Source of the DNA: a bacterium
GTDB lineage: Bacteria; Patescibacteriota; Gracilibacteria; Absconditabacterales; Absconditicoccaceae
Direction of reading: 5' to 3'
Length of the DNA stretch: 64,000 nt
Assembly: GCA_020627925.1 (NCBI GenBank)
Contig: JAHDFY010000001.1
Location: 127,297-191,296, forward strand
The position numbers and the translations under genes are program-made. The stretch's first letter is position 1; each line of letters opens with the position of its first letter. Positions 1 to 64,000 of the stretch are shown piece by piece. A model generated the notes under the pieces. It had not been told where the DNA came from and ran no database searches. It saw only the letters and a program-made list of their open reading frames with translations.

Positions 1-1169
1 ATGACAGTAGAATCATTTTTTTCACTGTACGCAAAGTGCGCTGCGACTCCAAGTTCTGCGATTTGCTCCATATTGGGTGTTCTTATCTGAATCTCCACCG
101 GAAAATGAAACATTCCCAAGACTGTCGTATGAAGACTCTGATAGTTGTTAAACTTTGGAACAGCAATGTAATCTTTAATTTTATTGATAAGTGGATTGTA
201 TTGTTTGTGTACCACTCACAAAGTGTGATAACAGTCGCCTATGTTATCAACAATAATTCTAAACGCCAACACATCAAGCACCTTAGAAAAATCCATCGAG
301 TTGTATTTGATTCTCAATTTTTCGTGTATTCTATATGGACTTTTTATCCTTCATTTCAAGGTAAAACTTTGTACTCAAGCCTTACGTAGAATTCTTTCTA
401 TTTTTTTCTTTCCTTGTTCTATATAATGATCTGCTTTTCCGTATTTTTTTTTCAAATATCATAAAACCCTTCTGTACCCATCAGGATAAAGAATTTTGAA
501 CACACCATTTTCCAAATAAAGTTGGAACTTATATAGTCCTAATTTTCTACAAATAGGAACATATATTTTGAGAGTTTCCATTGCAATTCTCTTTCTCTTT
601 TCTGGCTTGGGGTGAAAGTGCAATGTTTGAATGTTATGAATACGATCAGCTATTTTGACAAAAATAACTCTTAGATCTTTTGCCATTGCCAAAAATGTTT
701 TTTTGAGAGTTTCTATTTGTCTTTCTTCTCATTTGTATCTCACTTTTGATACCTTTACTAATCATTCACAAAGATCAGCAACTTCCTGACCAAATTCATG
801 TGAAATATCCTCGTATGTCACGTGTGTATCTTCTATCACGTCGTGAAGAATACATGTTTGGATTGAATAAATGTCAGGCTTGATAGACATAAGAATCTCC
901 GTTGCCCTCAAAGGATGAATAATATAAGGTTCTCATGACAGCCTTATTTGTCATTCATGGGCTTTGGCCGCATATTCATAAGCGTCTTGTATTTTGGGTA
1001 AGAGATCTGCACTCATATAGGAGGAAGCTTTTTCTTTGATACCATCAACAATTTCTTGCGCATTTTGCAAATGGCTTGTCGAATACTTCAAAAATTGCTC
1101 AATCTCATCGATGTGAACATTTGCGACATTCTCATTAACTTTGGTAGACATAAGCGTTGCATCTATCAA
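1..1169 (-). CDS. rel: RelA/SpoT-family (p)ppGpp synthetase/hydrolase, C-terminal part cut off by window edge
   Basis: Bifunctional stringent-response enzyme that makes and degrades (p)ppGpp in the cytosol. With UGA read as Gly the frame is open from ATG 1169 to the window edge. The N-terminal half shows an HD hydrolase domain, including the helix [10 protein letters not shown]. The second half shows the synthetase domain: a YIAVPK motif, the YQSLHTTV motif and an EIQIRT motif followed by [11 protein letters not shown]. The TGS/ACT C-terminus must lie beyond base 1. It starts 21 bases after the stop of the deformylase gene and probably shares its transcript. An alternative start is the second Met, 18 bases downstream. 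Several standard-code stops (for example at 459-461 and 375-377) are recoded glycines, so it is not a pseudogene. Confidence 0.93.
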
Positions 1170-1190
1170 AAATAAAATATAGTGAGAAAC

Positions 1191-1685
1191 CTATTTTTCT
1201 TTAACTATTTTGTCCGTAAACATGATTCCATCAAGATGATCGATTTCATGCTGTACAATAATCGCATTAAATCACTCATAATCTTGTGTTACTTTTTTCC
1301 CATCAACGGTAATGTAACCTACAGTAATTTTTTTTGCTCTTTCTACAAGTCAAGACACTCACGGAAGGGAAAGACATCCCTCTTCTGTTATCATAGTCTC
1401 TTGACTCGATTCTAATATTTCAGGATTAATCATTACAGTATCTCCTAGGTGTTTATAATTATCTTTTTTAACCTTTCGTTGAGAGGTTGCTATCATACGA
1501 ATAGGAGATCCTATTTGTGGTGCAGCCAAACCAACACCATCGTACTCATGCATCAACAAAAGCAATGTATCAGCAAACCTTTGCAACTCAGGGGCAAGTG
1601 GCAAAGCAATAGGATCAGAAACAGATCTAAGAATTGGATGATTTTCTCACAAGACTAAAGGATATTGTTGTGTCAAATGACTCAT
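1191..1685 (-). CDS. def: Peptide deformylase
   Basis: Removes the N-formyl group from nascent proteins; a metal enzyme acting at the ribosome. 164 aa, the usual length. All three family motifs are present: GVGLAAPQIG (motif 1), EGCLSLPG with the last Gly encoded by TGA (motif 2), and QHEIDHLDG (motif 3, metal-binding His residues and catalytic Glu). The ATG at 1685 opens with MSHLTQQYP and the frame stays intact to TAG at 1191-1193. It is the first gene of a probable two-gene unit with rel. The recoded glycine inside a catalytic motif is one of the clearest signs of the altered code. Confidence 0.95.
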
Positions 1686-1986
1686 AACAAAAAAACAGCA
1701 AACTAAACAACATAACAATCATAATAACGTATATATGCATTATTATATATATTTTAGTATGCGTTGCAACGGCTCAACAAGACGCATCAAAAAATAAAAC
1801 AAAAAGTTGCATATTATATACAAACACTATATACTAACATTACGTTGTTAACGTATAAAAATAAACAAAATGATTTTTAACAACAAATTCACTTGCAATG
1901 CTATACAAAAAGTATAGTATGTGAAATGCTACTACCTCAACAAAAGTAGTACAAGTCTAGATGGTATCTATATATAAGATACACTA
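1686..1986. other. AT-rich intergenic region between def and tRNA-Ser
   Basis: About 300 bases without a supportable gene. It must hold the divergent promoters for the def-rel unit (leftward) and for tRNA-Ser (rightward). A small inverted repeat (CTATAC-AAAAA-GTATAG) lies near 1900-1917. I see no coding frame even when UGA is read as Gly. Confidence 0.5.
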
Positions 1987-2076
<90 letters not shown>

Positions 2077-2094
2077 TTTAGGACATATAACAAT

Positions 2095-3336
2095 ATGATT
2101 TCTAAAAATAAGACCACACTTACGACAAACATAGCTAAAACTGTTTGCAGTATCATGTTCGTGACGTGATTCTCCGCACTGGTTATTTTTCCAAAGAATT
2201 TCCAGTCAAATAAGTCAGATAATATCAAAGTGAGCGCTAATTTTATTGAAGGAACACAAAATCCTAGCAATGTCATAAGCCTTCATTCTATTGTTCCGAC
2301 TGTAGAATCCAATGAAGAACAAGATGATACTGTTTTTGTATATAAAGTAAAACCAGGAGACAATCTTTCTTCAATAGCACATCAGTTTGGAACAACAGTA
2401 AAAAACTTGATTCAAGTAAACAACCTTACTAGCAATTCTCTATTGAGAGTAGGACAAAAATTACATATTGCGAGTACTGAAGGGTTCATCATACAAATCG
2501 ATCAACCAACAAATATGATGGTATTTGCTAACAAATTCAACTTAGATTTGGATGATCTTATGAGTGTAAATGGAGTAAATGATCCTCTCCAACCATTTGA
2601 TGAAGGGTATGAAATTTTTGTACCTGAATCACGTGAAAAAGGAATTCAAGTAGGGCTCATAGACAAACCATCACCAAGTACATTCAATATCTACACAGTA
2701 CAACCTAAAAAGAAAAAAACGGTGGTAGCAAAAAAACCGACAACACAAAAAACAGTCACAGCACCATCAACACAGAAACCAACAACCAAGAAAAAGCCAA
2801 ATACACCTGCACCAGCAGTATCGACAGCATGATATAAAAAATGATCAAAACAACCACATATCGTTGCACAATGGAGAGCAAATCCAGGAATCGTTAACTG
2901 ATTCGCAGCATGATACTGTACCTATTGGGCAGCATACAAAGCTCCATGGGCATTTCCATTCATCTCGGACAAAAGACAGTTTAAATCACGAGCAGGAAAC
3001 GCAAATCAATGGTACAACAATGCAAAAGCAAAATGATTCAGAACATCAAAAGTACCAACAGAATGAGCATTGATGATTGTCGCTGAAGGTGGTCGTGCCG
3101 CATTCAGATCATACGGACACGTCGGTGTTGTCCTAAAAGTTGATTGGGACAATCATAGAATCCTTTTTGAAGATATGAATTACAAAGGGTTATGGGTCGT
3201 AACACAACGTTGGATATATATGAACGAAACAATGACACAACCAATAGCAAACTCAAAACCAATTCTCTGATTTATACCAAAACAACAATTACCTGATTGG
3301 GCATCAGAAGAGGTTGATAAACTTACCAAAAAATAG
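2095..3336 (+). CDS. Secreted LysM-CHAP peptidoglycan hydrolase
   Basis: 413 aa, probably a wall amidase or endopeptidase acting outside the membrane. The N-terminus carries a hydrophobic segment (about residues 15-30). A LysM domain follows at about 81-125 (YKVKPGDNLSSIAHQFG), then a second weaker LysM-like stretch and a Pro/Thr/Lys-rich linker. The C-terminal CHAP domain (about 260-395) has GYCTYWAA, holding the catalytic Cys, and SYGHVGVV, holding the catalytic His. Many linker and CHAP glycines are TGA, so the standard code splits the gene in three. It lies just before a penicillin-binding protein gene, and both concern peptidoglycan. Confidence 0.88.
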
Positions 3337-3340
3337 TATA

Positions 3341-3367
3341 AAGGGGCAAATAAAATGCCCCTTTTTG
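3341..3367 (+). terminator. Rho-independent terminator after the LysM-CHAP gene
   Basis: Stem GGGGCA / TGCCCC with a 7-base A/T loop, followed by TTTTT. It starts 4 bases after the TAG stop. Confidence 0.85.
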
Positions 3368-3383
3368 TATTGCAAAGAAAACA

Positions 3384-6300
3384 ATGGCAAAAGCACGTAT
3401 CAAAGACTTAATTAATCAGTTCTCTCATAGACAAAAAAAGAGAAAAAAAATAGGAAATATACTCTCATCATTATCAAAAAAATGAGGACGAAAAAAAACA
3501 TTGATCTCACTGCTCCGATTATGATGAGCAGGGGCCATTATTGTATGAATTATGATTATCGTGTGGTTTTATAGCAAAATATTACCCAACGTACCTCAAC
3601 TATCAGTAGAATGACTTGATAGTCTTTTTTCACAAACAACAACTATTGTAGACAGAGACGAAGAAGAACTATACAAGCTTTTTGAACAACACAGGCAAAA
3701 TGTAGAATTCAATCAAATTTCTACTGATATGATCAATGCTATTATTGCCGTAGAAGATCAAACATTTTGGAGCAATCCAGGAATTGATTGATTTGGAATT
3801 ATGAGAGCCTGATATGTTACTGTCAAAAGTAAATTATTTGGTTGATGAGTACAGTGAGCATCAACCATCACACAACAGTCAGTAAAAAACTTATTGCTAA
3901 GCAACGATAGAAACGTCACAAGAAAAGTAAAAGAAATAGTATTGGCATTACAGCTAGACAATCTTATTCACGATGATATTAAGGCACAAAACCCACAATT
4001 ATCATCAAAAGAAATCACAAGAAAAAAGAAAGAAAGGATCATGGAGTTGTATCTCAATTATATATTTATGGGAAACAATGCATATGGAGTAGAGTCAGCA
4101 TCTAATATCTATTTCAACAAACCAGCATCAGAACTTGATGTTGCAGAATCAGCAATACTTGCTTCTATCCCCAAATCACCAACCAAATATAATCCCTATA
4201 GAACAAATGGAAAACTTATTGGAGACATTCGTGTCTTCAATAGAGGAGAACAAATAACATTATCTGGTGATATCAAAACACACATCGTAGAAAAAATAGA
4301 TGAAATAATTATGAATCCGTCTACAAAATTATCTGCAAGCAACATACTGACAACCTTGGAAAAAGTAATTGATTTCACTACATCATTTGAAGGAAAAAAT
4401 TATACCGTATCATATAAATGGGGAAGAAAAGATCATGCGCTCAAAAGAATGTATGAACTTGGGTACATCAATCAAAATCAAGTAAAGGAGGCTTTCATGA
4501 AAGCAATCTCTATCGATTTCAAAAAATCTAGTATTACCGATATCAAAGCACCTCACTTTGTCTTTTATATACAAGACTTTATAACACAAAACGAAGAATT
4601 CGCTGAACTAGGTATTGATCAAGAATCGTTACTCGAAGGTGGATACACTATCGTAACAACGATAGACAACGACATACAAAAAATTGCAGAAGACAGCATC
4701 CAAAAATACATGGGAGTCGTACAACAAAAAGGAGGTAGCAATAGAGCGATGGTCTACTTAGATAGTAAAAACGGAGACATATTGGCGTATGTTGGTTCCG
4801 CAGACTACAACAACAAAAATATTGAAGGAGAAAACGATATGGTAAGCCAAGCCAAAAGACAACCTGGTTCGTCAATCAAGCCATTTATCTATGCCAATCT
4901 ACTCCAAACAGTTCCCTCAAGTATTGACACACCAATATTTGATACGCCAATCAAAGTAGGAGGACTCACGCCAAATAATGCTGAAGGAAAATTTAAAGGA
5001 ATAATTCCTCTAAAAAATGCTCTAGCACATAGTAGAAACATTCCTGCAGTCAGAGCGTATCTGGCATGAGGACAAGAAGAAAAAATAAAACCTTTCTTGC
5101 AAAGACTTGGACTAACATCACTAAGAACCAACCATCCCTATGGTTATTCACTAGCTCTCGGTGCAGGTGAGGTTCCTATGTTGGAATTAGCGCAAGCCTA
5201 TACCCACTTGAGCGCATTAGGGAAACCAGCACAGATCAACCCAATTTTGGAAATTAGAGACCCTTCAGGAAAAATAATATACACCAAACAAACAAAACTA
5301 GTAGAACAATCACCGATTACAGCAGAAGTAGCGTATCTTATCTGGAATATATTATCAGATAAATCAAATATGCCAGCAGGTTGGGTGTGACTATTCAATG
5401 TACCAGGGATTCCTCAGATGGGAGTCAAATCTGGAACATCAAACAAAGTCAAAAGTAATGGGCAAAAAGTAGCAGGAGATGGTTGGTTAGCGACCTATAC
5501 ACCATCCAAAGTAGCTATATTTTGGGCAGGAAATACCGATGGTTCACCTATGGCACCCAACGCGTATTGATGATGATTAAATTCTCCCGTAATGAAAAAT
5601 TTTTATAACGGACTACTTTCACAGAAATTGATCAAGAGTGAAAAAATGAATAAGGTTGCATGAATCAAACCCGTAACGATATCAAAAATAACGGGTAAGT
5701 TAGCAAACGAAAACACTCCAGAAAATTTTGCTGTGAAGTCTGTTTCATACAAGCTTCCTAATAAAGTAGATACCCCTATTTCTACCATTAAGTTTGATAC
5801 TTTATGTGCAGGTGCTGTTAGTGAATACACACCTAGTGAGGAACAAAGAGTTGGATATGTCATACAACCGAGCACAACACTTCCAGGTTACAATGGTCTC
5901 AATGACATTATACAACGATGGAACGAGGGAAATACATTTGCTTATTCAGGAGATAGTGTTACTGCAGAATGAGTAACCTACAATTACACCTATGTATTTG
6001 CAAAAGAGCCAACAGAGGTATGTGAGGAAAGAATTCCAAAGGAAGATCCTGACATTGAAGTAAACATTAAAAGCCCTCAAAATGGATGAACAATCGCAGA
6101 AAATTTTGCTGTGTACTACAGCATTAGTGCTCCAAGAAAAATACACACAGTAAAAGTCTTGATTGATTCAGATGTTGTACAAGAAATAAAACATAATAGC
6201 TCGTATTTTTCCAACACCCATACTGTCCATCTACTAAAAGGGAAATATTCATGAAGCTACAAGCTAACACTTATTGCTATCGATGATCAAGGTTTTTCAA

Positions 6301-6692
6301 ATACTGATTCTATTAATGTAATCATAGGACAAGACAAAGGAAACCCATATTTGGATACATCCAGAGTAAGCGTAAAACAGCTTGCAAGTGGTCAGTATAA
6401 AGTCACACTCTATTTCCTCGATAATGAGTCAGCAGTAAATGGAGGATCTATCAAATTCGCCGAAAATCCATGAAGAATTGATAGTTTCAAAAAGAACAGC
6501 GCAACATTTACTGTGAATAGTTTACAACCAGTCGGTTATATGGCAAAAGATTTATATGGAAATAGATGAATTGAACTAGTAGAAATTCAAGATTACTTCA
6601 ATGGTGAAGTAGAGATAGAAGTCAACGAAAGCGAAGAATTTAATCAAGATGATGCATTGGATGATATCTTAAACGCATTAGGTGAATTATAA
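3384..6692 (+). CDS. Class A penicillin-binding protein (PBP1A type) with long C-terminal extension
   Basis: Bifunctional peptidoglycan glycosyltransferase/transpeptidase, 1102 aa, anchored by one N-terminal membrane segment (about residues 44-65). The GT51 domain shows EDQTFW near residue 124 and GASTITQQSVKN; the usual His of EDxxFxxHxG is Asn. The transpeptidase domain shows the nucleophile motif GSSIK near residue 495, then SRN and KSGTS near 681. After about residue 740 comes a roughly 360-residue extension with Ig-like beta-rich segments and an acidic tail. TGA glycines occur throughout, for example in GGGVQGASTITQQ. A terminator follows at once. The family call is firm; the role of the extension is unknown. 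Confidence 0.93.
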
Positions 6693-6694
6693 TA

Positions 6695-6728
6695 AAAAAC
6701 CAGCATAACAGTATGCTGGTTTTTTTTG
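6695..6728 (+). terminator. Rho-independent terminator after the PBP gene
   Basis: Perfect stem CCAGCAT / ATGCTGG at 6700-6719 with flanking A and T runs. With the A run on the left it may also serve the convergent minus-strand gene ending at 6741. Confidence 0.85.
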
Positions 6729-6740
6729 TTATAAAAAATT

Positions 6741-8378
6741 TTAGTTATCATCCAACAACAAAGAAAAGTCGGTTGTAGGAATAACAATAAGAGATGCCAA
6801 AGCATGATCATCAGAAAGAGCATCACACTCAACAAATCAATCATTTCCTAATCCATCAGTTCCGCATCTTCGTTCAATCGCCTGTTGTATATTGATATAT
6901 GGTCAAAAACTAGTCAACCGTGAAACTCAAAAAAGATTTTCTAACTGTCTTTTTCTTTGTATGGTTGGTTCCAATGGTGTGCTAAGCGAACTAAGTCTAC
7001 CATGAAGAAATACTTTATGGTGATAGCCTACAACAGGAGAAGTAGTAGCATTATCCACTCATGCAATAATTCCATTAATGACCAAATTTGCACGAATATA
7101 CAAACCTCTTGTCGTAGAAAATACTGACTCAGGGAAACCAAATCAGTCAAAAAAAGTTAAATCGTTAGCGTCAATAACGTTTTCTAACAACAGATTTCCT
7201 TTTTCAATAAAAAGATTCATTCCCAAGGAATCATAAGGCATTGATCATTGAAATAACACATCTCATTCTTTTATAATAAGTGTCTTATTTTCGTACAAAG
7301 AAGCGTCTGCATCTAAATCAATAACAAATGGTCCTCATCCGCTATCAATACACAAGACATCTTCCCCGATAGGAATTCACGTCAGAGAAGATCAAACAAA
7401 AGGTTCTTTTCCTCTACAAAGCATTCTCGCATTTTTTCTTGCTAATGAGAGCAAAGCAGAAGCAGTAACAAAATCAGTATTACGCAAAAGAGACTGCTCT
7501 CCAATATTTCCTACCAACGATTGTCTGTCCTGAGTAGATATCGCGTCAGAAACTCAAGCAAGTCATTTAATGTCTACATTCCACAACAAATTTGTTGCAC
7601 CATTTCATGTCAATATCCAGCCACTACACGCTACTTGGGTAGTTTCTCTCACAATAAGGTCTCATGAAAGAGAAAAAGCAGTATTAACGGTTCCTGATGT
7701 CGTATTGAACTCATCCAAAAGATCGTCATAACAAATACCATCATCATAACCACCAACAAATCAAATTCCTCCATAAGTATCAAAAAGGAAGCCAACAATA
7801 GTTTCATTGTTGAACATTCCCAAACTTGATGCATAAATACCATCGTCAGTATTAGAAAACCTTGTATATTTTTTACCTGCGCTTATTTCACTTACTCCAT
7901 AATCAGGATGGTCATAACGAATATGTCCAACAATATCAAAAGGATCAACCGTCAAAGTTCATCCCACCGATCAAGTAAAAGAACAAGTGGTATACAATCC
8001 ACCATCAACAATAAGATTTGTATAACCTCAAAAAAGTCATGCATTAGTTTGCTCATCTAATGGCCATAATTTTTGGCCCCTTTGCATGTTATAATATAAT
8101 CAACGTAATTTTTTTGTACAAAGAATAGTATCACTTCATAAGGAAATTTCTACAGGAGAAGCCAATGATTCCGCATCCAAAAGAAAAAGACCTCCTATAA
8201 AATCATTACCTCCTCAAGCAAAATGAATAGTAGCAAATCTTTGCACAAAACTCTGTGTCACAATGTCGACAAAATTAAGGTCATATGAGTGACCAAAAAA
8301 AGGAAAAGACAAAAAAATTCCACAAAACGCTCCCAAAAAATATTTCCAACAACGGAGAAAACTAAAATAAGCCAGCAT
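6741..8378 (-). CDS. Secreted protein of unknown function (545 aa)
   Basis: Reading UGA as Gly gives one frame from ATG 8378 to TAA 6741-6743. It opens with a signal-peptide-like stretch (about residues 10-30, ending near FFGHSYD). The body is rich in short beta-like repeats, Asn, Gly and paired aromatics, with several Cys in positions compatible with disulfides (CSFTGS, LCTKK, MLCRGK). No enzymatic motif is recognised; a surface or beta-rich adhesin-like protein is the most I would infer. It sits 48 bases downstream of mutS on the same strand. The standard code leaves only short fragments, so ordinary annotation would miss it. Confidence 0.72.
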
Positions 8379-8426
8379 AAAGTCTATCAAAAGACTAAAA
8401 TATCATTGTCTTATTGTACTCGTTGA

Positions 8427-11042
8427 CTACTCATCTGTCAAACTTTCTCTCAATGTTGCAAGTGTAGCAAGAGCTTGCATAGGAGTAAGGTTATTGACAT
8501 CGATTGACTCAATCTGTTTCTTCAGATCATTATAACGATTTTCAAAGGTAGAAACTTGATTATCAGTCGCAACATGAAAAAGTGGTTGATTTTGATAGCG
8601 ATCAGTCATTTCATGAGATGTTCCATTTTCCAATGCTTCCAAATAGACCCTAGCTTGCTCAATAATGGCGTGAGGAAGACCAGCAAGTTTTGCAACATCA
8701 ATACCATAACTTTTGTTGGCTCCACCACTTACAATTTTTTTCATAAAAACAACTTCTTTATCCGTTTCATAGACCGATACAGAAAAATTTTTGATATGCT
8801 CGTGAACAGTCTCCAAAGTCACTAATTCATGGTAATGAGTCGCAAGCAAAGTTTGACAATTAATATGAGAAATAATATACTCCAAAATCGTTTTGGTAAG
8901 AGCCATTCCATCGTAAGTTGATGTTCAACGACCAAGTTCATCAAAAATCACAAAACTTTTCTCGGTTGCATTATGCAGAATATTGGCAACTTCTATCATT
9001 TCCGTCATAAATGTCGATTGATTTTTTGCAATAATGTCACCACTTCCTACTCTCGCAAAAATACCATCAACAACCCCCATATGAGCACTAAGTGCGGGTA
9101 CAAAAAGACCTGCATGAGCCATCAAAACAATCAGCGCATTTTGCCTCAAAAACGTCGATTTACCGCCCATATTAGGACCCGTAATAATATGCACCAAACC
9201 ATCATGTTCCTCTCCCGACTTTCCGATAGTCAAATTATTAGGAATAAACTGCTGATCGCGAGGCAAAAATTCTTCAATCACAGGATGCCTTCACGACACG
9301 ATAGAGAGTCACGAATGATCATGAAATGTTGGTCTACAAAAAGACTTATCTATCGACAACAACGCCTGCGACAAAAAGACATCACATTGTGCTAGGACAT
9401 GAGCAAGTTCAGCAAGTTCTTGTTGGCGTTCCAGCAAAAAATCTTTCATTGCCGCCAACAATTGTTGTTCGCGCTCAATAAGTTCATCTTTTGCGCGCAA
9501 ACTGTCTTGCTGGATACTATCCAAATACTCGCTACTATATCTTTGAGCTGCTTTAAGTGTATGTCTACGAGTAAAGCCCATTGTATAATCTCATTCACGA
9601 CTATGTTGCTCAAAAGCTGGTACATCCTTTTGTGACACTTCCAAAAAATATCATTGGTTTTTTACATATTTTAATTTACACGACACCGATGTTTCTGCCT
9701 GTATTTCCTGTTGATATTGCATCAATAATTCATCAGCATGGTATGCTCTTTTTCTAATTGCATCAAGGGCTTCATCAAACCCCTCACGTATAAAATCTTT
9801 TTCATTACTAATCATATCATCATCACGAAAAGCCGCCCACAAATGATCAAAGGATTCTTGCGTTGCTTGTTGTCATTCAGAAGAAAGTCCTAAACGTTGT
9901 AATTCTTTGATTAAAGCACCATTTTCATAGTGCAACAAAAGCGAAAATGTTGCCCTCAATCTCACAAAAAGAGCAGGGAGCATTTTTCTATAAACAATGG
10001 TTCCTATCGTTCTTTGAATATCACAAACCTGTCACAAAGCTTGATGAAATGCAGCACGTTGTCAAAAAACTCTATAATAATCAATATGATCCAAACGCTC
10101 TTGTATCAAAGCTTCATTTTGCAAAGGATAATGCAACATCGATGATAACAACCTAGCTCCCGCAGCCGTTCTGGTATTATTGATTACTCCAAACAAACTA
10201 TAGCGGGCATCATGCTCATAACTAGCATGAAAAATCTCCAAATTTTTGATAGTTACATCATCAAGCAAAATTGTTGTTTCCTCGTTGTGCAAACGGATAT
10301 AATGTAAGGTATGAAGAGGTGATTTTTGTGTATAATGCACATAGTATGCGAGCAAAGCAAATGCCTCACCTCTTCCATTTTCTAACGCTTTTCCAAAAGA
10401 TGTAATAGTTTGCACCTTACAAACACGTTGTAAAAATCAAGCAGGATCGCTAGGAACGTCATAGATTGAAAAAATAGCGTCAGAATTGATAGATAAGCTT
10501 TCTTGTAAGGCATCTTTGATAGACAAATCTGACGAGAAAATGTATTCTGCTATCGAAAGCGTCAGTAAAAATTTTTGTAAATCTTCCGCTTCTGTAAAAC
10601 TTTTTGTATAATACTGCCCCAAAGAAAAATCTCCCCAAGCACAATGAAATTTGTCGGCAGTTTGCACAATTGCGCCAATAAAATTATGTTCTGTTTGTTT
10701 GTCACTAATGTAGGTACCCGGAGTGATAATTTGCACCACTTCTCTTGCAACAATTTTTCCTGGTGTTGGCTCACTCAACTGCTCAGCAACAGCTATTTTA
10801 TAGCCCATTTGGACAAGTTTAGGAATATACTTTTCCAAGGCATGATATGGAATACCAGCCATAGGAATAGGATTATCTGACTTTTTATTTTTTGATGTAA
10901 GCACCAAATCTAATGCTTGACTCACAAGTCTCGCATCTTCAAAAAATACTTCATAAAAATCTCATAAACGAAAAAACAGCAAACAATCAGGATTTTGTTT
11001 TTTAAGATCTACGTATTGTTGCATTGCGGGGGTTAATTTCAT
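8427..11042 (-). CDS. mutS: DNA mismatch repair protein MutS
   Basis: Recognises mismatches as a clamp and drives repair by ATP hydrolysis; 871 aa, close to the usual 850-870. The N-terminal mismatch-binding domain has [16 protein letters not shown], with the Phe-x-Glu mismatch-stacking pair and the Gly of RLGDFY encoded by TGA. The C-terminal ATPase has [12 protein letters not shown] (Walker A, near residue 620), the FVIFDELGR Walker B (its next Gly is TGA) and [10 protein letters not shown]. The ATG start gives the family N-terminus KLTPAMQQY. It starts 27 bases after the pilin-like gene ends. Confidence 0.97.
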
Positions 11043-11069
11043 TGTACAACCTACTATATTGTAAATTAT

Positions 11070-11774
11070 TTATTCCAAAAAATTTGTCATTACAGCGCAT
11101 TGCTCTATCGTGTTGGTTCACTGCTTAATGCTCCCAACTCTCACACAAAAACGAAATTCTTTTGCTCTTTCATCACCACAAAAACCACTCGATAATGGCG
11201 TAGAGCCATTGGGACAGTCAATAAATTCACCACCTTGTACAGAAACATCTTTACGATATAATCACTTACCAATAATCTGTCTATAAAACAATCATTCTGA
11301 GGCTGATCACGTTCCTCCCGGACATGATGTTCGTCCTGTTCATGTTTCACATAATGCAAACTGAGATTCATTTGCAGAGATGCCATCCGAAACATCCAGC
11401 AACTCTGATCACCCCCCCGAAAGCATAGGGTAATATTGCCCACTATAATACGCCCTTTGTAGCAAATACGTTCATGAACCTAACCATGGGCTTGTCTGAC
11501 AAGCAGTGGTAGGAACAGGAGCAAAAGGGTCTTGTAACAACCAGCATTCATCTCTTTTTCATGATCGTTTGCGTCGATTTGTATTTCTTATCGTAAAAAC
11601 ACTTTCCACTCATTCTCTTGCCAAATTAATAGCAACAACATCTTGCCTTGTTTTATCAACAAAACGAAAACCTTCTTGCAAAACGGTTAGTACGCCCAAA
11701 ATTCCTACACTCAAAATTCCTAGCGCAATAACTAGCTCCAGCAGGGTAAAAGCTTTTTTATTTGCAATGATCAT
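11070..11774 (-). CDS. Type IV prepilin-like protein
   Basis: 234 aa. The N-terminus has the prepilin cleavage and methylation signature KKAFTLLELVIALGIL, with Phe at +1, Glu at +5 and a hydrophobic helix running to about residue 32. The short leader starting at ATG 11774 (MIIANKKA) suits a prepilin; a GTG at 11822 in the same frame would add an odd second hydrophobic segment. The globular C-terminal part is Cys-rich, Gly-rich and uses many TGA glycines. Pilin-like proteins serve type IV pili, competence pili or pseudopili; comF and comEC later in the window make DNA uptake plausible. Confidence 0.85.
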
Positions 11775-11861
11775 AGAAACAACTACAATGGTAAACAGTG
11801 CAGTCAGATAGTAGCTATTCACGCAATTGATGCAAGCTTTACTCCTTACAAAATTCCTCGA

Positions 11862-12464
11862 ATGTCCGATTACGCTTTCGAGTATCTCTTAGTTGGTATG
11901 CTATGATTATTATCTATCTTTTCATTCATCATAGGAATGGAACAAATGATCAAAATAGTGATCAGCAATTACATTATCAATATCATTTGCTTGGCCTCTT
12001 CCAATGCAATTTCTCTTTTGACCAATTTTTTGGAAAAAACACCCGACACATACTTTTTGGCAATAAGTTATGCCAAGCGACAGGTATTTTTTTCTAGCGG
12101 ACAAACCACAATAATTCTCATTTTATACGGATTATTACTGATTGCTGTCTTCAATTACTCAAAAATTCATATAACATTCCCACAAGATCCTATTATAAAT
12201 AATACTATCCAAATATTATTAATACCGCTCACTGTGTTTTCAGTTATTTTTAGTCTTCAAATTGCCATATTTGGTGACCAAATTGTTAATATCGAGCATA
12301 CATCAGACATAGCAAACAAACTATCATCCAACGCATCACTTCACCAAATAATAGTGATGACACCAATACGAATAGCAATACATGCCTTATGTACTTTATG
12401 GCTTACTACACAAATTGGGGTCAGCTACCAATCACCACAACCTCCTGCACCCGTATTTGAATAA
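11862..12464 (+). CDS. Integral membrane protein, unknown function
   Basis: 200 aa, diverging from the pilin-like gene with 87 bases between them. ATG 11862 is the start that gives a clean hydrophobic first helix (about residues 8-26, with one TGA Gly). Further likely membrane segments lie at about 82-99 and 116-137, with a Pro-rich C-terminal tail. Several standard annotation starts fall inside the protein because of the TGA at 11904. No family is recognised. Confidence 0.75.
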
Positions 12465-12476
12465 AACCCAAAGAAA

Positions 12477-12512
12477 ATATAGTAACATCGCTTATTAGCG
12501 ATGTTACTATAT
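12477..12512 (+). terminator. Long perfect inverted repeat, probable terminator
   Basis: A 16-base perfect stem (ATATAGTAACATCGCT / AGCGATGTTACTATAT) around a TATT loop, 13 bases past the stop at 12464. The T-run after it is short, so it may also act as a boundary hairpin for the AT-rich region to its right. Confidence 0.6.
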
Positions 12513-12515
12513 TTC

Positions 12516-13036
12516 TAAATACTGTGGAAAACCAACAAAAGAACGTAACTTTTCCACAGCTTTTTAACAAAAATGTGAAAAACATGTAAAAAGTAGTACT
12601 TCAATAAAAGAAAACAAAACATTACAAGAACAATTATCATATAAAACTAATTCTTATATAACAAGAAAAATAAAAGAGTAAAACAAAAAAAAGAATAAAG
12701 AACGAAGTACAATTATTTTTGTGAAAAACTTCAGTAACTCATTACACATATTTTTTGTCAACTTCTGTCGATTTCTCACATTTTCACAAAAGAATGTGAA
12801 AAACTATAAAACTGAAAAAAGAGGAAAAACAAAGGTAACAAATAATATTACACACTTTTAACAAACTTTCTATCATTTATTTATAGTTATTATTATTAAT
12901 TTTTTTTCTTTATTATATTATTTAATACTATAGTAAAGGATGAATAATTCACAGTGTGAAAACACAAACAACATTATACCACAAAAAAAAGACACGGTAT
13001 TGGTCCCGCATCTTTTTTACAATAGTGTTCCAACAA
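12516..13036. other. Candidate replication origin (oriC-like AT-rich region)
   Basis: A 520-base gene-free region. Five 9-mers fit the DnaA-box consensus TTWTNCACA: 12523-12531 (reverse), 12550-12558 (forward), 12574-12582, 12720-12728 and 12795-12803 (all reverse). One-mismatch copies lie at 12780-12788 and near 12954. A nearly pure A/T block at about 12881-12945 could be the unwinding element. To the left, genes from 11774 back to 6741 run leftward; to the right, most genes from 13858 to 39520 run rightward, as expected for leading-strand co-orientation. dnaA itself is not here. Inference; skew analysis would decide. Confidence 0.5.
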
Positions 13037-13504
13037 TTACACTTCAATGATTTCAATTTCTGATTCAGCTTTTTTTTGATGACTTTTGGCTGGAATGAGA
13101 TGACCAGTTGCTCCAAAAAGAACCAACAGTACTCCCAACAATTTCATAAAGTCTCCAATATAAATATTTTGTGACGCATCATCCAACAAATACGTATATG
13201 ATCCAATAATTACTCCAATACCTATAACCAAGAACATTCTTTTGTGCCATTTGATATGAATAGGATAGATTCCATAAGCAACCAAATAAAACACACAAAG
13301 CAGTGATAAAATACCATAGGCTGCAACATTATAATCAACAAATTCTCCTTGTACAATAATTGCGCCATTGTTATACAGCCAAAACAAATACGCCAAAATA
13401 GCAATCCCTGTTGCTGTCACAATACTCCTTTTTAATATATCTCCTCGCATAAACGATGAATAAGTAAGAACATAAAATAACAATATTTTTTTAATTTCTC
13501 CCAC
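13037..13504 (-). CDS. Multi-pass membrane protein, unknown function
   Basis: 155 aa from a GTG at 13504, or 137 aa from the ATG at 13450 (MRGDILKRS), which may be the truer start. Four or so hydrophobic helices alternate with short loops, and the tail is acidic (ESEIEIIEV). TAA stop at 13037-13039. It lies downstream of the small CutA-like gene on the same strand. No family is recognised. Confidence 0.7.
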   Translation of the reverse strand: MGEIKKILLFYVLTYSSFMRGDILKRSIVTATGIAILAYLFWLYNNGAIIVQGEFVDYNVAAYGILSLLCVFYLVAYGIYPIHIKWHKRMFLVIGIGVIIGSYTYLLDDASQNIYIGDFMKLLGVLLVLFGATGHLIPAKSHQKKAESEIEIIEV

Positions 13505-13540
13505 GCTGACTATAGTATTTCACGTACGGTTTGCAAGTGT

Positions 13541-13792
13541 TTAGGGATGATCTATCCACTCGGTGATTCCTCCTTTTTTAAGCATTGTTTCCAGTTGTGA
13601 CCTTTTCTCTTCATTGTACGAAATTATTAACATTTTTTCCTCATTCTTTGTGACTTTTTTGTTAGAATCTAATTGGTAAGAAGCGACATAATTAATTTTC
13701 TTTACTTCAATAGCCGCCCCCGACATTAATAGTCCATTAACCAGACGTCTTAGCAGTCTTCCTTTTTCTTTATATGATACTATCAGTTGCAT
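13541..13792 (-). CDS. Small cytosolic protein, weakly CutA-like
   Basis: 83 aa, ATG 13792 to TAA 13541-13543. The order of elements resembles the divalent-ion tolerance CutA fold: a short strand, a helix KGRLLRRLVNGLL, SGAAIEVKKIN, then EEKMLIISY and a second helix ending in WIDHP. The match is by layout only and I would not assign the gene name. No in-frame TGA in this short frame. Confidence 0.6.
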   Translation of the reverse strand: MQLIVSYKEKGRLLRRLVNGLLMSGAAIEVKKINYVASYQLDSNKKVTKNEEKMLIISYNEEKRSQLETMLKKGGITEWIDHP

Positions 13793-13857
13793 TGCTTTTA
13801 TAAATTGCTATATAAACACTTAGTGAATACTAAGAATTTTATTCGTATCTACAAGAA

Positions 13858-14262
13858 ATGATTATGAAAAAAACGCCAATACTTCTTATGGCTATGGTGA
13901 CGCTTATCCTTGCATGATGTGGAGGTGCAACGCCAGAACAAGTATCAAAAGATACTGCTTTTGCACAATGTTTGACGGACGCAGGTTTCAAAATGTATGG
14001 AGCGAACCGATGTGGACACTGTAAAGAACAAAAAGAAATGTTCTGAGTAAAAGCATTTGATGCTGTTAAATACGTTGAATGTACCAAAGAAAAGCTACAA
14101 TGTGAAATGGCAAGTGTTACTGCTTATCCAACGTGGATTGGGCCTGGATATAAAAAATCAGGAGTACACACTTTTGCACAATTGGAAAAAGTAAGTGGAT
14201 GTGCATATGAGCCACAACAACAAGAAACAGGAACAAATCTTTCAGGAACAGAAAACAAATAA
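13858..14262 (+). CDS. Lipoprotein with VKOR-type thioredoxin-like domain
   Basis: 134 aa. A signal sequence ends in the lipobox LAGC, whose Gly is a TGA codon, so the protein should be lipid-anchored outside the membrane. The mature part matches the thioredoxin-like domain found fused to vitamin K epoxide reductases: GFKMYGANRCGHCKEQK with a CxxC redox pair, MFGVKAFDAVKYVEC, and AYPTWIGPG with the cis-Pro. Likely a disulfide oxidoreductase for exported proteins such as the Cys-rich pilin and secreted proteins nearby. A Gln/Thr/Ser tail follows. The stand-alone form, without the VKOR membrane part, is notable. Confidence 0.85.
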
Positions 14263-14386
14263 AGCTACGTAATTTCAGCTTTTTTTGCTATTATTTTGAT
14301 GTATTATAAAAAAAAATACATTTTTCTGTCACAAATATATTACTCACTCGTATTAGTGGGTGATATTCCTTTTATATTTCTAACCT

Positions 14387-16063
14387 ATGGACTGTTCTAT
14401 TATGAATATAGCAGGATACTTTCAGCAAAAAAGAAGCCATATTTTGTCTCAAGAGGACAAACTTGCGATCTACAACAAAATTATGGCAAAAACGAGGCCT
14501 CAAACGAAACCTAGTCTTTTTTCTAGGCTCTCGGTTTTTCGTCATGCTGTTTCTGTTATGTTTGTGGTTGTCTTGATGACAGGTTCTTTCTATACATTCG
14601 GTCCTGGGGTTTTTAATACTATTTTTCTCTCACAAGATAGAGTGCAAGCCATCGATGTAGCAAAAATCATTGATGTAGAATGATTCTATCAAATCAAATG
14701 AAGTGATAATAGAAAAGTAATTTCTGATACAATTCACGACGGAGATATTATTGATGTAAATCAAGGCTCGTCATTACTGTTAGAAATCGCTTCTCATAAC
14801 GCAAAAATTCTTTGACCAGCATCGTTCAAAGTGACTTATGTTGGGAAAAAAACAAACAACACAAAAGAGTACCGTCTCAAAATGATCCACGGAGACTATG
14901 TTGCAGTAGAATCAAAAAAACCTTCCCTCGATATTTCCAATGAGAATGTTTCGGTGGAGACTAATGATGGTCTTGTAATCAATGAAACTGATGAAGTACT
15001 AAAAGCAAAAAAAGAAGATCAAAAAAATACTCAAGAAGACAAAAAAACACGTTTTACACTCACAAAAAAAGCTAATAAAAACGTGGTAGATAATAGTGGA
15101 ACTGAGCAAGTTATTCTAACTCATGCAGAAAAAAATGTTGAAGCAATTTTTGTTCCAGATCGTCAGATTGCTACTATCAATGAAGTAGAAAAAAATACAC
15201 AAGCACTTGATGTTATTGTTGCAGAAACACAGCAACAAACTGAAGTAATTGAACAATTAGCCCTTTCAGGAACTCTCGAAACATGAGGTTTCATTACAGG
15301 AGTTGTGACTGTTAATTCTGGTTCTCAAATATCATGATCACTTCTCTCTGGAGCACAAAACACTGGTGGTGTTGTGATCTCATCAGGTACGATAATTCAA
15401 CAATTAACTGGTGCAACAACACAAAATCAATCAGGAATAGTGCTAACAATCACAGGTTCTCAAAATACACTACCAAATTCAGGACAAATTGATTCACCTA
15501 CAACATGATCAGCATTACTTTCTGGTGACACAAATACTACTGCTCAAACACTACCATCTGGTGCTGTAAACTCATGAAATACAACAGAGCCACTTATAAA
15601 CAATAAAACAATTACCGCTAGAGAATTACAAAAAGAGCAAAAAATACTAATAAATGAAGATTTTTACTATGCAGTCGAACAACAATTACATAGCCCATTT
15701 CTTCAAAAACAGCTCGAATCAATTACTTTAGCGCATTCGATGGGTAAGGCGCAACAAGTTACTACACTACTCAACACCTTGCATGTAAGAATTAATTCGC
15801 TACATGACCTTATGGGAGAAAAAAACCCTTACAATGTGATTTCCTTTGAAAGTACAATGAAAGCAATTGAAAGCCTAAAACAATACATGCAACAAAATAA
15901 TATAGACGCACACTACATTCATAATTTAACAGTGGTAAAAGAGTGGCTTATGGTTTTGGCAACACTTCCGGAAGGTGAATTTAGTCAAGAAGAAGAAATG
16001 ACTCGAACAACCATACAAGAAAAACGAAATCTCAAGGAAAGAATTTCTTTGCAATTTCATTAG
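14387..16063 (+). CDS. FecR-like membrane-anchored protein with low-complexity linker
   Basis: 558 aa. The cytosolic N-terminus (about 1-45) is followed by one membrane helix (about 52-72, VSVMFVVVLMTGSFYTFG). Next comes a FecR-like domain with HDGDIIDVNQGSSLLLEI and KMIHGDYVAVESKK. After that lies a Ser/Gly/Thr/Asn linker full of TGA glycines, then a helical C-terminal domain (about 405-558). FecR-type proteins often work with ECF sigma factors, but no sigma gene is adjacent. The ATG at 14387 directly follows an in-frame TAA; ATG 14402 (MNIAGYF) is an alternative. Family call is moderate. Confidence 0.72.
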
Positions 16064-16093
16064 CATACAAACAAATCATCACAAAATATAATG

Positions 16094-16130
16094 AAAAAAC
16101 TGACTGCTTGGTTAGTTTTTTCTTTTTTTC
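16094..16130 (+). terminator. Terminator after the FecR-like gene
   Basis: Stem AAAAAACTGAC / GTTAGTTTTTT (one G-T pair) around TGCTTG, followed by TCTTTTTTT. Confidence 0.75.
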
Positions 16131-16245
16131 TCATAAAGATATTTATTCACGTTACTTCTTTTTTGTTGCAAATATGTCGTTGAAATTGCTGATCAGATAG
16201 AGTATAGTGAGAAAAGTAATCCACTTTGTCTAATAAAAATAATAT

Positions 16246-17379
16246 ATGAAAAATTCAAAGCTTTTTCTTGGATGACTCCTGCTATCTCTTATTTGCATAT
16301 TACGAATAACATGAGGTAAAAGTACCATAAGTCCCCAAACAATACAATGAATCGCACAAAGACATGACCACTTTTGGTCAAAATTAATGCTTAATTCAGG
16401 ACAAAAAGAATCCTTATATACTATTGAAGCATCATCTCAAATACCTGAGCTTATTTCTCATTTTTCAATCAATGGGACCTGAATTTTTGATCAAAATACA
16501 GCAATTGATTTGTTTACTTTTGCTACTAACATCGACGCGTGAAAGAAAAAAGACTCTTTTTCTGTAACGGGTATGATAGAAAGATTTATCACACAAGATA
16601 AAAAAGCAGTCAAGATTCATGATGTGCAACGAGAATATAAAAAATTTGAAGAGCTGAGAGAGTTATTGAATAATTTAGTCACCTATACTAAATGACAGCG
16701 AATTTGACTAGAAAAACAAAAAGGCGCTTATTTTTTGACCCACTCTATGCAAATTAATGAATGGGCTTCGATGACGAGATCTTTCATCGTACCTTTTTTA
16801 TTATGAGACAAGCAACAAGAAATAATCAGTACACAACAAAAAAAATGACTAATAGATGCTCTTGTATGAGTTACAAAAAAAACTAGTCTTTTTGACTTTG
16901 GTCAGATAACAGAAAGTGAAATTGACGGTCTTTTTTATGAAGAATTTTTTGACCCAAAAAATGCATCACTCACTATACAGTGACTGACTCATCCATCATG
17001 GTCATCGTTATTTGCTATGCAGATAACTCCAACTTCTGGATCAGTAACATTGACAGATCAACAGCATGGAGTGGCAATTTCTCGAGAATGGAACCGTCTT
17101 ACTAATTATATTTCTTGATCAATAACATTAGAACAAACAAATGAAAAAGTCTCTTTTGTAGGAACGATTCACAAAAGTTCAGGTAGTACAAAAGAACAAT
17201 ATGATTATCAAGGTGAATTGATAATTCGTTTGCAATGAGGCCCTGTTTTTAATAAATATGATTCACTATATTATAGTTTTGATTGATCTCATATATACAC
17301 CCAAAACAATGAAAATATACAAGATTTTGTACAAGACACTCTTCCTTTTCACAAAATCATTGAACAGTTTCAGTTGTAA
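16246..17379 (+). CDS. Exported or membrane-anchored protein of unknown function, invisible in the standard code
   Basis: 377 aa from ATG 16246 to TAA 17377-17379, but only when UGA is Gly. About 14 TGA codons break it so badly that no 60-codon frame survives in the standard code. An N-terminal hydrophobic stretch (residues 5-20, LFLGGLLLSLICIL) acts as signal or anchor. The rest alternates amphipathic helices and beta-like strands with paired repeats (FVPFLLGDKQQE, DSLYYSFDGSH). No family is recognised. It lies 23 bases before the LCP-family gene and could share its transcript, which hints at an envelope role. Confidence 0.75.
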
Positions 17380-17402
17380 TATTTTAATATTTATCTCTCA
17401 AT

Positions 17403-18905
17403 ATGCGAAAAAAAAGCTTTAAAAAGAAAAAAGTATCACAAAGAGATAATTTATTGGTGGCGGAAAGTTGGAAAAAGCGACTCACCGATCCTTTTTATCT
17501 TTTGAGATGAGGTGTGTTTTTGGGATGTGTGCTGCTTGTGATGTTTTTTTGACGTACATTGCGAGGAGCTGCTCAATATTCTATCAACGCGATAGGATAT
17601 CAAACTGTCAAACTGGTCTCTCAATCCTTTTGAGACCCTATGGAAAAAGACCTTAATGGTAATATTAATGTATTGTTTATTGGAGTTGGAGGTGAAAATC
17701 ACGCAGGTGGATACTTAGCAGACACTGTTATTGTTGCTTCTTTTGATCCAGCACTCAATACCGTTTCAATGATATCAATTCCAAGAGATCTTTTTATTAA
17801 TTACAAAGGGCAATACGCACAAAAAATCAATGCACTTTTTGCTTGGAAGTATAATAATGTAGTAGTCCCAGAAGCGCTTGATGAATCAATGATTGCTGAT
17901 TACAAGGTGGCAGAATCAGCGGTTGCATTGGCAGAAAAGGCAGCAGACATCACGTGATTAGATATTCCTTACTATGCTCTTATTGATTTTGCTTGATTTG
18001 AAGAGTTGATAGATACAGTGGGTGGAATTGATATAGAAATTCCTTATGCGATTCACGACGTACAGTACCCTTGACCAAATAACACGTATCAAACATTTTC
18101 TATTGCTGCGTGAATGCAAAATCTTGATGGAGAAACTGCGCTGAAATATGCAAGATCAAGAAAAACAACTTCAGATTTTTCTAGATCACAAAGACAACAG
18201 CTCATCATAAAAGCTGTCTTAAAAAAATTAACCGATTCAGAAAGTCTTACATCGGTAAATACAATGAAAAAGTTGTATGAACAATATAAAAAAATGGTAA
18301 AAACCAATGTAACAGCAAGAAATGCAGTAGCAATGATTGATTATGCATATGATATGCCAGAAATACTAACATTTGGTTATACAACAGAATGCTCTAATGC
18401 AGTATGGAGAACTATGAAACCAGGTTGTCTTTTGTATTTTCCTCCAAGGGAGTGATTTAATGGTATGGCAACGATGCTTCCTATTGGTGCATCAAGTGCG
18501 CAAGTATCAAACTATGATATGACAGCATTTTTTGCTTATGTTGTTGCTCATAATGCATGAATTTTTAAAGAAAAAGCAAGCATTGCAATACGTAATGCTA
18601 TCGATCCAGATGTTGCGGCAAGTTATGTATACAGGAATGGTCTAGCATGAAAAACAGCAGCAAAACTTCGTAGGTACTGATTTGATGTACAAGAAGTTGA
18701 TAACGATGAAAAAAACCTAGAAAAAACTACTATTTATGTCTATGGAACAGGGTCTTTCCAACATTCAATTGATCTACTAGAAAAATTTATCCCCACCGAG
18801 GTAGTAGAAGTTGGTTCATGAGATAGCAAGCATGATATTGTTATTTTATTAGGAAATGATTATGTTCAAAAAATAGGAGATAAACCGTTTAATTACTATA
18901 GATAA
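17403..18905 (+). CDS. LytR-CpsA-Psr (LCP) family cell-wall glycopolymer transferase
   Basis: 500 aa. LCP enzymes attach glycopolymers from lipid carriers to peptidoglycan outside the membrane. One N-terminal membrane helix (about 38-55). The LCP catalytic domain shows NVLFIGVGG, LADTVIVASFD, SIPRDLFINY (phosphate-binding Arg) and LKYARSRKTTSDFSRSQRQ. The C-terminus (about 395-500) looks like a LytR_C domain (IYVYGTGSFQHSIDLLEKF). TGA glycines are frequent. Only one base separates its TAA from the RNase III start. Confidence 0.92.
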
Positions 18906-18906
18906 T

Positions 18907-19635
18907 ATGTTTACATCAGAAGTCATAGAAAAAATTTCTTGACGAGAAAACTATGTTTATTCGCTGGATATATGAGTCATGACAGTGCAAGATAAAGAAT
19001 TGCTTGCAACAACATTCGTTCACAAGTCGTACGCAGCAGATTATACCCAACCAATGGCATTTAACGAAAGATTGGAATTTTTATGAGATGGTATATTGGG
19101 TGCCATAATAAATAAATTTCTCTTTTTAAAGTATAAGAATGCACCAGAATCAAAGCTAACGCTTTACAAGATTGGTTTAGTTAGAGAAGAAACGCTTGCA
19201 CAAGTAGCAAGAGATATTCATTTATGAGGGCAGCTTTTTCTTGGAAAAGGAGAAAAAAAACAAGATGGAGACAAAAAAGATTCAATTTTATCAGATGCAT
19301 TGGAAGCATTGCTTGGTTTTTTGTACCTTGATGCATGAATTGAATCGGTAGAAGCATTTATTCAAAAATATATTTTTACAAGAATTGATGATATTTCTCA
19401 AAGAGAAGGAAAAAGTTTCAAATCACTCATTCAAGAACATGTCCAAAAAAAGTTAAAAATATTACCTGTGTATACGACCACTGCACATGAAACGGACACA
19501 AAATGAAATGTTTATTTGTATAAAGCGGTACTTAGCGTTCAAGAAGAATTGCGAGGTGAATGAGTAGCAAAAAACAAAAAAAAAGCCCAAGAAGAGGCTG
19601 CCAAAGACGCTTACAATAAAAAAATAGAAATCTAA
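18907..19635 (+). CDS. rnc: Ribonuclease III
   Basis: Double-stranded-RNA endonuclease for rRNA and mRNA processing; 242 aa. The signature NERLEFLGDGIL (Gly of LGDG is TGA) sits near residue 52, and [15 protein letters not shown] supplies the second catalytic acidic cluster. The C-terminal double-stranded RNA-binding domain starts near residue 165 ([14 protein letters not shown]) and ends with [13 protein letters not shown]. Placed one base after the LCP gene, so probably cotranscribed. Confidence 0.94.
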
Positions 19636-19703
19636 TCCCTTGTAATGGTTTGACAAATCACTATTCATACAAAGAATGATTTTTAGATTTATTTCACAAA
19701 AAA

Positions 19704-20678
19704 ATGAGATTTTCAATTATCAGAAGATCATACTTGTGGTTGATTATGGGAGGAGGTTTAGCACTTCTTTCTGCAACATTATTTTTGCTACACTTTAACC
19801 TTTCTATTGAATTTACAGGAGGAGTAGAAATGTCTATTGCAACACAAACAACAGAAGATACCATTGAAAACACTCTTGAAGAGTCACTAGAAAAAGCAGG
19901 TTTTGAATGAGTTTCTGTTGGAGCAAATAAGCAAGTTGATGGCAATACCAATGTCGTTATTAATATTGGTTTATCAGAAGACTCGCAAGTGAAAGAAATT
20001 TCACAAAATGTACAAGGCACTATGTTAACCAATAATATCATTTCATCAGAAGAAGATGTTCTTGGATTATCTTTGATTGGACCTAGTATTGGAGGAAATA
20101 TGAAAAATACTACGATGTTCATTTTGATTGCAGGATTAATCGCTGTTGCTGTGTATATGATGTTCTCATTTGCGGGTATTAGAGATTTTGTTTCTCCATC
20201 AAGTTTGGCGGTCGTTACAATTATTACAATGCTATTTGATCTTACTATTACAAGTGGAGCATATGGGTTGTATATGTGGATAGATCCAACGATCCAAATC
20301 AATACGGTATTCGTTACTGCAATGCTGATGATTATGGGTTATAGTATCAACGATACCATTATTATTATGGATAGAATCAGAGAAAACATCACAAGACGTA
20401 AAGATAATCTTGGAAAAGGTCTGCTTTATGGTCAAGTATTCGAGGATAGTATTTGGCAAACAATGAGAAGATCAATAGGAACATCTTTATCAACATTCCT
20501 TGTTGTCTTTGTCTTATTTATCTTTAGCTTCATGTACAATGCAACGCTGATTCAACACTTCGCATTTGTCTTGAGTATCGGTGTGATAGCAGGAACATAT
20601 TCATCAATATTTATTGCTGCACCACTTGTTTACCTTATTCTTGGTAAATTCAAAAAAGAACAAAAAAAACTAAAGTAG
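19704..20678 (+). CDS. secF: Protein translocase subunit SecF
   Basis: 324 aa with six predicted membrane helices. It assists Sec export by using the proton-motive force. The N-terminal helix is followed by IEFTGGVEM, a periplasmic loop, the LSLIGPSIGGNM motif, and the GYSINDTIIIMDRIREN motif in the later helices. One in-frame TGA (19908-19910) is Gly. secD is not adjacent (rnc is upstream), whereas in many genomes the two are paired or fused. Start ATG 19704 gives the usual short cytosolic N-terminus. Confidence 0.94.
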
Positions 20679-20697
20679 TTAATTCTATAATTTGACA

Positions 20698-20730
20698 AGA
20701 AGAGTCACAATAAAGTGGCTCTTTTGTTAT
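20698..20730 (+). terminator. Terminator after secF
   Basis: Stem AAGAGTCAC / GTGGCTCTT (one G-T pair), AATAAA loop, then TTGTTATTCTTTTT. Confidence 0.75.
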
Positions 20731-20850
20731 TCTTTTTTAGAGTTTTCCAAAACAAGAAAAGGAGAAAAAAGAATCCTTTGTTGTTTTTTATTGAGTGAAA
20801 CGTAGGATATCCCTATTACGTCAAATCTTATGTCTTGTATATTATAACTA

Positions 20851-22722
20851 ATGAAGAACGTGAAAATACAACCAAAAACTATCAAACTACTCTCTCTTTT
20901 TTCTTTTTCATTGCTGCTATCTGCTTGTGCTGCACCTGAAGAAGCATCAATAGAAAAGCAAGCTTTTATCGTAGAGACGAAACCTCTTGCATCTTTTGAT
21001 CAAGCAGCTTTTATCGAAAAAAGTGGAAAACTTGTTGGTTCTCAAGAAATCCAAGTTTCATCACAAGCGAGAGGAAGAATTGCAACTATTAACGTTATCG
21101 AATGACAACGTGTTCGTAAGTGACAATCAATACTCAGCTTACAAGATACGGTAGATAACTTAAGAATTTCTCTAGAAAGGGCAAAGCTTGCAGAAGAAAG
21201 AGCAAGACTTAACTATGAACAAACCAAAGTTAACATAGAAAAATGAATTGATGATTTGGAACTAGCTCTTGATAGTGCACAGAACACCCTTTCGACAACG
21301 AACTCACAAACAGAGCAAACACTTGATCAAGCAGAGCTGTCTTTAGAAAACGCCTTGTCTTCCAACAAAGGGAGTAAGGCTACTCTTGACTACCAAAAAG
21401 CAATCACTGACTTGAAAAATACCATCACAAGCACAAAAAATAGTTTTGGTGTGCAGTACGATTCATTGGTTGCAATGATAGATTCTGCTGCATATCAAGG
21501 AGATGTTATCTTATGATTAACGGATGATTTCAAATCGCTCAACGATAGATTTGAATTATTTCTTGGAGCAAAAAATACGCAATCATTGAGAGATGCAGAA
21601 GCATTGCTAAGAGAACTCTATGCCGTACAAGCTGATCTAAAAACGGTTGATTCATCGTGAACAAGTTATTCTAATGCACAAATGCTCGAACAACTCAAGA
21701 AATTTGATGATGCTTATAGTGTGGTTGATGAATTTCTTGATACCATTTTGCTTGTTTTGGAAAGCTCAACAGAGAGTGTTGAATTAACACAAAATCAAAT
21801 TAATGGATTCATTTCGGTCTTTCGTGGTATACAAACCTCATATACTGCAACATACGGCGGGTATATTGCTTATTACAACGGAGCACAAAATCTTTTTTCA
21901 TCACTTATCAATGATGGAGAAACAACATTGATTGATCAACAAGTAGAAATTCTACAAAAAAATATAGAAATAGCAGAAGAAAATGCAAAAATTGCTTATG
22001 ATCAGGCTTTTACCTCGGTCAAAGATCTCCGTTTCAAAGCTGAGCTTGGCCTAAAATCAGCCCAATCAAATCTAGATAATGCAAAGGCAACAAAGAGAAC
22101 ACAACTAGATCTTTTACGCAACGCATGGAATGATGCAAAAAATGCAAGAATAGAACTAGAACTCAAGTATAGAAATTTCTTTGTTACTTCTCCTATTGAT
22201 GGTGTTATTGGAGATATTCTTGTTGACAGATGACAAGAAGTAGGAATAGGTACTCCTTTGTTTACAGTAGTCAATCAAACGAAACAACAAATAGAAATAT
22301 GACTTTCATCAAAGGAGCGTCAATTTGTTGATACACAAACAGATATTGTGGTTATTAGTGATGAACAAACTTATTCTGGTCAAATCCTCTCAATTGCGAC
22401 GGTAGCAAGCCAAAATCTTCAATATAAAACAATTGTTGATATCTCTTCAACAGTACAACTTGTTGGTAATGTTGCCAAAGTAATAGTTCCTATTATTACA
22501 AACCATGTTCTTTTGCCATTGGATATTGTTACCATTACAAAGCCAAACCATGGATTCATCTACATAAAAAAAGGTGATACTGTCCAAAAAATATTTGTAG
22601 ACTTAGGTGACGTTTTTGATGACAAGATAGAGTTATTATCTCCTCTCACGTGAAAAGCTGAAATAGTAACAACATCAGTAAAAAACTATGATAATACCAA
22701 CTTCTATTATGAATTTAGATAA
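20851..22722 (+). CDS. Membrane-fusion (HlyD/RND adaptor) lipoprotein
   Basis: 623 aa. The signal peptide ends in lipobox LLLSAC. A biotinyl-lipoyl-like half-motif follows (GSQEIQVSSQARGRI, then GQRVRKGQSILSLQD with TGA glycines). A very long alpha-helical coiled-coil hairpin runs from about residue 110 to 445, and the second lipoyl half reads TSPIDGVIGDILVDRGQEV. A beta-barrel domain and a C-terminal domain close it. Such adaptors bridge inner-membrane ABC or RND exporters to the outside, but no transporter gene follows here. The coiled coil is longer than in typical adaptors. Confidence 0.85.
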
Positions 22723-22737
22723 CAAAATTATCTAAAT
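22713..22737 (+). terminator. Inverted repeat spanning the adaptor-gene stop codon
   Basis: Perfect 10-base stem ATTTAGATAA / TTATCTAAAT with loop CAAAA; the TAA stop is inside the left arm. The T-run comes only 18 bases later, so termination is uncertain. Confidence 0.4.
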
Positions 22738-22759
22738 ACGATAACTATATGAATTTTTT

Positions 22760-22788
22760 TTGAAAAAGTGTTGTATTTTTTGTATGTA
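22760..22788 (+). promoter_or_regulatory. Possible sigma70-type promoter for a short transcript
   Basis: TTGAAA at 22760-22765, a 17-base spacer, TATGTA at 22783-22788. It lies about 40 bases upstream of a 28-codon frame and about 180 bases upstream of a strong terminator. Confidence 0.4.
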
Positions 22789-22826
22789 TTAATAAAAAAC
22801 ATAGTACTTTATCTTTCAAAACGCAG

Positions 22827-22913
22827 ATGAACAGAGTAACAAAACTGTTTATTATTCTGATCTCAATCCTCTCTCTTGCGGGTAGGACGCGTTTTTGATG
22901 GAATAAAAACTAG
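22827..22913 (+). CDS. Tiny hydrophobic peptide or part of a small RNA
   Basis: 28 codons from ATG to TAG with one TGA Gly. Residues 7-19 form a hydrophobic stretch (LFIILISILSLAG) flanked by basic residues, and a Trp lies near the end. It sits alone between a possible promoter (22760-22788) and a strong terminator (22942-22978), so it may be a leader or membrane peptide. The transcript may equally be non-coding. Low confidence because of length. Confidence 0.3.
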
Positions 22914-22941
22914 AGACACAAGTACTCTTCCAAAAACATTC

Positions 22942-22978
22942 GCTTCTTACTCGCTCAACCGAGTAAGAAGCTTTTTTT
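22942..22978 (+). terminator. Strong rho-independent terminator
   Basis: 12-base perfect stem GCTTCTTACTCG / CGAGTAAGAAGC, loop CTCAAC, then seven T. It is 220 bases past the previous gene and 22 before the next, so it most likely ends a separate short transcript. Confidence 0.85.
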
Positions 22979-22999
22979 ATAAATAAGAATGATCAAAAA

Positions 23000-24613
23000 A
23001 TGAGAGTCACAACAAATCCATTTCCTGATACTAGACATAAAAATATTGAAAATGTCGATAATTACTCCGTTATACTTCAAGGTGAGTCAAAAGAAAATAT
23101 AACAAATGCGATGAACATTGAAACAGTTGGGGTTGATGAAAATGAATATAAACATAAAACAGCAACATCTAAAGAAATAGTCAAAATAATCTCAGATCAG
23201 CCAATTACGTTTGTAAGCTTTGACGAAAATGAAACTAAAAAATATAGACAATTTCAAGACGATAGGAATTTAAATTATCCAATTAAGGTATGATTAGATT
23301 CGTTTAATCATCCACTAGGGCATCCGGTAATTGTCTCAAAAGAAATTGCTCAAAAATGAGCTCAAAATTTACTAAATAGGTCAAATAGGTTAAAGGATAT
23401 CATTAAAAAAAGAGAAGATTTAGAAGAGATACTAAAATGAAAAGAATTGTCTTTATTTTGACATTCTTTAAAAACACCTGAAATTATGGATCAAATTGTT
23501 GATATGATTCAGTCATGATTTACTATGCCCTATGTAGATGATTACCTAGTAAACAAGAACTGAAGTATAGATCGTTTAGAAGAGCAAGCTTGATGGTCCT
23601 ATTTTTCTTGGTTAAATTCTAAACAAGATGCTGCAGTTCATACTAATCAAGATTTTTTTTCTAACTTTGATAGATATGTTTGAGATCCATTTAAGGTCTT
23701 TGAAGAGTTAAAAGAAATTGCCGGAGAAAATGAAATATTTTTTCTATGAGTTGATTCCACAACATGAGTAACATCAGGTGATCATATGTGACAAGCAAAT
23801 CTTTTATCAAAAAACAATGATGCTTTGCCTTTATTAGTGGCAAATGTGTATCGCAATTGAAGTGAATGGTTTTGAGATTTTGTTGACCCTAAAGGAAATA
23901 TTACAAAGCGCGCTGTGCCAGTAAAAACTATCTACTCTAGAGTTATTCCATGAAGTTTAAGGAAGCTTGAAAAACAGTTTTGATATGAAGTATTGGAAGA
24001 TTGATCTGTTATTAATAATTGAGATCTCAAAAGACAAAGTGAATTAGTCGATTTTTTTACTGATTCAAAACTGCAATGGTTTGGTCATCCAATATTAGAA
24101 ATTCTTATCAATAAGTTAGATATGGAGGAAGTCATTAAACCATGAGAAACTGTTAAGCCATGACATTATTTTGCAAAACAAATAGATGGAAATAGTTGAG
24201 CAGTGTATGAAGTGACTGTTCGTTATGCAAATAATTGAGAGTCCGCTATGGATTTTTGGAATGACGACAAGTCATTTAGAAAAATAGTGTTAGAAAAAGA
24301 TCAAGATTATGTTGTTGAAGATAATTACGTATATCATCCTAAAATAAAAGCAGCACCTTTACTTGTTCCTGTAAAGCATAAATGAGTCGTTTGTACTGCA
24401 GAACTACGTTTTATTAGTGGTTGATGATTTAATCCAGCTGTGATTATGGCTGCCAGAGTTGGTTTAAGAAGGGATGTGCAATCTGGAAATCTTGCAAAAA
24501 CTAATGTAGGTTCTATCGTATCAAATTATAAAAATTATATGAAACAAGCAGGTGAGTATTATGATGAAAAAGAAATTCCATTTTGATATCATCCGGTTTT
24601 TATTCAAAAATAG
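23000..24613 (+). CDS. Unknown cytosolic protein heading the ATP-grasp/peptidase cluster
   Basis: 537 aa from ATG 23000 to TAG 24611-24613; soluble, with no signal peptide. I do not recognise the family. Visible traits: a helical region at about 110-150, an aromatic-rich stretch near GWSYFSWLNSKQDAA, conserved-looking HPLGHP and WFGHPILEILINKL, and a beta-rich C-terminal part with GHYFAKQ, VVCTAELRFISGGGF and VGLRRDV. About two thirds of its glycines are TGA, the heaviest recoding in the window. It is followed after 30 bases by an ATP-grasp gene, then three hydrolase genes on the same strand. A role in making or using an amide-linked small molecule is inference from context only. Confidence 0.75.
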
Positions 24614-24643
24614 TGTATTTATTTATTGATTCTTGTTGTTAAA

Positions 24644-26281
24644 ATGGATAGTTCAAGAAGATTCCACCATTCAAACCAAACTGCGTTAAAGTGATTTACT
24701 CGCTTGACTAATCAATCAGAGAGTCTTAGTGTTAAAAAAATGTTTAGGATGTTAAAAGAATCTTTTAGCGATTTTGATGAGGTCTGGTTAGTATCTGATG
24801 TTTCATCAAAAGCGTCAACTTTAATTGATTTTGGTATTATTGATCAGATTGATTTGATTCACGCAGATAATCATTTAGGAGATAAAACTAATTTATTTAT
24901 TCCAAAGCCTCCAAAAGTTGATGATCAATATTTTAGAGATCTTGTTGAGATAGATCAAAAAGCTATCGCAGAGCAATTAAATAGGGTTAAAGAATGATGA
25001 AAAAGTGTTTTTGTTGTTATGCCCTGGGCAAATTCTAACTTAGAGTTTTTGGTTGCCACTATGTGATTAAAAAACCAAGTGATTCTTGGTAGTCCACTAA
25101 ATTCCAAGCGAAATTTTGAGTTAGAAGATAAGGAATTTTTTTCAAAAATGATGGATGAGTTAAAGGAAAAAAAGCCTCAAATTGAAAGCTGAGTTATTCC
25201 ATGGATGATGATGGATAAAAAATTGACTTATGATAAAATATTGCAAAAATTTAATGTAAAAAATGGTCATCCAATATATATCCAAAAAACTCTTTCTGCT
25301 GGGGGGGATGGTACTCGTTGTTTTAAATCAAGAGAGGAATTTAAAAAAATTAAAACAGAATGGTTTGATTTTATTGCTGACCAGAAAGTAAAATTATCTA
25401 TGTGAGTTACATGAAAAAATGGTTTAGAGGCTTATCCTTCCAATTTTCAAGCATGTATTATACCAGATTGACAAGAATGTCATGTTATTATTGATGCTTG
25501 ATCCCATAAACCTGTTGGGCTAAAATCTCTAGGCTTTGGAGAACTAAAGTCATGAGTTGGTAATGACCGAGGTACTCCTCGATGAAAAAAAATAAACAAA
25601 CAGGCTGAAATAGTTATTACAGAAATGTGTAAAAAGCTTTATGATGATTATGGCTATACAGGAATAATTGGTATTGATGGGCTAAAATCTTATTCAGAAG
25701 AATTTTGAGAGCATTTTAAATTTAATGAACTAAACCCACGTTTTCAATGAACTACACAAGCACAAAATTACAATGCATTAATGAATGATCAACCTTCAAT
25801 AGAATTTATTCATTATTTAGTAAAGCTTGCTAATAACGATAAATCAAAAATAGATGCAATAAAAGATTTAATTGGCGATCCAAAACACTATAATGAAAAG
25901 GCAATGAATAGAAGTTGAGGGTACTATATGAAAATAATGCCACCTCTTGAATCCAAAGTGGTTACGAACGATGTGAACTGATCTTATCTGCGAAATGGAA
26001 AAAGAGCAATTAAGCTAGAAGATAAACCTTCTTTAAGAGAAGTATATATGAATAAAACAAAGAACGGTGAAGTAATGGAACCATTGCTATGACACGTTTT
26101 TGTATCAGTAAAATGACCTCAAAAAGGCTCTACTGTGGGGTGACAATCTGCAACTAAGATTTGAATGATTTCTTGACAAGGTTTATCTGTTTTTGAAGAC
26201 AATAGACCAGATGTTACTAAAGAGTGAAAGGTATTATACGATTATTTTTTAAATAAAATGTTCGAAAAAGAACTAGAATAA
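24644..26281 (+). CDS. ATP-grasp-fold ligase, probable peptide or amide synthetase
   Basis: 545 aa. ATP-grasp enzymes join a carboxylate to an amine through an acyl-phosphate. The N-terminal part (to about 150) resembles the pre-ATP-grasp domain, with LVATMGLKNQVILGSPLNSK. The central ATP-binding lid has YIQKTLSAGGDGTRC near residue 218, and the metal-binding end has FNELNPRFQGTTQAQN near 359. Substrate is unknown. It lies between an unknown protein and an M32 carboxypeptidase, with 24-30-base gaps, suggesting one operon. Many glycines are TGA. Family call good, reaction inferred. Confidence 0.8.
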
Positions 26282-26305
26282 TTATATTTACTGAGATATA
26301 TTACA

Positions 26306-27769
26306 ATGATAACACCACTTCAAAAATTTCAAAACATGACTAAAGAGTTAAAACATCTTGAATGAATAAGAAGACTTCTCCTTTGGGATAAAGCAAATTT
26401 TATGCCGCTTTCATGATGATCAGATAGAGCTCACAAATTGTGATTAATAAAAAAATACACTTCAATGATCATTCAATCAGATGAACTTTTATTTTTGCTT
26501 GATGAAATTTCTTGAAACAAAAAATCTCCTAATTATATAAAAGCGTCTTTGAATCGTATACGTGCAAGAGTAAACAGGTTAAGAAAAGTTCCATTAAACT
26601 TTTTGGAAGATTATGAAGTGCTAAAAAGTCAAAGTATTTCGGCTCGAAAAGAAGCTAAAAAAAATAATGATTATAGTTGATATTCTTCAACTTTGAGCAA
26701 GGTTTTTGATTATACAAAGCGTTATGCTGAATTTATAGATCCAAACAAGGATCCTTATGATATTTTATTAGACCAATATGATCAATGATTAACAAAGGCA
26801 CAAATTTCGCAGCTATTTTCTTCTCTATCTAGGGATTTACAAAAAATACTGCCAGAAATTAGTTCTGTGTTTATAAATGTGTCTCAGCCACATATAAAGC
26901 TCTCAAAAAGAGAGCAAAAGGATTTCCTTGAAAACCTCTGTTCAATTATATGATTTGACTTTAAACGCGGTCTTTTGTGAGATGTAAATCACCCTTTTGA
27001 ATGCATGGTAGGTATTGATGATATTCGTATTAATACAAACTTGTCTGATTTTTTTTTCTCTTATTCTTCAACACTACATGAACTAGGTCATTGATTGTAT
27101 GAACAAAACATAAATCCTGATTTTTACCACGTTGACATATTAAGTGTTGCTTCAAAATCTGTCGATGAAGCACAAGCTCGCTGATTAGAAAATATCATTG
27201 GAAAAAGCAAAGAATTTGTTGAATTTGCAGTAACTATTATGAATAAATTTACTTCTAATAGAGTAGACCATGATGAATTTTATTCATATATAAATAAAGT
27301 ATGACCATCAAAAAAAAGAATTTATGCAGATGAATTGACTTATAATTACCATATTATTCTTAGATTTGAGTTAGAAACAAAGTTACTTTCATGAGAATTG
27401 AAATTTGATGACTTACCAGAGGCTTGGAATGAAAAAATGAATGCATATTTAGGAATATCTGTAGATAATCCATCTAATGGTTGTCTACAAGATATTCATT
27501 GGGCAGGGGGTGATATTGCATACTTTCCAACTTACACAATAGGAAATATTATTGCATCTCAAATATGGAATGAGTTTAACAAAGAAAATAAAAACTTTTC
27601 TCAAGACATTGTTAAGTGAGACTTTTCAAGATATTTTTCATGGTATAAAAATAATATTCGAAATTTTGGGGCAACTAAAAAGCCAAATGATCTAATAAAA
27701 GATATTACATGAAAAGAACTCTCTAGTAAGTACTTCGTAGAGTATCTTAGAAACAAATTTACTAAATAA
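26306..27769 (+). CDS. M32 family metallocarboxypeptidase (Taq type)
   Basis: 487 aa, cytosolic zinc carboxypeptidase that trims peptides from the C-terminus. HELGHGLYEQ near residue 257 supplies the HExxH zinc ligands (the second Gly is TGA). DEAQARGLEN takes the place of the usual HESQS element, with Asp where the family often has His. DIHWAGGDIAYFPTYTIGN near 398 is the family's C-terminal signature. Length is normal. Third gene of the cluster. Confidence 0.92.
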
Positions 27770-27785
27770 TTTCTTCTATCATCAT

Positions 27786-28718
27786 ATGAATTTTGTCAAA
27801 AAAGTATTGAATGTATCAACTCATCTTTCTGGAAATAGTATAAATATTGTAACATATTCCATATCAAAATGAAACGGACCTAAATACTATATTCAATCAT
27901 GAATGCATGGTGGTGAGATAACTTATTGGATTCTCGAAAAACTTTCAAAAATTTTGAAAGACTCAGATTTTAAAGGAACTGTAATTATTGTTCCTATAGC
28001 AAATCCTGTTTCTCGAATGCAAAGAAATTACTACTCAACTAATGGAAAATTTGACAATTATGATGGTAGAGACCGGAATAGAAATTTCCCATGAGATAAA
28101 AACTGAAAATTATGAGAACGTATTGCTCATGCTCTTTTTTCTTTAGCCTCTGACGCTGATTTTGTTGTAGATTTACATACTTCAAGAGCTAGTTTTCCGT
28201 TTTCTATTTTTTCGTGAAGAAGTAACAAAGAATTTGTAGAATCTTTTGGACTAGAGTTCAATTATTATGTGTGAGAAGAAGAGCCACATAATTATACTTG
28301 ATCGCTATCTTGATCTTTTTTATCTTCCCCAAATATAACTCTTGAATGTGGCTCCCATGATTCGTTTGAGGAAGAAAATATTGAAAAATCACTCAATGCA
28401 CTTCTTAGATCTCTAACTAAATATTTAGGTTTAAATTATAAAATTTTACCATCAAGTAATTTAGTTCGTTATTATTCGAAAATCAATACTTATAATGCTG
28501 TAACTTGAGGTTTTGTTTCTTTTCAAAAAAAAGTTGGTGATAATTACACAAAATGAGATGTGCTATATACCATTCATACACCATATAATTTATGAAAAAA
28601 ACAAAATATACTAGCTCTTGAAAATTGAATAGTTCAAAAGCTTTCTCCAACGCATATATATTGGCCAGGAGATGAAGTTCTGCAAACTATTCCTAATGAT
28701 TGATTTATTAAAATTTAA
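27786..28718 (+). CDS. AstE/AspA-type zinc amidohydrolase (M14-like)
   Basis: 310 aa. Succinylglutamate desuccinylase/aspartoacylase family: hydrolyses an N-acyl amino acid or similar amide. SGMHGGEITYW near residue 40 gives the His and Glu zinc ligands, DGRDRNRNFPG the substrate-carboxylate Arg pair, DLHTS near 128 the third ligand, and LECGSH near 186 the catalytic Glu. A C-terminal beta domain ends the protein. It starts 16 bases after the M32 gene and ends 4 bases before the M20 gene. Substrate unknown; many TGA glycines. Confidence 0.87.
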
Positions 28719-28722
28719 ATTG

Positions 28723-29835
28723 ATGTCTACTTTTATTTTAGAATTTACCAAAAAACTTTGTGCAATTCCTTCTGTTTCTTCGGACATTGAGCAGTTACAC
28801 GAAGTGATTGACCTAATACAAAAGGAATTTGTTTCCCTAGAGTGAGCAGTAGTGCAAAAAATTGTGCATAATCAAAAGCCATCTTTGTTGGTGCAAAATT
28901 TTGAATGAAAACATGCCGATATTGTATTAAATGCGCATATAGATGTGGTTCCACCTTCTTCAAATGATCAATTTGATGCATATGAAAAAGATGGAAGACT
29001 GTATGCACGTTGAGCCTGAGATATGAAAGCCTGAGTTGCTATTATTGTCTTACTTATGAAGGAGTTATTGCAAGATAAAGAAATGAAGCTCAATATAACA
29101 TTGATGCTCACTTCTGACGAAGAAGTAGGAGGTTTTGATGGTGTTGGTTTCTTAGTCAAAGAAGGTTATACATGAGATGTTGTACTTATTCCTGATGGAG
29201 GATCACTACAAAAAGTGGTGCATGCACAAAAATGAATTTACATGGCGAAAGTACAGGCAACCGGAAAAGCGTGTCATAGTGCTAGACCATGGCTTGGTGA
29301 AAATGCTTTGCACAACATTGTTAATTACTTCCAAGTGCTCAGAGATGAGGTGCAAGATACTATGGCTGTATACCAGTCAAATGATCATTGGGGAACGAGT
29401 GTTAATCTCAACATGCTTCAGTGATGAGAAACAATGAATGCGGTACCCGATTTTGCGACAGCAAGTATCGACATAAGGTTTACCGAAAAATACTCATTAG
29501 AACAAATAAAAAAGAAGGTTGTAAGTCAAATGCATTCTTTCAACTGTCGCCTTACCAAAGAGTTAACAGGAGAGTTATTGTATACAGATCCAGCCAACAA
29601 AAACCTACAACAATATTTGCAAGTAGCCTCAACGGTTTTGGGAGAAGAAGTTTCATTAGAAAAAGAACATGGTGGTTCTGATGGAAGATTTTTCCCCGCA
29701 GCCTCAACGGTTATTATTCATAGACCAACGTGTAGTAATATTCATGGAAAAGAAGAATCTGTGGTAATAAATGACTTACAAAAAATTTATGATATCTATA
29801 AACAATTTATTTATTATTACCAAAAAGAGGCTTAA
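28723..29835 (+). CDS. M20 family metallopeptidase/deacylase (ArgE/DapE type)
   Basis: 370 aa two-zinc amidohydrolase. NAHIDVVPP near residue 73 gives the first His and catalytic Asp, ARGAGDMKAG near 98 the bridging Asp, TSDEEVGG near 131 the catalytic and ligand Glu pair, and EHGGSDGRFF near 316 the last elements. The dimerisation insert lies between about 180 and 290. Starts 4 bases after the preceding stop, so translation is probably coupled. A strong terminator follows, ending the cluster. Confidence 0.92.
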
Positions 29836-29848
29836 AAGCCTCTTTTTT
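29822..29848 (+). terminator. Terminator ending the ATP-grasp/peptidase cluster
   Basis: Stem AAAAGAGGCTT / AAGCCTCTTTT with a short AA loop, then a T run; the TAA stop lies at the apex. The A run on the left could let it serve the convergent gene too. Confidence 0.8.
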
Positions 29849-29872
29849 ATATGTAAATAATTATTTGTATTT

Positions 29873-31030
29873 TTAATTATTTAATGCATCCAGTAATTTA
29901 TCTAATTCGCTAATATCATCTTCAATAGTATCTTTGATCGTGGTATTTTCTTTATCCAAAAGCATTTTTTGTAGTTCTTCAATTCTATTGAGAATGGTTC
30001 TTACAATAGCAAGCCCTCTTGTGTTTTTTGTCGCCTTAAACTCTCCTTGTTTTCTCTCGATATCATCTTTTATTTGGTCAAGTTTTGCAACATAGTCATC
30101 AAGCGCCCCATCAGACAAAACAAAAGCGTCTTCCAAATCATCAAAACTTTGATCATAGTCACTATCAATATTGCTCACCGAAGTTGCTCCATTATTGCTG
30201 TTTTGGTTAGGAAAATCACTATCCCAAGCGTCACGAGTCTGATTACTGACGGCAATGGAGTCTGAATTATTTGAAACAATATTGTCTTGCGCTGCAATAC
30301 TATCCGCAATAGGAGTTGCAATAGCTTCTTCTCTAAGGGTTGGGGCTGGCTGCTCTCACGTTGGTGTTGTGTTTTGATTGTCTGGAGCGGGTGTTAGGTT
30401 GTTTTTTTCATTTCTGATGACACTTGCAGTAAGATCACTGTAAAGTGCCACAACCTGTTGTTCTATATTTGCTACTTCTACAGGATAGAAGATAGCCGCA
30501 ACAAAGTATAGACCATACAGACCTCCACCAATCAATACTAATCCCATCATTCTTTTTATTATCCCACCAGATTTTTTAGGACTTGGTGTTGATTCTGCTT
30601 TTTCTATTGACTGTAGTAGTTCATTTTCTTGGGTGGTAGCATCCTTATTGTCCGATGTAGTTATATTTCAAAGATCAAAACCACCTTGCGATTCTTGCTG
30701 TTTTTCTATTGCTGCATCACTAACAACGCTAGTAGCAGCTAAACTATCAATATCAAAACCATTACTAGTAGCTTCTTTGTTACTAGCTGGCGTTGTAGAT
30801 GATGATGTATTTTCTGTTTGTGTTCACATTTGATGAGCAATGATAGCATTCATATCTATTGCTTGTGTCTCTGCTCATTTTTCTACTGAATCAACTGGCT
30901 TTTCGTCATTTATTCCTTGAAGAAAAGAATCAGTCGTAAAAGAAGAAGCAACATCTTGGTCATTGTTTCCAATAGGCGATGATGCTGTGGTAGGAATTGT
31001 TATTTTTTTTTGATCATTAGGATTGAACAT
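29873..31030 (-). CDS. Single-pass membrane protein with disordered Ser/Thr/Asn flanks
   Basis: 385 aa from ATG 31030 to TAA 29873-29875. A low-complexity acidic cytosolic part (residues 1-150) ends in basic KSGGIIKR. One membrane helix (about 162-182, MGLVLIGGGLYGLYFVAAIF) and a Pro/Thr/Asn linker follow. The C-terminal domain is Asp-rich and helical (DDYVAKLDQIKDDIERKQG), with coiled-coil character. No enzyme motif. Few TGA codons. It is downstream of comF on the same strand. Confidence 0.7.
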
Positions 31031-31159
31031 AAGAGATCATTAACCGTAAAGTACTATTGCTAGTATATACACAAAAAAAATACACACAAAAAATACTCTA
31101 CAAAATAACCAAGAAACAAACAAAAAAACTAAAAATATGTTTAGTTATGAAAAAAACAT

Positions 31160-31876
31160 TTAGCGAGTATTTCTTGCCAATGCTGCTCATCGAATAAAAA
31201 TATTATCATAATGCGTTGTGATGGTATTACTCATTTCATTGAGTGTCGATCCTGTCGTCACAATATCATCAACAATAATGACATATTTTTTTGACGAAAA
31301 AATATTTTGATGATTTTTAACGAGAGAAAAGCTATTGCGAACATTGTCTACTCTTTCGTGTTTTTTGAGTGACACTTGAGAGCGAGTCCGCTTTCTTTTT
31401 TTTGCAATAGTATGGTAATGTAGTCATAATTTTTTTGCAACTGAACGAGCCAATATTTCTGATTGGTTATATCATTTGGTGATGTGTTTTCTTCGCCAGT
31501 GACTTGGTACTGATGTGACGATAGTTTTTTCTGGATGGTTGCGTATAGTGCGCGCCCAAAAAGGGTGACTAGCAATATGAAAATAAAGCCTTTGCGCCAA
31601 ATAATCAGCAACGTCGTATTGATGGTAATATTTGAAATTTTTAATTAATTTTTTAATTATATCATTATAAGAAAAACCAATAATACATCAGTGAAGTGTT
31701 GTTGAAGAACGACAAAGGACGTGACTAAAAAAATGTGGCGAGTGCTTTTTACATACTGGACAAATGTCAGGATGAGGCACTAATTGACGTTGGTAACTTT
31801 TGTGAAGATAGCTCCCTTTCTGTCAGGAATGGACACAACTGGGAGGGAAAAAAAGATCAAGCATTTTTCAAAACAT
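31160..31876 (-). CDS. comF: ComF-family phosphoribosyltransferase-like competence protein
   Basis: 238 aa. The N-terminus (LDLFFPPSCVHSG, then DICPVCKKHSP and VLCRS) is a variant zinc-finger start. The PRTase domain has VTSVPSHWRRKHITKGYNQS, SQVSLKKHERVDNV and the PRPP loop IIVDDIVTTGSTLNEM. ComF supports handling of imported single-stranded DNA. The frame is continuous once TGA is Gly; the other long frame over 31348-31611 is a shadow. Together with comEC and a prepilin-like protein in this window it points to natural transformation ability. Confidence 0.88.
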
Positions 31877-31991
31877 GATAGTAGTCGTATCAATAAAATG
31901 ATCTGTCAGAACGTTTTAAATGTGGGTTAATACCTAATGTAATGATATTGTTTTGTGTTTGCAATAGATGTCTACTTGATTATAACCCAAA

Positions 31992-32015
31992 TGGACAACA
32001 ACAATATATTGTCCA
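31992..32015 (+). promoter_or_regulatory. Inverted repeat upstream of murG
   Basis: TGGACAA at 31992-31998 and TTGTCCA at 32009-32015 with a 10-base spacer, ending 19 bases before the murG ATG. It could be an operator or a 5' hairpin. No known family is assigned. Confidence 0.35.
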
Positions 32016-32034
32016 CTTTATTGAGCAAGATAGT

Positions 32035-33201
32035 ATGAAAAAAATAACCATTGCTTTTGCATGAGGAGGCTCGTGATGACATGTCTATCCTATTAGAAGT
32101 CTTTTGCAGCACATTGATTCTCATGAGGAGTTTTATACAAAAATTGAGTCAATCTTATGGTTTGGATCGGCTTGATCGTTGGAGCAAAAAGAAGCAATAC
32201 AATTAACTAATTCACTACACAATGTGACACTTCATTTTGCCAAAATAGTTTCATGAAAACTTCGTAGAGAAAAATCTCTAAGAGCTTTCTGGAAAAATTT
32301 TGTCGACATGGGATTTCGTTTGCCTTGGTGAATTATGAAGACGTTTGTCTATCTTCTCGTCAATAAAGTAGACATTATATTTTGTAAATGATGACATGTT
32401 GCATGACCTGTTATTCTTGTAGCTCGTTTGCTTAGAATACCCATAGTGGTACATGAGTCAGATACAAAGCCAGGACTTATCAATAAACTAGCAGCACGTT
32501 ACGCTATCAAAAAATTTACATGATTTGACAATGTCTTTCCTTGAGCGATAACAGTAGGACAAATCTTGTCACAAGATATGCTCTATGAAACCACAACACC
32601 ATTATTGCAAGAATCGACAACCTCTCTAAAAGACAAAATAGTTTCCCTACACAAACAAGAAAAACCACTTGTTTTTGTCTCAGGTTGATCTCAATGAGGA
32701 AGAGTACTCTATCAGACACTTATTGATGAAATTGCAACAAAAAAGTCACTACAAGACAATTATAATTTTGTTATTGTCATGGGTTTCTTGAATGCAGATT
32801 ATTTCAAAAAACAAACTCTGCCCAGCAATATTTTACCTATAGATTATGCATCTCAGCAAGAGATGGCGATGTGTATGTATTATAGTGATCTAGCTATTCT
32901 TCGTGGCGGAACAACAACATTGGCGGAATGTAAAATATATGATTTACCGTTGATTATCGTTCCCCTGCCAGTAACGCATGATCAAAAAAAGAATGCAGCA
33001 TATTATCAGGTCATGTATGGCGACATTTCTTTGGATCAAGATGACAAAAATTTTGCAGACTTGCTGACTAAAAGTATTCTTCAATATCACTGATGCAAAA
33101 AAAAACACCAAACAACACAAAGAAATCAAAAAATTTCCCACGCAAAAGATATTATTATTTCGACATTAGTTGCATCAAAACACCAACCAGTAGCTAAGTA
33201 A
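32035..33201 (+). CDS. murG: MurG, lipid II-forming GlcNAc transferase
   Basis: 388 aa, membrane-associated on the cytosolic face; adds GlcNAc to lipid I. The N-terminal loop FAGGGSGGHVYPI is encoded with three TGA glycines in a row of essential positions, a decisive code-25 signature. Other family marks are KGGHVAGPVILVARLL, VHESDTKPGLINK, VSGGSQGG and LRGGTTTLAEC near the UDP-GlcNAc site. The length is slightly above the usual 350-370 through a Lys/Asn-rich tail. The gene faces away from comF. Confidence 0.95.
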
Positions 33202-33256
33202 TTAATTAATTAATTATATAATTATAACAATAAATTAAATAATTAAATAAATTTCT
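33199..33256. repeat. TAAT-type simple repeat after murG
   Basis: Short AT-only tract of repeated ATTA/TAAT units between murG and the next gene. It probably functions as spacer or a weak terminator zone. Confidence 0.5.
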
Positions 33257-33305
33257 CCACAAAAAAATAATTGTTCAAAAAATTATTTACTTTTTTATAT
33301 CTGTG

Positions 33306-36173
33306 ATGAATCCCAGACTATCTTTTTCTATTGTCAAAAACATGATAAAAAAATGACAAAAAATACGACGAAGTTGATTAATTTTTTCTCTTTTGATTTC
33401 CTATAGTTTTGCTCAATCTCTTATCATAACAGAAGTCTTTTTTGATGGAACAGCAGAACGAATAGAAATAACCAACACTTCTACAAATTATTTTAGTGGT
33501 GATGTTGTTTTGTCATGAGTGAGAAGTAGTAATAATATATTACACCTTTCTTTTTCTCTTGCCTGAGGTGAATCAATGGTTTTTGCAGATAATGCTAGTA
33601 CTTTTGTTGATGCCTCAATGGTTCGTGTTGTTTCGCCAAAGCTTTCTCTTGTTGATACACGTGCTATCAATGCAGCGTTGATTATTAGTGGGCAGCTTGT
33701 TGATACCTTTGTTGCTTCCACAGGGCTTGTTGGTGCAACGAATAATTTGTCTACCTCATTGGAACGCCGGAGTGGTACCATACAACCTGCTTTGTCCACA
33801 AGATCAGCTAATCTTGTGACGGGTTTAGTAGGAAATCCTTGATTTCGACAAACAATTCCAATCCCAACAGGAATATGATTGACGACATGACAGCAGTCTA
33901 CTGGTTCTCTTTTGTCAGGAACAATAACGTCATGAGGTGTTGCAACAAACACATGAAACAACACAACAGGGTGAATTTGATCATGACTATCACAAACAGG
34001 ACAAGGAGGGACTGGTGGATTATCAACGTGAGTATTGATTTTGTCTGGTAGTTGTCCAACGCCAGGTGTTGCCTCAATAACCGAAGTAGGATATAGAGGA
34101 ATAAATAATTACTTTATTGAGTTAATAATTAAACAATCAAATAATTTTTTAATTATATCATGAAGCCTATTGTCAAATCCAATAACTGTAACGACAAGTC
34201 AGTGGACAGCAAATCAAAGATATCTTCTTGCCAGCTCGACATCAGGATTTCATCATACGCAGCGTGTGCTTCCTCTTTCTTTTGGGTTGATGGCAACAGG
34301 GACATTGCAAATTTTTGATGATTCAATGAGGCTTGTTGATAGTCTTGTAATCAGTGGATCAGGCGCTATCACGTGACAATCATATTATCATAGTCTTACT
34401 TCGTGATGTCTGCGTCATTTTGCTGATCTTCAGTCTAGTTCACCATGATTTGATAAAATGTTTCTTCCTTACCTTAATAGCAAGACAATAACCAACACGG
34501 TAACACAAACAGTAGTCGTGCAGGGAAGCGGGAGTTGTCCATCATCGACAACGAGTGGATGATGAACCAGTAGTTGAACAACCACCTCTTCTTGATCAAC
34601 GAACACATGAAGCATAACTTCAGTAACATGACAAGTCTTGTGAACATGAGAAACAATTGAAATAACTCTTATTGACTATAACCCACCGTGATCAGATACC
34701 CACAGCGAGCGTTTGTGATTAACACGACAAGGAAGCGGCATAATGTATCAAATGAACTCGTGACGACAACTTCGTTATGATAACAAAATATATAATTTTT
34801 GATCTCACTTATTGTACAATGGACAACAAAAAATACTAGTAGACAATTTTCGTTTTGTAAATTCGAGAAAAGTATGTGTCGAGCTATGGTATTATAATGA
34901 ACTTCATACATCGCAATGCTATGATCCAGCAATTCATCAGTCACCACGACCTTCTAGTGCGTCAGCGTCAATAAACTCACCCACTAACTCGCCACCAACA
35001 AAAAAACAACAAAGTTCCAAGCCTGATCAACCAAAATTACATTATCGCTCTATGAAATTTTCTCTTGGTGCGATTGTCTATGATCCTCAAGGAAACGACA
35101 AAAACAATGAACAAATTACTATTGTTTCACATGAAGACAACCCCGTAGATTTATCACCTCTTCGTATTCGCGTCAATCAAACCAATAAAAGAATTGACAA
35201 AACTATCCATCCATGAGAATCACTTACCATCACCAAAACTCGATGACTGTCTAATTCCAAGCAGACATGTGTTTCATTGATCTACTTTGAGCATGAGTAT
35301 GACCAATATTGCTATCATCCTCACAAGCAAAAACAAGAAAAACAAATTGATCAAAAATCTGAAACTGGTGCCACTATTGTCCACATGGACAAAAAAAATA
35401 ATCAAAATACATTATTGCCCCAGGTGCTTCCAAGAATTTCAATTGTTTCTCTTTTACCTAATCCCTCTTGAAAAGATAAGTATAACGAAGAGATTCGCTT
35501 GTTTTTATTGTCATGAAATCAAACAACAAGATTGCAAAAACCTTTCCATTTACTCATCAATGACAAAAAAACCTACCTCGACATTGTTTTGACAAAAAAC
35601 CAAGAATATGTTTTGACTGGTTCTTTTTCTCTTCCCAATACTTATGCTTGTGTCTCCTTGATGTACGACACAACATTGTTGGACAAGCTTTGCTATGTAG
35701 ACGCAAAAGAATCACTAACCTACACACATCAGTCACCCTGAGGTCAACTTTCCTCAAAAAATACGCAAGCACTCAAACACATACGCATTACCAAAAAATG
35801 AGGAAGACTTTGTGTCACGTTTTTTTCTGTGATGATTGAATGTAAAAAATACACAATCAAGAAATTACCTTCCATAGAGCTTACCATCACAAAGGCATAC
35901 ATAACCTATCTAGAGTCTTATATCAAAGACCACCGATATATTTTGTGGAAAAATAGCCAATTACCTACGTTTGCTTCACTGTACCGCCAAGCTCTCAAAC
36001 AAGCCAGTCGCTGAAAAAAAAACCTTATTTATCATGGAATAACAATACCACTACAAGACCTTGAACTACAGTACATCTTACTGTATAAACAAGACATTGA
36101 GCAACAATTAGTTTCGCTTTTGCAGCGTGTCTTTATTCCTAACTGTAATGGATGTCAAAAGGATTACTCGTAA
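33306..36173 (+). CDS. Large secreted surface protein with lamin-tail-like (LTD) repeats
   Basis: 955 aa. The signal peptide (about residues 20-37, ending SYSFAQ) is followed by at least three LTD-like beta domains, seen as repeats: LIITEVFFDGTAERIEITN, ASITEVGYRGINNYFIELI, and IEITLIDYNPPGSDTHSERL. The domains are joined by Ser/Thr/Gly linkers in which most glycines are TGA (about residues 195-255 and 395-445). The C-terminal half (about 540-955) is Lys/Gln-rich with several Cys. LTDs are found in secreted bacterial proteins, often near nucleases. The next gene starts 22 bases before its end. Confidence 0.72.
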
Positions 36174-37054
36174 ATTATTATGGTTACCGCAATCTGGGTG
36201 ATGAATTGCTAGTGTTTTGAATGATTGATTATATTTTTGAACATTATCCCGTTGATCATCTCGTTATCGCAGCGTGAGATCCTGTTTTTCTCAATCAACG
36301 ATTGGACAAATCTGTTCATCTCTTATGAGATAAACGTACCAAAATAAAAATCCATGCCAAAAAAATATGATATGTATGGACCTATCGTTATCTTGCCTAT
36401 AAGAAATTTTTCTGATGAGGAGAGGTGTTTTCAGAAAGAAGAGGTTTTTATGGAGGATGGAATTCTGCTTTGAGATATTTTCCGGACATTGTTCGCAAAA
36501 ACTTTACGCTATTTGGTGGTATCGAAACGCCCAAAGCTTCTCGACAAAAACTTCTGTATAAATTAGTGTTACCAAGAGCGAAAGCTATTGTAACAAGAGA
36601 TAAAACTTCTTTTGCTACTGCCAAAAAATATAATAGCAAAGCTGTTTTGTTTCAAGATTTTGCCAAGAATCTTATCGATCAATTAGCAAAAAATACCAAA
36701 AAAACGACAAAAAAACCATACATTCTTATCAATCTTCATCCTCAAAGAAGTGGTAAAAAAGATATTCAGAAAGTTATCACGTTTACCTCACAATACCCTG
36801 ACCATGACTGCTATTACGTCCGATGCTGATGTGATGATAAACCCCTCATCAACAAACTAAAAAAACATATCCCTCATATTCAGCAATATGATCGAGATTG
36901 TCATACAGTAGAAGAAATAATCTCATTTTTTGCAAATGCAACTGCATGAATTGGTGCAAGGCTTCACTTTTTGATGCTTCTCAAAGAATGTAATGTTCCT
37001 CTTGAGGCAATCGTCTATGCCGAAAAGGTCAAAAAATTAATTCTCAATGATTAA
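36152..37054 (+). CDS. Polysaccharide pyruvyl transferase family protein (CsaB-like)
   Basis: 300 aa. The N-terminus NYYGYRNLGDELLVFGM is the family's opening motif, and FFGGGEVFSERRG is the GGG motif, with its glycines TGA, TGA and GGA. GIGARLHFLMLLKECNVP near the C-terminus is the RxH element. CsaB-type enzymes pyruvylate cell-wall polymers that anchor SLH-type surface proteins, which fits the S-layer-like gene nearby (inference). ATG 36152 overlaps the previous gene by 22 bases, and the next gene overlaps its stop as TAATG. Confidence 0.85.
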
Positions 37055-38010
37055 TGTTTTATTTGTTTTTGTTGTCGATGGAATATTCTATTGTTATACC
37101 TACCTATAGAACATATGAGGAAGTGCAGCCACTTCTTGTCAGTATTGCATTACAAACAAAACAACCACAAAACATATATATCATACGAGACAAAAACTCA
37201 TCCCTCACGGATTATCAACATTACAAAAAAAACTGTCTATCACATTTTGACAAAAAAGACATTGTTTCTGTTGTTTCTAATAACTCTGATGCTTGTTTTG
37301 TTCCTTGATCAGGTGCATGATACAACAGGAATTATGGTCTACAACAGTCAAAATCACTGCTTACTTTGTGTGTTGATGATGACAATGTTTTTGCTCCAGA
37401 CTTTGTAGAAAAACTTCTTGCAAGCTATCAGGATACCTTTTGAAAAGATCAAGGAGTGTTATTTCCATTGGAAGAATATAGAAAAGAGTGACGAGTAAGA
37501 TTTGCATGATATGCATGATTTAATCCATGGTTGTCAAGACCTTTTAAAATTCCATATAATCCAAACCAAACCGTTCCTTACGCTATAGCGCTTGCCCCAA
37601 GTAATTGTTTTCTTATTGACACAAAACTTGCTCAAAAACACCCATTTGATGAAAGACTACCTTATGTGTATGAAGATTTACTCTTTTTTGGAACACTTGT
37701 TAAGCAATGATACTCTCTCTTTCTTGATCCTCTCTTAAGAACTCATCATATGCTCAGACAAAAAACAAAAATCCAAGATTTGTATGTATGAAACCCAGCA
37801 AACGCTTATCAAAAATGAAGAAATAGGATTATCTATATGAGACAATTAGGTACATTAGCACAAAAAATTATATTTTTCTGATTTTGATTGTGGTGACAAA
37901 CGTGATGGTTACTTTTGTTTATTCGATGGTCTGCTCCGTGGAATCAAAAAATATCCATCACCAAAGCTTTGCTAAAATGAACAATAGACTGACTGCTGTT
38001 GACGTTGTAG
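37054..38010 (+). CDS. Family 2 glycosyltransferase
   Basis: 318 aa from the TAATG-overlapping ATG; the inner start at 37078 (MEYSIVIPTYR) is a more typical GT2 N-terminus and may be the real one. YSIVIPTYRTYEEVQPLLVS is the nucleotide-binding start, LCVDDDNVFAPDF carries the DxD motif, and LPYVYEDLLFFGTLVKQG the ED acceptor motif. A hydrophobic segment near the C-terminus suggests membrane association. It follows the pyruvyl-transferase-like gene directly, so both probably build one envelope glycan. Confidence 0.87.
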
Positions 38011-38041
38011 GTTGCCATTTATTGTCATTTATTGTGCAACC

Positions 38042-39520
38042 ATGTTATTTTTCTTATTTTTTACTCTGTCGCTGTTGGCGATACTTTTTTCCTATTCTTA
38101 CACTATTTGGTGTATTGCTGTGCTTTTTTTGTTTGTGCTGCTTGCTTGTTGTAAAACGAAATTGTCGTGAGCATACTATGGTGCCTTATTTTTTGCGTGT
38201 ATGCTTCCTCTGATAAGCGTGAAATATTGGCTATCATTTGCTCACAAAGACTATGAATACCTTTATGTATGAGAAATTACTATCATCGAACAATACTGAC
38301 CTGAAAAATTTCTTGTACGTGATCGCGATCAGCAAATCTATTTTTTATGATCGACACAAACCCTCTTTCCTGGTGAAACATATCGAACAGCTGCATACAA
38401 AAAAACCTATGTTGCTCCCTCTCTTTCTTGGGATATTCCTTTATGGAAAAAGGACCTCTGGGAGTATTCGTTCAACTATGATAATCGATTGTTTATGAAA
38501 TGAATTGCCGGCACATTATACACAAAATCTCTTGTTCGAAAGGATTCTTGATCACCCAATTTGATACAAAAAGCAAAGCAGTTGTACAAACAGAATGTTA
38601 CAATATTGTTAGACAACAAAGAGCATCAATCGCTTTTGCTTGGAATGACTATCGGAGACAAATCGACTATGTCAGACAAGGCTTACCAAGAATTTATTGC
38701 CAGCGGACTTGTCCATCTGATTGCGGTAAGTGGCGGAAATATCATTGTTGTTATTGCTATGATGAGTGCTTGTCTATGTTGGGTGCCTTTTTATATAAGG
38801 TTGGTCATTACTTGGTGTTGAGTTGTATTATTTACTTTGCTTTGTGGTGCAGACAGTAGTATTATGAGAGCCGCGATAATGGCTTCTTTGTGGTTGTTCG
38901 CACTGATGGCCGGAAGGAGTGTGTCTATTTGGCGTATGATGGGGATTGCATGGGTAGTAATGTTGGTAATTAATCCATTTTTTTTGTTGTATGATTTATG
39001 ATTTATTTTAAGTTTTGCTGCATTGTCGTGAATTATTATAGTTGATGAAATGTATACAAAAAGTGGCTGTAGAACTAGTGTTTCAAACAAAAGAAAACAT
39101 GTGGTTATCGACAAAGTGGACAGGTTATGGACATCCTTATGTAGACGATATATTGTGCCAACAATTGGCGCGACATGTGGAGTATTCCCGCTTTTGTTGT
39201 TTTTTACAGGAACCTATAATCTGACAAGTATCCTAGGAAATATTTTGATTGTTCCTTTGGTGCCACTGATTATGATATGATGAGGGTTGTTGGCTTGTTT
39301 GCAATGATTGGTAGCAATGCTTTTTCCCTGATTGCTATCACAATTGGTCAAATGATGCGTGTTATGACTTGCTTTGGTCATAGAAACATCAAAGCAGATT
39401 ATTTCTTATGGGTATATTGTTTCTGTTCATTCTTCTATCTATGCGTTATCGTTATTATTGTGATGATGAGCTTGGCTTATGTATAATATCTATCGTATAA
39501 ACAAAAAAGAAGAACATTAG
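38042..39520 (+). CDS. comEC: ComEC/Rec2 DNA-uptake channel, short form
   Basis: 492 aa, polytopic. An N-terminal pair of helices (MLFFLFFTLSLL) and an OB-like soluble region (to about 160) lead into the Competence domain: LLLGMTIGDKSTMSD, ASGLVHLIAVSGGN and ADSSIMRAAIMASLWLFA, followed by GLGFILSFAALSG-like helices. It conducts single-stranded DNA across the membrane. The C-terminal metallo-beta-lactamase domain of many ComEC proteins is absent. The standard code splits the gene into five or more pieces. It converges on the next gene with a 4-base overlap. Confidence 0.9.
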
Positions 39521-39530
39521 TTCTTCTTTC
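39505..39530. terminator. Bidirectional terminator between comEC and a convergent gene
   Basis: AAAGAAGAAC / GTTCTTCTTT around ATTA; both stop codons (TAG plus strand, TAA minus strand) lie in the loop. Confidence 0.7.
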
Positions 39531-40266
39531 ATGATAAGAGTGGGTAATGAGCAAAAAGGTATTCCATTAGTTTTTCAAAGCTTTTGGTTGGTTTTTGCGG
39601 TGCTGTATATCCAAGCTTTTTTACTATTTTTTTCGTAATATTTTTTGTTGCTATTTTTCGTGATTGTAGTTTTCAGGCTCGAGACAATTTATATGATTTC
39701 CTCATTGGTCCTCAGCTAAAATGTCTAATATAGTCTTTCATTGATAGTTCTTTATTGTTATTTCGCTTTCTGTCAATAATATGTACAATAGGGTGGTCAT
39801 GACAATAATGAATGACATGTCCATTCTCGCTTATTCCATATGCCCAGGCCACATGGTCTTGAGCGGGAATTTCTTTGTCTTTATTATCGACAATAGTGCG
39901 TAAAAGCTTTTTTGTTTCTTCATGAGAACGACAAATAATGACTCATGAATTGATTCTACCAGAAAAACCTTGTGAGAAGTACATATATTTTCCTTCTTGC
40001 TCCAAAGATTCAAAAGGAGGGCAGTTTTCGTTGATCATGCAGTCTGAGTCCAAAAAAATAACTCGTTCATAGTATGATAATGCATGTTCTATAGCAGCAA
40101 GCTTAGTTCGAACAACTTGATTATGAGTGTGTCATGACGGAATGTCTTTGATACAGAAGTATTCGTATGTATGTTTTTTGGCATAACGCTCATGAGATGC
40201 AATACATCTATCCCAGATAATATCATAGCCATGGGTAGCAAGAGAAAAGACGAGTGTTTTTTTCAT
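39517..40266 (-). CDS. Glycosyltransferase with DxD motif (GT34/GT8-like)
   Basis: 249 aa. The N-terminus KKTLVFSLATHGYD begins a GT-A fold. RVIFLDSDCMI holds the DxD metal site, GRINSGVIICRS and QDHVAWAYG follow the order seen in galactosyltransferase-type and small glycosyltransferase families, and HYCHDHPIVHI is a late His-rich element. No membrane anchor. It continues the glycan-building theme of this region. The exact family is uncertain. Confidence 0.75.
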
Positions 40267-40885
40267 TAGTAAGTAGGGTTTGTTCATAAAACACTATGCT
40301 TATACATATACATAGTAAAAAAGATAGTCAAAAAAAATTGTAGGTAAAAAGCCATTTTAAAGAAAAAAATAAAAAAAAGTGAATTTTGTATGTCACAAAA
40401 GATGTTCCCTGTCGTATATGTTGGTGAATGACAAAGTTGGTCATCATCTTCACTAATACAAAGTTATTATAAACTATGTTTAAGAAAGCTGCTCTGTTCA
40501 CAGTAACAACAAGGGTGTTGTTCATACAAACATAGGAAATATGATCATTGCATAAGCACATATGAGGTAATATATGTCACATAGTTTGCCATCACTGTTA
40601 TGTCGTAATTGATAACTAATTGCTTGCAAATACTAGTTGTTTCCTATGTTTTATTGAGAAATGTGTTGTCTCGTCTAGACACAAATTATTGCTTTTGTGG
40701 CGATACCTGTCTAAATTCCCTTGCAAACGACAACACAAATGAATAACATTCTGCTTGTTACTGTGTGGAGACGCAGGAACTCATTATGCATAGTGGGCGA
40801 GTCCCATTTATTTCGTGTAAATAGTTGTTTACCGCAAATTTTTACACAAATTTACTATTTTTTTTAGATTATAATTCATTGGATA
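40267..40885 (+). other. Long gene-free leader region of the S-layer-like gene
   Basis: About 620 bases without a convincing coding frame in either code. Several inverted repeats and G/C-richer patches (for example 40656-40690 and 40765-40806) suggest RNA structure. TATAAT at 40870-40875, 11 bases before the ATG, could give a nearly leaderless transcript, with TTTACA 23 bases further up (long spacing). Alternatively an upstream promoter gives a long structured leader. A small RNA cannot be excluded. Confidence 0.4.
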
Positions 40886-43800
40886 ATGAATTTGAAAAAG
40901 TTGTTTGCTAGCTCAGCATCAGCACTTCTTGCTGTTACTGCTGTACTACCAGGTATGACTATCGCTGCTGATAGCCAATACTCACAAACACAACTTGATG
41001 CATTTACAGCTGTATACGATGCTGGTATCGTATCTAGCTCTTTCACAGACATCAACGATGCAGGTGGAATGCTAAGTGCTCAAAGACAAGCGTTTGGAGT
41101 TTATATGAGAAGACTAGCTGATAAGCTAGCTGAATCTGGGTTGATCCCACTAGAATTTACTGTAACAGGTTGTGAAAATCTTTCTGATATGGCAGATTTC
41201 ATGAACCCTACAATTAAACAATTGAATATTGAATCTTGTCAACTAAATCAACTTCACGCGAAGAATGATAAAGCAAGAGACAAAGCATACCCAGAACTAG
41301 ATACTTCTTTTGGTCAAGCATACGCTGCCCTAGGTAAGTACATGTTTGGTGAAGATGCTCAAGACTACGGTGTAGTTGGAGAAAAGAAACACTTCGCTGA
41401 AGGTTTCCACAACAAACTTACAGACGAAGGAATCGCTACAAATCTTTCTGATAATTTTGACCAACCAATGAAAAGAGCCGACATGTTCGTTCTATTCAAG
41501 GATGCTATGGATTATGTAGAAGACCAAGACGATTCTGATGATGACTTCTGTATTGAAGGACTAGAAGATCTTCTAGGTGAAGATGCATGTGATGACTCAG
41601 ACGATTCTGATGATTCTGATGACTCAGACGATTCTGATGATACTGATCTTGACAACAAAGAAGGATCTCTAGATGTTTCTCTTAACTCAGACTCTCTTCC
41701 TGCTCAATCTTCAATTCCAAGTAACGGAACTGTAACTATGGGTATCTTTGATATGGAAGCTTCTGGTAGTGATATCATGATTTCTTCTGTTGAATTGAAA
41801 AGAAGAGGTCTAGGAGACAAAGAAGATATTGATAGAGTATATTTCGAAAAAAACGGAGTAAGAATCTCATCAAGATCTAGTCTAACATCTGACGATATGG
41901 CAACTATTACTTTTGCTCCTGCACTAGTAGTAAAGAAAGGTTCTACTGAAACATTGGATCTTGTTGCAAAATTCGAAGGAGATTCTGGTTCAGAACACTA
42001 CTTTGAAGTTGTGGGAGTAATTTCTTCTGCAGCATCTAGTGATACTAACGTGTCAACAAATATCGTAAGAACAACTTCATACACAGTTGGAAAGCTTAAA
42101 GTAGAAAAAAGAGGAGCTGCTACAACTCATAGAGCTGGAGACTCAGACTCTCTAGAACTAGGACAATTCAGACTTCAAAATACAAGTGCTTCAACAAGAG
42201 ATATTCTTCTAAAAGCTATTACTTTGAGACAAAACGGTACTGCTGATTTGGATGAAACACTAGCTGATATTGCTCTTTACAGAGATTCAGACATGATTTC
42301 TACTGACTGGATTCTTGATGGAAAAGATATTACCTTTATCGTTGATGGAGATATTCTAGACGACGGTCAAAGTGCTACTTACTATGTAAGAGGTGATGTT
42401 ACATACGTTGATGATACATCTGGAGATACATATGAATTCTCTGTAAGAAACACAGAAGATGTTAATGCTGTAGAAAACTCAACGAAGTTTAGAGTAACTA
42501 TTGATACTTCTTCATTAACAAATGGTAAGCTAGAAAAGTATACTGTTGAAGCTTCTGATGTAACATTCAGAAGAGAAACAGGATCATATGATCTATCTCA
42601 AACATTGACACCAGGTTCTGATGATGTTATTGTTTTCAAGGGTACAATTACTTCTCTAGAAGCAGTACAATTGGAAGACCTTAGACTAAATGTTACTTCT
42701 ACAGAAAATATCTATGATGTAGCTAATCAATTCACATTTACTGTTGGAAATGCTAGTGCAACATGGACACCAGCATCTGGTCAAACAAGCCTTACTGCTG
42801 AGTTTGATGGAACATTCCTAGTAGATGGAACTGAAGATGTTATGTTGACAGTTGATATCAAGTCAGATGCTCCTGCAGCAACACTTGATGTTACTCAAGA
42901 TCTTTCTATTGATAGATTTGACCTAAAAGAATACGTAGGAAACAACAATGTTATTCAATCTGCAGTTGGAACTATCGCATCGTCTTTCTTGACTATCGAT
43001 ACAACAACACTGAACGTAACAAGAACAGATGGAAACACTGATAGAACTATCGTTGCTGGTGCAAATGATATTCTATTGATGGGAACTACATTCTCTACAA
43101 ATGATAACATTAACATCAGAATTACACAAATTCAATATACTGGTGATAATGCAACATTCAATAATGACGTGACTGTAAACATGTACGTTAATGGAGTTGT
43201 TGTTGATACAGCAACATACAGAAACAACTTGCTTTCATTCAATGGATTCAATATTGATGTAACAAAGAACGCTCCTGTACTAGTAGAATTGAAAGCAGAT
43301 TTTGCTCAATCTCTAACTGGTGGAAATGCTCTTAACTTGACTCTTTCTTCAGTAAATGCTACTGACGCAAACAGTCAAATCGTAAATCCAACACCTGCTA
43401 CTATAGCTGCTGCAAAAGTAACTATGTCAGATGCTGGTTCTGCACAAGTAACTACAAACTCTAATACTCCATCAGCATCTCTTCTACCTGGAGGAGCATC
43501 TTCTATCGAGTTAGCTAGATTTGATGTTACTGCACAAGATGATGAAATTAAACTAACTGATGCATACTTCGGAAACAAATCAGACATTAGCCTAAACAAC
43601 AGACTATCTCAATACAAATTGTATGATTCTTCTGATATGGCTAATCCTATCGCGGTTGCTACACCAAGAGATGGTGGAATCGCTTTCGAAAACATGTCAT
43701 CTGCTAACTACAAAATTCCTTCAGGAGTGACAAGAACTCTTGTAATCCTAGCAAACATTAATTCAGTGCTAAACACATCTGATTTGGCTGCTTCAGGAGT

Positions 43801-44404
43801 ACAATTGGCTCTATCTGGATCATTTACCAACCCTACTACAGGACAAGTTGGAGGTCTAAGATTCATTTCTTCTAATGGTGCTACAGTTACTACAGTAACT
43901 AATGCTTCAGGTCTTGTGATCGGAAACGAACACAGAGTTGTAAGAGGAAAACCTACTGTTGCTCTATTGCCTACAGCATCATGGAATGTTGCTGAAAGTA
44001 ATAGCCGTGTAATGGAATTCACTGTTACAGCTGATAACAATAGAATTACAGTTTCAGGATTCGACTACTCAATTAACGGAATTTCTGGAACAGTTGATAT
44101 GAAAGTCTACAAAAGTAATAAGTCTCCAGGAAACCTTATTGCAACAGTAACAAACGTTGCTAATGGTACTGATGGACATATTGATGTTGTTGATCAAGTA
44201 ATCAATGCAGGTGCTGGACAAAGATTCATCGTTGAATTTGAAGGTTACCAACCAGCTGGTGGACAATTCGCTATCGCGAGAGAGTTCCTAATCACTGATG
44301 TTGCTTACTTTGATATGTTCAATGATGGTAACTTGTTGATTCCTAACGCTGCAAGCTATGTAAACGTTGGAAACTTCCCACTATCTGAAACATACTCACA
44401 ATAA
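40886..44404 (+). CDS. Giant S-layer-like surface protein
   Basis: 1172 aa with a clear signal peptide (about residues 1-27, ending TIAADS). An N-terminal helical domain (30-215) has SLH-like alternation (FTAVYDAGIVSSSFTDIND). An Asp/Ser repeat linker (about 214-257, DSDDSDDSDD) follows, and then a long series of beta-sandwich-like repeats rich in Thr, Ser, Asp and Asn. No catalytic motif. Not one in-frame TGA occurs although glycine is common, and codons are strongly uniform (GGA/GGT, AGA, CTA), as for a very highly expressed gene. The Asp runs may bind calcium. Probable main surface-layer protein; no sortase motif seen. Confidence 0.83.
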   Translation: MNLKKLFASSASALLAVTAVLPGMTIAADSQYSQTQLDAFTAVYDAGIVSSSFTDINDAGGMLSAQRQAFGVYMRRLADKLAESGLIPLEFTVTGCENLSDMADFMNPTIKQLNIESCQLNQLHAKNDKARDKAYPELDTSFGQAYAALGKYMFGEDAQDYGVVGEKKHFAEGFHNKLTDEGIATNLSDNFDQPMKRADMFVLFKDAMDYVEDQDDSDDDFCIEGLEDLLGEDACDDSDDSDDSDDSDDSDDTDLDNKEGSLDVSLNSDSLPAQSSIPSNGTVTMGIFDMEASGSDIMISSVELKRRGLGDKEDIDRVYFEKNGVRISSRSSLTSDDMATITFAPALVVKKGSTETLDLVAKFEGDSGSEHYFEVVGVISSAASSDTNVSTNIVRTTSYTVGKLKVEKRGAATTHRAGDSDSLELGQFRLQNTSASTRDILLKAITLRQNGTADLDETLADIALYRDSDMISTDWILDGKDITFIVDGDILDDGQSATYYVRGDVTYVDDTSGDTYEFSVRNTEDVNAVENSTKFRVTIDTSSLTNGKLEKYTVEASDVTFRRETGSYDLSQTLTPGSDDVIVFKGTITSLEAVQLEDLRLNVTSTENIYDVANQFTFTVGNASATWTPASGQTSLTAEFDGTFLVDGTEDVMLTVDIKSDAPAATLDVTQDLSIDRFDLKEYVGNNNVIQSAVGTIASSFLTIDTTTLNVTRTDGNTDRTIVAGANDILLMGTTFSTNDNINIRITQIQYTGDNATFNNDVTVNMYVNGVVVDTATYRNNLLSFNGFNIDVTKNAPVLVELKADFAQSLTGGNALNLTLSSVNATDANSQIVNPTPATIAAAKVTMSDAGSAQVTTNSNTPSASLLPGGASSIELARFDVTAQDDEIKLTDAYFGNKSDISLNNRLSQYKLYDSSDMANPIAVATPRDGGIAFENMSSANYKIPSGVTRTLVILANINSVLNTSDLAASGVQLALSGSFTNPTTGQVGGLRFISSNGATVTTVTNASGLVIGNEHRVVRGKPTVALLPTASWNVAESNSRVMEFTVTADNNRITVSGFDYSINGISGTVDMKVYKSNKSPGNLIATVTNVANGTDGHIDVVDQVINAGAGQRFIVEFEGYQPAGGQFAIAREFLITDVAYFDMFNDGNLLIPNAASYVNVGNFPLSETYSQ

Positions 44405-44430
44405 TTATAATCTTTGATTATAAGTACATC

Positions 44431-44460
44431 AAAAACTCCCCTTTATGGGGAGTTTTTTTG
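44431..44460 (+). terminator. Strong terminator after the S-layer-like gene
   Basis: AAAACTCCCC / GGGGAGTTTT stem around TTTAT, then a T run. Confidence 0.9.
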
Positions 44461-44475
44461 ATTGTTAAGTCTCTC

Positions 44476-44503
44476 TTGATGTCAAGCTAAAAAAATGTAT
44501 AAT
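44476..44503 (+). promoter_or_regulatory. Promoter of the cold-shock gene
   Basis: TTGATG at 44476-44481, 16-base spacer, TATAAT at 44498-44503. The start point would be near 44510, leaving a roughly 95-base leader, as is common for cold-shock mRNAs. Confidence 0.7.
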
Positions 44504-44605
44504 ACTATTGTTTACTAAATAGGTGATAGGACTTATCAAATGATAACACCTATAAAACCTGCGATATATTTGGTAGCAACATTTAAATTATTCTTTCTTA
44601 AAACA

Positions 44606-44866
44606 ATGCCAATGCAAGGAACTGTTAAATTCTACAACTTTTCAAAAGGTTACGGATTCATCACACAAGATGGTGGAGATGATATCTTCTTCCACGTAAG
44701 TGGAATTACAAGAGTTGACCTAGAAGACGGTACATCTAGACACAGCTTTATGCCTGAAGAAGGTGATGTAGTAGAATTTGAACTTGAGGACACAGACAAA
44801 GGTCCAAAAGCAGTTAACATCCAAAAAATGGACGTTGATATGGCTTCAGAAGAAGCTGCTGAATAA
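44606..44866 (+). CDS. Cold-shock domain protein
   Basis: 86 aa RNA/ssDNA-binding protein. QGTVKFYNFSKGYGFITQ carries RNP1 and DDIFFHVSGI carries RNP2. An acidic tail (MDVDMASEEAAE) extends beyond the usual 67-70 residues. I choose ATG 44606 (MPMQGTVKF) over the in-frame ATG at 44540, because the extra 22 residues are hydrophobic, lie in the leader, and are not part of the family. It has no TGA codon, matching the S-layer gene and high expression. Confidence 0.92.
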   Translation: MPMQGTVKFYNFSKGYGFITQDGGDDIFFHVSGITRVDLEDGTSRHSFMPEEGDVVEFELEDTDKGPKAVNIQKMDVDMASEEAAE

Positions 44867-44885
44867 TCAACTACGCAGAAAAGAA

Positions 44886-44926
44886 AAAGTTGTAGAGAGC
44901 ATTTGCTCTCTACAACTTTTTTTTGT
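44886..44926 (+). terminator. Terminator after the cold-shock gene
   Basis: Stem GTTGTAGAGAGC / GCTCTCTACAAC with ATTT loop, then TTTTTTTT. Confidence 0.92.
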
Positions 44927-44960
44927 AGAAGAAAAAATAACGATGATCCAAAAAATCATC

Positions 44961-44988
44961 AACAAAAAAAATCATCAAAATGATGATT
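44961..44988 (-). terminator. Terminator for tRNA-Lys
   Basis: AATCATCA / TGATGATT stem. On the minus strand it is followed by seven T, and it lies just after the tRNA 3' end. Confidence 0.65.
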
Positions 44989-44997
44989 GATACAATT

Positions 44998-45070
44998 TGG
45001 GTCCGGAGGGGGTCGAACCCTCGACCTTCAGATTAAGAGTCTGCTGCTCTACCAACTGAGCTACGAACCC
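44998..45070 (-). tRNA. tRNA-Lys (anticodon CUU)
   Basis: Minus-strand cloverleaf: acceptor GGGTTCG pairs with CGGACCC (one T-G pair), D-arm GCTCAGTTGGTAGAGC, anticodon loop CTCTTAA giving CTT, and T-arm with GGTTCGACC. The CCA end is not encoded, unlike tRNA-Ser in this window. Confidence 0.95.
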
Positions 45071-45186
45071 ATCATGTATTATTGTGCATTCTTACACAAG
45101 GACACTTTTATAGTTATTATGCTCATTTGCAAGACAAACTTGACGTATTTGTCTTTTACATAAAAGAATGCCTTGGTTCGAAGGTG

Positions 45187-45528
45187 TTATGAAACATAAA
45201 AATTGAGCTCAAGTTTTTCTATCTTACCTTCAACAAGTGAGTGTAGTTGTTTGAGAAGGTCTTCGGGGATCGTGACATCATGAATTTCTCCATGTGCATT
45301 GATAATGTGAGCGTGATCCTCACACGCAACTTCATAGCGGTCTCAAGAATTTCATACTGGAACCTTTATTAGTTTTCATTGTTCTGTGAGCGTTTTTATG
45401 TTTCTGTATACGGTGGCAATACCGATTTGGGGGTGTTCTTTCTTTAATGAAAAAAATATTTCATCAACACTAAGGTGTTTATGTTGGCACGTAGCTAGAA
45501 TGGCATCATGATAGAAAGGTTTTTTCAT
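45187..45528 (-). CDS. Fur-family metalloregulator
   Basis: 113 aa repressor. The winged helix runs over KPFYHDAILATCQHKHLSVD and IGIATVYRNIKTLTEQG (recognition helix TVYRN). The dimer and metal part has DRYEVACEDHAHIINAHGEIHDV. The HHHxxCxxCG motif of Fur is reduced to HAHIINAHG without the Cys pair, so the structural zinc site is missing; this is a short Fur or PerR relative. I choose ATG 45528 because further upstream the frame runs through the promoter region. It diverges from the dps-like gene, with two Fur-box-like palindromes between them. Confidence 0.88.
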
Positions 45529-45554
45529 AAATTTTCTGGCAATATAAATATAAC

Positions 45555-45567
45555 GATAATTATTATC
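45555..45567. promoter_or_regulatory. Fur-box-like palindrome 1
   Basis: GATAATTATTATC, close to the GATAATGATAATCATTATC Fur-box repeat unit. It overlaps the likely -35 area of the dps promoter (TATAAT at 45579-45584). Confidence 0.6.
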
Positions 45568-45608
45568 TTTTTTGCTTGTATAATCAATATGGTTCTTTAT
45601 ATCAGTAA

Positions 45609-45623
45609 TGATAATTGTTATCA
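45609..45623. promoter_or_regulatory. Fur-box-like palindrome 2
   Basis: TGATAATTGTTATCA, a near-perfect palindrome with Fur-box hexamers, 26 bases before the dps ATG and downstream of its -10. Confidence 0.6.
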
Positions 45624-45649
45624 ATATTTACTCATTACTACATACAAAG

Positions 45650-46108
45650 ATGAACGCCACTCTCAAAAAAGACACCTATCTTGTTTCAAAAAAAGAATTG
45701 AGGAAGACATTAGCAAATTTGACTATTCTCTATTTGACGGCAAGAAATATTCACCGAAATATGCAAGGACCATGATTTATTGCGCTTCATAAGTTGTTTG
45801 AAGAGTTTTATGGAGAACTGAGCGAAAAAATTGATGAAACAGCGGAACACATAAGAGCTATTGGTTTTGCGGCTCCTGCAGATTTTTCCTCTTATCAAAA
45901 AGATGCAACCATTCAGGATGTACAAGAACCGCTACATCAGAGAGAACAAGGAATTGTTGCAGTCGTTGAGCAGCTACAATCTGTGTTATCTTGATTGCAC
46001 GAAGCGATTCTTATGACGGAAGAAGATCCTATTAGACAAGATTTTATGATTTGATTGAGCGCATGGCTAGAAAAATATACGCGATTGATACAAAGTAACC
46101 TCGCATAA
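45650..46108 (+). CDS. dps: Dps/ferritin-like DNA-protection protein
   Basis: 152 aa. It forms a cage that oxidises and stores iron with peroxide. The ferroxidase elements are IHRNMQGPGFIALHKLFEEFYGE (two His) and IDETAEHIRAIG (Asp and Glu), in the canonical spacing; the second Gly of QGPG is TGA. Start ATG 45650 removes a poor upstream extension. Divergent from the Fur-family gene with shared palindromes, so probably iron- or peroxide-controlled. Confidence 0.9.
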
Positions 46109-46126
46109 AAATAAAAAAATGTATAG

Positions 46127-46164
46127 TAAAAAGCTGCTTTGTTATACAGAGCAGCTTTTTATTA
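46127..46164. terminator. Bidirectional terminator between dps and a lipoprotein gene
   Basis: AAAAAGCTGCT / AGCAGCTTTTT arms around a short loop that contains a further TTGT/ACAG pairing; A and T runs on both sides. Confidence 0.8.
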
Positions 46165-46188
46165 ATAAGTATATGAAAATTCATCACA

Positions 46189-46863
46189 TTAATTATTATA
46201 GCAACCACATCCGCTGTAACTATAATAACTATTTTTTCTTTCATAGCCCTCTTCATACCAACCATTTAGGCGGCATGAGAAGCCTTCATTAGCTACTTCT
46301 TCAGAAAGCTCAGGAGTAACCAATGCTGCAGGGTAAGTATAATCATGAGTGTCAACTTTTTTTACCCATGCGCTTACGCATAGACAATTCTCACCCTTTG
46401 GAACTTTAATATAGATAACATCTATATTTTTTCCATTCCCGCAGCTTTTTGCTAGCGTGACCATTTGAGGTCTTGAGCTGCAAGGACCTTCTTTTGTTCC
46501 TAAAACTAGGTGTTCATTATCACTTATTTTTATACCTCTCACCTTCAAAGTACACTGCATTGGGTAAGTAGTGCCACTACAAGAAGGCGTTAAGTTTTTG
46601 GTAAATACATCATTAACTCCCCAAATAGAGTCAATGCCATTACAGCTTTTTACGTAGAGTTGATATTGAATAGCATCATCTGGGTTGCTATTTTCAATGA
46701 CAACTTCATATGTATTTGTGGTAGCATCGCTACTCACAATACCGTTGTTACTTAGAACAACATTTTCTGCAATTTTTTGAGCTGCAGCAAACTCATCTTT
46801 TTGACATCCTATAGAAATTACTATAACAGCAATAGGCAAAAAGAATAATAAGATATTTTTCAT
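46189..46863 (-). CDS. Cys-rich lipoprotein, unknown function
   Basis: 224 aa. The signal peptide ends in the lipobox ISIGC (cleavage before Cys20), so it is a lipid-anchored outer-face protein. About a dozen Cys (KSCNG, PSCSG, QCTL, CLCVS, FSCRLNGW, GCGCYNN) suggest several disulfides, which the thioredoxin-like lipoprotein at 13858 could help form. No recognised family. No in-frame TGA at all despite many glycines, which sets it apart from most neighbours and suggests strong expression or recent import. Confidence 0.78.
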   Translation of the reverse strand: MKNILLFFLPIAVIVISIGCQKDEFAAAQKIAENVVLSNNGIVSSDATTNTYEVVIENSNPDDAIQYQLYVKSCNGIDSIWGVNDVFTKNLTPSCSGTTYPMQCTLKVRGIKISDNEHLVLGTKEGPCSSRPQMVTLAKSCGNGKNIDVIYIKVPKGENCLCVSAWVKKVDTHDYTYPAALVTPELSEEVANEGFSCRLNGWYEEGYERKNSYYSYSGCGCYNN

Positions 46864-47010
46864 TTTTGTTAAGTTTTGTTAATTAATCCATAGAATACCT
46901 ATGGTTTACAGACTATTGTATAAAATATTTTTATTTGATGTCAATGAAAACGTGCTAAAAACATATGTTTCTGTGTGGTGTTATATAGAAAGATAGAACG
47001 TCGGGATTAC

Positions 47011-47043
47011 TAAAAAAAGAGTTTTTGAAAAAACTCTTTTTTT
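47011..47043. terminator. Terminator after the small membrane gene
   Basis: AAAAAAAGAGTTTTT / AAAAACTCTTTTTTT arms around GA; works on either strand. Confidence 0.75.
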
Positions 47044-47065
47044 GAAGCTGTGATAATATGTATTA

Positions 47066-47347
47066 TTATTGAGGGTTTTTTCCCCATCTCCATTGTAGTT
47101 TGCCATCGCTATATTTTTCCATAAATCGTGATGATGTGAAAATGAGCAAGAAGGTGTCGATAATGAATGCAATGATTTCTTTTGCGTTTGGTTGGTCGTT
47201 CATGATGATTTCGTTTGCATAAGCAGAAGCAAAGACCAATCCAAGCAGTATAAGTATACAGAGGACTCCTTGCCATGATACGGGTTTGAATCACCATCCA
47301 TAGCACTTGGGCGTAAATCGAATCGCTTTCTTTGGAGATGTTTGCAT
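47066..47347 (-). CDS. Small two-helix membrane protein
   Basis: 93 aa, ATG 47347 to TAA 47066-47068, visible only when the TGA in GWGFKP is Gly. Two hydrophobic helices (about 25-42 and 54-72) are flanked by a basic N-terminus and a C-terminus RFMEKYSDGKLQWRWGKNP. Unknown family. Confidence 0.68.
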
Positions 47348-47411
47348 GAAATAATGGTAATAGTATAAATAATTGTTCTAAGTATACACAAATACGGTAA
47401 AAAAAATACTT

Positions 47412-48188
47412 TTATGATGGTTTTTGTTGTTGACTGTTTTTTTTATTGTTAGAGTTTGCTGTTAATCACCATATAATGGTAAACAAACTCATTTGAGAAT
47501 TGAAAAAGTGTTTGCTTTCGATAATTACCCCCATCATTTCATGTTGTCCAAACATACCGATAGCGACTTTATCCTCTCCAAAAAGTAATATTTCACCTGC
47601 CAAATCAAAAATTTTTTCGTCAATAACTCTCACTTCTCTGAGGGATTCTTTTTCTGTTTTTTTGTAATAGATATCTGCTTCAGAGTTTGATGAAATAACT
47701 TTGATGGGAATGCCTTTTGCTATTCTTTGCGGTATGAATTCATTGTCCATATATGCTTTGAATCAAGGAGACATAGCGCTTGCTCCCAAAAATCCTTCAA
47801 TCGTGTCAGTGTTATGCAGAATAATATCAAACATTCTTTTGAGCCCAGAAAGTCATTCAAAATAACGAACTCTGGGCTTATTGATGTTTTTGCTTGCAAG
47901 TAAATCCAACTCAGGAATTATTGCCATAAAATCTGCGACTTTTGATTCAATGTTTTTGAGAAAGTGCTGTGGAGAGATCATAGAAAAATGCGTCACATTA
48001 TTTTTTTTCATCATGTGAGCAACATTTTTTCTTACCAGATTTTGACAAATTGCATAAGAATTGACCCTGCTTTCACCTATGTTTCTAGCAATCTTGCTGG
48101 CAGGGCTGGGTCATAGCTCGAGTCAAGCAGTATATGCCTTTGCCTCTTTGGTAGAAAGACCATGCCTATGGAGAATATCGTGCAGCAT
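47412..48188 (-). CDS. TrmB-family transcription regulator
   Basis: 258 aa. The N-terminal winged helix is MLHDILHRHGLSTKEAKAY, continuing TALLELGPSPASKIARNIG (turn and recognition helix). A coiled dimer helix follows, and then the sugar-binding-like effector domain with RVRYFEGLSGLKRMFD, EGFLGASAMSPGF and HEMMGVIIESKHFF. The protein runs past a TGA at 47466-47468 to TAA 47412-47414, giving a Lys/Gln-rich tail. It sits 66 bases after the SulP transporter stop on the same strand and may control it. Confidence 0.84.
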
Positions 48189-48253
48189 CAAGAATACACA
48201 AAGCTATAAATACCCCTATTATAGCAAAAACATTCTCTATTGTAAAAAGTTTT

Positions 48254-49804
48254 TTACTCGACAAAGTTTATTGTTGCAATGCCTTGTGCGCTTTCTAAGA
48301 GGAGACGGCAGTGGTAACCAGGATTACGTAATGACAAATGTTTTCCATTATCTGCATATTTTTTTGCTAATGAGTTGAGTGCTTCAATGGCAGATAGGTC
48401 CATGACTTTGGCATGAGATAAGTCGACAATAACGTGATTGGGATCTTTGTGAACGTCGAATAGTTCTTTCATACTTGCTATCGATCAGAAAAAAATAATT
48501 CCATTGATACTATATACCTTAGTTTTTCCTTCCAATGATGTATGAGCAGCGAGAGATTTTCATTTTTCTCGAGCAAAGATGAGAGCAGAGAGCACAATTC
48601 CCAGAATTACTGCAGTCGCCAAATCAACAAAAATAGTTACGACACTTACAACGATGATGACAAAGAGGTCTTTGTGAGGAATTTTTCCTTTGTATTTGAG
48701 GGTTTCCCATTCAAATGTAGAGATAACTACCATAAACATGAGTCATACAAGACTAGCAAGAGGAATGCTGTTGACGATTGGTCATGCAAAGAGGATGAAA
48801 AAAAGCAGTCACAGTGAGGCGACGATTCACGATAATTTTGTCCTTCCTCATGACTTAATATTGATGATTGATTGTCCTATCATTGCATCACCTCCCATTC
48901 ATCCCAAAAACCCATTGATGATGTTGGCTATACCTTGTGCGCGATATTCTTTGTTCATATGTCCTTTGGTATCAGTCATGTCATCAATAACTTTGAGCGT
49001 TAATGTTGCTTCGGTTAGACCAACCAATGCAGCAACAAAAGCGTACGGAAAAATAATGCGAAGTGTTTCTAATGTCCATGGTACTTGTGGTAGATGAAAT
49101 CCAGGAAGTGCTCCCATCAATGGCATTCCTGCAAAATCTTGTACGGTTTGGAGATGATAGATATCGAAATATGCCAAAAGGAATGATACAATAGTGATAG
49201 ATCCAATTCCAACCAGACTAGAAGGAACTGCTTTGGTGAACTTGGGAAATCGATAAATAATGGCCATAGTCAGTAGCACGAATCCTCCCATAATAAATAG
49301 ATCAGCAAAAGGAAGCCATACTTTGACTATGCTTTCGACTCCATCAATCATAACAGTACTTGCTACTTTGAATTGTTCAAACTGTGCCAAGAAAATAACA
49401 ATTGCCAAACCGTTGAGAAACCCGAGTACAACAGAGTGAGGAATGATACTCGTGTACTTTCCTGTCTTACATACTCCCAAAAGCAATTGAAAAAGACCAA
49501 TAAGTAACACTGCTGCAAAAAGATACTCTACACCATGACTTGCAACAAGTGGTGCTATAACAATTGCAATGGCTGCTGTTGATGAGCTAATCATTCCTGG
49601 CCTTCCTGTCAAAATGGCTGCAACTAGACCAATGACTACCGCTGTTTGCAAACTAATAAGAGGGCTTACTCACGCAACAAAAGCAAAAGCAACTGCCTCA
49701 GGAATTAAGGCAAGTGCTACGGTTATTCCCGAAAGTATATCATCCTTGATTTGGGTTTTTTCGCGAGGAAATCATGAAAAGAGAAAAGAAAAAAAGTTAT
49801 TCAT
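48254..49804 (-). CDS. SulP-family anion transporter with STAS domain
   Basis: 516 aa. Ten or more membrane helices, including [20 protein letters not shown] and the [20 protein letters not shown] region, and a cytosolic C-terminal STAS domain with [20 protein letters not shown]. Transports sulfate, bicarbonate or another anion; substrate unclear. TGA glycines occur, for example FSGFPRE and VAGVSPL. It is followed by the TrmB-type regulator. Confidence 0.92.
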
Positions 49805-49883
49805 CCTTTTTGCAAGCAATAAAAAAAGAGAGCGCAATGCCCTGTAGTGATTTTGAGTATAGGGAATAGTTTTTGATAAGCAA

Positions 49884-49973
49884 ATGATTTGTAAGCATGT
49901 TAATTATTTTGCTTCAAGTGATAATAGAACAATCCCAAGTGCAGTTATTGTTGAAAGAGGAATATCGTGGTAA
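49884..49973 (+). CDS. Possible 29-aa peptide in the gap upstream of sulP
   Basis: Short frame ATG to TAA without TGA, followed 18 bases later by a strong hairpin at 49992-50030. Size makes it weak; it may be only leader sequence. Confidence 0.2.
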   Translation: MICKHVNYFASSDNRTIPSAVIVERGISW

Positions 49974-49991
49974 GTCACAACTTATGTATGT

Positions 49992-50030
49992 AAAAAAGAA
50001 TGGTGTATTATTATGTACCATTCTTTTTTT
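49992..50030. terminator. Terminator overlapping the end of a minus-strand gene
   Basis: AAAAAAGAATGGTGTA / TACCATTCTTTTTT arms; A and T runs on both sides let it act on either strand. Confidence 0.8.
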
Positions 50031-50313
50031 TATATTTTTTTGTGAAAGCAGCTAATAGTAAAAATAAACCAATAAATGATCACACATAGAATAGAGAAGA
50101 AAATTTATTATTCTGCAATAAATCTGTTAACAAAAATAGTGACCAAAGAGCATAAACTCAAAGAAACTTATTTTTTTGCTTTTTAATAATAGAGATATAT
50201 ATAAATGGGAAAAATCCTACATAGGAAGCAAAAATAGAAATCATAATGATGGTGTCTATTAATTGCATAGTAAATGTTCCTGATTCAAAGCTAGGAACGG
50301 CCAAAATCAACAT
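50011..50313 (-). CDS. Small membrane protein A
   Basis: 100 aa from ATG 50313 to TAA 50011-50013, open only with TGA as Gly (two of them). Three hydrophobic helices and a Lys-rich C-terminal tail (KKYKKKNG). It lies 24 bases downstream of another small membrane gene of similar size and helix layout, so the two may be a tandem pair. Unknown function. Confidence 0.65.
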
Positions 50314-50337
50314 AAGTGATGGGGAACAATTAAAAAG

Positions 50338-50682
50338 TTATTTTTTTAGTGTTTTCAAAATTAAAAATATCAACACATAAGTACACATAACTAATTGAAG
50401 AAATGTGGGGAGAATTAGGTAATGAGAACTATCGTTAGCTAAAGCCGATAATAGCATAAAAAAAGCTACAGGACTCCAAATAATGAAGCTTATAAGTAGT
50501 GGTTTACGAATATCTGGGCTGTAATCCTTAATAATCAAAATAAAAGGCATAATAGAGAGTAATAGGTAAAGCAATCAAGCAAAAAAAGATCTTACATCAG
50601 TAGTAATAAATTCACAAAAAAATAAGATTGCCTTTGAAAGAGAGAAAGACATTATGATATCGTAGAGATAAGTTACTAGCAT
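50338..50682 (-). CDS. Small membrane protein B
   Basis: 114 aa from ATG 50682 to TAA 50338-50340. Four hydrophobic stretches, including LLYLLLSIMPFILII and LQLVMCTYVLIFLIL, with one TGA Gly before them. Probably cotranscribed with the membrane protein gene at 50011-50313. No family recognised. Confidence 0.7.
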
Positions 50683-50820
50683 GTCTGTATATTTATATAA
50701 ACAAACACGCTATATATAATAGCAGAGACAATTCAACTAAAATAAAACATTTATCGCAGAGTATTTTAGTGTTAAAACACTAATTTGAACTTCACTTTAC
50801 TAGGAAAGAAATAATTTATC

Positions 50821-50843
50821 TTGGAGAGCAAAAAGCTCTCCAA
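50821..50843 (+). promoter_or_regulatory. Perfect hairpin in the 5' region of the next gene
   Basis: TTGGAGAGC / GCTCTCCAA with an A-only loop, 26 bases upstream of the ATG at 50869. The right arm is followed by ACTTTTAC, so it may be a weak terminator or a leader hairpin that affects translation. Confidence 0.45.
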
Positions 50844-50868
50844 ACTTTTACAAAATAACATCAAAATT

Positions 50869-51552
50869 ATGAAAAATAAAATAACTTCCCTCATCCCAAT
50901 AATAACATCTTTTTGTGCTTGAATAGCTTTAGGAACATGAATTATAGTATTCATTATATCAACTCCCATAAATAATAATCAAGAGGATGATTCTCCTTGG
51001 TCTATTTCATGAGGTGTAGTGTTTTATTATAATTTTCCGACTACAGCAGATCCTCTTACTCGAAAAAATCTAGAGACACACGACGAAAAAATGTATCAAA
51101 ATGTTTCTAATGTATACAATAATACTTGTAGTCGTAGCCTTATCGACACACTACTAAGGCGCTGCTTTAGTATAACCAAAGAAGTGGAAAATTTTTCTTA
51201 TGATTCTCACTATGTCTACTGATTTGGGAGGCAATTGACATGAACATCAATTGAAAACCATATTCCACTATGAGGAATAGTTTCTTGGGATAGTGTTACT
51301 AAAACAATATTTTTATGACATATTGGCATCAAAGATCATCCCTTTGGGAATTGACAGGTTAATTTTTTCAAATCATATGGTAACACATTTTTCTTAAGTG
51401 ATGGCGATAATATTTTTGTAGGGCACCGAGAGAAAAAATCATCTACAACAAAAAATAGCTGAAAAAAACATGTTGAAATACCTATGATTATGGAAAATAA
51501 GGAAGAGGTAATTGTCGTTACATATTGGTCTTCTGCTTCATCGAAGCATTAA
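50869..51552 (+). CDS. Membrane-anchored extracellular protein, unknown function (sortase-like size)
   Basis: 227 aa. The N-terminal helix (about 5-32) is followed by an extracytosolic domain with beta-like segments and a Cys pair (CSRSL and RRCFS). Residues around IENHIPLGGIVSWDSVTKTIFLGHIG and YGNTFFLSDGDNIFVGH recall the beta-barrel layout of sortase-like proteins. However, the catalytic TLxTC and Arg are not evident, so I do not call it a sortase. Many TGA glycines. No assigned role. Confidence 0.65.
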
Positions 51553-51592
51553 ATTTTATAATAAAAATTGTTGAGTTTGTAGAGTAAAAAGA

Positions 51593-52216
51593 CTAATAGT
51601 TGAATCGAAAAATACCAATTTTTTGTGCATTGATCGCGATGACTGCTGGAGGAATTTTTTTGTCAGCAATCATTTGTTCTACACAGTCAGCAGAGGTATT
51701 AACAAAAAATTGTGTTGTAGGAGATGCAAAGCTTTGAAGAAATCGTATTTTTAACTGTTGATAATCAACAAAATCATGTTGATATGCTCCTTTTTCTGTT
51801 AAGCCGTGGTCGTGATATAATTTTTTTAATGTCATGCCTTGTTTGTCGGGCTGAGCAATGAAATCATCAATGTTTTTGAAACCAAATCGAGAGAGATTTT
51901 CATTGATATTGTCTATGATGTGTTGTTCTTTTTTTGTCAGATGAACAGCAGAAAACGTGATAATAGAATCTAAAACGCGCTGGTGCTCATTATTTTGTGA
52001 AAGCGTCCAGTCAGAATTTTTGAGTGCATGTCTATACAAAAAAGATTCAGGAGTAAACGAACACATTGAATCCTCTGTATATGCAGCAATAAGCTGGTGT
52101 GGATTCGCGTTAGCAATGAATGGCGAATCAAAAATGTCAGCTTTGTTGTGAATTTTGCACCAAGCACTGTTGTATTGTTCGTAAATCAGGCTATTGATAG
52201 GTTCGTTGTGACTCAT
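51593..52216 (-). CDS. Soluble protein of unknown function (207 aa)
   Basis: ATG 52216 to TAG 51593-51595, no TGA in the frame. Hydrophilic, mixed helix, with no signal peptide. Features: MSHNEPINSLIYEQY start, HLTKKEQHIIDNINENL helix, HDHGLTEKGAYQHDFVDY. No family recognised. The absence of TGA glycine sets it apart from its neighbours. Confidence 0.65.
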   Translation of the reverse strand: MSHNEPINSLIYEQYNSAWCKIHNKADIFDSPFIANANPHQLIAAYTEDSMCSFTPESFLYRHALKNSDWTLSQNNEHQRVLDSIITFSAVHLTKKEQHIIDNINENLSRFGFKNIDDFIAQPDKQGMTLKKLYHDHGLTEKGAYQHDFVDYQQLKIRFLQSFASPTTQFFVNTSADCVEQMIADKKIPPAVIAINAQKIGIFRFNY

Positions 52217-52534
52217 GATGTGATGTATGTGGTGAACATTCTTAAAGAATTTTTTCTGTCAGCTTTTTTCTCGTAATTCACAAAAAAATAAATATCTGCT
52301 TGTTTATCGCAAGTTTTTAATTGCAATTGATAAAGTAATTATGTTTGATTATGGTAAGTAATAGGTTCATAAATTATACCTTTTGATTTTTGATGAGCGA
52401 AAGAGAAGCAATGAAAAACTTTTTGTTGCCATAACTTCAACGTTTTTGCCCAGAACAAAAGATAGAATATTTTTTATAAAGAATTGTTTATTGGAAAGTG
52501 TCTAAATTGTTTTTGTTCTTTCGTTATAAATCTT

Positions 52535-53266
52535 ATGAATAAGAATCCATATGTTGTTGCTGTAGAGTTAATTAAAGAAACAGTTCCTCATAACAGATAC
52601 CCATATAATCTTTCTGTAGTTCGCCATTTAAAAAAAATAGAATTGCACCCTCAAGTTACTTTTTTGATTGGAGAAAATGGTACGGGTAAATCAACATTGT
52701 TGGAAGCTATTGCGTGTTGTTTTTGATTAAATCCAGAATGATGATCCAAGAATTTTAATTTCTCTACAGAGAAAACTCATTCGTCTTTGCAGGATCATAT
52801 TCGCTTGTCATGTGGCACAAAAAAGCCCCGTGATGCATTCTTTTTCAGAGCAGAAAGTTTTTATAACTTGGCAACAAATATAGACAAGTTGGGTGGTTCG
52901 CTTTTATGATCTTATGGAGGAGTTTCTTTGCATGAACAATCCCATGGAGAATCATTCTTTTCGTTATGTAATAATAGGTTTTTTGGTCATGGTTTTTATT
53001 ATATGGATGAGCCAGAATCAGCTCTTTCTCCACAAGGAGAATTGTCTTTTTTGCTTAGATTGAACCAACTTGTAACCCAACAAAATAGTCAGTTTGTTAT
53101 TATAACTCATTCTCCCTTGCTTCTTTCCTATCCACATGCCAAAATTATTGAGATATCTGAACATTGATTTGAAGAAGTTGCTTATGAGGAGACAGAACAT
53201 TATAAATTATATCATTCTTTTTTGTCAAATCCTTCCTATATGCTCGATAAACTTGGAATAAAATAA
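52535..53266 (+). CDS. Small ABC-type ATPase (predicted ATPase of the COG3910 kind)
   Basis: 243 aa stand-alone nucleotide-binding domain. FLIGENGTGKSTLLEAI is Walker A, QSHGESF the signature region, FYYMDEPESALSPQG Walker B with D-loop, and IITHSPLL the switch His. No membrane partner lies nearby. Related small ATPases occur alone in many bacteria with unclear roles. ATG 52535 excludes a hydrophobic 17-residue extension that begins at 52484. Confidence 0.86.
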
Positions 53267-53379
53267 ATTTTTACTCTATACAGAAGTTCATAGAAATTTT
53301 CACTATTGCATGGCTTCTCTATTTTACTATTTATTTAGCATGTGCCAATGTTTTTTGTTGGAAAAAGAATTAAAAAGCA

Positions 53380-53865
53380 CTAACAATACTTGTCTATATG
53401 TTCTTGTAAAGATTGACGAAAACCAGGATGCCAAATAAGAAATCAGCACAAAAAAAGGAGCCCGCCCACTATAATTATAGCATAACTATCCGCTAATCTC
53501 ATTCATCCTTGAGAAGCGATGCTTTCTGGGATGTTGTTCCAAGGGTTGTTTATTTCATAACGAACATTGATGCCTCAGTCATCGCGTAGCGCATCAAAAT
53601 TTGCTTTTGTAATATTGATTCGTAAGTTTTTTCTTCCTGTTTGATCTGCTGCAGAGAATTTTTTTCCATCAACCCAAAATGAATATTGAATATAATATTC
53701 TGAATTTTTTTCACGTTTGGCTTGAGTTACGTTTCCGCTTGTTATTGTGTATAATTCTTGATTGAGTAATGTATATTCATCCTGTACGGTACGAACCCCC
53801 AATACTACAAAAAACACTCAAATAGCTCGTAATGCAATAGACGCTGCTAATATTTTATAATTCAT
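53380..53865 (-). CDS. Membrane protein, DUF3592-like
   Basis: 161 aa with a hydrophobic helix at each end (about 5-27 and 125-145) and a soluble beta-rich middle domain: TSGNVTQAKREK, YYIQYSFWVDGKKFSA, VRYEINNPWNNIPES. This layout matches DUF3592-type proteins. TGA glycines occur at two boundaries. Function unknown. Confidence 0.68.
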
Positions 53866-53976
53866 GATAAAAAAAATGCTAAATTGAAACTAGATTGTTT
53901 TTTATGGTGTTTCTTCTTTTTTACGAAAAATTACGTTGTAGCGCAAGCATTTTTGCAATGATTGCTACAATAAAAA

Positions 53977-54000
53977 TTGTCCCATGTATACATGAGACAA
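53977..54000 (-). terminator. Hairpin terminator on the minus strand
   Basis: TTGTCcCATG-TATA-CATGaGACAA, one mismatch; on the minus strand it is followed by TTTTTA. It lies after the gene ending at 54025. Confidence 0.65.
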
Positions 54001-54024
54001 AACTATCAAACAACTATTGTCTTT

Positions 54025-54258
54025 TTAAAGCGGAGAATAGTCCCCCATTAATAGCATAAAAAATGCAAGCACCATGAATAAAATATATGGCCAACCCATA
54101 AATGTGTAGACTAGCAAATTCAACATTTCAAAAGTTCTTTGAGGATCGGCAATGAATCCACAAGCAATGGAAGAAATTAATCCAAGAAGATAGGCAATAG
54201 CTCCCAAAAGAAACTCTTTTTCATCTAAGATTTTACTAAGCCAAAAAAATCAAGCCAT
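54025..54258 (-). CDS. Small membrane protein (77 aa)
   Basis: ATG 54258 (MAGFFWLSKIL, Gly by TGA) to TAA 54025-54027. Two or three hydrophobic helices, ending MLLMGDYSPL. Its start overlaps the end of a broken membrane-protein frame (54236-54370), which would have been its upstream partner. Unknown function. Confidence 0.65.
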
Positions 54259-54370
54259 GTATAATATGTCCAGGAATAGATACAATGCCTAATGCTATAA
54301 TCACAAAAGCATAATCAGTATAAAATAACTCTGCAAGGCATAAACTAGCAAATAAAGCGAGGACAATCCC
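54236..54370 (-). pseudogene. 5'-truncated membrane-protein remnant at the island edge
   Basis: 44 codons of a hydrophobic helix protein (FASLCLAELFYTDYAFVII, ending HGLIFLA) with no usable start: an in-frame TAA stands just before the first codon, at 54371-54373. The 3' end overlaps the next gene in operon fashion. It looks like a gene whose 5' half was removed when foreign DNA entered to its right. Confidence 0.5.
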
Positions 54371-54636
54371 TTATAGGTCAACCCTTTGAAGAAACTATAT
54401 GAGAATTTATTGACTTTACTTTACAAGAGGAGTCACATTTTGAAATGGTGAACCATCTGAATCAGTGGGCAAAAATTGTACCACAAGATATTGCTAAGAA
54501 GTACTTCAAAAAACTACTAAGAAACAAGAACACTCAATATCAAAGAGCGCTTGCTTACTTTAGATATTTGAAGAAATATATTCCTGCAAAAGCTGTATCT
54601 ATCACCAATGAATTAGATCTTAAAGTGAGTTTATAG
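54349..54636 (+). pseudogene. 5'-truncated helical-protein remnant
   Basis: Frame open from 54349 to TAG 54634-54636, but the first ATG (54445) comes 32 codons in, and the codons before it still look coding (QPFEETIGEFIDFTLQEES). The rest is basic and helical: IVPQDIAKKYFKKLLRNK, LAYFRYLKKYIPAKAV. A short intact gene from 54445 (63 aa) is possible; a truncated fragment is more likely given the neighbouring broken frames. No family recognised. Confidence 0.4.
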
Positions 54637-54907
54637 AATATACAATGTTATGTTTAATGTGCCTTAAGAAAAGAACTTCAAAGCTATTGGACTAATAAGT
54701 TCTTCATTATTTTTGGACTTTTTAATGTACTCTAATTCGAGTACATTAGAAACAGGACAGGAGATCACATATTTACCCTTAAGTGGAAATATATAACTTT
54801 TCACCGCTATCATACAGCAAAACTAATGAGAAGGGAAATGCTAGTATTGCAATACTCACTATTATAATCACCATAATTTTGTGATGCTTCATTGGTGTAC
54901 AATAGTT

Positions 54908-55090
54908 ATGTTTTTTTTCCAATATCAAAAAATCCTCCTTACTGGGGGGATTTTTTGATGGGGCGATAAGTGTTTCAAATTAGAAAAAAACGAAAAGATC
55001 GAACTCCATGAAAAGCTACTCACCATTCAACCTAGTTTGAAAGGTTTGATGCTGTACTTGGAAAGTAAGGGGGCTGATGTTGGAGGCTAG
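54908..55090 (+). pseudogene. Short coding-like remnant running through a terminator hairpin
   Basis: A 60-codon frame (one TGA Gly) whose second half looks coding: KLEKNEKIELHEKLLTI, LKGLMLYLESKGADVGG. Its first half is the terminator hairpin, so the true 5' part is probably lost. Function unknown. Confidence 0.3.
54923..54960 (+). terminator. Strong terminator at the island edge
   Basis: ATCAAAAAATCCTCC / GGGGGATTTTTTGAT arms around a short loop, with T run; no intact gene ends just before it. Confidence 0.8.
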
Positions 55091-55239
55091 TTTTTAGGTG
55101 ATTGTTATGTTCGTCTGTATCAAAATATTGGTAGTGATTTTAGATTTATATCTTTCTTCACTCTTTTGTCATTCCTTTGAAATAGTTATTTCAATTAGTA
55201 TATTGTGAAAAAGACTAGTTTACCAGATATTTTCACCTT

Positions 55240-58200
55240 ATGGCAAATTTATTTAACAAAAACATACTACTTGATAGGCTACATTGATTTGAGATAGAAA
55301 ATTTCGATGAAAAAATCGAAATCCTTAAGCAATGGCACAAAACCTATACAGACGGTACACTTCAAAAGATGTCTGAAAGAGAGGTTGAACAGTCATATAA
55401 TGAGGATATATTAGGGAAAGTTCTCTGATACATTGCCTTTCCTACAATACCATGGTCTAGACAAGCTCAGCCAAAGACTGAAGTAAACTGACAAAAACCA
55501 GATTTCTGACTATGATTCTATTTTCCTGATGGAGAGTGAAAAGATAAAACATTGGCGGTCGTTGAAGTGAAAGATGCAGCAACTTCTCTAGTAAAATCAC
55601 AACGTAGAGAATGAAATCTTTCTCCAATTCAACAATGATTCAAATATAAACCACTTTATTCAGACTGTCGTTGGGTATTGGTAAGTAATTTCTATGAAAC
55701 AAGGCTATTTGTTGATACGCAAATAGATTATGAACTATGGACATTAGATGATTTGGTAAATCCAGTAGATAATTATTTTCAATTTAGAAAATTTTATTAT
55801 TTGCTGTGTCGCCAAAACTTCATAGCTGAAAAAGGTAAGTCAAGGACAGAAGAATTGCTTTCAGCAGTAAGAATACAGGAGGAACAAATTACAAAGGCTT
55901 TCTATAAGGAATACAAAGAGTTGAGGTTGATGCTCATAAAAGACCTTAAAAAGAACAATAAGCTGGTAACTATGAAAGTAGTCATAGAAAAAGCTCAGAA
56001 AATCATTGATAGAATGGTATTCATACATTTTTGTGAAGATAATTGACTCCTTCCTGAGAATAAAACTAAAGCATATGTAGACAGAGCGTCAGAGTTTGAC
56101 TTTACACCTTGGGAACTACTACAAAAGGTATTCAAATGAATAGATAAGGGAAATGATAAACTAGAAATTCCCCCTCCATGATACAATTGAGGTCTTTTTG
56201 CACCTGATTATGTACTTGATAATCTTCAGGTAAGCGACTCAGTCTGTCAAAAGTTTATAGACCTTGGTAGATACGACTTTGCTGAAGATTTAAGTGTGAA
56301 TATTCTATGACACATCTTTGAACAAAGTATTAGTGATCTAGAAGAGTTACAAGATGTACTTACTACTGAAAAAAGTTTCAATCTTATTACAGAAGATTGA
56401 AAAAAAATAGCATTAGAATCTTGAAGTACTATCAAAGAAAAGAAATGAAAGCGCAAAAAGGATGGTATCTTCTATACTCCTGAATATATAGTAGACTATA
56501 TCATCAAAAACTCTTTGTGAACATATCTAGAGGAGAGATTTGATGAACTTTCAAAAAAGAATAAGAATGAATTCACACTATACCAAGAATATCAAACTGT
56601 CTTACACAATGTGAAAGTCCTTGATCCTGCATGTGGTTCATGAGCATTTCTAGTAAAAGTTTTTGATTTCCTCAAAGAAGAAAACATAAGAGTGATGAAT
56701 GTTTTAGCATGAGGTAAGGCTGAATGACTTTTTGATGTTAGTGATCTAGCAAAGTCTATTTTGCAAAACAACATCTATGGTGTAGATCTTAATGAAGAGA
56801 GTGTAGAAATAACGAAGCTATCTCTTTGGCTCAAGACGGCTCAAAAAGGTAAACAACTTGCAACACTAGATGATAATATAAAGTGTGGGAACAGTTTGAT
56901 TGATGATTCAGAAGTGGCTTGAGATAAAGCTTTTGAATGGAACAAGGAGTTTAAAGAGATTCTGGATAGTGGTGGTTTTGATATTATAGTTGGTAATCCT
57001 CCTTACTGAGCCCATCTCGAGCAAAAAGATAAAGATTATTTACAAAAATATAAAACCTTTCAGGGTAACTTTGAAGTTTACTTTTTCTTCTTTGAGAAAT
57101 GTACAGCTTTATTGTCAGATTCAGGTAAATTATGATTTATTGTACCTGATACTTGGATCAAAATTCCACAAGCAAAGGCACTGAGAGAGTATATTTTAAA
57201 AGAATATTCAATAAATCGTTTGGTTGCATTTTGATACTCAGTTTTTGAAGATGCAAGTGTAAATACTATTATATCCATTCTAACTAAAGATTTTGCAAAA
57301 GATAGTATATGTAATTTTTACTATGTAGAAGATTTTGCTAACGTTTATAATATGGAATCTTTATGAAACTATTCAAAGTGCTCTATAAAGAGACGAACTC
57401 TTTCTGATGATAAACAATTTCAAGTCTGGCAAAGTGAAGATGACATAAAAATTATCGATAAAATGAGAAATTGAGCAAAAATGGGAAGTGATTTATTAGA
57501 TATCAGTCAGTGAATAGTGCCATATTCTAAGGAACATTTATCACCTGAAGAAATTTCCGCTCGTATATATCATTCCCTAAAAAGAGAATCTCCTGATCAA
57601 GGCATACGGATACAAGGTCGCCGTTTATCTAGGTATTGAATAGATATAAACAATCCAGAGTATCTAACTTATTGAAAACATTTGCACCGTCCAAGAAAAC
57701 AGAAGTATTTTGAAGGAGAAAGAATACTGATCCAAGAAATCACATGATGAAAACCTCCTAGAATTAATGCAACAATATATGATTGAGTCTTATATCATGA
57801 TCCATGAATTATTTCTTGTTTAAATAGAAGCTCATATAGTACCAAATACATCCTATGAATTATTAATTCTAGATTACTTTCTTGGTATCATCAAAAAAAC
57901 TCTCCTAAAGGGAAAAGACAAACTTTTCCCAAAGTCTTAATTGGGGATATACGTAATTTCCCTATTAAAATAGATCTGGATATAAATGAGTCCGAGTATC
58001 TACACAATATAGATAAAATAACTAATTTAAGTTTGAAGTTGGTTGATACAATAAATTTTAGTATTAATTTCCTCAAACAAAAGTATGGATTAGATAAAGT
58101 TTCAAAAAAACTTCAATCATTCTATGAATTAGACTTCATGGAATTTAAGAAAGTACTTAAAATCAAGAAGATCTCACTTGAGGAAGAAAGACAATTAATG

Positions 58201-58338
58201 ACTATGTTCGAAAAGGACAAAGCTGAAGTTTTAGAGTTGAAAGAAAAAATTGATAAAACAGATAGAGAAATTGATGATATGGTGTTTGAATTGTATGGGT
58301 TGAACGATGAGGAAAGAAATATTGTTTTAAATTCGTAG
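55240..58338 (+). CDS. Type IIG restriction-modification enzyme (nuclease, methylase and specificity in one chain)
   Basis: 1032 aa. N-terminal PD-(D/E)xK nuclease: KPDFGLGFYFPDG near residue 87 and LAVVEVKDA near 108. A helical connector follows (about 200-400). The gamma-class N6-adenine methylase has YTPEYIVDYIIKNSLG, DPACGSGAFLVK near 464 (SAM loop, TGA Gly) and VGNPPYGAH near 586 (catalytic NPPY). Then comes a target-recognition region (about 740-900) and a C-terminal helical hairpin. Such enzymes cut and methylate on their own. First gene of the island operon; the next starts 11 bases later. Recoded glycines at catalytic motifs show that it is adapted to this code. Confidence 0.92.
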
Positions 58339-58349
58339 GAATTAATTAT

Positions 58350-60584
58350 ATGAAAAAACTCAATGTCAAATTGAAAAATTGCTACTGAATAAAATCAATG
58401 GACTACACCTTTGATTTTGGAAAAAGTAATGTATATCTTATCTATGCACCTAATTGAACAATGAAAACGTCTTTTTTGAAAACACTCAGAGATGTTTCAG
58501 AAGGGAGAAAACCAAAGGATGTAATTTATAAGATTGAGTGAGAGGCAACAATTTTGGAAGACAGTATGCCTTTTGAGAATATAAATAGGATTCGACCTAT
58601 AAAAACAATAGACTTATGATTTGAACCTAAGGAGGTTTCTTCTCTCATTGTTAGTAATGACAAGGAGGAGTACGACAAAATATTTGCATGAATAGCTAAA
58701 GCTAAAAGTAGTATAATAAGGAAATTGAATAGATTATCAAAAGTGCCTCAAGCGGAATTAGAAAAGACAATTCTAAAAGATTTTAACATAAATTCATGAA
58801 ATTTTATTGAAGCGATTAAATTGCTTATACAAGACCTTAACTCATCTGAAGGCTTAGAAAATATTGAATATAAAAGTATTTTCCTAGAGGATAAGGTTTT
58901 AGGTTTACTCAAAAACCCTTGAATTGTAAAGAACATAGAAGCTTATGATAAAAAATTTAATGAAATATTGAATGAGTATAAGTATTTTAAAAAGTGAGCG
59001 TTCACACCCTATAAAGCAAAGGTTTTAATAAAAGCTATTCAAAACCAAAGTTTTTTTTCAGTGGAAGGGAACTGAGTTGTTTTATCAAACAAGGATTCTC
59101 CTATTACTGAGATAAAAGAATTTCAGAAAGAAATAGACCAAACCTTGGAAAGAATAGAAAAAGATGCCGAATTAAAAGAGATTCAGCAAAAAATACTAAA
59201 GCGAACTAAGCCGATACAAGCTTTTCAGGACTTAATGGAAACACAATGAAATAAAATAATTCCTCAGTTGAAAGATTTATCTAATTTTAGGAAAAAACTT
59301 TGGAACTCTTACTTTTTTCAATTAAAAGAAGATATCATAGAATTAGTAACACTTTATGAATCTTGATTGAGTGAAATGAAGAGGATTCAGACTCAAGCTA
59401 ATTTAGAAAAAACAAAACGGAAAAGCATAGTGAAGGAATTTGAAAGCAGATTTTATGTGCCATTTAAAGTAGATATAAAAGATTCGGTTAATGTTATCTT
59501 GGGAACGAAGGAACCCGAAATTGTTTTTAAGTACTATAATCCTAAAACTAAAAAATATGATATTTCGCACGACAAAAAAAGTTTGTTGGGATTAGATGTA
59601 CTTTCCGGTTGAGAGCAGAGGGCTTTGTATCTTTTAAGTATTCTTTTTGAATATAACACAAGGAAGCTAGCAGGTCAAGAACATTTACTAATAATTGATG
59701 ATATTGCAGATTCATTCGATTACAAAAATAAATATGCTATTATAGAATATTTACAAGAGATATCAGAAGAACAGAAATTCAGTATGATAATACTAACTCA
59801 CAATTTCGATTTTTATAGAAGTGTTCAAATGAGGTTGAATGTTCCTTCTTGAGAAAAATGAAATAAAAATTGGAAAGGTGCTAACTTAGCTGTTTCCGCT
59901 AGTGAGTGAAATATAAAGCTAACTTCATGAAGCGAATATTTATTCCCAATAGAATATTTCAAGAGCAAATATGAGACTTGTGAATATAAATTGATTTCTC
60001 TCATACCAGTTGCAAGAAATATAATAGAATACACCTACTGAATAAATGATATTGAGGACGATTGAAGTGTTTTTAATTACTACAAAGACTTAAGTTCTGC
60101 TGTGCATATTAAGACTCAAAAACTTAAGGTCAAAGAGTTATTTGAAATTTATTCTATAGTTTTTGATAGAGATTTTGAAAATGAAGATGAAAGAATAGTT
60201 ACAGAGCTAATAGAAAAACTTTGTAAAGAAATAGTAAAAGAAGAAGCGACTGAAGAGCTCAATTTAGAAAAAAAAATAGTTCTCTCTATATGAATAAGAC
60301 TTAAGGCTGAGGAGTTCATGCAATCAAAATTAGAATGCAATAACGAAATAGACTGAGCTCAGACAAGATGGTTATTTAATCAATGTGTAGAAAATAACAG
60401 ACTAGACCCTAGTGTAAACTTTATAGACTGAGAAGAGATTCAAGAAGAAAAAGTATTAAAAGAAGTCTTACTTATGACTCCTGAAGCAATTCATGTCAAT
60501 TCATTTATGTTTGAACCTATATTAGATTTAAGTTGTGCTCATCTCATAAAACTATATAACAAACTTATTCAACTACAAAAATAA
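58350..60584 (+). CDS. SMC/ABC-like ATPase of a restriction-linked defence operon
   Basis: 744 aa. The N-terminus has LIYAPNGTMKTSFLKTL near residue 33, a P-loop in which the usual GxGKS is NGTMKTS. Long coiled-coil helices span about 110-370. The C-terminal half has LDVLSGGEQRALYLLS near 418 (ABC signature, one TGA Gly), LLIIDDIADSFDYKNK near 449 (Walker B with Asp-Asp instead of Asp-Glu) and IILTHNFDFYRSV near 483 (switch His). A further helical domain (about 520-744) may be the effector. The plan recalls the RloC/PrrC and overcoming-lysogenization-type ATPases found beside restriction systems; the exact type is not certain. Confidence 0.82.
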
Positions 60585-60611
60585 ATTGCTTTTATTCTTC
60601 AGAAATTAAAC

Positions 60612-60824
60612 ATGTACAGAATTCCTGTAAATTCATCAAATATCCATTCCATAGGGTATGATGACAACTCAAAAATATTGGAAATAGAATTTCATTCATG
60701 AGGTATATATCAGTACTCTCAGGTATCTTTAAATGAATATAATACTTTAATAAATGCACCTTCAATAGGTAGTTATTTCAGCCAAAACATTAAAAACAAT
60801 TATTCTTATGTTCAAATATCATAA
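60612..60824 (+). CDS. KTSC-domain protein
   Basis: 70 aa, essentially one KTSC domain: SSNIHSIGYDDNSKILEIEF, then GIYQYSQVSLNEYNTL and SIGSYFSQNIKNNYSYV, in the family order. KTSC domains are small beta folds of unclear function, at times linked to lysyl-tRNA synthetase or nucleic-acid proteins. ATG 60612, 27 bases after the ATPase stop. Its stop overlaps the next start (TAATG), so translation is coupled to the nuclease gene. Confidence 0.85.
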
Positions 60825-62635
60825 TGCTCATAACTAAATCCCTCTTCGTAGATTATCGCCAATTCCCCAAACTAGCTTGGTGGAAAGTTAATGATATTGA
60901 TACCTACAAGAAGATTAGAAAGATAGAAACAGAGGAGAAACAAGAAGAGATAATAGAACTGGGAGCTTCTGTAGAAGCTGTGGTTCAGGAATATCTTGAG
61001 AGAAAGCACAAGGTTCAAGCTCTCAATCTTTTTCCAGATGAACCAACTTCTGAACTAGAAAATGATAAAGAATGAGATGATAGTTGGGTTTATGAGAAGA
61101 AAAACAACTACGAAAACAGTATTTACACCGTTGTAGAAAATACTTTAAGAGCTATTGCTGAACAAAAACAACTTCTATATCAACCTTCCTTTTTGTGGGA
61201 CAATAATTTTGTCAGAGCTGACTTCATGGTTCTTAATCAACAATGACGCTATGACTTGATTGAAGTTAAAGCTAAAAGTGGTATTAGAAAAGATGTAACT
61301 GATGATGGTGAAAAGAAAAAAATAGGTGAAGTAGACGGCAAATTTATAGACGATGTCAGTTTTCAAACCTATGTCATTAATAGCTTTCTGAAACAAAATG
61401 ACCTACCACCTCTTTGAAATAAGTACATATACTACCTCAATAAGGAATACATAAAACGTGGTGATCTGGATATAAGCCAACTTGTTACGTGAGATGAGTT
61501 AGATACTTCAAGTACAGTAAATATAGTTCAAAGATGAAAAGATACAGAAAAAGTACGTGAAGATTATCTATTAGATAGAGCAACTATAGAATGAACAATA
61601 AAAGATATGAAAACACAGTTGGGTTTACCTATAGAAAAGTTCAACTCTGTTCATTCATTTCCTTGAAATAAATATGTAGAATACTTTGGAGAAGATAAGC
61701 CATTCGGTACTGTAATGGCAATACCATGACTTCACCATAGTAAAGCTTGAATTGTAGCCGACTTATATGAAGAAGGTGTTCATAATCTAGATGAACTAAA
61801 CTATGAAGAAATTGAAAGATTTTATTCTAAGTCATGACCTGGTAGTGCAGGAACTTTCATCAACTATTACTTAGATTGCTTAGAAAACAACAGACCTATT
61901 ATAGATGAAGAAGCTATAAAAAAAGAGTTTGACGCTCTCACGTATCCTCTTTGTTTCTACGATTATGAAAGTGTTAGTGTTCCAATTCCTTTCATGGATA
62001 ATTCGTACCCATACCAACAAGTAGTAGTTCAATACTCGCTACATAAGTACTATGAAGATGGAACTATGAAACACTATGGTTGAATACTATGAGGACTAGA
62101 AAACTCTAAAGGACTAGAAGAAATTGAGATACAAAACAATCCTAACAAAGTTTCTCATGAATCGGAGAAAATTATTTATGGATCTTACAAAGATCTACTA
62201 GATGAATTCCTAGTCGATATCTGAGAAGATTTATGAAAATCGTCTTTCATAGTGTGGCACAAATGATTTGAAAATGCGAGAAACAAGGAAGTAGCAAAAT
62301 TATTCTATGACATCTCAGACTGATATCTGGCTATTAATGACAAGACTTTTGATCTAAAGGAAGTATTTAGTAAAAAACATTACTTTGATTTAGCCTTCAA
62401 AGGCTCAGCATCTATCAAAAAAGTTCTTCCTGTATTAGTTCCAGAAATGAGCTATGATAATCTTACTATTGGTAAATGAGATATTGCTATGAAGGCTTTA
62501 GCTGATGTCTTGCAATGAAAACTAGAGTGAGATAAGAAGAGACAAACATTAGAAGATCTTCTCCTATACTGTGGTCAGGATAGTTTGGCTATGGTTAAGA
62601 TTTATGAATTCTTGCAAAGCGTGCTATATTGATAA
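60824..62635 (+). CDS. DUF2779-like nuclease (PD-(D/E)xK plus DEDD-type exonuclease-like domain)
   Basis: 603 aa. The N-terminal part resembles Cas4/RecB-like nucleases: SLFVDYRQFPKLAWWKV, then RADFMVLNQQGRYDLIEVKA (Asp near 127, ExK near 148). The usual Cys cluster of Cas4 is absent. The C-terminal DUF2779 region has CFYDYESVSVPIPFMD near 379 (Asp-x-Glu of a DEDD exonuclease), VWHKGFENARN near 476 and LYCGQDSLAMVKIY near 583 (Tyr-x3-Asp). Coupled to both neighbours by TAATG overlaps. DUF2779 proteins are scattered in bacteria with little known function. Confidence 0.85.
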
Positions 62636-63015
62636 TGATTACAAAAAGTTCTATTGCTTTGATATTTTTCCACGAATATAATCCAATGTTCAAGAGAACA
62701 GATTTAGTTGTTAAATATTGAACTATGACTTTTTTAGAGATTGTTGATAGCTATAGAGACGCTACGAATGACATTTATTTGCCTATAGTCTACTTTGAAG
62801 ATTTAGGTATTCACAACAAGTTTCATAACGATGATAATGTTGAAATGAAGCATGTATTAAGTGTTCTTGAGGAGGAAATCAAAAACTTTAAAGAGTTAAT
62901 GGATTATTCGCTTCCTGTTGTTCCATCAGATAGCAGAATAGCAATAGATTGACTTACAGAAGCTCAGGTGAGAAGCTTTCAACGATTCGTAAAGTTTCTT
63001 GGTGGAGATGAGTAG
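62635..63015 (+). CDS. Small unknown protein closing the island operon
   Basis: 126 aa. ATG overlaps the preceding TAA by one base. Soluble, acidic, with LEIVDSYRDATNDIYLP, EMKHVLSVLEEEIKNFKEL and VRSFQRFVKFLGGDE. No family is recognised. Translational coupling ties it to the DUF2779 protein, so it may be a partner or regulator such as an antitoxin-like inhibitor (inference). Confidence 0.7.
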
Positions 63016-63036
63016 TGCCCAACAGAGCACTTTTTG
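63014..63036 (+). terminator. Weak terminator after the island operon
   Basis: AGTGC / GCACT stem around CCAACAGA with TTTT following. Confidence 0.5.
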
Positions 63037-63510
63037 GAATATATCTTTCAAGTTATAATAACCCATTGCCATCATCGAATGGATAGTGTACCGGCCTTAT
63101 TTATTTTTAAATTGAAATAATTTGAGGTGTATCAGTAAGCTAAATTTCTCTTCAATAATATAGAGAAAGTATGGGATCTATAAGATCCAAAACTTACGAC
63201 ACTACTTATCGGGGTTCGATGTAACTGAAAAATTTATTATAAAAAAAATGTCTGAGCTTTTAGTTCTGAAACCTCTCTTTGTACCTATTAAAATAGTGCT
63301 TTTTGTTCCAATTTTACCAAATGAGGATGTACGAAGAAGTCAAAAATAATTTTCCTTCAGGAATTATTTTTAGTGCTATAAAGCCTAAAATCGACAGGTT
63401 TCAAAGCAAATCTGAGGAAGTTCTATAATGGATGTTTTATGTTAATTTCTTTAATAATTCTTAATAAGGTCAATTGTAAAGAATCTATTATCATTGATAA
63501 ATAGTACATA
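63016..63510. other. Gene-poor stretch right of the island operon
   Basis: About 500 bases without a firm gene. A 35-codon frame at 63321-63428 (MRMYEEVKNNFPSGIIFSAI and on) looks coding but has an in-frame TAG only a few codons upstream, so it is probably a remnant. A GGATCT-ATA-AGATCC hairpin lies near 63175-63189. I see no repeat matching the left edge. Confidence 0.4.
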
Positions 63511-63930
63511 TTATTCAATAAATTCCTGTTGAGGATAGTTTTCATGTTTTTTAAAAAGGTCTTCTAGGTGCTTTCTACTTACGAATGTTGTCAAAGAAGA
63601 TGATTCAAAATCAAGTCTACAAAGACCGCTATGACTGCAAGTCATTTTATTGATCTTCTCATTAATTATCATACCTTCAATAGTTCAACTATCTACTATG
63701 TCTGGTTTATTTGAAATTTCTTTGATACCATATAATAGCCCACACTCAGATGGTATCATGTCCAAAGTTGTGTTATCTCTAGGAAAGTATAGCTTACATA
63801 TTCTGGGCATACTTTTTCCGTTATATAAACTTTGAATAAATCAATCTAATGCTGGTGAAAATAAAAAAACTAAGATAAATCATATTACTATGAAGTTAAT
63901 TAGAATAGATATTTTTCATACTATTTTCAT
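63511..63930 (-). CDS. Small membrane-anchored extracytosolic protein
   Basis: 139 aa, ATG 63930 to TAA 63511-63513, with TGA glycines including one in the N-terminal helix (about 7-27). The soluble part has three or four Cys (PRICKLYF, PSECGLL, MTCSHSGLCRL) and a Lys/His-rich end (RKHLEDLFKKHENYPQQ). Unknown function. It converges on the island operon and may belong to the original chromosome. Confidence 0.65.
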
Positions 63931-64000
63931 ATGCACTAATTAATAAACATAAAATTTTTTGATATTTAGCAATATTCTGTAATACTCCACTAATATATAA

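Follow-up and report, generated by a model that had tools for sequence, protein, structure and literature searches.

Gene content and layout of the locus

The window analysed was the whole 64,000-nucleotide stretch of DNA. A sequence-only reading had placed a cluster of five same-strand genes in it, and these were recovered between two hairpins (Table 1). All five exist as intact genes only when genetic code 25 (TGA=Gly) is applied. Translation with table 11 broke the region up into small ORFs; translation with table 25 gave five long plus-strand ORFs, and the last three matched Pfam families. Over nearly its whole length the M32 protein of gene 3 aligned with M32 enzymes of solved structure, through 15 TGA codons, which supports read-through of TGA. 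The intergenic gaps from gene 1 to gene 5 are 12, 24, 16 and 4 bases, the first becoming 30 if P2 starts at the ATG at 24644 instead of the TTG at 24626. The reading frame of gene 5 is open from 28672. On direct reading, none of the five proteins has a signal-peptide-like N terminus.

Table 1. Features of the five-gene locus, in window positions.
Feature	Position	Strand	Description
Upstream hairpin + T tract	22942..22978	+	terminator of HlyD gene, or attenuator in operon leader
Gene 1 (P0001, P1)	23000..24613	+	537 aa; code 25 ORF with 25 TGA; no known family; possible divergent ATP-grasp ligase
Gene 2 (P0002, P2)	24626..26281	+	551 aa from TTG 24626; predicted divergent ATP-grasp amide ligase
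Gene 3 (P0003)	26306..27769	+	487 aa; M32 carboxypeptidase Taq family
Gene 4 (P0004)	27786..28718	+	310 aa; AstE/AspA-like zinc hydrolase
Gene 5 (P0005)	28723..29835	+	370 aa; M20 metallopeptidase; H-D-E-D-H ligand set, predicted dipeptidase/aminopeptidase type
Downstream hairpin	29822..29848	.	overlaps gene 5 stop codon; shared with convergent gene 29873-31030

The strong terminators proposed for both ends are real hairpins by folding energy and z. The upstream hairpin (22942-22971) folds at -18.9 kcal/mol with a z of -7.5 and is followed by seven T; the downstream hairpin (29822-29847) folds at -13.7 kcal/mol with a z of -4.9. The first start codon lies only about 22-29 bases past the end of the upstream hairpin, which may therefore form part of the operon leader besides terminating the upstream gene. 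Rfam gave no riboswitch match in the leader, and leader folding outside the hairpin was not unusual. Upstream of the operon lies an ORF of 54 aa (22749-22913) that includes a hydrophobic stretch. Genes 1-4 have a mean G+C of 0.30, compared with 0.35 (sd 0.023) for the other genes of the window, and a high use of TGA. These values are only suggestive of horizontal transfer, a reading weakened by one other window gene that is equally low in G+C. A known defence system was rejected for the locus.

Identity of the five proteins

P2 carries ATP-grasp motifs at the expected spacing: SAGGDGT at 224, GIDG at 349 and the metal motif ELNPRFQG at 368. As a single sequence it gave ATP-grasp matches in Pfam that were all sub-threshold. 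A five-sequence profile matched biotin carboxylases in the PDB most strongly (2e-8); against a RimK-like profile it scored 9e-5 across some 200 columns. Similarity to the ATP-grasp peptide ligases 8ynd/8ynq, to L-propargylglycine--L-glutamate ligase (8yi6) and to PGM1 (3wvq) was weak and at profile level only, near GxxGxD...ExNPR (E 0.01 to 0.6). Because these matches were weak and biotin carboxylases ranked above them, no ATP-grasp subfamily could be assigned. An AlphaFold model built with five rows was of unusable confidence (pLDDT 38), and Foldseek matched it mostly to ATP-grasp proteins at E>0.05. Motifs and profile nevertheless identify P2, at the level of sequence, as a divergent member of the ATP-grasp superfamily, to which it had been assigned earlier. 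A motif scan of genome contigs recovered only a metagenome-assembled genome (MAG) of CPR3 and one chance frame; a viral match, in a phage-like contig, proved to be a chance frame and was rejected.

P1 matched nothing in Pfam, NCBIfam, PHROGs or PADLOC. Relatives were absent from PDB sequences, IMG/VR, plasmids, phages, GTDB genome contigs and 287 genomes sampled across the phylum. Only a search within the same family recovered a homologue, in one genome (G335), and a two-row profile found nothing more above chance in 269 genomes of the class and 275 of the phylum. The description of P1 as belonging to no recognised family thus holds for named families, but not for relatives altogether. KxxxGNSG and ExR are common to P1 and the G335 homologue. 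A KPxxGxSGxGGGG loop is present in the homologue, and the full KPENGNSGSGGGG loop is found there only and not in P1. Comparison of the two-sequence profile with ATP-grasp profiles by hhalign was negative, and the suggested fold prediction, run with AlphaFold on P1 alone, gave no usable structure (pLDDT 35). On the strength of these motifs P1 may be a divergent ATP-grasp ligase, an identity that neither the profile comparison nor the modelling bore out.

The M32 carboxypeptidase and AstE/AspA-like identities were upheld by Pfam, PDB matches and intact motifs. Gene 3 gave a full-length M32 match (Pfam 2e-136; PDB 1k9x 4.7e-81) and has an intact zinc site, with HELGH at 258 and the downstream Glu ligand in DEAQ at 287, which lines up with HESQ in 1k9x. 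Gene 4 matched AstE_AspA_cat (Pfam 1.1e-19; PDB 3fmc 9.5e-13); its HGGE, NRNFPG, DLH and LECG motifs are intact, giving both the zinc site and the catalytic Glu.

Gene 5 belongs to M20 (Pfam 1.7e-27; PDB 2rb7 2.4e-38), is below all NCBIfam cut-offs and has the five metal ligands and the catalytic Glu (AHID 71, GDMKAG 99, DEEVGG 132, PDG 157, IHG 340). In an alignment of eight M20 relatives, all eight carry Asp rather than Glu at the ligand position that separates the subgroups. Under the rule of Lindner et al., as relayed in PMC6271292, Asp marks dipeptidases and aminopeptidases, and Glu marks deacylases and carboxypeptidases (DapE, aminoacylase). The earlier label of M20 deacylase is therefore sound as to family and doubtful as to activity; the ligand indicates an M20 enzyme of dipeptidase/aminopeptidase type.

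Ligase-hydrolase neighbourhoods in other genomes

The complete five-gene set was seen once only, in the window, but parts of it recur. In CPR3 bacterium 4484_211, a MAG of another class, a P2 relative adjoins an AspA-like relative that is 33% identical to gene 4. Other AspA-like relatives adjoin GCS2 (G216, G051) or a RimK-family gene (G327). No ligase adjoins the M32 relatives that three further genomes of the class contain. The one other neighbourhood found for the 537-aa protein is that of G335, where the P1 relative occurs with an M20 gene, two GCS2-type ligases, M29, M24 and M49-like peptidases and a TrpR-family regulator. One of the two ligases, gcsB, reached the Pfam GCS2 cut-off (2.8e-6). 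The other, gcsA, and a neighbour gene in G409 are GCS2-like by the GxExE motif and mutual similarity (7e-13) only, without a Pfam match; the sole PDB match of the GCS2-like profile was YbdK, at 0.16.

A tree of the eight M20 relatives separated a clade of five, the window included, from three outside it (split 100/100). A ligase, ATP-grasp or GCS2-like, adjoins the M20 gene in 5/5 of the clade and 0/3 outside. With the window excluded, ligase adjacency at four of the seven loci would arise by chance with an estimated probability of 4e-6 to 1e-4, given assumed counts of ligases. Ligases and hydrolases are not accidental neighbours, which supports that part of the sequence-only reading, and their neighbourhoods recur with ligases and peptidases swapped. 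The ligase-linked M20 clade provides a simple marker for finding further such loci.

Possible function of the locus

There is about an even chance that these genes form a single operon that makes and unmakes a short peptide-like amide in a cytosolic cycle. P2 would activate a carboxyl group with ATP for attack by an amino group and, with P1 probably acting beside it as another ligase, would join amino acids to each other or couple an amino acid to a different acid. Linked amide ligases often act one after another when peptide metabolites are made (PMC4431377). Trimming of intermediates and degradation of the product for reuse would fall to the AspA-like hydrolase, the M32 carboxypeptidase and the M20 dipeptidase. 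We infer the direction of flux, the ligase role of P1 and a product that is free rather than protein-bound. The pathway proposed earlier, which makes and trims an unusual peptide or N-acyl amino acid, survives in its ligase-hydrolase linkage and loses its M20 deacylase and its LysX/LysK-type logic.

The same genes could instead form a peptide scavenging unit, in which three exopeptidases digest imported peptides to amino acids and the ligase or ligases have only a side role, for instance in storing or detoxifying a single amino acid. Auxotrophic CPR bacteria require amino acids, and the three exopeptidase-type hydrolases of the window, the four of G335 and its TrpR-family regulator would fit. 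We consider this unlikely: the operon has no peptide transporter, and ligases stand beside M20 and AspA-like genes in different genomes too regularly for a side role. Tagging of a protein or cofactor in the manner of RimK, with ligases attaching amino acids and the AspA-like and other hydrolases removing or recycling them, is improbable. It draws on the AspA-like gene that adjoins a RimK-family gene in G327 and on the protein modification predicted for several divergent ATP-grasp families (PMC4431377), but the operon has no target protein gene, P2 is not RimK-like by Pfam and the dipeptidase-type M20 site fits small peptides.

A graspetide-like RiPP or other secondary-metabolite cluster, in which an ATP-grasp enzyme modifies a precursor that peptidases mature, seems very improbable. 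The 54-aa upstream ORF could be counted in its favour; against it, the gaps of 4-24 bases hold no precursor gene, P2 matches no graspetide ligase in any library, the hydrolases are exopeptidases and not leader peptidases, and the operon has no exporter. The LysX/LysK (LysW) pathway of amino-group protection in amino acid synthesis shares the ATP-grasp and M20 combination and was rejected as the least credible reading, since the M20 ligand is the dipeptidase-type Asp, the operon lacks amino acid biosynthesis genes and the LysW carrier (TIGR01206) had no match at E<=10 in a genome about 96% complete, an absence that is not absolute, while the control search passed the cut-off in 3/14 genomes.

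The make-and-unmake module is a variation on a known theme of amidoligase-peptidase neighbourhoods, with ATP-grasp, GCS2 and AspA/M14-type hydrolases, which PMC4431377 cites to earlier work. As there, distinct amide ligases share one operon, here with amide-bond hydrolases; unlike there, the ligase families are new and nearly unpopulated, the three metallo-exopeptidases are of different folds and an M20 clade is the constant partner. Glutathione-type synthesis, which pairs GCS with an ATP-grasp synthetase, resembles G335 in its GCS2-like and possible ATP-grasp ligases, and suggests a short peptide product by analogy; the window, however, lacks a GCS2 gene, no library identifies P2 as GshB and peptidases share the operon. 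The RimK and AspA-like pair of G327 likewise sets an AspA-like hydrolase beside an ATP-grasp ligase, but P2, at about 550 aa, is of another ATP-grasp family.

The locus is best read as a shuffled module in which a short peptide-like metabolite is made and recycled, and P1 and P2 represent almost unpopulated enzyme families. A broader proposal is held tentatively, at well under an even chance: code-25 Patescibacteria would share a portable module for a peptide metabolite, with the distinct M20 dipeptidase clade as its constant part. Its ligases (several ATP-grasp kinds, GCS2) and its exopeptidases would be swapped among lineages, and its product would be an undescribed short peptide important to these reduced epibionts, with P1 as founder of a new amide-ligase family. 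Patescibacteria whose genomes are about 1 Mb are thought to import nearly everything. An operon that invests ATP in amide bonds there, and retains enzymes dedicated to their breakage, would suggest a metabolite worth its cost.

Gene layout and genetic code

The cluster region was broken up when read with the standard bacterial code. Under NCBI table 25, in which TGA is read as glycine, five long forward-strand ORFs were obtained, and the closely spaced same-strand genes of the sequence-only reading were recovered with this table only. The gaps are 12, 24, 16 and 4 bases, the first becoming 30 if gene 2 starts from its alternative ATG. Table 25 is supported because the gene 3 product could be aligned over nearly its whole length, TGA codons included, to M32 carboxypeptidases of solved structure. 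The assembly (1.27 Mb, ∼96% completeness) is placed among the code-25 Patescibacteria by its code and relatives. Two genes further along the window have TGA at 0 of 84 and 0 of 16 glycine codons, and neither has a Pfam match; most of their neighbours use TGA at 20-70% of glycine codons.

Hairpins on both flanks, as previously proposed, fold far better than shuffled sequence. The upstream hairpin stops ∼22-29 bases before the gene 1 start codon, too close to fit an ordinary promoter with its leader; the site may hold an attenuator or give rise to an almost leaderless transcript (TATAAAT at ∼22977). The region gave no Rfam match. A 54-aa ORF between an HlyD-like gene and the operon contains the hydrophobic stretch MNRVTKLFIILISILSLAG; it may encode a leader peptide, be left over from a former gene, or have arisen by chance.

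Coordinates of the cluster genes and associated features
Feature	Sequence	Coordinates	Strand	Remarks
Gene 1 (P1)	window	23000-24613	+	table 25; 25 TGA codons
Gene 2 (P2)	window	24626-26281	+	table 25; 21 TGA codons; alternative start ATG 24644
Gene 3 (M32)	window	26306-27769	+	table 25; 15 TGA codons
Gene 4 (AspA-like)	window	27786-28718	+	table 25; 14 TGA codons
Gene 5 (M20)	window	28723-29835	+	table 25; 9 TGA codons
Terminator-like hairpin region	window	22942-23000		
54-aa ORF	window	22749-22913	+	code 25
Gene without TGA as Gly	window	40886-44404		0/84 Gly codons
Gene without TGA as Gly	window	46189-46863		0/16 Gly codons
Genes 5' of ATP-grasp/AspA-like pair	L018 (CPR3 4484_211)	16518-18507		
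Trp-repressor-family regulator	L067 (G335)	12002-12358		
AspA-like and M20 genes	L047 (G159)	5392-7397		
Repeats upstream of M32 gene	L020 (G339)	7658-8662		
ORF upstream of M32 gene	L020 (G339)	6251-7252		code-25 genome

Ligases and hydrolases

P2 is a divergent ATP-grasp protein. As a single sequence it gave only sub-threshold matches; a profile of P2 and four distant relatives matched biotin carboxylases (2e-8) and a RimK-like profile (9e-5 over ∼200 columns). The motifs SAGGDGT and ELNPRFQG are present.

P1 had no match in any library searched and, as first supposed, has no named family. Its sole relative was found in same-family genome G335 (genome-level E 8.4e-11; blastp 4e-18). This relative carries YYIKPENGNSGSGGGGIYI and, after it, an ExR strand motif, as described for ATP-grasp peptide ligases (PMC4431377); P1 itself retains KQIDGNSG and ELR without the complete Gly-rich loop. 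Comparison of the two-row alignment with ATP-grasp profiles was negative, and a single-sequence structure model reached pLDDT 35. From the motifs, the balance tips slightly towards P1 being an ATP-grasp protein.

Gene 3 encodes a clear M32 carboxypeptidase (Pfam 2e-136; HELGH) and gene 4 an AstE/AspA-like zinc hydrolase (1.1e-19; nearest solved structures 3fmc and 2qj8). The gene 5 product belongs to the M20 peptidases (1.7e-27), has solved relatives in 2rb7 and DapE, and scored under every NCBIfam cut-off. One ligand position is Glu in DapE (E164 in VcDapE; PMC4012986); gene 5 and all seven aligned relatives have Asp there. In M20 enzymes Asp at this ligand goes with aminopeptidases and dipeptidases, and Glu with aminoacylases and carboxypeptidases (PMC6271292, citing Lindner et al. 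2003). Putative dipeptidase is therefore a better working name for gene 5 than the deacylase originally suggested.

Neighbourhoods in other genomes

The complete five-gene set was absent outside the window in the genomes searched, so the refuting condition first set, that the five never adjoin in other genomes, holds for the whole set though not for its parts: a P2/AspA-like pair, and P1 with M20, do recur. P2 relatives were absent from 192 class genomes; the best in the phylum sample (E 3.9e-15) was in CPR3 bacterium 4484_211, directly followed by an AspA-like gene (33% identity to gene 4, full length, E 5e-50). A HAD-family phosphatase (Pfam 1.2e-14) and a 371-aa protein without Pfam match precede that pair.

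In G335 the P1 relative is part of a larger single-strand cluster of M29 and M24 peptidases, the P1 relative, an M49-like peptidase (HELGH; PDB DPP III-type matches 3.6e-4 and 0.0064), a GCS2-like ligase, a Trp-repressor-family regulator (Pfam 5.4e-15), a GCS2 ligase (2.8e-6) and an M20 peptidase (45% identity to gene 5). P1 and M20 are thus common to both clusters; the remaining ligases and peptidases are different. The regulator hints at amino acid control.

A close M20 relative was present in eight of 45 same-family genomes, the window genome counted, and flanks were inspected at all eight loci. An ATP-grasp gene lies 16 bases upstream in G339 (Pfam Dala_Dala_lig_C 7e-4, ATP-grasp_3 9e-4; both under curated cut-offs), a convergent ATP-grasp-like gene adjoins in G453 (YheC/D model 0.0012, under curated cut-off), and a GCS2-like gene, recognised by motif and similarity to the G335 gene (7e-13), overlaps the M20 start in G409. 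No ligase was found in the flanks of G456, G368 and G463, and the M20 tree separates these three from the five ligase-adjoining sequences with 100/100 support. The chance of ligases at four of the seven non-window loci is 4e-6 to 1e-4, assuming rather than counting 10-25 such ligases per genome of ∼1,100 genes; for the split of five versus zero, a naive Fisher test gives a probability of 0.018, relatedness ignored.

Among the more distant AspA-like relatives from the phylum search, two lie next to GCS2-type genes (G216, G051), one next to RimK (G327) and one next to an Asp/Glu racemase (G114). In G159, AspA-like and M20 genes overlap by one base with no ligase in view. No ligase was found next to the M32 relatives of G339, G368 and G345, so the M32 gene looks the least constant member. 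Upstream of the G339 M32 gene are CRISPR array-like repeats, translating as FNTTLVQLR/FQYYISSAK, and a possibly Cas1-like ORF.

Proposed role of the operon

The most economical reading is ATP-spending amide synthesis with exopeptidase recycling. The operon would use ATP for amide bond formation between small molecules, and its exopeptidases would trim and recycle the product. Linked amide ligases often work in succession to build peptide-derived metabolites (PMC4431377). A pure scavenging unit is argued against by the cytosolic appearance of the N-termini and the lack of a transporter within the operon. The LysX/LysK-type logic raised earlier is unlikely because the window genome has no LysW match, with controls working.

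The cluster is a variant of known amidoligase-peptidase neighbourhoods. Its novelty lies in two protein families with hardly any members so far, and in a clade of M20 enzymes linked to exchangeable ligases in code-25 bacteria.
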